In this document: piece after piece, positions 1 to 37,429 of the stretch
Layout of the letters: the number at the start of each line of letters is the position of its first letter
Position numbering within the stretch: position 1 is the stretch's first letter
Virus record (IMG/VR): IMGVR_UViG_3300045454_000106
Coordinates: 1 to 37,429 of that record
DNA length: 37,429 nt
Direction: 5' to 3' (one strand)
Origin: a virus
The notes under the pieces: generated by a model
Seen by the model: only the letters and a program-made list of their open reading frames with translations
What the model was told of the DNA's origin: nothing
The model's database searches: none
Position numbers and translations under genes: made by a program

Positions 1-549
1 TTACCAGATGATGGCCGCCACGGCTTCCGGCGTGGTCGCTGCCGCTAGGTGGGCCTTGAGTTCCTGGGCATGAGCGAAGTTCGCCGCGCCCTTGGCGACC
101 ATAGCGGTGTAGAAGACCTTCCACGCATCGACGTCGGCGATCGGTAGGTAGGTGTTGTCCACCGCCTTCCAGGCGCCGGGAAAGCCAGGCGGCAGCGCGC
201 CGTAGAGCGCCACGTAGCCGTTCACGCCATCGATGTCGCTGCGCGAAAGCTGGTCGCATGAGAAGGTCTTGCCGCCGTGATCGAAGGAGCTGGTGTTTGC
301 GGCCGCGCGCTCAACATTGATCTCGGCATTCTTTGCGGCCTTGAGCTGATCGACTTCCAGGGCTGGGGCCTCATAAGGAACGACTGTCCCTGCCTTGACC
401 ATCATTTCGCCTTGATGTTGCAGCTCCCATTCCGCATCGGAGCAAGCGTGGAGCATCGAGGCGTCCGGCAAGTTGTAGGCCATCGCGTCGGTATCGATCC
501 ATTGCAGGACGCGCCCGTCGTGCGGGTTGAAGTATGCAAATTTTCTCAT
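1..549 (-). CDS. Tail-fibre assembly-type protein, DUF4376
   Basis: A 182-residue protein starting with ATG 10 nt after the stop of the fibre gene. The C-terminal two thirds (about residues 70-182) match what I know of DUF4376: AKNAEIN, then ANTSSFDHGGKTFSCD, LSRSDIDGVNGYVALYG, LPPGFPGAWKAVDNTY and a closing EAVAAIIW. Genes of this family follow tail-fibre genes in many transposable phages and are treated as fibre chaperones or assembly factors; that role is inferred from position. It is the last gene in the window in the direction of transcription, so anything further downstream, such as a second fibre module, is not visible. Confidence 0.8.
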   Translation of the reverse strand: MRKFAYFNPHDGRVLQWIDTDAMAYNLPDASMLHACSDAEWELQHQGEMMVKAGTVVPYEAPALEVDQLKAAKNAEINVERAAANTSSFDHGGKTFSCDQLSRSDIDGVNGYVALYGALPPGFPGAWKAVDNTYLPIADVDAWKVFYTAMVAKGAANFAHAQELKAHLAAATTPEAVAAIIW

Positions 550-558
550 GTTTTCCCC

Positions 559-1410
559 TTACCACTCGATGATGACAATGCCGGACGATCCAGCGCCGCC
601 AGTTGCGCCGGGCGCGTTCCCGACTCCACCATTCACGCCCCCAGCGCCCGATCCGCCAGCCCCAAACCCTCCTGCTGACATGCCAGCGAAAGGCGCTCCT
701 GTTGCATTGCGCATTGCACTGCCCCCGCCCCCGAAAGGGGACGATGCCCCGGCCCCGGCACCCCCCCCAACAGCAGCGCCGCAGTCATGCGCATAAGCAC
801 CCGCTGGATAGCCAGCCCCGCCCGTCGCTCCCGGAGACGTACCGGTTTGAGGAGTGCCGATTTGCCCACCGCCACCTCCGGTCAGCGTAACCAGCGCACC
901 GACTACGGTATTTCCACCAGCGCCCCCATTTCCGCCCACGACACCAGCTGTGCCGCCTGCGCCAATCGTGATCGAAATTGCTTGGCCGGGCGTAACGGTA
1001 TATGCCTGCCTAATAATCGCTTGACCGGCACCTCCACCGGAGCCTCCCGAACAGTTTTGCGATGTGCCTGTCGCTGATACGCCTCCGCCCCCGCCCCCGC
1101 CAGCGCAGCCGGAAACGTAGATCGTCGTCACACCTGCCGGCACTGTGAAGCTGCCGTTCGACGTGAAGCGCTGGACGCCCTTCACCTTTGTGATCGATTT
1201 AAGCAGCTGATCAAGGTCTGTGTGACTCGGCGTAAATCCAGCTGCCTCGATGACGGCGCGCATCTCCTCCGTCATCATGTGAAACCACCACTCGCCCGGC
1301 TCGGTGGCCGGCGTGCCGGTGGCTGGGTTGCCGTTGGTCGGATAGCCCGACGAGGCCGGCGGAGCTGAAGGTGGTGTCGCTGATTTGGCGACTTCAAAGT
1401 ATCGATCCAT
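559..1410 (-). CDS. Glycine-rich tail fibre / receptor-binding protein
   Basis: A 283-residue protein in the place of the Mu fibre gene. Residues 1 to about 80 look like a virion-attachment part (MDRYFEVAKSATPP, EWWFHMMTEEM, DLDQLLKSI). From about residue 85 it is a low-complexity glycine-rich domain with many GGxG runs between short hydrophobic strands, opening FTVPAGVTTIYV and closing SSGIVIIEW, the usual frame of phage glycine-rich adhesin domains. In Salmonella phage S16 such motifs fold as polyglycine II helices that display receptor-binding loops. Here this is inferred from composition only. It lacks the long beta-helical shaft of Mu gpS and is followed by a DUF4376 gene. Confidence 0.7.
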   Translation of the reverse strand: MDRYFEVAKSATPPSAPPASSGYPTNGNPATGTPATEPGEWWFHMMTEEMRAVIEAAGFTPSHTDLDQLLKSITKVKGVQRFTSNGSFTVPAGVTTIYVSGCAGGGGGGGVSATGTSQNCSGGSGGGAGQAIIRQAYTVTPGQAISITIGAGGTAGVVGGNGGAGGNTVVGALVTLTGGGGGQIGTPQTGTSPGATGGAGYPAGAYAHDCGAAVGGGAGAGASSPFGGGGSAMRNATGAPFAGMSAGGFGAGGSGAGGVNGGVGNAPGATGGAGSSGIVIIEW

Positions 1411-1418
1411 GATTCCTC

Positions 1419-2009
1419 CTATTGATAAGCGAACAGCACGTGGGTGTGGGCGGGCTTAAGGCGGCTGATGACGCACTCCAGCAGATCGTTGCCCCATGCC
1501 GCCAGGGGTTCGTTGACGGAGCTGCGGACGGTGAAGCGACGCACCATGTTGAGCGGTGCATTGACCGTGAAGACGAAGCGCCAGGGCAGGTCATTGAGCG
1601 GGTCGTTGACCTTGCTGCGCACCGTGAAGGTCTTGTACTCGGTGATCGTGATCGTGTAGCCGAGGCTCGCGGCCAGCGCGATGTAGTAGGCAGCGCTCTG
1701 CCCGCCGATGGTGGTGAGCTTGGCCACCAGGGCGGCACGGCGCTGGGCGGTGGTTTGCGTGCCTGCGAGCGCCTCAACGCAAGCATCGGGCAGACCGGCG
1801 ACGCGCTCCCGGTCGGCGAGCAGATCGGCCGTGGTGCGCGGGTCGGCTTCTTCGACCAGGTCAGCGGCGCGGTCGTCGATGCGCGCCATCTCGTCCGCCC
1901 AGGCCAGCAGCAGCTTGGTGAGCGCCGCATCCGCCTGTCGCGGCCAGGCGAAGCCTTGCGGCAGCAGCGCCTGGAGCTGGACCAGATAGTCGGCGGCGGT
2001 CAGAGCCAT
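1419..2009 (-). CDS. Baseplate protein, Mu gp48 family (DUF2313)
   Basis: A 196-residue protein of the usual length. The N-terminus (AADYLVQLQALLPQGFAWPR) is the typical gp48 opening, with a short ring of conserved residues around LLAWADEMARIDDRAADLVEEADPRT. In Mu, gp48 sits at the baseplate periphery and links the wedge to the tail fibres. The gene overlaps the 3' end of the gp47 gene by 10 nt and precedes the fibre gene, as in Mu. Confidence 0.85.
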   Translation of the reverse strand: MALTAADYLVQLQALLPQGFAWPRQADAALTKLLLAWADEMARIDDRAADLVEEADPRTTADLLADRERVAGLPDACVEALAGTQTTAQRRAALVAKLTTIGGQSAAYYIALAASLGYTITITEYKTFTVRSKVNDPLNDLPWRFVFTVNAPLNMVRRFTVRSSVNEPLAAWGNDLLECVISRLKPAHTHVLFAYQ

Positions 2010-3052
2010 GTGATTGCCCCGAAGGTCGCCATCTCGCCGACGGCATGCGTGACGTTCGCGGCCGGTACGGTGATGATGTGGTCGTTTTCGCCGCCGGCCA
2101 GGGAGATCGCCTCGCGGATGTGCGACAGCAGGATCGTGGCGCCCGGCTCGGCCTCGCGGCGCAGCAGATCGCGCAGTTCGGCCTCGATCGCCGCGCGGAT
2201 CGCGGCCGTGTCCGGCACGATGTCGATGGTGAAGTTGAGCGGCACGGCGATAGGCGCGACGACCGTGACATCCGCCGTCACCGGTCGCACGCTGTCGATG
2301 TACGCCTGCACCGCCGCGACCTCGCCGGCATCCGGGATCGGGCTGGCGTCGTCGTCGCGCACGAAGCGCACCGTCACCGTGCCGAGGCCCAGCTCGGCGG
2401 GATACACCCAGGCGCGCGTGACGCCGGCCACCTCAAGCGCCCAGGCGGTGTAGTCGTGTTGCGCGCCACCGTGCGGTGGCGCCTGGATGCGGGCGAGCAG
2501 GCGGGCGCGCAAATCGTCGTCGGTCTCGATGTCGGCGCCGCCGACGAGGCCGCCGGCATCCACCGTGGCAGTGACCGAGACGCCAGCGATCGGCGTGTCG
2601 AAACTCAGGGACGAGGCTGCTGCCGCGTTACCGGCCTGCCCACCCTCGACGGCGGTAACGGCAATCGTGGCCGTGCCGCCAGAGATCGTCGCCTCGGCAT
2701 CGGTCGTGTACTGCGCGCCATCGGAGCGCGCGAGCGTCGAGTCGGCCGGGACGATGGCACCGTTGCTGCCAGTCACCGTGATGTTGCCGACGGCCGGCGA
2801 AGCGGCCTTGCGCTCGACGCCCCAGATCGAGGTGTGGCGCTCCAGCATGTCGCCATCGGCGGTGTCGATGATGACCTGGCGCGAGATCCACTCCAGATAG
2901 CCGTACAGGCCATGCGCGGCGCCGGAATGCACGCGGGCCAGCACGTTGAGGTTGGAGCGGCGCAGGCGGGCATCGGCGCCTGGCAGGCGCGTCTCGATGT
3001 CCGCTTCGGCGCGGTTGATCAGGGTCGGAAGATCGGGGCGGGTGAATGCCAT
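2000..3052 (-). CDS. Baseplate wedge protein J, Mu gp47 family
   Basis: A 350-residue protein of the baseplate J family. Family marks include the N-terminus MAFTRPDLPTLINRAEADIE, RRSNLNVLARVHSGAAHGLYGYLEWI near residues 30-60, DGDMLERHTSIWGVERK, and the C-terminal GENDHIITVP. The central part is rich in Thr, Ala and Gly and predicted to be beta-rich. It forms the wedge ring around the hub during tail assembly. The gene carries an inverted pair of the dispersed motif at 2626-2660. Start ATG at 3052 is preceded by AGAGAG. Confidence 0.88.
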   Translation of the reverse strand: MAFTRPDLPTLINRAEADIETRLPGADARLRRSNLNVLARVHSGAAHGLYGYLEWISRQVIIDTADGDMLERHTSIWGVERKAASPAVGNITVTGSNGAIVPADSTLARSDGAQYTTDAEATISGGTATIAVTAVEGGQAGNAAAASSLSFDTPIAGVSVTATVDAGGLVGGADIETDDDLRARLLARIQAPPHGGAQHDYTAWALEVAGVTRAWVYPAELGLGTVTVRFVRDDDASPIPDAGEVAAVQAYIDSVRPVTADVTVVAPIAVPLNFTIDIVPDTAAIRAAIEAELRDLLRREAEPGATILLSHIREAISLAGGENDHIITVPAANVTHAVGEMATFGAITWL

Positions 3053-3062
3053 GCTGGTCTCT

Positions 3063-3512
3063 CTATAAGGATGCCCACAGGGCCTCGAAGCGATAGCGCA
3101 CCGGCTGGCCGTTCGGCCGGGTGATCGCTACGCGCAAGCCGAGCATCTCGTCGCGGGGAATGAAGGCTTCGACCTCAACGCGGCTGGCGATGCCATCCTT
3201 GATCAGCCAGGCCAGCGCCTCCTCAGCGTAGCCCTTGGCCTCGGCCAGCACTGACGGCAGTTGCTTGCGGCGACCGAGCAGCCACAGGCGCGAGCCGAAG
3301 CGATCGCCTGCCTTGGCCGCATAGGTGTCGCCCCACCAGCCGCGCAGATCGTCCGGGGCCGGCGTGTCGTCGCCAGCGCGGGCGCGCGCATCGCTGAACA
3401 GCGACAGGATCACGGCGGTGTCGAGTCCGTCGTCGCCAGCCAGGCTGGGCTGTTGCAGCAGCCAGTCGGCGCCCTTCTCGTAGCTGATGAAGATCGTGCG
3501 GATGTCGCTCAT
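3063..3512 (-). CDS. Baseplate protein, Mu gp46 / gpW-gp25 type
   Basis: A 149-residue protein matching Mu gp46: N-terminal MSDIRTIFI and YEKGADWLLQQPSL, then GLDTAVILSLFSDARARAGD, GWWGDTYA and RFGSRLWLLGRRKQ. It belongs with the lysozyme-like gp25/W baseplate proteins that join wedge to hub. Its start ATG (3512) overlaps the stop of the PAAR gene by four bases (ATGA), which suggests coupled translation. Confidence 0.85.
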   Translation of the reverse strand: MSDIRTIFISYEKGADWLLQQPSLAGDDGLDTAVILSLFSDARARAGDDTPAPDDLRGWWGDTYAAKAGDRFGSRLWLLGRRKQLPSVLAEAKGYAEEALAWLIKDGIASRVEVEAFIPRDEMLGLRVAITRPNGQPVRYRFEALWASL

Positions 3513-3775
3513 TCGCTGATCCTCATGGAGGCACTGCCGGTGGCGGCGTGGCCACAGGTGGCCAGGTGGCCCTCGCGGCAGACGGGGATGCCGTTGATGC
3601 GGATGAACGGGCTGCCCTCGGCCATCACCGGCGCGGCGTGCGGCGGAATGCCGTGGCCCTGCACCGGATCACCGAGCACCGACCACAGCGTGCCCTCGAC
3701 CGTCACGAAGTCTTGCAGCGCGCCGATGATCAGGCCGCCGGCAGAGTCTTGATTGATGCGTGCGATGCCGTGCAT
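3509..3775 (-). CDS. PAAR-motif spike-tip protein
   Basis: An 88-residue protein with PAAR features: small size, Gly/Pro/His-rich GDPVQGHGIPPH, EGSPFIRINGIPVCREGHLATCGH and TGSASMRI. The spaced His and Cys residues (GHG, PPH, CREGH, CGH) fit the zinc site of the PAAR cone. PAAR proteins cap the central spike of contractile tails and T6SS tubes. Mu itself has no separate PAAR gene, because the tip is the C-terminus of gp45. Here the gp45-like protein immediately upstream is short, so the tip is probably supplied by this gene. Confidence 0.85.
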   Translation of the reverse strand: MHGIARINQDSAGGLIIGALQDFVTVEGTLWSVLGDPVQGHGIPPHAAPVMAEGSPFIRINGIPVCREGHLATCGHAATGSASMRISE

Positions 3776-3777
3776 GG

Positions 3778-4233
3778 TCAGACTTTCACGATGTCGAGGT
3801 TCGGCGTGGTGATCGTGATGCCGGTCGGCGTCATCACGATGCTCGACGCCCCCGCCACCAGGTGGATTTCCTTGCCGCGCTTGAAGAGAATGCGGTGCTC
3901 TCCGGCGGCCTTGTCCTCGTCGGTGTAAATCGCCACCTCGCCGTCTTGCAGACCCTTGATGCGGTAGCGGCGGTCGTCGGCGACAATGACTACGCCGTGG
4001 TCGCGGCTTCCACCCAGCGCCAGATAGACGCCCTCGGCGCCAGCCAGCGGCACCGACGTGAAGCCATACTGCTGCATGCGATCGACGCCGTTGCACACCT
4101 CGCCATCGAGCAGCTTGACCTGCACGCCCTGCATCTTGGTGGCATCGTCGATCAGGGTCAGCACGGCCCGGCCAGCCATCAGGCGGATGCGGCGCGCCAG
4201 GGGAGCAAGCGCTTTGAACAGTTCGCGGCTCAT
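3778..4233 (-). CDS. Baseplate spike protein, Mu gp45 family, short form
   Basis: A 151-residue gp45-like protein. The opening LFKALAPLARRIRLMAGRAVLTLIDD and the OB-fold region MQGVQVKLLDGEVCNGVDRMQQYGFTSVPL are typical, followed by GAEGVYLALGG and a beta-repeat end, IHLVAGASSIVMTPTGITI. Mu gp45 is about 197 residues and ends in an iron-bound tip; this one stops at LDIVKV without such a tip. The PAAR gene begins 2 nt after its stop and likely completes the spike. Start ATG overlaps the gpP stop (ATGA). Confidence 0.85.
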   Translation of the reverse strand: MSRELFKALAPLARRIRLMAGRAVLTLIDDATKMQGVQVKLLDGEVCNGVDRMQQYGFTSVPLAGAEGVYLALGGSRDHGVVIVADDRRYRIKGLQDGEVAIYTDEDKAAGEHRILFKRGKEIHLVAGASSIVMTPTGITITTPNLDIVKV

Positions 4234-5333
4234 AGCGCACTCCAGTCGTTGTCCGCTTTCTTCTTCTTTTCCCGCTCTTCCTTGGTGTTGATCTTCTTGA
4301 AGAGCTTGGAGCGGCCGATACCGCTGATCAGGTCGAAGGCTTCGCGGCGCGCGATCGACAGCGCCGTGCGCGTGCCGGTATCGTCCAGCGTGTAGAGGCA
4401 TCCGACGATCAGCATCTCGGCCTCATTCAGATACAGGAGCGGCGACGTGACATCGACCAGCGTGTTCGGCTGCCACAGCTTGCCCTGGGCATCGCGCCAG
4501 CCCTGCACGGTGATTGAACCGCGCAGGCCACGCCCCATACGGACGTTTTTCTCCCACTCGGCCCGATCGCGGAAACGGGTGCGGTTGCCGTGGTCGTCGG
4601 CCAGCACGATGCGCGGCCGGTACCGGGTGATCGCCTCGTCCGTCACGGTGGCCGCCGGCGCGAGATGGCTATCCACCGCGTCGCCGTCCAGCGCGATCCG
4701 GTCATGCCCCTTCACGGTATAAACGGAAAAGCGATCCTTCCAGCTGAACTGGCCGCGCGCCGAGAGAATATTCTCGCCCTCCACCAGCGCCGTCTCGCCC
4801 TTCGTCTTGCCGGCGCGCGTGATGACCAAGTTGCCGGCGCCGTCGGCGATCAACAGCACGGCCTTGAGTCGCGCGGCGCGCTCGATGCACTCGAAAGCGG
4901 TCTCGCCCGGCTCGATCTTGAAGCTGGGAAAGGGATCGCCCACGTCCGTCTCGACCTTGACGCCGATCTTGAACGGCGCGCACAGGTCGGTGGCGATGCG
5001 ATCCAGCGGCGCATTCGTCCATTGGCCGGTCTTATGGATTGCCGAGCAATCGACCAGGTCGCCTGTGGCGTCGCGGCCGCGCACGGAAATGCCGTGCGAC
5101 TGCCGGTCATAGGTCGGCTCGGCATCGTCCACGTAGCCGGTGATGACCGTCTCGTCGTCGAGCTTGAGCGTGCATTCCTCGCCGGGGCGGATCGGCCGGC
5201 TGGTGGATTGGCCCGGCCAGCGCTCCGTCACCTCCAGATCGAAGCTGTTGGCGACCTGCTCGATGGAGCGCGTTACCGACACGCGCTGCCAGCCGCCGTA
5301 GATGGACGTCCCGACCAGAAGCTCGGCTTTCAT
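4230..5333 (-). CDS. P: Baseplate hub protein gpP (Mu gp44 family)
   Basis: A 367-residue tail protein of the gpD / T4 gp27 hub type. It starts MKAELLVGTSIYGGWQ, has SFDLEVTERWPGQ near residue 30, VITGYVDD near 65, and a long middle region with SAIHKTGQW and FECIERAARLKAVLLIADG. Hub proteins bind the spike trimer (gp45) and the tail tube. The C-terminus is strongly basic and lysine-rich (EEREKKKKADN). The upstream in-frame extension to 6119 is only an open frame through gene N; the ATG at 5333 overlaps the N stop as ATGA and is the likely start. Confidence 0.88.
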   Translation of the reverse strand: MKAELLVGTSIYGGWQRVSVTRSIEQVANSFDLEVTERWPGQSTSRPIRPGEECTLKLDDETVITGYVDDAEPTYDRQSHGISVRGRDATGDLVDCSAIHKTGQWTNAPLDRIATDLCAPFKIGVKVETDVGDPFPSFKIEPGETAFECIERAARLKAVLLIADGAGNLVITRAGKTKGETALVEGENILSARGQFSWKDRFSVYTVKGHDRIALDGDAVDSHLAPAATVTDEAITRYRPRIVLADDHGNRTRFRDRAEWEKNVRMGRGLRGSITVQGWRDAQGKLWQPNTLVDVTSPLLYLNEAEMLIVGCLYTLDDTGTRTALSIARREAFDLISGIGRSKLFKKINTKEEREKKKKADNDWSAL

Positions 5334-6559
5334 GCCAACGCCTCCAGCGCCACGCCACCAGGCACGAAGCCCGGATGACGGACGATGATCGGATTGCGCG
5401 CCACGATCTCGGCCTCGCGCGTGGCATCGCCGAAGGATCGGTAGGCCACCACCAGGGCCGGCAACGTGGCCGGCATCGAGATCGTTACCAGGCGAGGCAG
5501 ATCGGCGCCGCGCGCCGTGATGTCGCGCACCACGGCGGCGCGCAGATCCATCAGGGCATTGAACACCGCCACCGAAGCGGTGGCGGCCTCGTCTTCCAGC
5601 GCATCGGCAAGCTGCTCGCGGATCGCGATGGCCTGCTGGTAGGTGATGCGCTGGGCGCCCGGCGTGACCGGCGCCTTGAAGTCGAGACGAGCCGAAGCGC
5701 GCGCCGCTTCGATGACGGCCGCACGGCGCACCAGGGACTCGATGGCCGTGCGGTTCGCGGTTTGTACACGGCGGGTTGGCGTGGTGGCGGGCGGACGCGG
5801 GCGCTTCGATTCGTAGCCGAAAAACTTCGCCAGCGACGTGAATGCGTTGATCGGCCGCAGCACGGCATTGCGCAGGCCGGAAGCCAGCCCAAGCACCTGC
5901 TCGGCCAGCGTCCTCGGCGCCAGGATCAGCGACGAGATCGACGACGAAAAGCGAGAGACCTCGCCGAGGAACTCGCCGACCACCGTCAGATCGGGCATCA
6001 CGCCGGCACGCGCTGCCTCGATGGCGGCCGTGGCGTCCGAAAGCAATGCCATCGCATCGACCGCCACGAACTCGGGTACCCCCTCGACGCCAAACGCATC
6101 GGCGAAATCGGCGGCACATTGTTCGGCAGTCACATCGGCCTGGGCGTCCACCACGGCGGCGGTATTGGTGTCGGCGGCCGGCTGGGTGTTCTCGGCCGTC
6201 TCGGTGAAGCGCAGCGAGAAACGCACCACACCCCTGTCGTCGACCAGCGCCTCCACGAAGCGGAAAGGCGCCGTGAGTGCCACCTGCATGCGGCCCAGCG
6301 TCGGGTGCACCAGTTCGCCGGGACCGTTCTGCTTGAGCGCATCACGCAGGGCATCGCGGGCCTTGAAGTAATCCTCGCCGAGGATGATCGCTTCCAGACT
6401 GAACTCGCCGGCCTTGCGGCCCATGTCCTCGACGAAGGGTTCATTGCGCAGCGGGTACTCATGGAGCACGCCGCGCCGCCCTTCCTCGGTGTCTGCCGTC
6501 GAGACATAGAACGGCACGCCCCGGAAGCTCGCACGCTGAAGTTGATCGCGCCAGCTCAT
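5330..6559 (-). CDS. N: DNA circularisation / tail protein N (Mu gp43 family)
   Basis: A 409-residue protein beginning MSWRDQLQRASFRGVPFYV, the typical start of the Mu N (DNA circularisation N-terminal) family, followed by RRGVLHEYPLRNEPFVEDMG and GPGELVHPTLG. In Mu, gpN protects or circularises infecting DNA and is also part of the baseplate centre. The C-terminal half is less conserved and ends PGFVPGGVALEALA. It overlaps the tape-measure stop by ATGA and gpP by ATGA, so tape measure, N and P look translationally coupled. Confidence 0.87.
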   Translation of the reverse strand: MSWRDQLQRASFRGVPFYVSTADTEEGRRGVLHEYPLRNEPFVEDMGRKAGEFSLEAIILGEDYFKARDALRDALKQNGPGELVHPTLGRMQVALTAPFRFVEALVDDRGVVRFSLRFTETAENTQPAADTNTAAVVDAQADVTAEQCAADFADAFGVEGVPEFVAVDAMALLSDATAAIEAARAGVMPDLTVVGEFLGEVSRFSSSISSLILAPRTLAEQVLGLASGLRNAVLRPINAFTSLAKFFGYESKRPRPPATTPTRRVQTANRTAIESLVRRAAVIEAARASARLDFKAPVTPGAQRITYQQAIAIREQLADALEDEAATASVAVFNALMDLRAAVVRDITARGADLPRLVTISMPATLPALVVAYRSFGDATREAEIVARNPIIVRHPGFVPGGVALEALA

Positions 6560-8346
6560 GGGGCCACCATCGCGAGACCGTTGTCCAGGGAGAGCGGCAC
6601 GTCGCGGTTATCGGAGCGGGCCGAAATCCCGGTCACCATGCCGCCGGGGTCTTTGACCTCGACCACCACCTTGCCGCCGACGTTGGCCTTCGCCCCGCCC
6701 GGCGTTACCGCATTCGGGCGGGCGGGGCCGAGCGCATCGCCGGCCAGCTTGATCGCGGCGCCTGGCAGCGTGTATTTCGTCACCCACTCCGGCAGCATGT
6801 CGGAGATCGAGCGCAGCTTGGCACCAATCCATTCGACGGCGTTGCCGACGGTGGTCTTGATACCTTCCCAGAGGCCGACGAAGAATTCCTTGATCGGCCC
6901 CCAGTTCTCGTAGATCAACCCGGCAGCGGCGGCCAGCAGCGCGATCGCGATGGTGATCGGGTTGGCCAGCATGAACGCGCCGACGGCGCTCATCACTGTC
7001 ATCAGCTTGGCGAAAGCACCGACACCGAACAAAACCACCGGGCCGAGCGCCATGAATGCGGCGGCAGCTTTTCCGGCCAGGCCGACCAGGATCAGCAGCG
7101 AACCGCCGGCGATCATCAGGCCGGCGAAACCCAGCGCGATCCGGCCTAGCCACTTCGCCAAGGTCGGGTTTGCCTGGACAAACCCCTTGACCGACTCGGA
7201 GAGCTTGCCAAACCACTCGGTCAGCATTTTCAGATCCTCGCCAACCGCTTCGCCCAGGCTGGCCAGCAGATTGGTGAAAGTGCCGGTGGCTGCTTCCCAC
7301 AGGTTGGACAGCGTCCGCAACACGGCCTCGATCCGGCGCTGCAAATCGGCCTGCTTTTCCATGTCGGCCGTCATCTTGCGAAAGCCATCAGTGCCATTGC
7401 TGATCAGCGTCGACACCATCTGCATGTCCTGCCCGCCGCCGAACAGGTGCTTGAGCACCTTGTTCAATTGTCCCGGCTCCAGTTCCTTGAGCTTATCGAG
7501 CTGGGTCATCATGTTTTGCACGCCGAGGAAGTTCCCCTTCTTGTCGGTGAACTCCAGCGTGAGGCCCTTCTGCGCCTTGAGGACGGCATTGACCTCTGCG
7601 ATCTTCTTCGTGTCCTGCAAGCCGTTGAGGATCGCCCCCATGCCGGTGCCGACGGTTTCTCCGCTCATACCGGTCTTAATGAGAATCGCGTAGAGCGCAC
7701 TCATTTCGCGGCTGGCCTCCAGCCCCTGGAGCTTGACTGCCTTGAGCGCACCGGCCGAGCGGGCAAATGCGTACATCATTTCAGTCGCCGAGACGCCCTG
7801 GTGATAGACGCGCTGGATGGTGTCCATGAACTTGAGCATGTCGGCATCAGCAACGCCGGTGGCTTCCTTGAGCTTGGCGGCAAACTCGGCGGCCTGTTCC
7901 GGAGTCTGCTTGAGTAACACGGCCATGTAGGCGGTCGCTTCGCCAACGCCGGTCAGAATCGACTGGTCTGTGATGCCGAACTTCTTGAGCGTGGCCATCA
8001 TATTCAGGAAGTCTGCTGTGGTGCCGGGAAGCCGGTCACCCAGCTTTACGGCCAAAGTATTCACCTGCTCGAAGGCGCCGGTCATGCCGTTCTTGTCCAT
8101 CATGGCCGACTTGAGCCGGGTCGATGCGTCTTCGAGTGCAGCAAAGGCGGCGATCGGCTTGGCCAGCGTGCCGCCCGCAATGAGGCCGGTGCCCAGTGCG
8201 CCACGGCCGATGGCGCTGGCTTGATCGGACAGCTTCTGCAATTTGCCGCGCAAGCCGTCGACCTGCTGGACGATGCGCCCCATGCCGCCCGACATCTGGT
8301 CGAACAGCTTGACGGTAACGCCGAGGGCCATCATCGTTGTGGACAT
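6556..8346 (-). CDS. Tape measure protein
   Basis: A 596-residue protein. It has an N-terminal coiled-coil stretch (about 20-60), the phage tail tape-measure core domain around residues 80-300 (DFLNMMATLKKFGI, ATGVADADMLKFMDTI, FARSAGALKAVKLQGLEA), and hydrophobic Ala/Gly-rich segments around 400-490 (IALGFAGLMIAGGSLLILVG and similar) that resemble membrane helices. Tape measures set tail length and pass into the host envelope. The gene lies downstream of the frameshifted chaperone gene, the normal arrangement. It is shorter than most, which predicts a comparatively short tail. Confidence 0.9.
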   Translation of the reverse strand: MSTTMMALGVTVKLFDQMSGGMGRIVQQVDGLRGKLQKLSDQASAIGRGALGTGLIAGGTLAKPIAAFAALEDASTRLKSAMMDKNGMTGAFEQVNTLAVKLGDRLPGTTADFLNMMATLKKFGITDQSILTGVGEATAYMAVLLKQTPEQAAEFAAKLKEATGVADADMLKFMDTIQRVYHQGVSATEMMYAFARSAGALKAVKLQGLEASREMSALYAILIKTGMSGETVGTGMGAILNGLQDTKKIAEVNAVLKAQKGLTLEFTDKKGNFLGVQNMMTQLDKLKELEPGQLNKVLKHLFGGGQDMQMVSTLISNGTDGFRKMTADMEKQADLQRRIEAVLRTLSNLWEAATGTFTNLLASLGEAVGEDLKMLTEWFGKLSESVKGFVQANPTLAKWLGRIALGFAGLMIAGGSLLILVGLAGKAAAAFMALGPVVLFGVGAFAKLMTVMSAVGAFMLANPITIAIALLAAAAGLIYENWGPIKEFFVGLWEGIKTTVGNAVEWIGAKLRSISDMLPEWVTKYTLPGAAIKLAGDALGPARPNAVTPGGAKANVGGKVVVEVKDPGGMVTGISARSDNRDVPLSLDNGLAMVAP

Positions 8347-8360
8347 GCTATGCTGATCCT

Positions 8361-8552
8361 ATGAACGGGCTTAAATCATTCTTCGTCTGGGCCGTATTGC
8401 TGGTGGTGCTCTACGCCACGTGGCAAGTCATTGCCGCAGACGGGTGGCGGGCCGGCGGCATCTTCCTGCTGATACTGCTCGTCTTCGCTGCCATCGTCGG
8501 CGGCATCCATGACATCCTGACCGCGCCCTTCAGGAGCCGCCGGTCTGATTGA
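8361..8552 (+). CDS. Small plus-strand membrane protein, function unknown
   Basis: A 63-residue ORF facing the surrounding tail genes. After a short basic start (MNGLKSF) there are two strongly hydrophobic segments, FVWAVLLVVLYATW and GIFLLILLVFAAIVGGI, and a basic tail (FRSRRSD), as in small inner-membrane proteins. It fills the gap between the tape measure and the tail chaperone genes and overlaps the frameshift extension tail to tail by 23 nt. No good Shine-Dalgarno is seen before ATG 8361. It could be a cargo (moron) gene such as a superinfection-exclusion protein, but nothing in the sequence proves that. Confidence 0.5.
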   Translation: MNGLKSFFVWAVLLVVLYATWQVIAADGWRAGGIFLLILLVFAAIVGGIHDILTAPFRSRRSD

Positions 8553-8918
8553 GCCGCACCGCCTGGCGGTGCCAGAAGAGCAGCTCCTCGACCTCCATCG
8601 CCCAGAGTTCCGACGGCTGAAAGTGGAACGCCTGGGCGAGGTCGCCCATCACGTCTTCCCAGTTCCGGGGAATCCCCCCAAAAAACCGCCGACCGCCTCC
8701 AGCACGCGCGGCACGTCGTCGACGTCCATGTTGTCCAGCGCAGAGGCCGGCAGGTTCGCCAGGCTGGCCGCGAAGTCGAGCATCATGGCGAAGGGAAACT
8801 CCATACTCTTCAGCGGCCGGAAGTCGCGCGCCGTCGGACGGCGCAGTACCAGCTTCTCGATCTTTTCCCCGCCGAACTCGATGGGATGCGCCAGGGTGAT
8901 TTCAGTAACGCCGCTCAT
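8530..8918 (-). CDS. Tail assembly chaperone, -1 frameshift fusion product
   Basis: If ribosomes slip back one base at the slippery site 8673-8685, the 5' frame joins a downstream frame that ends at 8530, giving about 129 residues. The extension reads IPRNWEDVMGDLA, FQPSELWAMEVEELLFWHRQ, which is the usual second part of such chaperones. Long-tailed phages commonly make a short and a frameshifted long chaperone before the tape-measure gene (lambda G/GT, P2 E/E+E'). The extension overlaps the plus-strand ORF 8361-8552 at its 3' end. Confidence 0.75.
8649..8918 (-). CDS. Tail assembly chaperone, short form (Mu gp41-like)
   Basis: An 89-residue protein between tail tube and tape measure. It begins MSGVTEITLAHPIEFGG and contains LVLRRPTARDFRPLK, the signature of the Mu gp41 / phage tail assembly chaperone group. 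The zero-frame product ends soon after the slippery run, at GFPGTGKT. A good RBS (GAGGAG) precedes ATG 8918. It presumably coats the tape measure before tube polymerisation. Confidence 0.85.
   Translation of the reverse strand: MSGVTEITLAHPIEFGGEKIEKLVLRRPTARDFRPLKSMEFPFAMMLDFAASLANLPASALDNMDVDDVPRVLEAVGGFLGGFPGTGKT
8673..8685 (-). other. Programmed -1 frameshift slippery site
   Basis: On the coding (minus) strand six T are followed by six G and an A. In the zero frame this gives two X-XXY-YYZ heptamers, T-TTT-TTG (8685-8679) and G-GGG-GGA (8679-8673). A -1 slip at either opens the frame that encodes the conserved WEDVMGDLAQAF extension. Both the position and the family are where frameshifting is expected. 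Confidence 0.75.
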
Positions 8919-8921
8919 CGC

Positions 8922-9275
8922 TTAGTTCTCCTCGCAGGAGATCGCACCGAAGCGCACCTTGACCTCACCCTTGGAAAGCTCCAGGGCGCCCTTGCACCAG
9001 GCGTTGCGCAGCGAGTAGGTCTTGCCGGTGTCGGTCTCGAAGATCACGGTCTCGTCGGTGATCTCCATGAAGGTCTTGAGGCTGAAAGCCGCGTTGTGCG
9101 CGATGGTGCACTCCACTTCCGGCGCGGTGACCTTCTCCGAGTAGCCAAGCACGCCGGCATCGCCGAGCACGTCCTCGCGTTCGACGCCGCCGAATTTCAG
9201 CGTCGCCCCTTCCTTGCTGCGCAGCCGCTCGCCCTTGACGGTGATGTAGGCGCGGCCGGTGATCTGGTTGCTCAT
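8922..9275 (-). CDS. M: Tail tube protein (Mu M, gp40)
   Basis: A 117-residue protein of the Mu tail-tube family: GRAYITVKGERLRSKEGATLKFGGVEREDV, then VTAPEVECTIAHN and TGKTYSLRNAWCKG. Tube hexamers stack inside the sheath. The gene follows the sheath gene and precedes the chaperones, as in Mu. Its ATG (9275) overlaps the stop of a 28-codon mini-ORF (TCATGA). Confidence 0.9.
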   Translation of the reverse strand: MSNQITGRAYITVKGERLRSKEGATLKFGGVEREDVLGDAGVLGYSEKVTAPEVECTIAHNAAFSLKTFMEITDETVIFETDTGKTYSLRNAWCKGALELSKGEVKVRFGAISCEEN

Positions 9276-9358
9276 GACAATGCCTCCTGAAGGGCCGTCC
9301 CGAAGGAGGCATTAGCCCCCTCGGGGGGCAGCGAACGATAGTGAGCGTGGGGGTTCAT
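9272..9358 (-). CDS. 28-codon mini-ORF inside an intergenic repeat
   Basis: ATG at 9358 has a good RBS (GGAGACAAC spacing) and opens a 28-residue frame starting MNPHAHYRSLPPEGANASF that stops on the ATG of the tube gene (ATGA). Either it is a true leader peptide that couples tube translation to the sheath mRNA, or it is simply an open frame through a mobile intergenic repeat. The DNA has a hairpin (GCCCCC and GGGGGC arms near 9315-9328), and the core GCTCACTATCGTTCGCTGC is one I recognise as common between genes in Burkholderiales. Confidence 0.4.
   Translation of the reverse strand: MNPHAHYRSLPPEGANASFGTALQEALS
9295..9357 (-). repeat. REP-like intergenic repeat of betaproteobacterial type
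   Basis: Read on the minus strand, the element runs from CCCCCACGCTCACTATCG through CGCTGCCCCCCGAGGGGGC to CCTTCGGGACGG. It contains two short hairpins (GCCCCC/GGGGGC and CCTTCGGG). I recall near-identical sequences scattered between genes in Burkholderiales chromosomes; I could not search to confirm. It lies in the 92-nt gap between sheath and tube genes. Confidence 0.5.
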
Positions 9359-9367
9359 GTTGTCTCC

Positions 9368-10846
9368 TTACAGGATGTACTGGACGGCCGCAGCGAACAC
9401 GTCGAACTGATTGACGACGTTCGGCGGGATGACGGCATTGACGCGGTTTTCGTCCGCTTCCGAGCGCAGCACGATCAGATCGGCCTTGAATTGCTCCAGG
9501 TCTTCGAGCAGCCCGACGTAGGCCAGTTGCGCGGCCGCCGCGATCAGCGTGGCGCGGATCAGCTTCGGCGTGGCGATCTTCTGCCCCGGCGCGATGTATT
9601 GCAGCACGTCGTCGCCGGCGAGCTTGTGGGCCGGGTAGTCGCGCACCACGGCGAAGCGGAAGACGTAACGCATGTAGTCCACCGTCCACTTGGTGTTGAG
9701 CTTGAGCAGGCTGCGATCCTCCATGCCGAAGGTGTTGGTCTGGTAGGTCGTGATGACCTGCTCGACCATCGCCGCGCCGGAGGGATCGAAGATGATGGTG
9801 CTGATGCCGTCATAGAGCAGCAGGTTGCGCTCGGCGTCGGTGAAGCGGTCGGCCTCGGCCGGCGCCATCACGTCGGGCAGCGCAAGGCCACGGAACGGGA
9901 TCGCCGGATCGTTGGCGCCGGAACGCTCCACGGCGGCGGCGAACTGCGCGGCCACCACCCAGGGCAACGTCGGGCAGCCCTTGAGGCCGGGGAAGGTGGT
10001 GTGCGGGCTGTTGCGCGCTGCACCGTAGGCCGCCAGCGTGGCGAAGGTGCCCGACTTGAAGCCGAAGCTGTGGCCGGTGCGCATGTCCAGGCCGCCCCAG
10101 CGGCTTTGCAGCTCGCTTTCCATCGCCGTAACGTTGGCCACGTCCGTCCAGGGCATCACCACCGTGTAGAAGGCGCCGGTGCTCATGGCCGCGATCGCGG
10201 TCAGCACGTCCGGGTTGCCGGTGCCGCCGGACATGGCCACGATGGTGGCGGTCATGCCCTTGGGCGTGAATTCGCCGGTGTAGTAGTTGAGGCGGACGTC
10301 GATGCCGTTGCCTTCCTCGCCCTTGTGACGGGAGGTGAGCGTTACCACGCCCAGGTTTGCGGTGGCGGTAACGGACAGATCGGTCAGCGCGGTGATGGCG
10401 GCGGCCACGGCGGCGGCGATCGCGGTGGCGGTCTGCGAGGCAGTGATACCCACCCGCACCGGCTTGCCGCCGATGTAGAGGTTGAGCGTCCCGGCCTCGG
10501 TCGACGAACCGGCGAAGGTGATGGTGCCGGTGGCGGCAGCCCCCGCGCCCAGATCGTCCAGGGCGAGCGCCCACAGATCGGCGGTCGGGTGCACCTTGAG
10601 CGCCGCCGGGATCATCTGCGCCAGCATCGAGCCGCGCCCGAAGTAGTTGACGCCGTCGGCCTCGCGGGTGACGCGGGTCAGCACGCCGGCATTGACGCTG
10701 CCGGTGGAGAGACGCTGGCCGAGCAGCAGCACGCGGCGGGGCATGTTGGGCAGACCGCGCACGGCGCGGGTGTGGTCGATCTCCAGCCAGGCGCCGGGAA
10801 TGCGCCAGTCGGTGGGGATCGACATGAAAGTGATGTTGTCGGGCAT
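9368..10846 (-). CDS. L: Contractile tail sheath protein (Mu L, gp39)
   Basis: A 492-residue sheath subunit. It opens ITFMSIPTDWRIPGAWLEIDHTRA, and the central and C-terminal parts carry the usual sheath signatures (NPHAV-like insert around TITFAGSSTEAGTLNLYIGG, AMSTGAFYTVVMPWTD, ERNLLLYDGISTIIFDPSG, TYQTNTFGMEDRSLLKLNTKWTVDYMR split across 395-425). The length matches Mu L (about 495). RBS GGAGG precedes ATG 10846. An inverted pair of the dispersed motif lies at 10340-10373. Confidence 0.93.
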   Translation of the reverse strand: MPDNITFMSIPTDWRIPGAWLEIDHTRAVRGLPNMPRRVLLLGQRLSTGSVNAGVLTRVTREADGVNYFGRGSMLAQMIPAALKVHPTADLWALALDDLGAGAAATGTITFAGSSTEAGTLNLYIGGKPVRVGITASQTATAIAAAVAAAITALTDLSVTATANLGVVTLTSRHKGEEGNGIDVRLNYYTGEFTPKGMTATIVAMSGGTGNPDVLTAIAAMSTGAFYTVVMPWTDVANVTAMESELQSRWGGLDMRTGHSFGFKSGTFATLAAYGAARNSPHTTFPGLKGCPTLPWVVAAQFAAAVERSGANDPAIPFRGLALPDVMAPAEADRFTDAERNLLLYDGISTIIFDPSGAAMVEQVITTYQTNTFGMEDRSLLKLNTKWTVDYMRYVFRFAVVRDYPAHKLAGDDVLQYIAPGQKIATPKLIRATLIAAAAQLAYVGLLEDLEQFKADLIVLRSEADENRVNAVIPPNVVNQFDVFAAAVQYIL

Positions 10847-10875
10847 GGTGCCTCCTGTCTAGGTTTGGCTTCGCG

Positions 10876-11082
10876 TTACTTCTTGGGCTTGATCTGGGTG
10901 ACGTTCGCGGCGTCGTCTCCGGCGGCCGAGGGCGTCACGTCGTCGAGGCGCACATCGCCGTCGAACTCGCGGCGCAGCCAGAAAGAGTCGCGCTCGACCG
11001 TCTCGCCCTCGGCCTTGAGGATCTGCCCGTCGAGCTTGCGCACTCGGGCGCCGTTGATGGGGGTGGCGATAACCTGCGGCAT
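10876..11082 (-). CDS. Mu gp38-like protein (DUF2635)
   Basis: A 68-residue protein starting MPQVIATPINGARVRKLDG with EGETVERDSFWLRRE, as in DUF2635 proteins, which sit directly before the sheath gene in Mu-like phages. The function is unknown and it is probably a tail component or assembly factor. The TAA stop is part of a GTAACGCG motif (10872-10879). RBS GGAG before ATG 11082. Confidence 0.75.
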   Translation of the reverse strand: MPQVIATPINGARVRKLDGQILKAEGETVERDSFWLRREFDGDVRLDDVTPSAAGDDAANVTQIKPKK

Positions 11083-11099
11083 AGTCGTCTCCGTGTTGT

Positions 11100-11696
11100 C
11101 TAGGGTTGAAGGGTGGTGGTCTCGGACACTTCCGGTGCCGAGGTGGTGTGGTCGGGCGGATCGCCCGCCCACTTGGCGTGCTCGGTGGCGCTGACGTGCG
11201 GCTCGATGTCGTAGCTGGCGCGGAAGGTCTTGAACAGCGCCAGGGTGGATTCGTCGATGGCCGGCGGCAGCTCGACGGCGCGCGCCTCGATGGCCACGGT
11301 GGCGACGTAGAGGCCGGCCGCGTAGAACGCCTCGTCGGCCTGAAAACTGACGCCGGTGACGTAGAACACCACGCCATCGGCCTTGCCGCCGTCCATGATG
11401 GACAGCACGGCATCGATGATCTGCGTGAGGCCGACCGCCTTGCCGTCGCCCTTGCGGGCGGCTTCCTGGCTGCGGCTGTTGCGCGCCACGCAGGCGATAC
11501 CGAAGCGCACATCGGCCTCGCCGTCGGCGACCGTGAAATCCATCGGGGCCACATAGACCGCCGGCGCCTCGGCGCCGAACCGCTTGACCAGGGAGACCGA
11601 GTCCAGATCGGGCAGGCCGGCCACGGTGGCCAACTTCTGCCCCAGGGCGGATGCCTTGATCAGGGTGACCAGGCCGTCTTCGAGTTCAGCCAGCAA
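11100..11696 (-). CDS. Mu gp37-like tail protein (DUF1834)
   Basis: A 198-residue protein if it starts at TTG 11696, placed 5 nt after a GGGGGAGG Shine-Dalgarno and overlapping the preceding gene by 11 nt. The upstream ATG at 11750 is deep in that gene and has no RBS. The N-terminus MLAELEDGLVTLIK and the middle VAPMDFTVADGEADVRFGIACVARN fit DUF1834 (Mu gp37), a tail-completion or neck protein by position. The C-terminal about 35 residues are acidic and Thr/Ser-rich. Confidence 0.75.
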   Translation of the reverse strand: MLAELEDGLVTLIKASALGQKLATVAGLPDLDSVSLVKRFGAEAPAVYVAPMDFTVADGEADVRFGIACVARNSRSQEAARKGDGKAVGLTQIIDAVLSIMDGGKADGVVFYVTGVSFQADEAFYAAGLYVATVAIEARAVELPPAIDESTLALFKTFRASYDIEPHVSATEHAKWAGDPPDHTTSAPEVSETTTLQP

Positions 11697-12168
11697 TTGC
11701 GCCTCCCCCGTAGTGCTTGCGCAGCAGATGAAGAATGTCCTCGCGGTCATCCCTCGAGATGCCGAGGAACGGCCGCGCCGGAATCGTGACCTGCTTGGCC
11801 GTTACAAAGCCGCCGCCGGCGACCCTGAAGCGCAGCGCCTTTTTCGTCCGGGGCTTGATGACGCCGCCGAACTGGTGGATGGCTGCATAGACGCGGTTAA
11901 CGCCCCAGGTGGCCTCGCCCTGCGTGGCCCGACTGGAGATCGAGCCGGAGAGGTGGCCATCCTTGGTGAGCGTGCGTCCGCTCTTCTTGCGCCCCTTCTT
12001 CCAGGCGACCCCGTCCGGGCCGATCTGGGTGCGGAAGCGCATGCGGGTGCTGCTCTCGCCCAGGGCGGCAATCTCCTGCATGGCCGTCTGCGGTTGCATC
12101 GCCGCCGTCATCATCCGGCGCAGCGTGCTCATCAGGCGGGCGTCGTCGACCTTGACCTCGATCTGCAT
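11686..12168 (-). CDS. G: Virion morphogenesis protein (Mu G / P2 S family)
   Basis: A 160-residue protein of the phage virion morphogenesis family: MTAAMQPQTAMQEIAALGES, RFRTQIGPDGVAWKKG, DGHLSGSISSRATQGEATWG, YAAIHQFGGVIKPR and IPARPFLGIS. These act in tail completion or head-tail joining. In Mu the G gene follows F; here it sits after the gp36 gene, next to the tail genes. Start ATG 12168 coincides with the end of the gp36-like gene. Confidence 0.85.
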   Translation of the reverse strand: MQIEVKVDDARLMSTLRRMMTAAMQPQTAMQEIAALGESSTRMRFRTQIGPDGVAWKKGRKKSGRTLTKDGHLSGSISSRATQGEATWGVNRVYAAIHQFGGVIKPRTKKALRFRVAGGGFVTAKQVTIPARPFLGISRDDREDILHLLRKHYGGGAIAG

Positions 12169-12677
12169 CAGCGCAGCCCCCCGTTATCCGGGCGGCCGAA
12201 CACCTTGGTCGGGCTGGTGATCTCGACCATGCCGCCCTGGGCGATCGGAGCGGTATCGCCGGTGGCCGTGGTGCCCAGGCTGACCTTGCCGGCGGAAATG
12301 TCGCGCAGCACGGCCACGGCCGCATCGCGGCGCTTCTGGATGACCTCGGTCACCTGGTCGTCGTAGAGGTGGTGGCGTGCCAGGTCGCAGGCCAGGCGCT
12401 TGACGATCGAGGGCGCCGGGTTGAGCGGCACGCTGTATCGCGTGGCCACGTAGCCGTCGATCTCGCTGTCCGCGTCGGCGAGCGCCCCATTGATGAGCGC
12501 CAGTGCCGCCGCAGCGGCCGCCTGCTCGGGGGCCGTGAAACCGGACATGTCGCCGCCGGCCGCCGCCGTCGAGAGCATCGCGGCCGTTACCAGGCGCGGG
12601 ATGCTCCGATCGGCGCGCTGGGCAAGCTCCTCGGCAGAGAAGCGTTCCAGCAGGTTGGCGGCGGTGGCGTAGGTCAT
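12168..12677 (-). CDS. Mu gp36-like head-completion protein (DUF1320)
   Basis: A 169-residue DUF1320 protein: MTYATAANLLERFSAEELAQ, ADADSEIDGYVATRYSVPL, VKRLACDLARHHLYDDQVTE and VIQKRRDAAVAVLRDISAGK. Members resemble gp6-type head-tail connectors. It begins 7 nt after the stop of the gp35-like gene; that TAA stop is part of a GTAACGCG motif (12680-12687). Confidence 0.85.
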   Translation of the reverse strand: MTYATAANLLERFSAEELAQRADRSIPRLVTAAMLSTAAAGGDMSGFTAPEQAAAAAALALINGALADADSEIDGYVATRYSVPLNPAPSIVKRLACDLARHHLYDDQVTEVIQKRRDAAVAVLRDISAGKVSLGTTATGDTAPIAQGGMVEITSPTKVFGRPDNGGLR

Positions 12678-12683
12678 CGCGCG

Positions 12684-12923
12684 TTACTCGGCGGCGACCA
12701 CAATCACGACCAGCATCGGCTCGGCGAGGATCTGCTCGATCTGCTCGGCGGTGAATTCGTCGGCGTTGACCGTGACTTCCTCGGCCGGCCAGGCGCGGCC
12801 GGCACGGCGGAAGCCGGAGACCAGCGAACGCACGATCAGCTTGTCGACCTTGACCTCGGCGGCGGCCTTCGCCTGTTCCTTCTCCGGCGCGGCGGCGGCC
12901 TTCGCCTTCTTGTCTTCTGCCAT
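12684..12923 (-). CDS. Mu gp35-like protein (FluMu N-terminal domain type)
   Basis: A 79-residue protein. The first 25 residues are Lys/Ala/Glu-rich; the rest (VDKLIVRSLVSGFRRAGRAW, then FTAEQIEQILAEPMLVVIVV) matches the small HI1506/FluMu domain proteins found next to the major head gene. RBS AGGAG before ATG 12923 favours this start over the longer frame. Its role is unknown and it is assumed to be head-associated. Confidence 0.7.
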   Translation of the reverse strand: MAEDKKAKAAAAPEKEQAKAAAEVKVDKLIVRSLVSGFRRAGRAWPAEEVTVNADEFTAEQIEQILAEPMLVVIVVAAE

Positions 12924-12944
12924 GTTCAGTCTCCTGGTGTAGGT

Positions 12945-12970
12945 GCCCCGCCCGGCGATGCGGGCAGGGC
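12945..12970 (-). other. Hairpin downstream of the major head gene
   Basis: A 10-bp stem (arms 12945-12954 and 12961-12970, one G-U pair in the minus-strand RNA) with a 6-nt loop, in the 85-nt gap after the capsid gene. No U-run follows on the minus strand, so it is more likely an mRNA-stabilising or processing hairpin than an intrinsic terminator. A 17-codon frame (MPQALPASPGG) also crosses the gap and is probably chance. Confidence 0.5.
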
Positions 12971-13008
12971 TTGCGGCATGGGCCAATAAGGCCCTCCTGG
13001 TTTATGGG

Positions 13009-13905
13009 TTAGCCCAGACGGGGGTCGACGACGAGGTTCACCGCCTTGTAGTTGGTGTTGCTCTCGCCGCTGGCCAGGTATTCCTTCATCAGGACAGCCT
13101 CGGCCTCGGCACGGCGGCTCGGGCCACACACCAGGTGCGTGGCGGTAACGCCGATCACCGAGCCGTCGGGCCGGCGCTGGGTTTCCATCGCCAGGCGCGC
13201 GGCAGCGAAGGCAGCAGCGTCGAGCGTCGCCTTGGAGCCGTAAGCCAGTTGGTGGAAGCCGAAGCCCGCCACGTAGCGCGCATCCGCCCCGTAGAGGAAT
13301 TCCTTGTTCATGAACACGTACTCGGAATCCGGGCGCGTGAGCGAAACGAACTCGGCCTTCTTGCGCTCCTGGAAGATCAGCGGCTTCATGAAGGCGCGCG
13401 ACAGATCCATCAGGAACCACGGTGCACCGGCGCCGCCGCCAGTGTTGCTGTACGAGGTCTCGGCACCGGCGGCGGTGTAACCGACGTGATCGGTGTCGAA
13501 GAAGTACTGGCCGTCGAAGCCCTTGGTGGCAAAGCCGGTGGGCAGCAGACCCCAGACCAGTTCGTCCGGGTGACGTGCGACCACTTCGCCCTGCATCGAG
13601 AGCATGGGCGTGTAGATGCCCAGCTTGTCATCCTCGATGTTCTCGCGCTTGACCCCGATGGTGTGCTCGTAGGTCTTGTTCTTGAGCTGGGCGGCGCTGG
13701 CTTCCAGGTTGTTGATGACGCGCTGGCCCACCCACTCGCGCATGCCGGGCAGTTCCTTCATCCAGCCGTAGTTCTCGGTATCGGCGGTGGAAGGAACACG
13801 CATGGCGACCAGGTCGAGCGTGGATTTGACGGAGCCAAGCCCTTGCAGGAAGGCGGCGTTGAAACCCTGTTGCAGGGCGAGCAGTACGGCGGCAGTGATT
13901 TGCAT
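13009..13905 (-). CDS. T: Major head protein (Mu T, gp34)
   Basis: A 298-residue protein of the Mu major head family: MQITAAVLLALQQGFNAAFL, ENYGWMKELPGMREWVGQR, YEHTIGVKRENIEDDKLG and GVTATHLVCGPSRRAEAE. The length is near Mu T (about 305). It folds as an HK97-type capsid subunit by family knowledge. It follows the I/Z and gp33-position genes and precedes gp35, as in Mu. Confidence 0.93.
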   Translation of the reverse strand: MQITAAVLLALQQGFNAAFLQGLGSVKSTLDLVAMRVPSTADTENYGWMKELPGMREWVGQRVINNLEASAAQLKNKTYEHTIGVKRENIEDDKLGIYTPMLSMQGEVVARHPDELVWGLLPTGFATKGFDGQYFFDTDHVGYTAAGAETSYSNTGGGAGAPWFLMDLSRAFMKPLIFQERKKAEFVSLTRPDSEYVFMNKEFLYGADARYVAGFGFHQLAYGSKATLDAAAFAAARLAMETQRRPDGSVIGVTATHLVCGPSRRAEAEAVLMKEYLASGESNTNYKAVNLVVDPRLG

Positions 13906-13920
13906 GGTGCGGTTCTCCCG

Positions 13921-14331
13921 TTATTGGCCGAGCTTGACCCACACGCCATCCGCATCGACGGCGATGATCTTGCCGGCGACGGAGCGGGTGTTGGTGCCGT
14001 TGGTTTTGGCGACCGTCTGGTCGTCGACGATGTAGCAGTCGGCGCCGACGTCGGCCTGGGCGATCAGATCGCCAGCGGACGAGTTGCCGAACTTGAAGGT
14101 GCCGCGCTTGACCTGCACCGACACGTCGCCGTTGGAGCCGGCGGTGTTGTCGACCGTCTCCTCGAAGCGGCCGATGGCGACCAGGTTGAGGGCGGTGGTG
14201 CCAGGTGCGGCATAACCGGCGTTGAGGACGGCGATACCGCCCTGGATCGGCTTGACCGATGCCTTGACGGGATAACCGAGGACGTCGCCAGCGCGTTCCG
14301 GCGTATTGCGAGCAGCAGTGAGAGCAGCCAT
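13921..14331 (-). CDS. Capsid-associated protein at the Mu gp33 position
   Basis: A 136-residue protein between scaffold and capsid genes. It is Gly/Ala/Val-rich and predicted all-beta (GDVLGYPVKASVKPIQGGIA, RFEETVDNTAGSNGDVSVQV, GKIIAVDADGVWVKLG). This profile and position fit a DUF2190-like capsid cement or decoration protein, but I recognise no exact family. It has no signal or membrane segment. Confidence 0.55.
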   Translation of the reverse strand: MAALTAARNTPERAGDVLGYPVKASVKPIQGGIAVLNAGYAAPGTTALNLVAIGRFEETVDNTAGSNGDVSVQVKRGTFKFGNSSAGDLIAQADVGADCYIVDDQTVAKTNGTNTRSVAGKIIAVDADGVWVKLGQ

Positions 14332-14334
14332 TGC

Positions 14335-14838
14335 TTATGCCTCCAGTTTGCCGGCGGCGAACTGGTCGGCGGTCAGGCCCAGGGCCTTCATCACCGCCAT
14401 GTCGGCGTCGGTGGGTTGAGAAGTGCCAGCGCCCTTGCCGGCGTTACCGCCGGTCTGGGTCTCGCCCGGCTTGACGACGACGGGCGCGGTCTCGACGAAG
14501 GCATTGAGCGCGGCCAGATCGGCCTTGCCCAGGTTCTTCGCCCAGCCTTCCATCGCCGGGGTGAGCTTGCCGGCGACCAGCGCGGCCTGGACGACCTTGT
14601 CGACTTCGGCCTCATGCTTCTCGGCTTTGAGTGCGGCCAGTTCGGTGGTCACGGTGGCCAGCTCGCCGCGCACGGCGGTGAGCGTGGCGACCTCGACATA
14701 CTTGGCCGGGTCGGGGGCAACGCCGCGCAGTGCGGCCAGTTCGCCGGTGTGGGCGGTTTTCAAGGCATTCAGCGCAGCGAGCGCTTCGGCCTCGGTGGCC
14801 GTCTCGGGCAAACCGAGCGCGGCGAGCAATGCTTTCAT
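14335..14838 (-). CDS. Z: Internal-start scaffold protein (Mu Z-like)
   Basis: Inside the I gene a strong Shine-Dalgarno (GAAGAGGAG, about 14847-14855) lies 6 nt before ATG 14838, with another ATG at 14844. Translation gives about 167 residues starting MKALLAALGLPETATEAEAL, i.e. only the helical scaffold region, ending VMKALGLTADQFAAGKLEA. Mu makes gpZ from gene I in the same way. The stronger RBS should give an excess of scaffold over protease. Confidence 0.75.
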   Translation of the reverse strand: MKALLAALGLPETATEAEALAALNALKTAHTGELAALRGVAPDPAKYVEVATLTAVRGELATVTTELAALKAEKHEAEVDKVVQAALVAGKLTPAMEGWAKNLGKADLAALNAFVETAPVVVKPGETQTGGNAGKGAGTSQPTDADMAVMKALGLTADQFAAGKLEA

Positions 14839-15390
14839 GGGCATCTCCTCTTCGGGTTGGACTACGTGGGAAAACTTCGCGGCAAGAGCGGACATGGCGG
14901 CGAGATCCGTCAGACCATCCAGGCCGGCGAAGTTGGTGAGCGCGGCATGAGCCACGGCCAGCACGCGGCCGGTGCGCTTGTCGTAGGGGAAAACGGGGCT
15001 GATGTAGCGGTACTGCTTGGCGGCGATCATCGAGGCGGCGGCAGCCGTCCATTCGACGTCGACGGCATAGAGGCCGTCGTCACGCGCTTCGAGCTTGCCG
15101 ATCCAGCCAGCCGCCGGGGCGGGCTTGCCGTTGGTCTCGGCGTGCAACGTCTGGTGCTCGTAGTCGATCACCCGCGCATCGTTGCGGCCGTTGAAGGCTG
15201 CGGCGATGGCGACAGCGGAATCCCGATCGAGCAGCCAGCCCTCCGGGATACCGGCCGGGCGGCCGGAACCGTCGGCAGCCTTGAAGCGGCCGTATGGCAG
15301 CAGGCGGAAAGCCTTGGGCGGCGTGGCACCGCCGGCCGTCAGATCGACGGACAGGGCGGCAATGGCGAAGGTGGCGGTTTTGCTTGGCAT
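14335..15390 (-). CDS. I: Head maturation protease and scaffold (Mu I, gp32)
   Basis: A 351-residue protein like Mu gpI (about 360). The N-terminal half is the protease domain (FRLLPYGRF, AFNGRNDARVIDYEHQTLH, PAAGWIGKLEARDDGLYAVD, AKQYRYISPVFPYDKRTGRV); the C-terminal half is Ala/Glu/Lys-rich helical scaffold. A second start inside gives the scaffold alone. This is the first gene of the capsid operon; 31 nt upstream of its ATG lies the 18-nt palindromic motif shared with the lysis operon. Confidence 0.88.
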   Translation of the reverse strand: MPSKTATFAIAALSVDLTAGGATPPKAFRLLPYGRFKAADGSGRPAGIPEGWLLDRDSAVAIAAAFNGRNDARVIDYEHQTLHAETNGKPAPAAGWIGKLEARDDGLYAVDVEWTAAAASMIAAKQYRYISPVFPYDKRTGRVLAVAHAALTNFAGLDGLTDLAAMSALAAKFSHVVQPEEEMPMKALLAALGLPETATEAEALAALNALKTAHTGELAALRGVAPDPAKYVEVATLTAVRGELATVTTELAALKAEKHEAEVDKVVQAALVAGKLTPAMEGWAKNLGKADLAALNAFVETAPVVVKPGETQTGGNAGKGAGTSQPTDADMAVMKALGLTADQFAAGKLEA

Positions 15391-15420
15391 GACGGCATGT
15401 TGCCGACACGCCTCCCGCCA

Positions 15421-15438
15421 CTCTATTAACCGCCGTTA
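15421..15438. promoter_or_regulatory. 18-nt palindromic motif before the capsid operon
   Basis: CTCTATTAACCGCCGTTA (plus strand) matches 27640-27657 in 16 of 18 bases. It holds inverted TAAC / GTTA arms and begins 31 nt upstream of the I start codon. The other copy stands 33 nt before the first lysis gene. The two copies mark the first genes of two late operons, so I read them as late-promoter activator sites, perhaps for the Mor-family protein, with TTAATA of the minus strand as a possible -10. No experimental support is visible. The rest of 15391-15506 is AT-richer and otherwise featureless. Confidence 0.55.
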
Positions 15439-15506
15439 GAAATATATGGGTGCTGCGGGGCGGGGATTTCCCGCGCGAATTACCCTGCCAGAAATTACCG
15501 TGGCGG

Positions 15507-16277
15507 TCAAAAACCGGCGGCGCGGGTCTTGTCCGCCAGCATCTTCTCCAGGTTGGCGCGACGCCCGCCTGGTGCGTAGTTGAACTCGGGATCGACACCG
15601 GCCGGCACGCGCTGCATCTCGCCGGTGCGCTTGTTGGTGTAGTCGTAATAACGCTCGGCCGGCGCCTGGCCGACCTTGAGGCCCTGCCGCTCGATCTGCC
15701 GGCTGCCCACCTGGATCACCCGGCACTTGCAGCCCCACGCCTTGACCGGCATGTGCGACTGCCACCACGGATCATCGGCCGGCAGCACCAGGCCGTCCCA
15801 GGCAGCGTGTTCCTTGCGCTCATGGGCGCTCGGGGTGTGGTCGTACATCAGGTAGGGCAGGGTCGCCTTCGATTCCTGGATGCGTTCCCACTGGCCCTCG
15901 CTGTGCGCCGTGCGCAGGTTGGTGTCGTAGATCACCTTGAGCCGGCGCGTGCTGCCGAGCTGCACTTCCTTGAGCTGGCCGTCGGCCGGGTCGGTCATCA
16001 TGGCGCGCCCCCACCAGCCACGCTTGACCAGGTTGGGCTTGAGCGCCGCCTTGAACGCCTCGAAGGTGGTGCCGTCGGCCAGGGCCGCATCGACCTGGTC
16101 GCGGATCTCCACCAGGAGATCGAGCTGCATGGCCTTGGCCACGGTGAACGCGGCCTGGTGTTCCTGCTGCCAGACGTCGCGATGGTCGAAGCCGATCTTG
16201 AAGCCCTTCTGGCGGAAGAAGTCCACCGCCTCGGCCGGCGGCAGGTTGAGCAGCAGGGACAGCGGCGATTTAGGCAT
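15507..16277 (-). CDS. F: Minor head protein F (SPP1 gp7 / Mu F family)
   Basis: A 256-residue protein. Its C-terminal half carries the F-family pattern: TNLRTAHSEGQWERI, LPYLMYDHTPSAHERKEHAAW, then DDPWWQSHMPVKAWGCKCRV. The N-terminus (PPAEAVDFFRQKGF) is family-like. F is packaged in a few copies near the portal and is needed early in head assembly. The ATG at 16277 has an AGGGGG RBS; a further upstream ATG (16304) lacks one. It is cut off from the portal gene by about 4.8 kb of other genes and a plus-strand island whose promoter overlaps its start. Confidence 0.85.
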   Translation of the reverse strand: MPKSPLSLLLNLPPAEAVDFFRQKGFKIGFDHRDVWQQEHQAAFTVAKAMQLDLLVEIRDQVDAALADGTTFEAFKAALKPNLVKRGWWGRAMMTDPADGQLKEVQLGSTRRLKVIYDTNLRTAHSEGQWERIQESKATLPYLMYDHTPSAHERKEHAAWDGLVLPADDPWWQSHMPVKAWGCKCRVIQVGSRQIERQGLKVGQAPAERYYDYTNKRTGEMQRVPAGVDPEFNYAPGGRRANLEKMLADKTRAAGF

Positions 16278-16305
16278 TGACACCCCCTTGTAACGCGAGC
16301 ACAAT
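16277..16305 (+). promoter_or_regulatory. Sigma70-type promoter of the plus-strand C4-like locus
   Basis: A perfect -35 TTGACA (16277-16282), a 17-nt spacer and CACAAT (16300-16305, 4 of 6 to consensus). The spacer contains TGTAACGCG (16289-16297), a copy of the dispersed motif, where a bound repressor would block RNA polymerase. Transcription would enter the C4-like leader at about 16312. The promoter overlaps the start of the divergent F gene. Confidence 0.6.
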
Positions 16306-16307
16306 CC

Positions 16308-16513
16308 GCCTCACTAAACCATAGGCGGAAGGCGCACCCGTCAGACACGCGCCGACTGCCGCCCCGCAAGGGGCGTTGTTGTTTCTGAGTTTCACGGCGG
16401 GCCGAGAGTGGGGAATACAAGACCTCGAAAGAGGGAATAGCCACCCGGTTCCTATGGACCGAGTTGAGGCCCGCCACCCCGCAACGGCAGTCCAACTACT
16501 AAACCATAGGAGG
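16308..16513 (+). ncRNA. C4-type antisense leader RNA, copy A
   Basis: A 5' block GCCTCA (16308-16313) plus CCATAGG (16319-16325) is displayed in a hairpin (CCGCCT/AGGCGG). A core with GAATACAAGA and a CCTC-GAAA-GAGG hairpin follows (16413-16434). Next comes CCTATGG (16451-16457) in the loop of a CGGT/ACCG hairpin, then AGTTGAGGC (16462-16470). The element ends with CAACT (16493-16497) and a second CCATAGG (16504-16510) fused to the AGG Shine-Dalgarno of the next gene. The 13-mer ACTAAACCATAGG occurs twice. CCTATGG can pair with either CCATAGG copy. This a1b1, b'a', a2b2 order, with b2 on the RBS, is that of the P1/P7 C4 antisense RNA. Confidence 0.7.
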
Positions 16514-16518
16514 CCATC

Positions 16519-16728
16519 ATGGCTGAAGCAATCAACACCCCCGTCGACCTCGACGAACTTTCCCAACTCGCCTCGCGCTGCCAGAGCCTCGCTCTCGGCT
16601 TGCAGATCGTCATGACCGGCTCCGGCCTGCCCGAAGGCCCGGAGCGCGAAGACCTCTGCTACGAGATGGCCCGCATCATCGAAGAAGCCGCCAAGCGGGC
16701 GCATTGCCTCGCAGCGGCCTTGATGTGA
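16519..16728 (+). CDS. 69-residue protein, paralogue of the gene after rha
   Basis: A small helical acidic protein, MAEAINTPVDLDELSQLAS, SLALGLQIVMTGSGLPEG, REDLCYEMARIIEEAAKRAH. By eye about 80% of residues match the product of 27720-27929 on the other strand. RBS AGGAGG lies 5 nt before ATG and is the predicted target of the C4-like antisense element. The function is unknown. In copy B the same gene follows rha, so here the C4 leader acts on it directly with no antirepressor between. It is the first gene of a three-gene plus-strand operon. Confidence 0.8.
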   Translation: MAEAINTPVDLDELSQLASRCQSLALGLQIVMTGSGLPEGPEREDLCYEMARIIEEAAKRAHCLAAALM

Positions 16729-16742
16729 AAGGGGGCGACGCA

Positions 16743-16904
16743 ATGAAAGCCCACACCGTCCTGCTGATGCTGCGCGAGCTGCTCGCGCTGCTGCACGCCG
16801 CGATCCTCGCCCACCCGGATCAGCGCGCCGTGGCCGCCACGCTGCGCGCGCTGGCCGCCGAAGCGCAGCGCACCGCCCACCGGCTCGAGCGGAGCCTGCC
16901 ATGA
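16743..16904 (+). CDS. 53-residue helical protein, unknown
   Basis: Starts at ATG 16743 with RBS AAGGGGG, 14 nt after the 69-residue gene. The sequence is Leu/Ala/Arg-rich (LLMLRELLALLHAAILAH, VAATLRALAAEAQRTAH) and likely two amphipathic helices. No motif is recognised. Composition and spacing support a real second gene of this operon; it has no counterpart beside the rha-linked copy. Confidence 0.6.
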   Translation: MKAHTVLLMLRELLALLHAAILAHPDQRAVAATLRALAAEAQRTAHRLERSLP

Positions 16905-16924
16905 GAAATGCACAGGCTTGTTCC

Positions 16925-16952
16925 TTGGTTGTAACGCGCCTCATGCTAAATA
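16925..16952 (+). promoter_or_regulatory. Possible promoter of the zinc-finger gene
   Basis: TTGGTT (16925-16930), a 16-nt spacer and TAAATA (16947-16952), in a locally AT-rich stretch between two plus-strand genes. TGTAACGCG (16930-16938) overlaps the -35 edge and spacer. It is a weak match alone; the AT-rich box and the motif make it worth noting. Confidence 0.35.
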
Positions 16953-16983
16953 ATTCATGCCCCTCGTCAAAAAGGAGCATGCC

Positions 16984-17562
16984 ATGAGCGACAAATCCAC
17001 ACTTCCGCCCGCCCTCCAGAAGGCCCGCGCAAAGCTCGACCAAATGAAGGCCGAAGGCGTTAAGGTCGAAATTCTCAACGCCATCGATAAGGCCAAGCGC
17101 AACCCGGCCTCCAAGGCACTGGCCATGAAGGGGCGCTGCTGGCAATGCGAAGGCATCGAAGACCCTGGCACCGTCGAACGCATCGCCGCCTGCTCGGTCA
17201 AGCGCTGCGCCCTGAATCCGCTGCGCCCGCATCAGCGCGGCGGCACCAAGGCCACGATAGAGAAGCTGTTGGCCACAGCGCCGACCTACCCGGCCGGCGC
17301 CATTCTCGGCCCGCTCGAACGCGCCCGCAGCAACCCGGCCAGCCGTAGCACAGCCATCCGGGCCTACTGCTGGGACTGCATGGGCGGCAAAGAGAACGGC
17401 CGCTCGGGTGCCAACGGCAACGTCAGGAAGCTGGTGCGCGAATGCTCGGTCGAGGACTGCACGATCTGGCCGGTTCGCCCCTGGCAAAAGCCCGCCGAAA
17501 CGGCCGAAACCGACCCGGAAGACGAAACCGGGGAGAGCGACACCGATGAGGATCAAGAATAA
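16984..17562 (+). CDS. Double zinc-finger cargo protein, unknown
   Basis: A 192-residue protein with a strong RBS (AAAAAGGAG). Two similar cysteine modules are visible: CWQC, then AACSVKRCALNPLRPHQ (about 53-88), and CWDC, then RECSVEDCTIWPVRPWQ (about 130-170). Each gives four Cys (CxxC and CxxxxC), so two zinc knuckles arose by internal duplication. The region before each module (KAKRNPASKALAMKGR; ERARSNPASRSTAIRA) is also duplicated. The C-terminus is very acidic (DPEDETGESDTDEDQE). Basic zinc modules plus an acidic tail suggest a nucleic-acid or protein-binding regulator. It is followed by a clear terminator. Confidence 0.75.
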   Translation: MSDKSTLPPALQKARAKLDQMKAEGVKVEILNAIDKAKRNPASKALAMKGRCWQCEGIEDPGTVERIAACSVKRCALNPLRPHQRGGTKATIEKLLATAPTYPAGAILGPLERARSNPASRSTAIRAYCWDCMGGKENGRSGANGNVRKLVRECSVEDCTIWPVRPWQKPAETAETDPEDETGESDTDEDQE

Positions 17563-17672
17563 CGCGCCGTTAACGCGGAAAATCGGCAAGCCGTTGGCGA
17601 AACTCTCGCCGGAGGTAGGCAGATAGCCCCGCGATACCTGTAACGCGCCAGAGGCCCTAAAAACCACAACCA

Positions 17673-17698
17673 GCCCCGCCCCGAGCGGGGCTTTTTTT
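17673..17698 (+). terminator. Rho-independent terminator of the plus-strand island
   Basis: GCCCCGC (17673-17679), a 5-nt loop, GCGGGGC (17685-17691) and then seven T. It ends the 16519-17562 operon on the plus strand. The stretch 17563-17672 before it holds AATAACGCGCCGTTAACGCG (17558-17577) and TGTAACGCG (17639-17647), variants of the dispersed motif, and no gene. Confidence 0.9.
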
Positions 17699-17705
17699 CG
17701 CCCGC

Positions 17706-17906
17706 TCATTTGCGCCCCATCCATATCAATTCGTCGTCGCGCTTGTAACGCGCCCGGATGCTGCTGCCGCCGCTGTGTATCCGCTGCCCCCCCAGGCCGA
17801 AAGTCGTCGCCGGCGGGACGGCGGGCGGGACGATGCTGGCGTGCCGGCCCAGCGTCGCGAAATGTCGCGCACCGAAGTGCCGCGCCCGGACATGCTCAAG
17901 CGCCAT
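17706..17906 (-). CDS. 66-residue basic protein at the end of the virion cluster
   Basis: Start ATG 17906 overlaps the stop of the upstream gene by about 10 nt; this is the best start in the frame. The sequence is Arg/His-rich with a Pro-rich middle (SIVPPAVPPATTFGLGGQ) and ends ELIWMGRK. No family is recognised. Its stop lies 8 nt from the terminator of the convergent plus-strand island. Confidence 0.6.
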   Translation of the reverse strand: MALEHVRARHFGARHFATLGRHASIVPPAVPPATTFGLGGQRIHSGGSSIRARYKRDDELIWMGRK

Positions 17907-18738
17907 CGACGACCACCGCCGTGCGATTGCCCTCGGCATCGACGGTGCTGACCACGCGGTCGGTTATGCCGTCCAGGCCCTTGAAGGTTTCCGTGCCAGT
18001 GCCCGCGCCGCTAACCTTGCCGGCGAGCACGGAGGCCATGATGCGCAGCACTTCGCGCAGGGTCTTGCCATCCTCGACCACGCCAAGCAGCGGGTCGCCG
18101 GCCGCGCCGGATGCGGCCAGCAGGGCTTGCGCCTCGGTGCCGCCGATCAGGTGTTCCCACACGGCATTTGCCAAGCCCTGCGGACTCAAATCAGTGAAGG
18201 GCGTCCATTCGCCGGACAGCGACAGCCGCCCGCGCAGGTCGGACGTGCCAGCGAACTGCGCCACGCTGCCGATGCCCTCGAAGGGCACGATCATCGCCAG
18301 ATTGCAGCCGTCGCCGGTCAGGCTGATGCTGCCCGATCCGCCGAGGCCGATGGTCAGCTTGAGCACGAGGTTGTCGCCGGTCAGGCTGACGACCTGCGCC
18401 GTGCCTTCCATGCCGACGACGAGCGAGACATTGCCCGCGCCGGTCAGGCTGGCGACAGCGCCCGTGCCGTCCATCGGCCCGCCTTGCAAGAGATTGCTCG
18501 GCCCTTCGGCCAAGGTGGCGATGGTGCGCAGCGCCGACATGCTGCCGGCGCGGATCGCGGGCACCGTGCCCTTCATGTCGTAACCGTCCGGCGTGCTCGC
18601 CGTGCGCGCAAAGCTGGCATTCACAAACCGATTGAGCCGATCCCCTTGCCCACGCAGGCGCGCATCAAGGCCGGGGGCCGCTCCCGACCCCTTGTAGGTG
18701 CTGCGCGTCATGTGGCGCGCATTCGGCCAGAGTGCCAT
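17896..18738 (-). CDS. Putative virion protein with four beta repeats
   Basis: A 280-residue protein. From about residue 90 to 175 there are four tandem repeats of 21-22 residues built on GxGxVxSLTGxxNLxL (for example GTGAVASLTGAGNVSL, GTAQVVSLTGDNLVLKL, GSGSISLTGDGCNLAM), which suggests a stacked beta structure. The N-terminus is basic with no signal peptide; the C-terminus (LREVLRIMASVLAGKVSG, GNRTAVVVDGA) resembles the end of phage virion proteins. The exact family is not recognised. It lies in a run of structural-type genes between portal and F. Confidence 0.6.
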   Translation of the reverse strand: MALWPNARHMTRSTYKGSGAAPGLDARLRGQGDRLNRFVNASFARTASTPDGYDMKGTVPAIRAGSMSALRTIATLAEGPSNLLQGGPMDGTGAVASLTGAGNVSLVVGMEGTAQVVSLTGDNLVLKLTIGLGGSGSISLTGDGCNLAMIVPFEGIGSVAQFAGTSDLRGRLSLSGEWTPFTDLSPQGLANAVWEHLIGGTEAQALLAASGAAGDPLLGVVEDGKTLREVLRIMASVLAGKVSGAGTGTETFKGLDGITDRVVSTVDAEGNRTAVVVDGA

Positions 18739-18740
18739 GA

Positions 18741-19619
18741 TTAGCCCCAGACGACCTCGATGCCGCCCGCGAATGTGGTGCTGGCTGCGGTGGCTGCGCC
18801 CGCACCCCATAGCCAGGTGAGGCAGGCACCGTCCTTGATTTCCGGCAGGCTGGGAATCTGGTTGAGCAGGTCTTTTTCGGTCATCAGGCCAGCAACCGAC
18901 AAGGTGATCGAGGCCAGCGGACGCGCCAGCACCAGCGCGAAGGTGCCCGTATTGGCCGCGCTCATGGTCACGGTTTGCACCGAGCGAATGCCGCTATCGC
19001 CATTGGCCAACGGCAGGAAGGGGCCGTAGTTGTTGGCTGCCGTGCCCGAGTGGTTGATGTGCCCAGCGATGGCCGATGCCGTGCAGGCCACGGTTACGGG
19101 CAGGGTGTTGCCGGTGCTGCCCGCCTGATCGGTGTAGCTCATGGCGAAGTTCTGCGCCGTCGCACCCGCCGCAGCGGTTTGCACCATGAAGGCGCGCACG
19201 CCTTCGCCGTTGGTGTAGCGCAGCGATGGCGTGCCGACCAGCGTCTGCGCGCTGGTCGTGTTGTTGCTGATGCCTGGATAGTAGCCCTGCATATCGACCA
19301 GCATCAGCGTGCCCGGTACGGCAGTCGCGGCCGTGCCCCAGGCGTTCATGTTGAGCAGGTGCTTTTTCAGCGGGCTGACGTTGCCGCCGTGCGGCATGCC
19401 GAAAATCTGCGTGCCGTTGCCGGTCGCCTCGTCGCAGCCGCGCCAGTTTAAGGCGGTGCCCGCCCAGGCATTCGCTACCGGCATGCTCGACAACATACTC
19501 ATGTCGTACCAGCGGCCCAGCGCGTAGGCCGCTGCGCCGGTGATCTTGTTCCAGTCGTAGCGGGTGGTTTGGCCGGCCGCGATGGCGGCCACGAGGTTGT
19601 CGATAGATTGAATGGTCAT
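18741..19619 (-). CDS. Putative virion structural protein, paralogue 1
   Basis: A 292-residue protein opening IQSIDNLVAAIAAGQTTRYD and ending GGIEVVWG. It shares layout with the next gene upstream: similar N-terminus, length, a LMLVDMQGYYPGI block like LVLFDLLGYYPLI, a Thr/Ala-rich middle and a VWG end. Both look like diverged copies of one gene. The composition (Asn, Thr, Gly, Ala) suits a beta-rich virion protein. Homologues probably exist in other transposable phages, but I cannot name a family. Confidence 0.65.
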   Translation of the reverse strand: MTIQSIDNLVAAIAAGQTTRYDWNKITGAAAYALGRWYDMSMLSSMPVANAWAGTALNWRGCDEATGNGTQIFGMPHGGNVSPLKKHLLNMNAWGTAATAVPGTLMLVDMQGYYPGISNNTTSAQTLVGTPSLRYTNGEGVRAFMVQTAAAGATAQNFAMSYTDQAGSTGNTLPVTVACTASAIAGHINHSGTAANNYGPFLPLANGDSGIRSVQTVTMSAANTGTFALVLARPLASITLSVAGLMTEKDLLNQIPSLPEIKDGACLTWLWGAGAATAASTTFAGGIEVVWG

Positions 19620-19622
19620 GGT

Positions 19623-20489
19623 TTATCCCCAAACGAAAGTGAAATTGCCGAACCAGGCGACGGTGCGCGCCGTGGTGCCGGTCGCCAGCATGTCGAACCA
19701 GCCCAGCCACGCGCCGTCGTGAATGCGCGGCGGGGCAAAGCCTTTCTCGGCGATAAAGTTCTTTTCGGCGCAGACGAGGTTGTCGCCCAGCACCATGCTG
19801 CCGAGAATCTTGACGAGGTAAATGCAGTGCAGCCCGCCCGGAGCGGTCGTGTGCTGGATCGTGTTGATGCGTTTGACGCCCTTGGCACCGTCGCCCAGGG
19901 GGACATGCACCGTCGAACTCGCCGCTCCGGCAGTAGTCCTACTGCCGGAGCAGACGAGGTTCTGCCCGTTATTTGGAATATCCACCGTGATGCTGCGGTC
20001 GATGTTGTCCGAATCGGTGTAGCCGATGACGGTCAATCCGTTCTGAATCGCCGGGGCAATGTGATTGACCAGCACCATCTGCACGCCCGTCGCATCGGCA
20101 TAGCGCGGCAGGGTCAGGTCGTTGATGCACTCCTGCAAGTCATTCGAGTCGCCATCGATCAGCGGGTAATAGCCGAGCAGATCGAACAGCACCAGACTGA
20201 TCGGGCCGTTGTAGGTGGCCTGGTTGCTCCACATTTGCGCTTCGGCGAGATAGCGTTCCTCCCCCGCACCGATGCCAGGAAACCAGATGGCGTCGTTCTT
20301 CTGCGCAATCGAGGGCGTGAAGGTCAGCGGCGAACCGACCCGTGCATCATAGGCCGGCTGGCCCGAGGCATATGACGGATCGGCCCACACCTTTGCATGG
20401 GCCGTGCCGGCGTTCTTCTGGAAGCGCTGGACGTGGAACTTGCCGGCCGCGAAGGCGGCATTGAAGTCAGAGAGTGACCGAATCGCCAT
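19623..20489 (-). CDS. Putative virion structural protein, paralogue 2
   Basis: A 288-residue protein starting IRSLSDFNAAFAAGKFHVQR and ending FGNFTFVWG. See the paralogue immediately downstream for shared features (LVLFDLLGYYPLIDGDSND here). It overlaps the small zinc-ribbon gene by 23 nt. No signal sequence or catalytic motif is seen. A head decoration, head fibre or tail spike part is possible; position alone cannot decide. Confidence 0.65.
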   Translation of the reverse strand: MAIRSLSDFNAAFAAGKFHVQRFQKNAGTAHAKVWADPSYASGQPAYDARVGSPLTFTPSIAQKNDAIWFPGIGAGEERYLAEAQMWSNQATYNGPISLVLFDLLGYYPLIDGDSNDLQECINDLTLPRYADATGVQMVLVNHIAPAIQNGLTVIGYTDSDNIDRSITVDIPNNGQNLVCSGSRTTAGAASSTVHVPLGDGAKGVKRINTIQHTTAPGGLHCIYLVKILGSMVLGDNLVCAEKNFIAEKGFAPPRIHDGAWLGWFDMLATGTTARTVAWFGNFTFVWG

Positions 20490-20604
20490 CGTCGTATTGC
20501 TCCACGATTCCGTCCGGGTGATTGGGGCATGCCGGTGGTTCCTCGGGCGCCGGGTCGATGGGGCCGAGGATTTCCCCGCAGTGCGCGCAGCGATAGACGA
20601 GCAT
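20467..20604 (-). CDS. 45-residue zinc-ribbon protein
   Basis: Start ATG 20604 overlaps the previous stop as ATGA. The protein reads MLVYRCAHCGEILG and then EEPPACPNHPDGIVEQYDD: a CxxC pair and a later C/H pair, as in small rubredoxin-like zinc ribbons. It is coupled to the genes on both sides. The function is unknown. Confidence 0.65.
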   Translation of the reverse strand: MLVYRCAHCGEILGPIDPAPEEPPACPNHPDGIVEQYDDGDSVTL

Positions 20605-21044
20605 CAGTCGACCGTGCCTTGCAGTGCGCCCGCGTTGAACAGCGGCGTGATACCGGCACTGATCGAACGGGACGCGGACAGCGCGCCCGAGTAGAGAATG
20701 TCGCCAGCGCCCGCCGACAACAGGCCCACCGAGAAGTGAGTCGCGGTCGCTGTGCCGGCCGTGCATTCGCCGAACTGCACTGTCGCGGCGTTGCTGACCT
20801 GTGCACCGGCCACGGTGAAGCCTGCCCCGGAACGCGCCACGGCCACGCGGCCATAGCCGGTATAGGCTACCTCATTGGTCGTCTGGTCGCCGGCATCGCC
20901 GGGGTCTGCCGAATGCAGGGCGACGTAGAAGCTGCCCGCCGTGGCGCTGTTCTGCAAGCCGGCCGCATCGCCGACATTCGGCCAGTCGACGTTGTTGAAC
21001 AGCAGATTCAGCAGGTTGGTTTCGGATGCGTTGGACATGCTCAT
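20604..21044 (-). CDS. Putative virion protein downstream of the portal
   Basis: A 146-residue protein: SNASETNLLNLLFNNVDWPN, SFYVALHSADPGDAGDQTTN, EVAYTGYGRVAVARS, and an Ala/Gly-rich end. This pattern is frequent in phage proteins encoded near portal or head genes and annotated as structural. It begins 4 nt after the portal stop. The family name is uncertain. Confidence 0.6.
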   Translation of the reverse strand: MSMSNASETNLLNLLFNNVDWPNVGDAAGLQNSATAGSFYVALHSADPGDAGDQTTNEVAYTGYGRVAVARSGAGFTVAGAQVSNAATVQFGECTAGTATATHFSVGLLSAGAGDILYSGALSASRSISAGITPLFNAGALQGTVD

Positions 21045-21047
21045 GAT

Positions 21048-23003
21048 TTACTCCTGTTCGTAAGTGGTGACGGTACGGGTGACCTCCAGCGTCTGCGGAT
21101 CGCGCTCGACGGTCTGCACGGCGCGGGCGGGATGGGTGGGCACCACCACGGTAGTCACCGGCGAGGGCTGGATTTCGTTGGTAACGCTCACCGGGGCCGG
21201 CTGCACTTCGTTGGTGACGGTCACCACCGGGGCGGCGACGGTAACGATGGGGGCGGCCGGATCGGGCACATGGATATGCGCCTCGACGGTCACCTGCGCC
21301 GGTGGCGCCGGATCTGCCGGCTTGGTCGCGGTGAGCGCCGCCAGTAGGGTGGCGTGGCGATCGGCGTCAGCGGTGGCGATCCGCGTCAGTGCGTCGGCCA
21401 GGCCGGCCAAGGCCTCGGTGGCCGCATCGGTGCGTTCGGCGCGGCCGAGCAGGCGGGCGGCGAAGGTGCCGCTGGCAAGCAGGCCGACCAGCGCGTCGGC
21501 ATCCATCCGTTCGAGCACCTCGGGCAGCCGGGCGCGGAATTCCTCCAGGGTCTTGCACTCTTCCATCAGCCGCTCGATGGGCGACACCAGCGGCTCTGTA
21601 ACGCGCTGCCAGTCGCTGGCCATGTCGGCGGACAGCAGATCGAACTCGTCGGCCTGGAAGGTGCCGGCCTTCATCGCGGCCAAGGCGGCCTTGGTCTTGT
21701 CGGGCGCTACATCCGGCGTAGCAACAGCTACATTTGGCGTAGCGCCACCGAGGGTTTCCTCGCCCTCGGCCGGTTCGGGGATGCGCAGCTTCTCATGCAC
21801 CCACTTGACCGGGATACTGCGCATGCCGGCGCCGGTGAGCTTGCCGATCCCCTCGGCCAGCGTATTGATGTCCTCGGCCTCGCCGGTGTCGAACACCAGG
21901 CGCGGGCAGCGCGCCAGGCTGTCGATGCCGCCCCGGTTGAGGGCCAGCAGCGGGTAGATCAGGTCGCGCGTTACCGTGCCGGCGATCTGCCGGGCGTCGG
22001 CGTTACGGATGTCGTGGCGCACCTCGTTGTGCACGTTGGCCACGCCGGAGCCGAGGCCGGTGGTGCGGGCTTCGCTCGATGTCGTCTGGCCGAGGACGGC
22101 CTTGGACTGCGCGCGGTCGGCCCAGTCGATCATCGCCAGGTGCGGGGTGCCGCTGCCGTCGGCCGATACCTTGTTGATCTCGATGGCCATGTCGGCCGGC
22201 ATGATGGCGCGGGCATCGTGGCCCAGCGCCGTGACGGCGCGCATCAGGCTCGCCTTCTCATCCTTGCTGGCGCCCTGGTAGTACTTGCCGAGCACGATGG
22301 GCAGGCCGTAGGTTTCCAGGAACTCGGCGAAGTCGCCCAGGCTGTACGCCTTGTAGAGGAAGGGCCAGACCAGGGCGCGGTAGAGGCCCATGCGGCCCAG
22401 ATAGCCGGTCTTGGCCTTGCCGTGGGTGTGCAGCACCCAGCCAAAGGGCTGCATGGGCGCGCCGTCGGCACTGTTGTCGAGCAGGCGCAGCTCGCGGCGC
22501 AGCCGATCGAGGCGGAACCATTCCTGCGGCCGGGGGTGGAAGGCCGGAAGCCACTCGGTGCCTTCGCGCCGCCACTCCAGTTCCGTCGCCGCGAATCCGT
22601 GGCCGACACCCTCCATGAGGGCGAGCAGCAGATCCTCGACAGGATCGACGGCGTCGGTCAGCACTTCCTTGACCCACTCGGCGTTCGCCTTCTCGGCGGC
22701 CGTGGCGTTGCGGGGCGGCACGATGTCCCAGTCGAGATCCATCACCGCCAGCTTGCGCTTGCCGATCTCGCACAGCAGGTGCGCGTCGCGCTCCTCCATG
22801 TCCGAGAAAAGCCGGTGCTGTGCCGTCAGGTCGCCGTCGTCGGCCTGCTTGAGGGTGGCCGACAGCTTGCTCGGCGTGAGGCCGGCGAGCATGGGCGTGA
22901 GGTACTGATTCTCCAGCGTGGTGATGCGGCTGGTCTGCGGTTCCTTGAGGGCGCCGGTGTCGATGGGGGTTCCGTACTGGTCGAGAATCTTGGGCATGGT
23001 CAC
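21048..23003 (-). CDS. Portal protein (Mu gp29, DUF935) with C-terminal repeats
   Basis: A 651-residue protein. The DUF935 portal core is clear: PKILDQYGTPIDTGALKEPQ, LFSDMEERDAHLLCEIGKRK, VMDLDWDIVPP, GWVLHTHGKAKTGYLGRMGL, KAYSLGDFAEFLETYGLP and GQTTSSEARTTGLGSGVANVHN. Mu gp29 has about 512 residues. The extra C-terminus (from about 560) is Pro/Val/Thr-rich with short repeats VTVEAHIHVP, VVTVTNEVQPAPVSVTNE, IQPSPVTTVVV. Start GTG 23003 overlaps the terminase stop (GTGA); ATG 22997 is an alternative. Confidence 0.9.
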   Translation of the reverse strand: MTMPKILDQYGTPIDTGALKEPQTSRITTLENQYLTPMLAGLTPSKLSATLKQADDGDLTAQHRLFSDMEERDAHLLCEIGKRKLAVMDLDWDIVPPRNATAAEKANAEWVKEVLTDAVDPVEDLLLALMEGVGHGFAATELEWRREGTEWLPAFHPRPQEWFRLDRLRRELRLLDNSADGAPMQPFGWVLHTHGKAKTGYLGRMGLYRALVWPFLYKAYSLGDFAEFLETYGLPIVLGKYYQGASKDEKASLMRAVTALGHDARAIMPADMAIEINKVSADGSGTPHLAMIDWADRAQSKAVLGQTTSSEARTTGLGSGVANVHNEVRHDIRNADARQIAGTVTRDLIYPLLALNRGGIDSLARCPRLVFDTGEAEDINTLAEGIGKLTGAGMRSIPVKWVHEKLRIPEPAEGEETLGGATPNVAVATPDVAPDKTKAALAAMKAGTFQADEFDLLSADMASDWQRVTEPLVSPIERLMEECKTLEEFRARLPEVLERMDADALVGLLASGTFAARLLGRAERTDAATEALAGLADALTRIATADADRHATLLAALTATKPADPAPPAQVTVEAHIHVPDPAAPIVTVAAPVVTVTNEVQPAPVSVTNEIQPSPVTTVVVPTHPARAVQTVERDPQTLEVTRTVTTYEQE

Positions 23004-24589
23004 ACCATCCTGCGGCTGCTGCCGCCATAGTCATCGCTGTAGTTGTCGTTCCCATAGCCGTCCTGGCCGGGGATGCCGGTAACGCGGCGCGGCATCGGCA
23101 CATAGCCATCGCAGCGGCCTGGCTCGCGATCGCGCGTCATGGCGTAGTGGCCGAGGAACAGGGAGATGGCGAAGTCGCCGTGGCGCTGCACCTTCCTGCC
23201 GTCGGCGGTCTGGGTCTTGGCCTTGCCCAGCTTGGGCACGCCGTTGATCTTCTTGATGGCGCGGAGGTCGTCGCGGCACTGATCGTCGCGCGGCAGCTCG
23301 TCGAGCGTGGCATCTTCCAGGGCGGCCTTGAACTTGGGCATCTGTTCCAGGTAGAAGGCGTCGGAGAGCTTGATCTGCTCGATGCGGCTGTGACCCCACT
23401 GGTCGGCTGCGTATTCGGCCAGCTCGGCGCCGTTGCCGCCGGCGTCCAGCGCCCCGGAGAAGAAGCGCGGCAGGCGCGTTACGACATAGCCGAGGATCTG
23501 GCGCTGCTGGCTGAACGGGCAGTTGCCCAGCTCGATCACCAGGCGCGGCCGCTGCACCACGTCGCGGCCTTCTTCCAGGGCGGTGAGGATCGACAGGTCG
23601 CCCACGCGGGCGAAGTCGAAGCCGAAGCCGTGGCGGCGATCGCGGTCGAGCTGCGCCAGCACCGGCCCGAGGTGCTCTTCGCACCAGGCGGCCACCTCGG
23701 CGGCGCGGATCGGCTCGGGCAGCAGGCCGAACTCGACCGACCAGCGTTCGCGTACGATCGGCACCTCGGGTGCCATGCGCGCCTCGATCAGGGCCAGCGG
23801 CAGGTAGGTACCGCCGCCGCGCGCCGGGATGGCGTCCAGCTCCTCGGCAGCATCCTCGCCGTAGAAGTTGCGCACGTCGGAGACCCACGCCTCCTCGGCT
23901 TCCTTGCTCCAGGCGACGCCCTTGCGCAGGCAGACGCGGCGGTAGAGGCCGTCCGCCACCGCGTCGGTGAAGGTGATGCGATGCACCGTGCCCTTGCGCT
24001 TGCCGGCGCGGATCTCGTTGATCAGCTCGTTGAAGGGGTTGTCGTCGCCGTTGTGGGTGCTGATGATCCTGACCTTGTCGCCCCACATGAGCATGGCCAT
24101 CGCGGCCTTGATGAGGCCGACCAGGTCGGGCGCGAAGGCCGCCTCGTCGATGACCACCACGCCCTGTTTGCCGCGCAGGTTCGCCGGCCGGCTGGAGAGT
24201 GCCACGATGCGCTTGCCGGACTTCGGGAAGTCGATGCGGTAGGTCTTGATTTCCTTGTCGCCGTCGTCGTGGAAGATGCCCTCCTCGATCTGGCCGGCGG
24301 CCAAGTCGAAGGCCCGCGCCCACATGGCGCACGCCTCGATGTATTCCAGGGCCATGTCCTGCGTGGCGCTGATGTAGAAGACGTTGGAGCCGTCGTTACC
24401 GGAGGCGATCAGCACGTCGTCGGCCGCTTCGCCCCAGGTGAGGCCGATGCGGCGGCTCTTCTCGGCCAGCTTAAGCGGCGACTGGTCGGCCACCCAGCGC
24501 TGCTGGTAGCCCAAGAGCACCGGAGGCGGCGCCGCATTTTCATTGATGGCCGCCTCCGGCGAGAGGAATGATTCCAGCGGGTTGCTCAC
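23000..24589 (-). CDS. Terminase large subunit (Mu gp28)
   Basis: A 529-residue packaging motor. The ATPase part has YQQRWVADQ (adenine-binding region), KSRRIGLTWGEA as an atypical Walker A (about 44-54), and GVVVIDEAAF as Walker B (about 143-152), with IISTHNG as coupling motif. The nuclease part has GFDFARVGDLSIL with a candidate acidic metal ligand near 325. Mu-like phages package by headful from integrated DNA. Start GTG 24589 overlaps the gp27 stop (GTGA). Confidence 0.92.
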   Translation of the reverse strand: MSNPLESFLSPEAAINENAAPPPVLLGYQQRWVADQSPLKLAEKSRRIGLTWGEAADDVLIASGNDGSNVFYISATQDMALEYIEACAMWARAFDLAAGQIEEGIFHDDGDKEIKTYRIDFPKSGKRIVALSSRPANLRGKQGVVVIDEAAFAPDLVGLIKAAMAMLMWGDKVRIISTHNGDDNPFNELINEIRAGKRKGTVHRITFTDAVADGLYRRVCLRKGVAWSKEAEEAWVSDVRNFYGEDAAEELDAIPARGGGTYLPLALIEARMAPEVPIVRERWSVEFGLLPEPIRAAEVAAWCEEHLGPVLAQLDRDRRHGFGFDFARVGDLSILTALEEGRDVVQRPRLVIELGNCPFSQQRQILGYVVTRLPRFFSGALDAGGNGAELAEYAADQWGHSRIEQIKLSDAFYLEQMPKFKAALEDATLDELPRDDQCRDDLRAIKKINGVPKLGKAKTQTADGRKVQRHGDFAISLFLGHYAMTRDREPGRCDGYVPMPRRVTGIPGQDGYGNDNYSDDYGGSSRRMV

Positions 24590-25125
24590 GTCGCGATCCC
24601 GAGGATGCTGCGCCGGATCTCGTCCACGGAGGCAGCAGACAGGCCGCCCTTGCGGGCAATGCGCTCGGCGGCGTCGGCAGCGGCTTCGATCTTGGCCTTG
24701 ACCTCGGCCTCCCATTTCTTCTGATTCACGGCGGCGCGCGAGAGCTTGGCGATCGGCTCGGCGGCCTTGGCCAGGAGCTTGATGCGTTCGGCCGGGTCGG
24801 CGAGCTGGGCTTCCTGGAGGGCGATCATGGTGTTGAACAGGTCGGTCTGCACCAGGCTCATGACGGCGGCGCTACGCAGATCGGCATCGTCCGGCGCCGA
24901 TTCGGCGATGGCGCGGGCGGCCTCGGTGCTGGCCTTCACCGCCGCCAGCTTCTGCTCAAGCTGCTGGCCATAGCGGTGGATGCTGCTCTTGCCGATGGTG
25001 AAACCCTTGTCGGTGAGCAGCTTCTCCAGTTGCTCGTAGCCGGAGAAGTTGCCCTGGGCCAGCGCCTTGTCCAGCCAGGTGCGCATCTCGGCCGGCAGTG
25101 TCGAGATCTTCGATCGTTTGGCCAC
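24586..25125 (-). CDS. Small terminase-type protein, DUF3486 (Mu gp27)
   Basis: A 179-residue protein with a GTG start (25125). The N-terminal domain AKRSKISTLPAEMRTWLDKA, GNFSGYEQLEKLL, KGFTIGKSSIHRYGQ is the DUF3486 helix-turn-helix; the rest is helical. It lies directly upstream of the large terminase and is regarded as the DNA-recognition subunit. The same N-terminal domain appears in the early gene 36393-36704. Confidence 0.85.
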   Translation of the reverse strand: MAKRSKISTLPAEMRTWLDKALAQGNFSGYEQLEKLLTDKGFTIGKSSIHRYGQQLEQKLAAVKASTEAARAIAESAPDDADLRSAAVMSLVQTDLFNTMIALQEAQLADPAERIKLLAKAAEPIAKLSRAAVNQKKWEAEVKAKIEAAADAAERIARKGGLSAASVDEIRRSILGIAT

Positions 25126-25126
25126 G

Positions 25127-25435
25127 TCAGCCCCAATACTTCGCGGGACGGGCGATGCCGGGGTCACATTCGACCGTGTATTCGGCGACATCGACGCCGT
25201 AGCGGTTGAGGTCGGCGAACCAGCGGCCGGAGGGTTCCTTGCGCAGCTCGACCAGCTTGCGGTCGGCCAGGTAGTCCAGCTCGCGGCGCAGCTCCTGCGG
25301 CGTGGCGTCCGGGTAGGTGCTACGGATCACCGACAGAACCAGCTCCTCGTAGGCGCCGATCGGCCGGGCGTTGTTGAGCGTGAGCAGGATCTGCCAGCGG
25401 ATGTCCTCGCGGCGTACCTTGTGCATATCAACCAT
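25127..25435 (-). CDS. Winged-helix phage protein (Mu gp26-like)
   Basis: A 102-residue protein with a winged-helix pattern, REDIRWQILLTLNNARPIGAYEE, TPQELRRELDYLADRKLVEL and GRWFADLNRYGVDVAEYTV. Small proteins of this kind sit just before DUF3486 in Mu-like phages. The function is not established; DNA binding during packaging is plausible. It overlaps the preceding gene by 8 nt. Confidence 0.7.
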   Translation of the reverse strand: MVDMHKVRREDIRWQILLTLNNARPIGAYEELVLSVIRSTYPDATPQELRRELDYLADRKLVELRKEPSGRWFADLNRYGVDVAEYTVECDPGIARPAKYWG

Positions 25436-25817
25436 GTCCGGCTCCCTTTATCTGTACCACTTCGAGTTTGTTGTAGAGGGCGTCGAGCTTGGCCTCGATC
25501 ACCGTTTGCCCGCGCACGTAGTCTTCGCGGCGGACGTAATGCACCGGCAGGTCGGCCTGGAAGCGTAAAAACTCGCGCTCGAGATTACGGATCACCTCGG
25601 CATCTCGTCGTTCCTCTTCAAGGTGCGCGGTTAGCGCAGCGTGAGTGACTTTTTGGCCCTCTCGCCGAGCAGCATCCTGAGCGGAGAATCGCTCTTCGAG
25701 CCGCTTGTCGATCTGCCCGCCGAGCACCTTGGCAAAGCCGAAAACGCAGCCCAGGAAGGTGACCAGCAGGCCGATCAGGAAGGTGAGCAGCGCCCACAGT
25801 TCGATTTGTACGTGCAT
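25428..25817 (-). CDS. Membrane-anchored coiled-coil protein (Mu gp25-like)
   Basis: A 129-residue protein from ATG 25817 (ATGA overlap; a TTG just before could add one residue). One N-terminal membrane helix, LWALLTFLIGLLVTFLGCVFG, is followed by a long charged coiled coil (RLEERFSAQDAARREGQK, HLEEERRDAEVIRNLERE, VIEAKLDALYNKLEV). This is the layout of Mu gp25/DUF2730-type proteins in the lysis to packaging region. Role unknown. Confidence 0.65.
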   Translation of the reverse strand: MHVQIELWALLTFLIGLLVTFLGCVFGFAKVLGGQIDKRLEERFSAQDAARREGQKVTHAALTAHLEEERRDAEVIRNLEREFLRFQADLPVHYVRREDYVRGQTVIEAKLDALYNKLEVVQIKGAGHG

Positions 25818-26047
25818 CAATTCCCCCCACTCGCCGTGGCGTGTTCAAGTTCTGTCTGGCATGAGACGCAGGTCTGCACGCCTGGCACCGCACGGCGGCG
25901 GGCGACGGGTATGCGCTCCTCGCAGACGCGGCAATGTGTGGCTGATTTGTCGCCCAGCCCGGCGTTACGACGGCGCGCCCACGCCTCGATGGAATCGGAG
26001 CGGAATTCCTCCTCGCGTTCGGTGGCGCGGTCGAAAACGTCAGTCAC
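25817..26047 (-). CDS. TraR/DksA-type zinc-finger protein
   Basis: A 76-residue protein with GTG start 26047 overlapping the Rz stop (GTGA). The N-terminal helix DVFDRATEREEEFRSDSIEA is followed by a C4 finger (HCRVCEERIPVARRRAVPGV, then CVSCQTEL). This is the TraR/DksA fold. TraR mimics DksA with ppGpp at the RNA polymerase secondary channel, so a late phage copy may alter host transcription. No Asp-rich DksA coiled-coil tip is present beyond the short helix. Confidence 0.85.
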   Translation of the reverse strand: MTDVFDRATEREEEFRSDSIEAWARRRNAGLGDKSATHCRVCEERIPVARRRAVPGVQTCVSCQTELEHATASGGN

Positions 26048-26303
26048 TTGGCGCCGCTTTCGTATTGCCGGATGTCGCGGATGCGGGCACGGCAGCGTTC
26101 GTAGTAGTCGCCGGCGATGACGATCCAGCCGGCGACGTCGGTGTCAGTTGCTTCTTCGTCCTCGGGATCGGCGGCAGCGGCGGCAGATCCTCCGTGTAAC
26201 GCGACGGCAGATTCTGGTGGTCGCAGACCGGTGGCCTGGTCGAGCACGCGGAGAGCAGTACCGCCAAGGCAAGGGCGGCCGCGAGTGGCAGTCTTGAGCG
26301 CAT
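26040..26303 (-). CDS. Rz1-type outer-membrane spanin lipoprotein
   Basis: An 87-residue ORF lying wholly inside the Rz frame except for its stop, in another frame. It starts MRSRLPLAAALALAVLLSAC, a lipoprotein signal with lipobox LSAC (acylated Cys at 20), and is then Pro-rich (LPPLPPIPRTKKQ), exactly the Rz1 profile. With Rz it bridges the periplasm and fuses the membranes at lysis. Confidence 0.85.
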   Translation of the reverse strand: MRSRLPLAAALALAVLLSACSTRPPVCDHQNLPSRYTEDLPPLPPIPRTKKQLTPTSPAGSSSPATTTNAAVPASATSGNTKAAPSD

Positions 26304-26568
26304 GTTGAGTCTCCTGGAGTTTTGTGGTCAGTTCGCGATCACGGGCGGCGGCCTTGCGGTCGATGTCGTCGGCCAGCGCCTGGCGGCGCTCGACTTCTTT
26401 GCGCCAGGCGTCGGCCTGGTCGAGCAGTTCCTGCTGGTGCTTGTTCTCGATGGCCAGCACGCGCGCCTCGGAGCGGCTGCCCTGCCATGACCAGGCGGCG
26501 CCAAAGCCGATGGCCAGACAAAGCACGTAGGGCCAGACGGCCCGCAGCAAGGTGATCAGTGCGTTCAT
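26044..26568 (-). CDS. Rz-type inner-membrane spanin
   Basis: A 174-residue protein with one N-terminal membrane anchor, RAVWPYVLCLAIGFGAAWSW, followed by a long periplasmic coiled coil (ENKHQQELLDQADAWRKEVE, RKAAARDRELTTKLQETQHA) and the conserved CRARIRDIRQYE end. ATG 26568 overlaps the endolysin stop (ATGA). Rz1 is embedded in its 3' half. Confidence 0.85.
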   Translation of the reverse strand: MNALITLLRAVWPYVLCLAIGFGAAWSWQGSRSEARVLAIENKHQQELLDQADAWRKEVERRQALADDIDRKAAARDRELTTKLQETQHALKTATRGRPCLGGTALRVLDQATGLRPPESAVALHGGSAAAAADPEDEEATDTDVAGWIVIAGDYYERCRARIRDIRQYESGAK

Positions 26569-27176
26569 GTGCATTTCACTCCCGGCCCCCAGCTCGCATA
26601 GAGCGGTTGCCATTTCGTGAGGATCAGGCGGGGATAGGCGAGGTTTTCCCGGCAGTGCGAGACATGCCGGGACGCCCGGCCGCACTGCGCATCGATCGCG
26701 CCTCTATCCGTAGAGGGTGCGGCCAGGCGTGCCTCCCTGCGCCAGTGACCCAGCCCGCCGTTATAGCTGCGCAGCACGGCCCACCAGCGGTCGCAGGCGG
26801 CCGCATCGGAGTTGCCAGCGGCTGGGGTGACACGGTCATGCAGCCACTTGTTGTAACGTGCCAGGGCGCGCAAAGCCCAGACCGGGTTGCCGGTGTCGGC
26901 GCCGGCGAGAGCGGCGTCCTGGCCGGCGATCCATTCCGCCGTGTCGGGGGTGAATTGCGCCAGGCCGTGGGCGTAGGCGCTGCGTGCGTCGGGCCGCCAG
27001 CCGCTTTCCTGATGCACCTGTGCCGCCATGACGGCGACCGGCGCATCGAGGCCCCACACCAGGCGCGCGGAACGTACCAGGTCGGCACGGTACTTCATGG
27101 CGGCGCGGGGCGGCTCCTGCGCGAAGGCCAGCGCGGGCAGGACGGCGACGAGGAGTGCGAGCAGCCAGCTACGCAC
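26565..27176 (-). CDS. Endolysin: secreted lytic transglycosylase (SLT domain)
   Basis: A 203-residue protein, GTG start 27176, with a signal sequence (MRSWLLALLVAVLPALAFA, likely cut before QEPP). The SLT core is VMAAQVHQESGWRPDARSAY (catalytic Glu at about 57), AHGLAQFTPDTAEWI, ALARYNKWLHD and LRSYNGGLGHW. It would cleave peptidoglycan glycan strands without hydrolysis. The signal peptide suggests Sec export, so lysis would be timed by a pinholin-type holin. Two late Cys pairs may stabilise it in the periplasm. Confidence 0.88.
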   Translation of the reverse strand: MRSWLLALLVAVLPALAFAQEPPRAAMKYRADLVRSARLVWGLDAPVAVMAAQVHQESGWRPDARSAYAHGLAQFTPDTAEWIAGQDAALAGADTGNPVWALRALARYNKWLHDRVTPAAGNSDAAACDRWWAVLRSYNGGLGHWRREARLAAPSTDRGAIDAQCGRASRHVSHCRENLAYPRLILTKWQPLYASWGPGVKCT

Positions 27177-27441
27177 CGAGGCTGACTCCGATGATGCAGG
27201 CGCCGACGATGAAGGCGCGACGCAGATAGGCCGAGGCGGTTTGCAGATCCGACAGTGTCAGCTCATCGGGCCGGGCGTAGGGAAAAAGGCTGCGGTCGAT
27301 CCAGTAACCGACGGCGGCGGCCAGGCTGACCAAGGATAGCTTGTAGAGCGTGACGGGGAGCTGCTGGGGCGCGATGATGCCGATGGCCAGCGTCAGCACG
27401 ACGGCGATCGCGATCCAGTCAGCGAGACGGGGCAGGCGCAT
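27169..27441 (-). CDS. Putative holin
   Basis: A 90-residue protein with three hydrophobic segments (WIAIAVVLTLAIGIIAP, LYKLSLVSLAAAVGYWI, AFIVGACIIGVSLGA) and a charged linker (RSLFPYARPDELTLSD). It lies directly before the endolysin with RBS GGAGG. Mu-like phages encode such proteins here and they are annotated as holins. With an exported endolysin it may act as a pinholin. Confidence 0.7.
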   Translation of the reverse strand: MRLPRLADWIAIAVVLTLAIGIIAPQQLPVTLYKLSLVSLAAAVGYWIDRSLFPYARPDELTLSDLQTASAYLRRAFIVGACIIGVSLGA

Positions 27442-27607
27442 GGGCGACCTCCTGGTAGCGAGACGGTTGGAAGGTGCAGGCCCGTGAGCTGGGCAGGAAA
27501 AGCGCGCGCTCCTCCGGCGTCGTGCCGGCGTGGCAATAGCCGTAGCCGTCGAGCTTGGAGGGTTCTGCGTGGCGGCAGGTGCCGCAGGTCTGCGGAGTAG
27601 GGTGCAT
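27419..27607 (-). CDS. 62-residue Cys-rich protein, first gene of the lysis operon
   Basis: MHPTPQTCGTCRHAEPSKLD, GYCHAG and RACTFQ: a CxxC pair with further Cys/His, likely zinc-binding. No clear RBS precedes ATG 27607. The gene starts 33 nt after the 18-nt palindromic late motif and overlaps the holin start by 23 nt. The function is unknown. Confidence 0.6.
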   Translation of the reverse strand: MHPTPQTCGTCRHAEPSKLDGYGYCHAGTTPEERALFLPSSRACTFQPSRYQEVAHAPAPSR

Positions 27608-27639
27608 GCGCGCTAGTTTCGCGCGCGCACGTCAGCCGG

Positions 27640-27657
27640 CTCTATTAACCGGGGTTA
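27640..27657. promoter_or_regulatory. 18-nt palindromic motif before the lysis operon
   Basis: CTCTATTAACCGGGGTTA, near-identical to 15421-15438, with arms TAACC / GGTTA two bases apart. It lies between the terminator of the rha unit and the first lysis gene. It is probably an activator or operator site of a late promoter reading leftwards; on the minus strand TTAATA could serve as -10. The remaining gap 27608-27639 holds only the short untranslated leader, including GCGCGCGC. Confidence 0.55.
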
Positions 27658-27667
27658 CAAAGACAAA

Positions 27668-27695
27668 GCCCCGCCGGGCGGGAACCGGGCGGGGC
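27668..27695 (-). terminator. Terminator of the rha operon
   Basis: GCCCCGCC (27668-27675) pairs with GGCGGGGC (27688-27695) around a 12-nt loop that can itself fold. On the minus strand the stem is followed by TTTGTCTTTG. It lies 25 nt past the stop of the 69-residue gene and separates the rha unit from the lysis promoter region. Confidence 0.7.
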
Positions 27696-27719
27696 CAAAA
27701 GTCGGCGCTGGCGAGACGG

Positions 27720-27929
27720 CTACATGAGGGCAGCCGCCAGGCGGTGCGCCTTCTGGGCGGACTCTTCAATGATACAGGCCATCTCGTAGCACAGGTCTTC
27801 ACGATCCTTGCCCTCGGGCAGGCCGGAGCCGGTCATGACGATTTGCAGCCCGAGCGCCAGGCTCTGGCAGCGGGAGGCGAGCTGCGAGAGTTCGTCCAGA
27901 TCGACCTCGACAGGGGCGGCGGCGCTCAT
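27720..27929 (-). CDS. 69-residue protein linked to rha, paralogue of 16519-16728
   Basis: MSAAAPVEVDLDELSQLAS, SLALGLQIVMTGSGLPEGKD, EDLCYEMACIIEESAQKAH. Start ATG 27929 overlaps the rha stop (ATGA), so the two are coupled. The 16519-16728 product differs mainly at both ends. The protein is small, acidic and helical with no named domain. Being kept twice, each time under a C4-type leader, suggests a role in the immunity or antirepression circuit. Confidence 0.8.
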   Translation of the reverse strand: MSAAAPVEVDLDELSQLASRCQSLALGLQIVMTGSGLPEGKDREDLCYEMACIIEESAQKAHRLAAALM

Positions 27930-28627
27930 GATGCGCTCCCGGCGAGATCGAGGCTGGCCTGCGCCGGGGCCGATGGTGACTCGGGCGGCAGATCGCCGTT
28001 CTTGCGGGCGCGAAAGACGATCTGGCGCACGTAGTTGAACGACAGCCCGGTCTCGGCAACGATGCTCTCGCGCGGCAGGCCGTCGGCCTCCATCAGGATC
28101 ACGCGGTCGATGCGGCGCTGAATGTCGGTGGCCACCTGCTGGCGGCGCATGCGCAGCTCGACATCCTTGGCCGCCAGCAGCCCGCGCGTCAGCCGCTCGA
28201 TCTGCATGCCCTGCGCCTCGACCTGCCGGCGCAGCCCGTTCAGCATGTCGCCCATCGTGGTCAGCATCCGGTCGAGGGCGTCGTTGGGGGCGGCGGTCAC
28301 CTGCCGGTGCAGGCGTTCCTCCATGTCGTTGAAGGTGACAATGAAGCCTTCCTTGCGCCGCGCCGCCTCGGCCCCGGTGAAGCCCATCGCCAGAAACATG
28401 AAGCCGTCCCGCGTCATGCGGTATTCGTGCTGGCGACGACCGGTACGGTCTCGATATTCACTGGCCGCAAAATTGCGGTCAGCGAACTCCTGGCTGCAAT
28501 CGAGGTTGCGCACTGCCTTCAGGACGTCGTCGTGGCGCTTATTGAACGCGCCAGCGACGATGCGAGTGGTGGTAAGGGACTGCTCTTTGCCGGCAAGGGT
28601 GCCGTTGAAGACTTGAATGTTGCTCAT
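27926..28627 (-). CDS. rha: Rha-family phage regulatory protein
   Basis: A 233-residue protein. The N-terminal Rha domain is clear: TRIVAGAFNKRHDDVLKAVR, AASEYRDRTGRRQHEYRMTR, DGFMFLAMGFTGAEAA, FIVTFNDMEERL. The C-terminus has a helix-turn-helix-like end (LPRESIVAETGLSFNYVRQI). Rha-type proteins occur in phage immunity and antirepressor loci and in the phage 'ant' neighbourhood. Its RBS (AAGGAA) lies between the two target blocks of the C4-like leader, and the start overlaps an upstream leader ORF (ATGA), which predicts control by both antisense pairing and coupling. Confidence 0.88.
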   Translation of the reverse strand: MSNIQVFNGTLAGKEQSLTTTRIVAGAFNKRHDDVLKAVRNLDCSQEFADRNFAASEYRDRTGRRQHEYRMTRDGFMFLAMGFTGAEAARRKEGFIVTFNDMEERLHRQVTAAPNDALDRMLTTMGDMLNGLRRQVEAQGMQIERLTRGLLAAKDVELRMRRQQVATDIQRRIDRVILMEADGLPRESIVAETGLSFNYVRQIVFRARKNGDLPPESPSAPAQASLDLAGSAS

Positions 28628-28776
28628 GTTTTCGATTCCTTTTGAGGGAACCCACGAAGGCCGTGGGCGGCCGGGTGCTCAAAACCGTCGAAAGGCGGCG
28701 GGCTTATTTCCCCGAAGGGTCTTGTATTCGCCACACACCCGGCCATAGAAAACCTATGGACGTAAAAAAACCGCAT
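28624..28776 (-). CDS. Ash/Icd-like leader ORF coupled to rha
   Basis: A 50-residue frame MRFFYVHRFSMAGCVANTRP, then FGEISPPPFDGFEHPAAHGL. It ends with ATGA on the rha start. The open frame extends further upstream, so the start is uncertain. ORFs with MAGCVANTRPF are, as I recall, annotated as Ash family or Icd-like in many prophages and overlap the C4 RNA core. In P1, icd lies between c4 and ant and ant translation depends on it. The coupling here fits that scheme, but the peptide may just reflect RNA conservation. Confidence 0.5.
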   Translation of the reverse strand: MRFFYVHRFSMAGCVANTRPFGEISPPPFDGFEHPAAHGLRGFPQKESKT

Positions 28777-28822
28777 GACTCTCGGGCGCGGCATCCGCTT
28801 TCGATGGTGTTTTGAGCACCTG
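28630..28822 (-). ncRNA. C4-type antisense leader RNA, copy B (rha)
   Basis: In order along the minus strand: CTCAAAA (28816-28810, in a GGTG/CACC hairpin) and ATCGAAA (28805-28799); a CCATAG/CTATGG hairpin (28756-28743); GAATACAAGA with a CCC-TTCG-GGG hairpin (28730-28710); TTTCGA (28693-28688) in the loop of a CCG/CGG hairpin; TTTTGAG (28684-28678); then second copies CTCAAAA (28646-28640) and ATCGAAA (28636-28630) flanking the rha Shine-Dalgarno. TTTCGA and TTTTGAG can pair with either the leader pair or the RBS pair. This is the P1/P7 C4 layout. The core matches copy A but the pairing blocks differ. Confidence 0.75.
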
Positions 28823-28828
28823 CGGCGA

Positions 28829-28857
28829 ATTTTGCGCCTGACTCGTCGTAATGTCAA
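28829..28857 (-). promoter_or_regulatory. Sigma70-type promoter of the rha/C4 leader
   Basis: On the minus strand: TTGACA (28857-28852), 17-nt spacer, CAAAAT (28834-28829). It is a perfect -35, with the same geometry as the copy A promoter. About 99 nt separate the -10 from the GAATACAAGA core (about 107 nt in copy A). The plus-strand spacer reads CGTAATG, one base off the dispersed GTAACG motif. A weaker plus-strand promoter for 28889-29503 (TTGCGC, 17 nt, CAAAAT at 28832-28860) would overlap it. Confidence 0.65.
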
Positions 28858-28888
28858 AATTAACCCTCGATACCTTGGGAGGGTGAGC

Positions 28889-29503
28889 ATGTTCAAGATC
28901 ATTGCTGTTGCCGCGTCGCTTGGTTTCTTCGCTTGGCTGCTGGCCAATGCTTGGGTGATCGCCGTCCTGCTGCTGATCGTCGCCGGGGTGATTGCCGTCC
29001 TGTTGGATCAGGTCAAGCAAGATGAAGCCCGCTTCCAGCAACTGATTCTCCATACCCTCAGAAACAAGGTCAGCCCCGAGGCCGCGCGTGCCAATCACAA
29101 ACTCGCCAAGGTGCATTTCAATAAATCGCAGCTGATCCGTGCGTTGCAGATCGCCAGTGACTGCATCTACCTGACGAAAACCAGCAAGAAAGGTGTTGTG
29201 CTGCGCGAACGCCTTGAACTTCTGGAAGACCTGAACCACGAAATACGACGGGACTATTCCAGCCTGATGGCACCAGAAACAGCCCAAGCAGTGTTTGGGG
29301 AAATCGATACGGCGATTCGAGCCGGCCACACCAACATTTACCTGAATCCTGCCAGGGCCGAAATCGAGAAAGCCGCCACCCTGAAAACACCTGCGGCGAA
29401 GCTCAAACGTATGGAGAGTGCGAAGCAGCTTATTCTTGAGGGGCTGAACGACCCGATGGCCGACAGGGCTGCTCTTGAGGCGCTGATGCAGCAGGCCGGG
29501 TAG
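28889..29503 (+). CDS. Membrane-anchored helical cargo protein, unknown
   Basis: A 204-residue plus-strand gene; ATG 28889 has a GGGAGGG RBS, better than any earlier start in the frame. The N-terminus holds two adjacent hydrophobic stretches (AVAASLGFFAWLLA and WVIAVLLLIVAGVIAVLL), then an alpha-helical soluble part rich in Lys/Glu/Leu (LRNKVSPEAARANHKLAKVH, NPARAEIEKAATLKT). The codon use is less GC-rich than its neighbours, which suggests separate acquisition. It ends 2 nt from the convergent mor gene. It could be an exclusion or host-modifying moron; no domain is recognised. Confidence 0.75.
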   Translation: MFKIIAVAASLGFFAWLLANAWVIAVLLLIVAGVIAVLLDQVKQDEARFQQLILHTLRNKVSPEAARANHKLAKVHFNKSQLIRALQIASDCIYLTKTSKKGVVLRERLELLEDLNHEIRRDYSSLMAPETAQAVFGEIDTAIRAGHTNIYLNPARAEIEKAATLKTPAAKLKRMESAKQLILEGLNDPMADRAALEALMQQAG

Positions 29504-29505
29504 CA

Positions 29506-29835
29506 TCAAAACAACTCCGGCTGCCGCTTCGCCCGCATAGCGGCACCCACCGACTTGATGCGCCGGTAAATGTGGATGACGCTGAGATCGTACTCCCGCG
29601 CCAGCTCGGCGTGGTTCTGGCCGTTGAACTTCTCCCAGATTTCCAGATCCCGCCGGCTGATGTCAATGGCCATGCCCTTGGCGAAGTAGATGGCCTGCCC
29701 GCCCCAGTCCGCGCGCATCTGGTCGGCGACCTCGACGCCGATCTGCGCGGCCGCCTCGGGATCGATGCCGCGCTTGGCGACGGCGGCCGCGACCTTGTCG
29801 GCCAGATCGGCGATGAGCTGGGGGGCTGCGTCCAT
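29506..29835 (-). CDS. mor: Mor/C-family transcription activator
   Basis: A 109-residue protein: LADKVAAAVAKRGIDPEAAA, GGQAIYFAKGMAIDISRRDL, IWEKFNGQNHAELAREYDLS, VIHIYRRIKSVGAAMRAKRQ. The dimerisation part followed by a helix-turn-helix ending in HIYRRIK is the Mor family. In Mu, Mor turns on the middle promoter and the related C protein the late ones; only one such gene is seen here, so it may serve both. ATG 29835 overlaps the gemA stop (ATGA). Candidate target sites are the two 18-nt palindromes. Confidence 0.88.
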   Translation of the reverse strand: MDAAPQLIADLADKVAAAVAKRGIDPEAAAQIGVEVADQMRADWGGQAIYFAKGMAIDISRRDLEIWEKFNGQNHAELAREYDLSVIHIYRRIKSVGAAMRAKRQPELF

Positions 29836-30299
29836 CAGATGGGTCTCCCGTTTTCCGCAATGCCACCCTCGGGCGGCGGGGCATCCTTGGTCTTGTACTT
29901 GCGCGTGCGCTCCAGGGCGCCGGCGAGAATCCACAGTTCGCTGTTGGCCATCATCTCCAGGCGGCGCTCGACGCCGTGCTGGCGCTTGGCCACGCCCTCG
30001 GCGTATGCCTTGCCCACCTTCATGGCGCGGCAGATTGCGCATATCTTGCGCAGCAGCGGCCGGTTGTCTTCGGCGGCGCGGTCGATGAAGGCCCACTCGT
30101 TGTCGCGCTTGAAGCCGCCCTTGGGCTTCTGCTCGCCGAGCTGGGCGACGAGACGGGCCAGCGCGCCGCCTTCGAGATCGGCGGCCGAACGCTTGCCGGT
30201 GCGCGCGTACAGGATGTCGCGGTAGGTGTCATCGTCCCAGCCGTGTTCCTTCTTGATGCAGTGCAGGCGGGCGAGTAGTTGATTGCGGGTGGCGGCCAT
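29835..30299 (-). CDS. gemA: GemA / gp16 regulatory protein (DUF1018)
   Basis: A 154-residue protein: RNQLLARLHCIKKEHGWDDD, TYRDILYARTGKRSAADLEG, ARLVAQLGEQKPKGG, KICAICRAMKVGKAYAEGVA. This is the GemA/DUF1018 pattern; the Mu protein modifies host gene expression, partly through gyrase and replication. It is coupled to mor, as in Mu. Confidence 0.85.
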   Translation of the reverse strand: MAATRNQLLARLHCIKKEHGWDDDTYRDILYARTGKRSAADLEGGALARLVAQLGEQKPKGGFKRDNEWAFIDRAAEDNRPLLRKICAICRAMKVGKAYAEGVAKRQHGVERRLEMMANSELWILAGALERTRKYKTKDAPPPEGGIAENGRPI

Positions 30300-30303
30300 G
30301 AGG

Positions 30304-30678
30304 TCAGTTCCAGCGAATCAGGTAGCCGGACATGGTCTTGCCGTAGTTGGTGCGGAACCACTCGAAGAAGGCGGCAGCGTCGGCGAAGCCATCGTCGCGG
30401 GCGAGCTGCTCGACCTCCTCGGCCTCCAGCCGCGTCCATGCCTGATGGCCACCGAATGCGCGCGGCATCGTTACCTCCCCACGCTCGGCGTCGATGGTGA
30501 TCAGTTCGACGGCCGTGCAGGTCGACGTGGCCAGCTTTGACTCGCCGATGCCGGCATAGAGGAACAGCGGGTCGCCGACGCGGGGCGGGTTGCGCTTGCC
30601 GCGTGCACGGATGGTCTGGCGCTTCTCCCCGGACTTCACCGCGTCGGCGAACTGGGCGTGAAAGTTGATCGCGGGCAT
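30304..30678 (-). CDS. ASCH-domain protein
   Basis: A 124-residue protein. PAINFHAQFADAVKSGEKRQ, TIRARGKRNPPRVGDPLFLY and CTAVELITIDAERGE fit the ASCH beta-barrel (PUA-like RNA-binding fold); the C-terminus is EFFEWFRTNYGKTMSGYLIR. Such small ASCH proteins are common in transposable phages. They may bind RNA or modified nucleotides; the function here is unknown. Confidence 0.75.
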   Translation of the reverse strand: MPAINFHAQFADAVKSGEKRQTIRARGKRNPPRVGDPLFLYAGIGESKLATSTCTAVELITIDAERGEVTMPRAFGGHQAWTRLEAEEVEQLARDDGFADAAAFFEWFRTNYGKTMSGYLIRWN

Positions 30679-30680
30679 TC

Positions 30681-30929
30681 TTACTGTTCCTCGGTTTTCA
30701 GCACGCGGAAATAGACGTCCTCGCCCGTCAGGCTGCTCTTTCCTACCGGCTCGGGCGAGTCCTCATCGACGTGCGGGCAGTCGTCGTGGCAGCAGATCAT
30801 GGCCGGGCCGTAGTCGGTCGCCAGGGCGCCGCCCATCGAGATGCGGCCGCAGTCGCCGAAGCAATGAGCGCCCACGGCCTTCTGTTGCTTCGGCGCCATC
30901 GGGAAGACGGCATAGAGCTTTCCGCTCAC
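30681..30929 (-). CDS. 82-residue Cys/His-rich early protein
   Basis: GTG start 30929 overlaps the Gam-like stop (GTGA). MSGKLYAVFPMAPKQQKAVG, AHCFGDCGRISMGG, MICCHDDCPHVDED: the CxxxC and CCxxxC/H groups suggest metal binding. No known family is recognised. It belongs to the overlapping early gene chain. Confidence 0.6.
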   Translation of the reverse strand: MSGKLYAVFPMAPKQQKAVGAHCFGDCGRISMGGALATDYGPAMICCHDDCPHVDEDSPEPVGKSSLTGEDVYFRVLKTEEQ

Positions 30930-31447
30930 GCCGCCACCTCTTCCGTCGCGTCCCGCAGCAGCGCGTCGACCATCTTGTCGACGGCGCTGTCGGCCGGCTT
31001 GATGAACACGGCGTCGCCGCCGTCGGTAACGCTGATGCCCAGCTTTTTCAGCTCGGCGGCGGTGAGCTGCGCAAGGGCATCCTTGGCCGGGCGCTCGGTG
31101 GTGGCCACCAGCACGTCGGCCTGTTCCGGGAAGTGCTTCTTGATGAGGCGCACGACCTGATCGGCATCGTCCCATTCGATCTTGCCCTTGCCCTTCTGGT
31201 AGCCGAGCTTGATGCCGTGGAAGACGACGGTGCGCGGCTTGACGAAGAGTTCGGGGGCATCCTCGATCAGGGCCTTGAGGGCGTCGTGGCGCTCGGCCGC
31301 GTCGGCGACGGCTTTCTTGAGGCGCTTCATGTGGTCGCGTTTCAGGGCCTCGATGCCGTCGTTGAGGGCGGCGACGATGCCGGCGAGGTGCTCGCGCGCC
31401 TCGGCGTATTTCTTGGCGCGGGTTTCGATGTCGACGAGGGAGGTCAT
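30926..31447 (-). CDS. gam: Gam-like host-nuclease inhibitor
   Basis: A 173-residue protein, almost the length of Mu Gam (174). A coiled coil occupies residues 5-65 (RAKKYAEAREHLAGIVAALN); then follow TVVFHGIKLGYQKGKGKIEW, LIKKHFPEQADVLVATTERP, LAQLTAAELKKLGISVTDGG and DAVFIKP. This follows Mu Gam, a Ku-like protein that coats linear DNA ends and blocks exonucleases. ATG 31447 overlaps the previous stop (ATGA). Confidence 0.75.
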   Translation of the reverse strand: MTSLVDIETRAKKYAEAREHLAGIVAALNDGIEALKRDHMKRLKKAVADAAERHDALKALIEDAPELFVKPRTVVFHGIKLGYQKGKGKIEWDDADQVVRLIKKHFPEQADVLVATTERPAKDALAQLTAAELKKLGISVTDGGDAVFIKPADSAVDKMVDALLRDATEEVAA

Positions 31448-31674
31448 GCGGTTTCTCCTGTGGGTTGAGGGGTGTTGAGGCGGTAGAGCCAGAGATCGCC
31501 CTGGCGGCGGCAGACGATGTCGAGGCCGTTCTCGCGCAGCTCGGCGATCGCGCTATTGACGGCGCAGACGCTGGCGTGGGCGACGATCTCGGCGGTGCTG
31601 TATTCGCGCCCGCCTTCGAGCAGCCGTGCAACACGTTGCAGGCGCGGCGAGGTTTCGAGGCGGGCATGTTTCAT
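31444..31674 (-). CDS. Small winged-helix protein
   Basis: A 76-residue protein: RLQRVARLLEGGREYSTAEI, VAHASVCAVNSAIAELRENG and LDIVCRRQGDLWLYRL, a helix-turn-helix with a beta wing. It starts at ATG 31674, the second methionine block of the frame, 11 nt after the stop of the upstream gene. It probably binds DNA and regulates early or host genes; specific target unknown. Confidence 0.65.
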   Translation of the reverse strand: MKHARLETSPRLQRVARLLEGGREYSTAEIVAHASVCAVNSAIAELRENGLDIVCRRQGDLWLYRLNTPQPTGETA

Positions 31675-31685
31675 GGCGCGATCTC

Positions 31686-31967
31686 CTAGCGGTAACGCAC
31701 GATGGCGGGGGTGTCGTATGGGCTGGAGCTGCGGTTGCGGCAGCCGCCGCAGAGCCGGTTGTGCGCGCCCTCGGACAGGAAGGTCTTGCCGCAGCACATG
31801 CAGGCGCGCTCGGTGGTGCCCTTGCGACGGTGCGGCTTGATCTCCTGCGGCGCCTCCGGCGACAGCCGCTTGTGCACGGTGGAGCGGGGCAGGCCGGTGA
31901 GTTGCGAGATTTCGGCGATGGTGGCGCCGGCGGCGCGCAGGCCGTGGATGTCGTGGCAGGTGCTCAT
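31686..31967 (-). CDS. HTH plus zinc-finger protein
   Basis: A 93-residue protein. The N-terminus is a helix-turn-helix (ATIAEISQLTGLPRSTVHKR) and the C-terminus a four-Cys finger (CMCCGKTFLSEGAHNRLCGG, then C). The pairing suggests a sequence-specific DNA-binding protein. ATG 31967 overlaps the previous stop (ATGA). Confidence 0.7.
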   Translation of the reverse strand: MSTCHDIHGLRAAGATIAEISQLTGLPRSTVHKRLSPEAPQEIKPHRRKGTTERACMCCGKTFLSEGAHNRLCGGCRNRSSSPYDTPAIVRYR

Positions 31968-32161
31968 AGCTGATCCACCGCGTTGCAGCCTTCGACGAAG
32001 CGCGCCAGGGCGCGGATGTCGTCGGCGTCGAGGGTCATGGTCTCGTCGCCCTTGACGATCATCAGCGAGCGATCCGACCACCAGCCGAAGCGGGCCGGCT
32101 GCTGACGCAGCAGGAACTGCGGCACCTGGCGTTCGAGCACCTTGGTTTCCGGGGCGTTCAT
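31964..32161 (-). CDS. 65-residue early protein, unknown
   Basis: MNAPETKVLERQVPQFLLRQ, then RFGWWSDRSLMIVKGDETMT and a short acidic helical end. No motif is recognised. It overlaps the gene on each side by ATGA, which supports it as real. Confidence 0.65.
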   Translation of the reverse strand: MNAPETKVLERQVPQFLLRQQPARFGWWSDRSLMIVKGDETMTLDADDIRALARFVEGCNAVDQL

Positions 32162-32484
32162 CAGTGCACCTGCCTGGCGAAACGGGCGATGCGCAGCAGC
32201 TCGGCCTCGGCGCGGGTGAGCGTCCAGCGGATCTGGCAGTTGAAGCGCACGGTGACGAAGGTGATGTCGGCCTGGGTGATGCGGCAGGTGGAGGCGTCGC
32301 GCCAGAGGGGGCTGTTCTGGTGCGGCGGCATGATCTCGACCTTCGAGCGGCCGCCGATGATGCGCACGATGAGGACGGTGTCGCCGTCCATGAGCAGGCG
32401 CTCGATGCAGCGGGCGGCGTCGAGCTGGCCCTTGATGGTCATCGCGTTGAGCGCGGCGCGTTCTTCCTTGGTGAGTGCGGTCAT
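32161..32484 (-). CDS. 107-residue early protein, unknown
   Basis: It begins MTALTKEERAALNAMTIKGQ and continues LLMDGDTVLIVRIIGG, CRITQADITFVTVRFNCQIR, RAEAELLRIARFARQVH: a helical start followed by beta strands. No family is recognised. Both ends overlap neighbours by ATGA. Confidence 0.65.
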   Translation of the reverse strand: MTALTKEERAALNAMTIKGQLDAARCIERLLMDGDTVLIVRIIGGRSKVEIMPPHQNSPLWRDASTCRITQADITFVTVRFNCQIRWTLTRAEAELLRIARFARQVH

Positions 32485-32849
32485 GGCTTGGCCTCCTGGC
32501 GGGGTTTGATGGCGCAGGTCTGGCACTCGCGCCAGATGCGCATGGCAAGCGGGTTGTGGGTCGGGGCAGGCAGCAGGGCTTTGCGGCATTCGGCGCGAGC
32601 GACGCGGCCGCCAGTGGCCGGGCAATCGACGTCGGATTCGAGATCGAGCACGCGGCTGATGAAGGTCTGCGGCACCTTGGCGTAGGCGCTGGTGCCGTCC
32701 GACAGTGCGCGGCTGACGTAGCAGCGCGAGACGCCAAGGCGCTCGGCTACGCCGGCCTTGCCGCGCGGGTGCAGATCGACCTCGCGGGCGAGGATGGCGC
32801 GCCAGTCTGCGATTGCGGGCGTCGGCGTTACTGCGGCTTCACGTTCCAT
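32481..32849 (-). CDS. HTH protein with Cys-rich tail
   Basis: A 122-residue protein from ATG 32849, which overlaps the previous stop by 11 nt; the longer frame to 32924 lies inside that gene. HTH: GKAGVAERLGVSRCYVSRAL. The second half has CPATGGRVARAECRKAL and CQTCAIKP, possibly zinc-binding. It is likely a regulator. Confidence 0.65.
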   Translation of the reverse strand: MEREAAVTPTPAIADWRAILAREVDLHPRGKAGVAERLGVSRCYVSRALSDGTSAYAKVPQTFISRVLDLESDVDCPATGGRVARAECRKALLPAPTHNPLAMRIWRECQTCAIKPRQEAKP

Positions 32850-33480
32850 AGATTGCGTCCTCTTCGGTAACGGGCTTGACCCAGACGGTCTTGCCGAGAT
32901 TGGGGTCATAGACGGCATCGGCACGACAGACCATCGGCGGGCGCGGGCCGGGTGGCTGGCCGTGCGGGGTCGGCAGCAGGCGGTAGCGCGCCTGGATGCC
33001 GCCGCGCCCGACGCCCTTGCCTGGCTTGACGCACTCCAGGTAGCCGGCGCGATGCAGGTTGTGCAGGTAGTCGTGGGCGGCGCTCTCGCGCACCGGGATG
33101 TCCGGTGTGCCGGCGTGGGCGGCCAGCTCGCGGGCGTTGGTGTCGGCCTTCATCATGCGCAGCGTCCGCCACATCTGTTCCTGAGCGAGGCCCTGGGTGA
33201 CCGGCGTGCCATCCTTGCGCACGCGCGGTGCCTCGGCGCCGGCATCGCGGACGAGTTTCCAGCGCTTCGGCGTGCGGGTGTCGCTGGCCTGCGTGAGCAC
33301 CAGGTAGCCGGCACGCTCCAAGCCCACGACGTAGTCGCGCACCGTGGCCTTGCACTCAGCGCCGAGGGTGATCTCGGCCAGGTCGAAGTCGCTCCCCTTG
33401 AGGGCGCGAATCCGATCCCAGATGCGCTGGCGCTGGCCCTTGCCGCCGACGAGTTCGAGGTGAGCGGGCTTACGGGCCAT
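32839..33480 (-). CDS. 213-residue protein with two winged helices
   Basis: First wing: RIWDRIRALKGSDFDLAEIT, ATVRDYVVGLERAGYLVLTQ. Second wing: MWRTLRMMKADTNARELAAH, SAAHDYLHNLHRAGYLECVK. The tail, ADAVYDPNLGKTVWVKPVTE, is polar. The two domains probably arose by duplication. Position directly after MuB and the ATGA overlap suggest a role in replication or early control. Confidence 0.7.
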   Translation of the reverse strand: MARKPAHLELVGGKGQRQRIWDRIRALKGSDFDLAEITLGAECKATVRDYVVGLERAGYLVLTQASDTRTPKRWKLVRDAGAEAPRVRKDGTPVTQGLAQEQMWRTLRMMKADTNARELAAHAGTPDIPVRESAAHDYLHNLHRAGYLECVKPGKGVGRGGIQARYRLLPTPHGQPPGPRPPMVCRADAVYDPNLGKTVWVKPVTEEDAIYGT

Positions 33481-34196
33481 CAGGCAGCCCTCCGGGGCGC
33501 TTCGCCGGTATAGATGGGGGTATCACCCCAGGTGCGCAGATCGACGCGCTCCCAGCCTTCGACAGCAGCCTTCTCGGCGATGCCGTTGAGGTTGACGCAG
33601 ACGCGGCGCACGCTGCCGCCGGAGAGTTTGACCAGGTGGTCGAGCAGATCCTCGGCGACCTTGATGCCGGCGGCGTAGATCGGCGCCAGGGCCTTGGCAT
33701 CTGCCAGGCTAACCGGCTGTGCCGGCACCCACGACAGCACGCGGCTGTGGAAGCGCTCCCACTTCTTGAGCTTCTGCGGCAGCATTTCCTCGCCGGCGAT
33801 GATGATGGGCGACTGGCTGCCCTCGTAGATGTCGCGCACCAGCTCGACGAGGCCATCGCTGCGCGTGCAGTGGTCGAACTCGTCGATCATCAGCGGCCGG
33901 CGGCTGGCGGCGAGCTGGGTGCAGATCGCGTCGAGCATCTGCGGGATGGTGCCGTTCTGGCGCATGCCCATCTCGACCAGGATTTTCTCCAGCAGGGCCT
34001 TGCGGCCCCATGCCGAGCGCATCTGCACGTAGTAGGCGCGCGTGGTGTTGGCGGCGGCGAGCAGGCTGGTGGTCTTGGCGTAGCCGGCCGGGCCGTAGAG
34101 CACGGCGAAGCCGGGGAGGCCGTTGGCGCGACCGTTGAGCCGTTCGACGGCGGTGCGCACCAGGTCGAGGTTGTGAATCTGAGCGGTTTGTGACAT
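33480..34196 (-). CDS. muB: MuB-type transposition ATPase
   Basis: A 238-residue AAA+ protein. Walker A GPAGYAKT (35-42), Walker B PLMIDEFD (about 101-108), a sensor-like SPIIIAGEE, and a C-terminal helical domain (GGSVRRVCVNLNGIAEKA). MuB binds target DNA, stimulates MuA and provides target immunity. It lacks the N-terminal HTH extension of Mu's 312-residue B and looks like the shorter form of other transposable phages. ATG 34196 has an AGGAG RBS; the open frame upstream runs through the MuA gene and is not used. Confidence 0.9.
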   Translation of the reverse strand: MSQTAQIHNLDLVRTAVERLNGRANGLPGFAVLYGPAGYAKTTSLLAAANTTRAYYVQMRSAWGRKALLEKILVEMGMRQNGTIPQMLDAICTQLAASRRPLMIDEFDHCTRSDGLVELVRDIYEGSQSPIIIAGEEMLPQKLKKWERFHSRVLSWVPAQPVSLADAKALAPIYAAGIKVAEDLLDHLVKLSGGSVRRVCVNLNGIAEKAAVEGWERVDLRTWGDTPIYTGEAPRRAA

Positions 34197-34227
34197 TCTT
34201 GAAGCTCCTATGTAGTTGCAGCAAACG

Positions 34228-34258
34228 GGCCGTTGCGTGATGGCGTCACGCAGCGGCC
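34228..34258. other. Long hairpin at the muA stop codon
   Basis: A 13-bp stem (34228-34240 with 34246-34258, one G-U/T-G pair) and a 5-nt loop. It spans the muA stop codon and precedes muB by 31 nt. No U-run follows on the minus strand. It may lower or tune muB expression relative to muA or protect the mRNA. Confidence 0.55.
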
Positions 34259-36396
34259 TTTCTCTTTCCCGCTTCGGCGCGGTACTGCGCGGAATTCGGG
34301 TACATCCGGTGCCAGCGGGCATCGGCTTCGGTGACGGTGGTGCCGGCGGCGATCGCGGCGTCGAGCGCGAGCCACTCGGCGTAGTTCTCGGCGGGGGTGC
34401 GCTCCGAGCGGGACACCGCGCGCGAAGCCTGGCCAGGACGAACTGTCGTGTCCGACGCCGTGTGCACGGGCGCGTCCTGTTGGTCACTGGGGGCTTCGGG
34501 CGGGTGTTCGGGAATGACGGCGAGCGCCTCGGTGTCGATGACGCGCCCGCCGAGCACGATCTGATTGCATGCCGGGGCCGCAAGGGCCGGGGCGCCGTGC
34601 AGCTCCTCCAGGATCTCGTCGCGCTTGGCATCGACGCGGGCCAGGCGGCCCTTGGCGCGCTTCTCGCGGGCCTGCTGCACGACCGCCACGGGCATGTAGT
34701 GCCGGCGGTTGCCGTTGGCCTGCGCTTCGCAGATGAAGCGGCCCTCGGGGGTATAGACCCAGATGCGCGACGGGTCGTGGATGTCGTAGGCGATCTGCGC
34801 CTCGACGCCGTGGAACTCGGCCAACTCGCGGGCGAAGTAGATGTTGGTGAAGAGGTTGATCTCGGCGCGCTGGATGGTGCGGGTAACGCGCGGGCGGAAC
34901 AGGGTGGCGGTGTCCTCGGGCCGTAGCACGTCGGGTTTCCAGCCACGGGCCTCGAAGGCGCGCCAGGCGAGATCCGGCGAGGTGCCCTTGAGGGTGCGGT
35001 GTGCCTTGGCGTTGTAGTCGGCGACGCGGGCGTCGATGAACTGGATGAAGATGTCGAAGGGGATCAGCGGCATGGCGCCGCCGCTCTTCAAAGCCTTGCG
35101 AGTCACCTTGAATTGCTGGAGCCGGGCTTCCCTGTCCATCGCGGCCCCGATGTAGCTGGGCAGTTGCTTGGCGGCCTGGACGAAGATGGTCTGGTGGGCG
35201 CGCTCGATGACGCCGCGCGCCTGCGAGTTGTAGGCGATGCTGTGGCGCATGTCGGTGCCCAGCCGGCTCATCAGGCCGGTGGTCTCATCCTTCATCATGG
35301 CGTTCTGGTAGCCGCCGCCGTTATCGACGTAGAAGATGGCCGGGATGCCGTTGCGCTCGGCGGCATAGCGGATGGCATCGGCGACGGCGATACCGGATTC
35401 GGCCAGATCAATGCTCCAGCCGACGCAGCGGCGGGTGGCGATGTCGAGGATGGCGGTGATTTCCGGCCGGAAGGGACGGCCATGCAGCGGATGCTGCACT
35501 TCGGCGTCGAAGCAATGGCCGTCGGCCGTCCAGATGTCGTTCGGCTCCAGTTGCGAGAAGTCGCGGCGTATGAAGGGCTGGATGTTCTTGAGTTCGCGCG
35601 GCCCCATGCGGCCGCGTTCGCGGGTGACTGTGCCGAGCTTGTCGAGGAAGCGGCGCACCTGGTGGATCGAGGGGCGCTCGGCGGCTGTCCAGACGTTACA
35701 AGCGTCCCGGTAGGCGGCCTCGACGGAGGGTTTTTGCGGCTGCTGGTAACGCTCCAGGAAGACCTTGGCCCAGGGCGGCACGGTCATGTCACGCTGGGCC
35801 ACGCGGGGCGTGAGGTCGCCGGCTGACAGCCACCGCTTGAGGGTGCGGATCGACGGCAGGCCGGTGTCGTTGGCGCCTTTGCGCCCCCGGCCGTCGCGGG
35901 CCAGTTGCAGCGAGCGGACGATGACCGGCTCGGCACGGCCGCTGGCGGCCAGGGCCAGCAGCGTCTGCATGGCCACTTCCTGGCTGCATCCGGCCTCGGC
36001 CTGGAAGCGGCGGATCGCGGTGACCACGCCCGAGCGGGCATCGCGCTCGATGCGCTGGTCGTCGGTGAGGTCGGCGCAGCGCGGAATAAAAAGGCCCGCC
36101 GGGCGCTCAAGGCGCTCAATGGCGGGCAAAGCCCCGGCGGCTGAAGGTGCCGGGGAGGAGGAGACGGGGAAAGTCGGCGCTGGCGGGACGGCGATGGGCA
36201 GCCGTGCCAGCTCGCGCTCATGCAGGGCAGCCTGCGTCTCGGGCGGTAGGCAGGAAATTGGCCATTCCATGCCCTTGCCTCGCACTTTAGTGCGAGCTAC
36301 CCGCAAATTTTTTTGGAGCTTTGAACGAACGCGGCGATCCGTGCCAGGCATGCCCGGCAGGCCAACCAGCTCTTGGGAGGAATACCAGCCGTTCAT
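34246..36396 (-). CDS. muA: MuA-type DDE transposase
   Basis: A 716-residue protein. The N-terminus (WYSSQELVGLPGMPGTDRRV, ARTKVRGKGMEW) is the Mu DNA-binding region. The catalytic core has Asp about 292 (IWTADGHCFD), Asp about 358 (IFYVDNGGGYQN) and Glu about 398 (ARGVIERAHQ), with DIATRRCVGWSID before the second Asp. The C-terminal domain ends basic (RAEAGKRKAAA). It joins phage ends to target DNA during integration and replicative transposition. ATG 36396 overlaps the upstream stop (ATGA). Confidence 0.95.
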   Translation of the reverse strand: MNGWYSSQELVGLPGMPGTDRRVRSKLQKNLRVARTKVRGKGMEWPISCLPPETQAALHERELARLPIAVPPAPTFPVSSSPAPSAAGALPAIERLERPAGLFIPRCADLTDDQRIERDARSGVVTAIRRFQAEAGCSQEVAMQTLLALAASGRAEPVIVRSLQLARDGRGRKGANDTGLPSIRTLKRWLSAGDLTPRVAQRDMTVPPWAKVFLERYQQPQKPSVEAAYRDACNVWTAAERPSIHQVRRFLDKLGTVTRERGRMGPRELKNIQPFIRRDFSQLEPNDIWTADGHCFDAEVQHPLHGRPFRPEITAILDIATRRCVGWSIDLAESGIAVADAIRYAAERNGIPAIFYVDNGGGYQNAMMKDETTGLMSRLGTDMRHSIAYNSQARGVIERAHQTIFVQAAKQLPSYIGAAMDREARLQQFKVTRKALKSGGAMPLIPFDIFIQFIDARVADYNAKAHRTLKGTSPDLAWRAFEARGWKPDVLRPEDTATLFRPRVTRTIQRAEINLFTNIYFARELAEFHGVEAQIAYDIHDPSRIWVYTPEGRFICEAQANGNRRHYMPVAVVQQAREKRAKGRLARVDAKRDEILEELHGAPALAAPACNQIVLGGRVIDTEALAVIPEHPPEAPSDQQDAPVHTASDTTVRPGQASRAVSRSERTPAENYAEWLALDAAIAAGTTVTEADARWHRMYPNSAQYRAEAGKRKAAA

Positions 36397-36704
36397 GCCG
36401 CCCCCTTCGCACGTGAGGCTGCCGGCAGCTTGATATTGAAGCCACCACGCGGTGCGACCTTGATCGCCGACACCACCACTGCGGCCTGTTCCGGGTTCTG
36501 TAACGCCCAGGCGCGCAGGTACTCGGCGTCGGTGCGCGCCGACTGGATATAGCGGTGCAGCGACGACTTGCTGATCTTGAAGCCGCGCCGCCGCAGGTCA
36601 TCGACGATCGCAACGTAGTTGCCGTAGCCGTTCTGCCGCAGCTTGGCGGCGATTTCATCTTGCACGGCAACCGGAAGATTCAAGAAGCGGCAGACTTGAG
36701 CCAT
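36393..36704 (-). CDS. Early HTH protein resembling the DUF3486 N-terminus
   Basis: A 103-residue protein: FLNLPVAVQDEIAAKLRQNG, YGNYVAIVDDLRRRGFKISK, SSLHRYIQSARTDAEYLRAW. It parallels the start of the packaging protein at 24586-25125 (LP...GNFSGY...GFTIGKSSIHRYGQ), i.e. the same HTH fold without the helical tail. It sits between ner and muA, where transposable phages carry small regulators. Likely DNA-binding; function unknown. Confidence 0.7.
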   Translation of the reverse strand: MAQVCRFLNLPVAVQDEIAAKLRQNGYGNYVAIVDDLRRRGFKISKSSLHRYIQSARTDAEYLRAWALQNPEQAAVVVSAIKVAPRGGFNIKLPAASRAKGAA

Positions 36705-36705
36705 A

Positions 36706-37152
36706 TCAGCGACTCCCTTTCAGAAGGGCTTGCAGGGCGCGCTTGCGCTCGGCCAGTTCGCGCTCCTGCTGGTGGATGCGGCCGAGTTCGATGAAGGCCG
36801 CCTCGTCGGCAGTGACCACGCGGCGCTCGCCGCGCTTGCGGGCATAGAGGCAGAGCAGCACGTCGGCGCCGATGGCGGCATCGAAGGCCATCGCCCGCAT
36901 CAGGCTGATGTCGCGCGGCTGTTCGGCCTTCTCGGTGTGCGACGGGGCGGTGTAGCCGTTGAGCGTGGCCGGGTTGAACTTGTCGCCCAGGTGGTAGGCC
37001 ATGCGCTCGGCGACAGCCTCGCGGGTCAGCCCGCGAGCGGCGGCGACCTTGAGCGCCTCGGCCATCGTCGCCGCGATCTCGACCCGGCAGCCCATGCCGC
37101 CGGGTCGCTCCGGCGCGTCGGCGAACAGATCGAGGCTATGACTTTCGATCAT
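36706..37152 (-). CDS. 148-residue early regulator-like protein
   Basis: MIESHSLDLFADAPERPGG, then VEIAATMAEALKVAAARGLT, REAVAERMAYHLGDKFN and NGYTAPSHTEKAE, similar in outline to phage HTH regulators. The C-terminus has GRIHQQERELAERKRALQAL, a basic coiled coil. No family name can be given with certainty. The preceding ner stop is separated from ATG 37152 by one base. Confidence 0.6.
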   Translation of the reverse strand: MIESHSLDLFADAPERPGGMGCRVEIAATMAEALKVAAARGLTREAVAERMAYHLGDKFNPATLNGYTAPSHTEKAEQPRDISLMRAMAFDAAIGADVLLCLYARKRGERRVVTADEAAFIELGRIHQQERELAERKRALQALLKGSR

Positions 37153-37153
37153 G

Positions 37154-37429
37154 TCAGGCCACTGAGGTTGAATTGACGTTGTGTGCGTTACTAGCTGGTG
37201 TAAGCTTCAACCTGTAACGCGACGGCCAAATGGCTTCCGGGGGTACGCCGATGGTTTTGGCAATGAGCCTCTCCATCTTCGGATACGGACGCTGTAGGGC
37301 CTGAGCGCAGGCATCGACGCTGCGGTAGCCGTTGGCTAGGGCCAGACCTTTCATGGTCGTTCCTTGCTTGCGGATAGCCGCCTTGATGTCTTCCTTGTGC
37401 CAGTCCTGTGGGTCTGGTTTTTTTGCCAT
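37154..37429 (-). CDS. ner: Ner-like DNA-binding protein
   Basis: A 91-residue protein: KKPDPQDWHKEDIKAAIRKQ, GTTMKGLALANGYRSVDACA, QALQRPYPKMERLIAKTIGV, PPEAIWPSRY. This is the Ner/Nlp (SfsB) family. Mu Ner represses early transcription and the repressor gene. The start ATG is the last codon of the window, so its promoter and operators are not visible. The last about 20 residues, LKLTPASNAHNVNSTSVA, extend past the family core. An inverted pair of the GTAACG motif (37186-37219) lies within its 3' end. Confidence 0.9.
   Translation of the reverse strand: MAKKPDPQDWHKEDIKAAIRKQGTTMKGLALANGYRSVDACAQALQRPYPKMERLIAKTIGVPPEAIWPSRYRLKLTPASNAHNVNSTSVA

Follow-up and report, generated by a model that had tools for sequence, protein, structure and literature searches.

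What is the role of the genes that separate the portal gene from the F gene in an otherwise recognisable Mu-like phage? The window (the whole 37,429-nucleotide stretch analysed here, IMG/VR record IMGVR_UViG_3300045454_000106) has a Mu-like transposase (phrog_310), portal (phrog_113), F protein (phrog_220), protease (phrog_328) and tail sheath (phrog_165), together with an ordinary Mu-like tail and its own tail-fibre genes. A survey of gene order found that F adjoins the portal gene or overlaps it in Mu, as the preliminary description had stated, and in five other named Mu-like phages (six of the six examined); these phages share the Mu-type portal and F families with the window phage, but have no such cassette. 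In the window, by contrast, six minus-strand ORFs (g1 to g6, 17706-21044) lie between the two genes, as tightly spaced as first described (+3, -1, -23, +3, +2 and about -11 bases). They do not, however, run straight into F as had been implied, since a gap of ~1.4 kb holding a 201-aa plus-strand ORF intervenes (Table 1). As judged from sequence comparisons, we consider it probable (roughly 0.6) that these genes encode a fibre of the portal vertex (neck) whose base is homologous to GP4 fibre I, and that the cassette has moved as a unit between differently built phages.

Table 1. Features of the portal-F region in the window.
Feature	Position	Strand	Description
g1	20604..21044	minus	146 aa; Gp80-family protein, proposed fibre base; Pfam, PHROG and PDB matches
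g2	20467..20604	minus	45 aa; small CxxC/CxxH zinc-ribbon-like protein, optional among relatives; from sequence
g3	19623..20489	minus	288 aa; first paralogue; jelly-roll-like fold inferred from g4 kinship
g4	18741..19619	minus	292 aa; second paralogue; predicted all-beta jelly-roll-like domain (AlphaFold2)
g5	17896..18738	minus	280 aa; 21-residue repeat body to residue 183, exchangeable C-terminal module
g6	17706..17906	minus	66 aa; start codon within g5; weakly supported gene
Exchangeable cassette extent	17845..21055	minus	Nucleotide similarity (blastn)
Mu-type portal (gp29-like)	21048..23003	minus	Upstream of cassette; Pfam Portal_Mu E 3.5e-92, phrog_113 E 8e-159
F-like minor head protein	15507..16304	minus	The Mu head gene that follows on the minus strand; Phage_Mu_F E 3.3e-16, phrog_220 E 9.4e-86
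Terminator-like hairpin	17672..17692	scored on both strands	Just beyond g6; consensus match only

The identity of g1 is central to this reading. Its product matches Pfam PF23140 (Gp80) over positions 2-127 of the 128 in the profile (E 8.4e-21, 75.1 bits, cutoff 27), phrog_240, annotated as a head protein (E 1.5e-15), and the solved GP4 protein PDB 8jou_a (phmmer E 7.8e-5). These profile matches put g1 in the Gp80 family, which was founded on fibre I of the Ralstonia podophage GP4, the place of Gp80 in GP4 being taken from the Pfam name and the PDB entry; unlike GP4, the window phage is Mu-like and has a contractile tail. Relatives of the GP4 fibre I module are found in Burkholderia phage CSP3, Ochrobactrum phage POI1126 and other phages. 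The GP4 fibre I module, a Gp80 protein followed by a shaft-like repeat protein, is recognisable in the window, since g5 has a period of 21 residues and the g5-like protein that comes after the Gp80 homologue in CSP3 has one of 20. In CSP3, however, neither a jelly-roll pair nor a zinc ribbon lies between the two, and a Gp77 gene comes next, whereas none of the six window proteins matches the Gp77 fibre-tail adaptor family in Pfam. Most cultured phages with a g1 match are without g3/g4, and only three of the 20 such records are also among the g3/g4 matches, which counts against the neck-fibre reading.

The remaining proteins largely bear out what had been read from the sequence at first sight. 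The two large ORFs, g3 and g4, are indeed paralogues (25% identity over 273 positions, E 3e-18), and the earlier statement that no functional family could be recognised holds for this pair, which has no match in Pfam, PHROG or NCBIfam, though not for g1. Structure prediction, run for g4 of the pair, confidently predicts an all-beta, jelly-roll-like domain (AlphaFold2 pLDDT 89.4, pTM 0.90), and kinship with g4 suggests the same fold for g3. A convincing match to a solved fold was not obtained for g4: nothing reached Z 8 or more among 984 chains compared with VIA-align, and a Foldseek match to birnavirus VP2 (E 1e-4) was rejected on TM-scores of no more than 0.21 and an rmsd near 19. Seven good matches in BFVD (TM to query 0.78-0.92) are all to unannotated proteins of uncultured phages. 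Relatives of g4 in IMG/VR number at least 238, of which the best 80 were retained; a plasmid search gave no match. The 45-residue g2 does have the CxxC and CxxH pairs of a zinc ribbon, with zinc-ribbon profiles matching only under their cut-offs, and it is present in 42 of 81 related contigs.

The repeats of g5 have a period of 21 residues: at that offset the mean BLOSUM62 score is 0.48, whereas 200 shuffles give a 95th percentile of 0.02. A period of 20-22 residues recurs in the protein at this position in seven of the eight phages tested, phage Lacusarx (L094) being the exception. The body of the g5 from locus L010 is 79% identical to that of the window, and its tail is of a different kind; in L007 the corresponding protein closes with an Alginate_lyase domain (Pfam, 67.9 bits). 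A regular-expression classing of the g5 tails put many in 'other', so that only body and tail lengths were used from it and tail types were assigned by eye. Pfam scans of 38 g5 relatives gave four weak single matches, and of ten genes that occupy the g5 position or lie downstream of the cassette, one had a helicase match in Pfam and nine had no match. Because the g5 model was poor (pLDDT 52.9), its fold search was rejected.

We put forward a model in which the assembly, position and host binding of the cassette products are inferred. Gp80 (g1) would dock the fibre onto the ring at the head-tail junction, g3 and g4 would form a bead or collar layer on it, and g5 would assemble into an oligomeric shaft of repeats that touches the host surface or its polysaccharide with its exchangeable end, with g2 perhaps acting as a small assembly factor or clamp. 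Since the phage has a Mu-like tail with its own fibres, the cassette would be a second host-contact device. Of the outer structures first proposed, a head fibre or a neck appendage, the latter is the better supported, by the Gp80 membership of g1, by portal neighbours of several families and by a Gp77 protein at the same junction in the Mu-like sibling L116 (46.5 bits, cutoff 27; the family is named for the GP4 fibre-tail adaptor); the gene set is, moreover, not specific to this phage.

The main competing explanation is that these are capsid decoration proteins, cement or head fibres on icosahedral faces or vertices, with the jelly-roll-like pair as the decoration and g5 as a head fibre. We regard this as unlikely, though it has evidence behind it: PHROG files g1 as a head protein, the genes sit among head genes, and the sibling genes at the junction match phrog_3758, a 'virion structural protein' of the head and packaging category. 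A chain of the 'capsid asymmetric unit' of cyanophage Pam1 (7eel_H), which we take to be a decoration protein, also stands among the better VIA-align results for g4 (Z 5.2, 113 residues, rmsd 3.6, 8% identity). Scores of about 5, however, belong to the background, and one just as high (Z 5.1) is reached by a tail fibre chain of 7-7-1, so that the weak resemblance to Pam1 does not establish kinship. The only solved relative of g1 is named GP4 fibre I by Pfam, and this, together with the Gp77 family in L116, leans towards a fibre at the neck rather than a decorated capsid.

A neck fibre encoded by a small operon has a precedent in the Anabaena myophage A-1(L), where, as described in passages of PMC10966104, a bead-chain fibre of gp82-gp81-gp80 is mounted on a 15-fold neck ring. 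Like the fibre proposed here, it is set at the head-tail junction of a phage with a contractile tail and consists of an anchor, a repeated bead and a terminal protein; in A-1(L), according to the same passages, its genes are set apart from the rest of the structural genes. The A-1(L) proteins have no detectable sequence kinship with g1, g3/g4 or g5 (unfiltered hmmsearch and phmmer runs against four sequences; lowest full-sequence E 0.023). The carbohydrate-binding module of the A-1(L) neck fibre is described there as not binding the host, and a neck fibre therefore need not be an adhesin.

The same genes recur well beyond this phage. The order g1-(g2)-P-P-g5, where P is a g3/g4 paralogue, is kept in all 81 related IMG/VR contigs as far as each reaches (60 with g1, both paralogues and g5; 21 partial), and this recurrence of g1, g3/g4 and g5 indicates that the genes are not chance ORFs. 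A circular podovirus record (L005) has this order too, as does a phage record of 642 kb (L003) in the form g1-P-P-g5. Upstream of g1, the nearest ORF of at least 350 aa ends no more than 30 bases away at 20 of the 47 loci. Among 37 upstream neighbours scanned, the matches to portal families (overlapping counts) were to phrog_156 (10), phrog_332 (6, head-tail adaptor), phrog_21 (5), phrog_12082 (4), phrog_537 (4) and others; the non-portal neighbours, which count against the neck-fibre reading, include head closure Hc3 (3), major head proteins (phrog_1357, 2; phrog_267, 2; phrog_10, 1) and a terminase (1). Gene order across these contigs thus shows g1-(g2)-g3/g4-g5 travelling as a unit, usually adjoining a portal gene whatever its family. 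A nearly identical gene set beside the portals of otherwise unrelated phages suggests a plug-in host-contact part that is passed around.

We can take this further, with the odds against us, to a portal-independent neck fibre with a self-contained docking base, paired jelly-roll-like proteins and a shaft with an exchangeable tip, fitting virions as unrelated as those of a Mu-like myophage, a podophage and a very large phage: an accessory host-contact organ that would evolve and spread apart from capsid and tail. The phage parts usually traded are tail and receptor-binding genes. If the proposal is right, a whole neck-level fibre set is exchanged between phages with portals of different families, which raises the question of how a single docking protein could suit neck rings that differ, and the widespread g3/g4 family gains a likely role. 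Among PMC papers with open-licence full text, the searches listed none whose title and abstract describe this cassette or its exchange.

Two further explanations are improbable, to about the same degree. The genes could be assembly or connector parts needed for the head-tail junction of this phage, in keeping with their tight spacing and location between the portal and the remaining head genes; yet the named Mu-like phages and the siblings L111, L112, L113, L117 and L120 have nothing comparable at that junction, and this cassette is found with portals of more than one family. Alternatively, the late operon could have taken in accessory cargo genes that act inside the cell, for example in superinfection exclusion or lysogenic conversion. 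The unit is transferable and optional, at a site that varies between siblings, but g1 belongs to a virion protein family and the g5-position proteins are repeat proteins, one of them fused to a polysaccharide lyase.

Comparison with individual relatives fits best with a neck fibre cassette that may have entered the portal-F junction through horizontal exchange. By blastn the window is matched by L009 over 17845-21054 (74%) and by L010 over 18156-21055 (80%). The latter has the closest cassette (g1 92%, g3 86% and g4 89% identical) in a contig with a non-Mu portal, a portal-like gene lying downstream of the cassette, and has no same-frame match to any window gene outside it. The closest Mu-like relative, L108, is 89% identical in the portal, 92% in F and 86% in the protease, and carries between portal and F a different, distantly related insert, with a jelly-roll relative of only 32% identity. 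Related or analogous inserts are found at exactly the portal-F junction in L108, L109 and L115/L116; their small genes (L108, L109 and L116) show no significant kinship to the Gp80 profile (best E 0.0058, five sequences). The junction is a variable site among the relatives of the window phage, and would be marked in Mu-like phages as a place where accessory fibre genes appear. Very improbable is a chimeric assembly, with a podophage cassette pasted into a Mu-like genome: the similarity to L009 and L010 does end within ~10 bases of the g1 start, but this boundary is gene-precise and the siblings have their inserts at the same point. A damaged F gene was also considered and rejected; F has 265 aa in the window and ~428 aa in L108, yet 259-264 aa in Mu-like phages of Shewanella and Vibrio.

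The least certain of the six genes is g6, for which the single supporting search result is a phmmer match (E 3e-5) in one contig, entered as loci L009 and L090. In L008 a small gene that resembles g6 by eye comes after the g5-like gene.

The preliminary description had placed a six-gene cluster between portal and F, the F-like minor head protein gene of the Mu head set, and this observation was borne out: in minus-strand order the portal is followed by g1 to g5, a probable g6 and then F. As judged by ORF positions on that strand, portal through g6 are packed almost gap-free, and PHROG matches identify the remainder of this 37,429-base IMG/VR virus contig as Mu-like with a contractile tail.

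Features of the window around the cassette and elsewhere in the genome
Feature	Position	Strand	Remarks
Terminase		minus	upstream of portal; first in order
Mu-type portal	21048-23003	minus	after terminase, before g1
g1		minus	146 aa; after portal
g2		minus	45 aa; after g1
g3		minus	288 aa; after g2
g4		minus	292 aa; after g3
g5		minus	280 aa; after g4
g6		minus	66 aa; after g5; gene probable
Terminator-like hairpin	17672-17692		after g6
F	15507-16304		about 1.4 kb past cassette end
Transposase			phrog_310
Sheath			phrog_165
Tube			phrog_185
Tape measure			phrog_28
Baseplate genes			
Tail-fibre genes	left end		

The earlier statement that the cluster belongs to no recognised functional family proved wrong for g1, which scores 75.1 bits against Pfam Gp80 (cutoff 27), a family named 'Podophage GP4 fiber I protein gp80', and also matches phrog_240 'head protein'. 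The sole solved relative of g1 is 8jou chain a (E 7.8e-5), which is also matched by the g1 relative of CSP3 (E 2.1e-48); the CSP3 gene directly before that relative has its match in entry 8jov, to the GP4 protein gp81. The g2 product is zinc-ribbon-like, with profile matches below curated cut-offs, while g5 and g6 had no family match. Neither member of the paralogue pair g3/g4 (25% identity, E 3e-18) had a match in Pfam, PHROGs or NCBIfam, and an alignment of 61 such sequences contains eight invariant columns. The g4 structure is predicted with confidence (mean pLDDT 89.4, pTM 0.90) and is beta nearly throughout. Against solved structures it reaches at best Z 5.3; its likeness to viral jelly rolls is at background level and is equalled by that to a 7-7-1 tail-fibre chain, so that the modelled fold can be called jelly-roll-like and no more than that.

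We then surveyed related cassettes in IMG/VR, where g4 found 238 relatives and g3 five; the best 80 of the 238, together with the g3 matches and after dropping four same-contig repeats, gave 81 distinct contigs. With P standing for a gene of the g3/g4 kind, 35 contigs have the order g1-g2-P-P-g5, 25 have g1-P-P-g5 and 21 are partial, 17 of which reach a contig end; no other order occurred in the 81. A g5 match above threshold was absent from L053, L057, L072 and L073, and in the first three a correctly placed ORF belongs to the g5 BLAST cluster. Because loci were picked by g4 or g3 similarity, the constancy of g1, g5 and their order is informative, and the presence of paralogues is not. Within the phage collection, podovirus MW202692 and LR756502 (642 kb) carry g1-P-P-g5 and Pseudanabaena phage PA-SR01 carries g1-P; paralogue genes also occur in Rctr197k and podovirus MW202738, where nothing matched g1. 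Further relatives lie on five MAG contigs, whose labels are Pseudomonadota, Sphingomonadales, Opitutus, Bdellovibrionales and uncultured bacterium, and which may point to a wide host spread. Immediately upstream of the Gp80 gene of LR756502 stands a collagen-like ORF of 1414 residues that contains long GATGSQG repeats (L003 126-4370), and in L020 the cassette adjoins the gene for a protein of 1632 aa that has both AAA_34 and Strawberry-notch-type helicase domains (7985-12882).

An upstream ORF of 350 aa or longer is present in 47 loci, and the nearest such ORF was scanned in 37 of them, omitting nine near-duplicate or cut copies and a 1415-aa ORF of L020 that had no PHROG hit. Among the matches listed, whose counts overlap and cover 25 of 48 families, portal families were phrog_156 (10), 21 (5), 12082 (4), 537 (4), 1216, 12, 2662, 5929 and 2271 (2 each), 146 and 18470 (1 each), with 'head-tail adaptor' phrog_332 in 6 of the 37 ORFs. 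Non-portal matches among those listed were head closure Hc3 (3), the major head proteins phrog_1357 (2), phrog_267 (2) and phrog_10 (1), and terminase (1). The upstream ORF ends at most 30 bases from g1 in 20 of 47 loci; in L010, the closest cassette, a portal-like gene, similar to phrog_332/1216, lies downstream instead. By gene order, the cassette usually adjoins a portal, irrespective of portal family.

When the whole window was compared with 87 loci by blastn, nothing matched outside the cassette except a 140-base portal end (L035, L088), although loci span at most 6 kb each side and more distant shared genes may escape detection. L010 matches 18156-21055 at 80% and L009 17845-21054 at 74%. 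At the protein level L010 shares 92% (g1), 86% (g3) and 89% (g4) identity, with no same-frame match to any window gene beyond the cassette. L108, the closest Mu-like relative, has 89% identity in portal, 92% in F, 86% in protease and 80% in major head protein, but its portal-F interval contains just one jelly-roll relative, 32% identical. With L010 close in the cassette only and L108 in the flanks only, cassette and flanks therefore differ in nearest kin, and the exchange appears recent.

Among 13 IMG/VR relatives of the window portal, F follows straight after portal in L112, L113, L117 and L120, and after a 160-base gap in L111. A g4-like gene occupies the junction in L108/L114 and L109; in L108 and L109 a phrog_3758 virion protein comes before it, and in L108 a 21-residue repeat protein comes after. 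The L115/L116 junction encodes a small protein plus one with 22-residue repeats, L116 additionally a Gp77 fibre-tail adaptor. In L119 the interval is taken up by 0.85 kb of other small ORFs, and the contigs of L110 and L118 stop too soon to show the junction. None of six named Mu-like phages, Mu included, has an insert. By these comparisons the junction appears to be a variable site in Mu-like phages. The siblings' fibre-like gene sets differ (L116 4420-6663, L108 8932-11096, L109 8582-10608), one of the three including the Gp77 family.

In all 41 g5 sequences compared, the body before an L[ST]P-like motif spans 171-187 residues; tails run from 38 to 143 residues and, judged by eye, are of several dissimilar kinds. 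In window and L010 the bodies are 79% identical, but the tails (97 and 44 residues) belong to different kinds. A 20-22 residue period exceeded the shuffle 95th percentile in seven of eight g5-position proteins, including those of CSP3, LR756502 and the circular podovirus record L005, and failed in phage Lacusarx. The g5-position protein of MW202738 has the period in its N-terminal part and a Pfam Alginate_lyase domain as its C-terminal half; this gene (L007 8550-10001) follows the paralogue pair, placing an enzyme at the g5 position. Monomer prediction of g5 yielded no usable structure. A constant body with a changing or enzymatic end would have the appearance of receptor-binding fibres.

Of the outer structures guessed at previously (head fibre, neck appendage or similar), a neck appendage is the best among the readings available, g1 being of the GP4 fibre I family. 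The best available reading of the cassette from its genes is a GP4-fibre-I-type module plus a jelly-roll-like pair, of which we found no prior description, and the module travels as a unit across phages of dissimilar build. Membership of g1 in the Gp80 family, this joint travel of the genes and the repeat pattern are shown by the sequences. Gp80 (g1) would dock as base at the neck, g3/g4 may form an oligomeric bead or collar layer, g5 would provide shaft and host-binding tip, and g2 may be a small, optional partner. By analogy this is supported by contractile-tailed A-1(L), whose 15-fold neck ring bears five bead-chain neck fibres encoded by a single three-gene operon (PMC10966104), although its neck-fibre proteins showed no sequence kinship to those of the cassette. 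A comparable 15:12 mismatch is ascribed to GP4 in a study of phage DEV (PMC10925440). An adhesin role for the cassette is not assured, because the carbohydrate module of the A-1(L) fibre failed to bind host (PMC10966104).

Between cassette and F, opposite in strand to the late genes, lies a 201-aa ORF (16957-17562, plus) that contains twice the Cys-rich motif NPAS...CW.C...CSV..C...P.RP.Q and had nothing above cut-off in Pfam, PHROG or NCBIfam. Two smaller plus-strand ORFs (16519-16728 and 16704-16904) adjoin it, and a promoter-like site is present at 16277; the region is possibly an accessory insert. Elsewhere in the window, Rfam sRNA-Xcc1 matches 28661-28744 on the minus strand (73 bits; gathering score 53).
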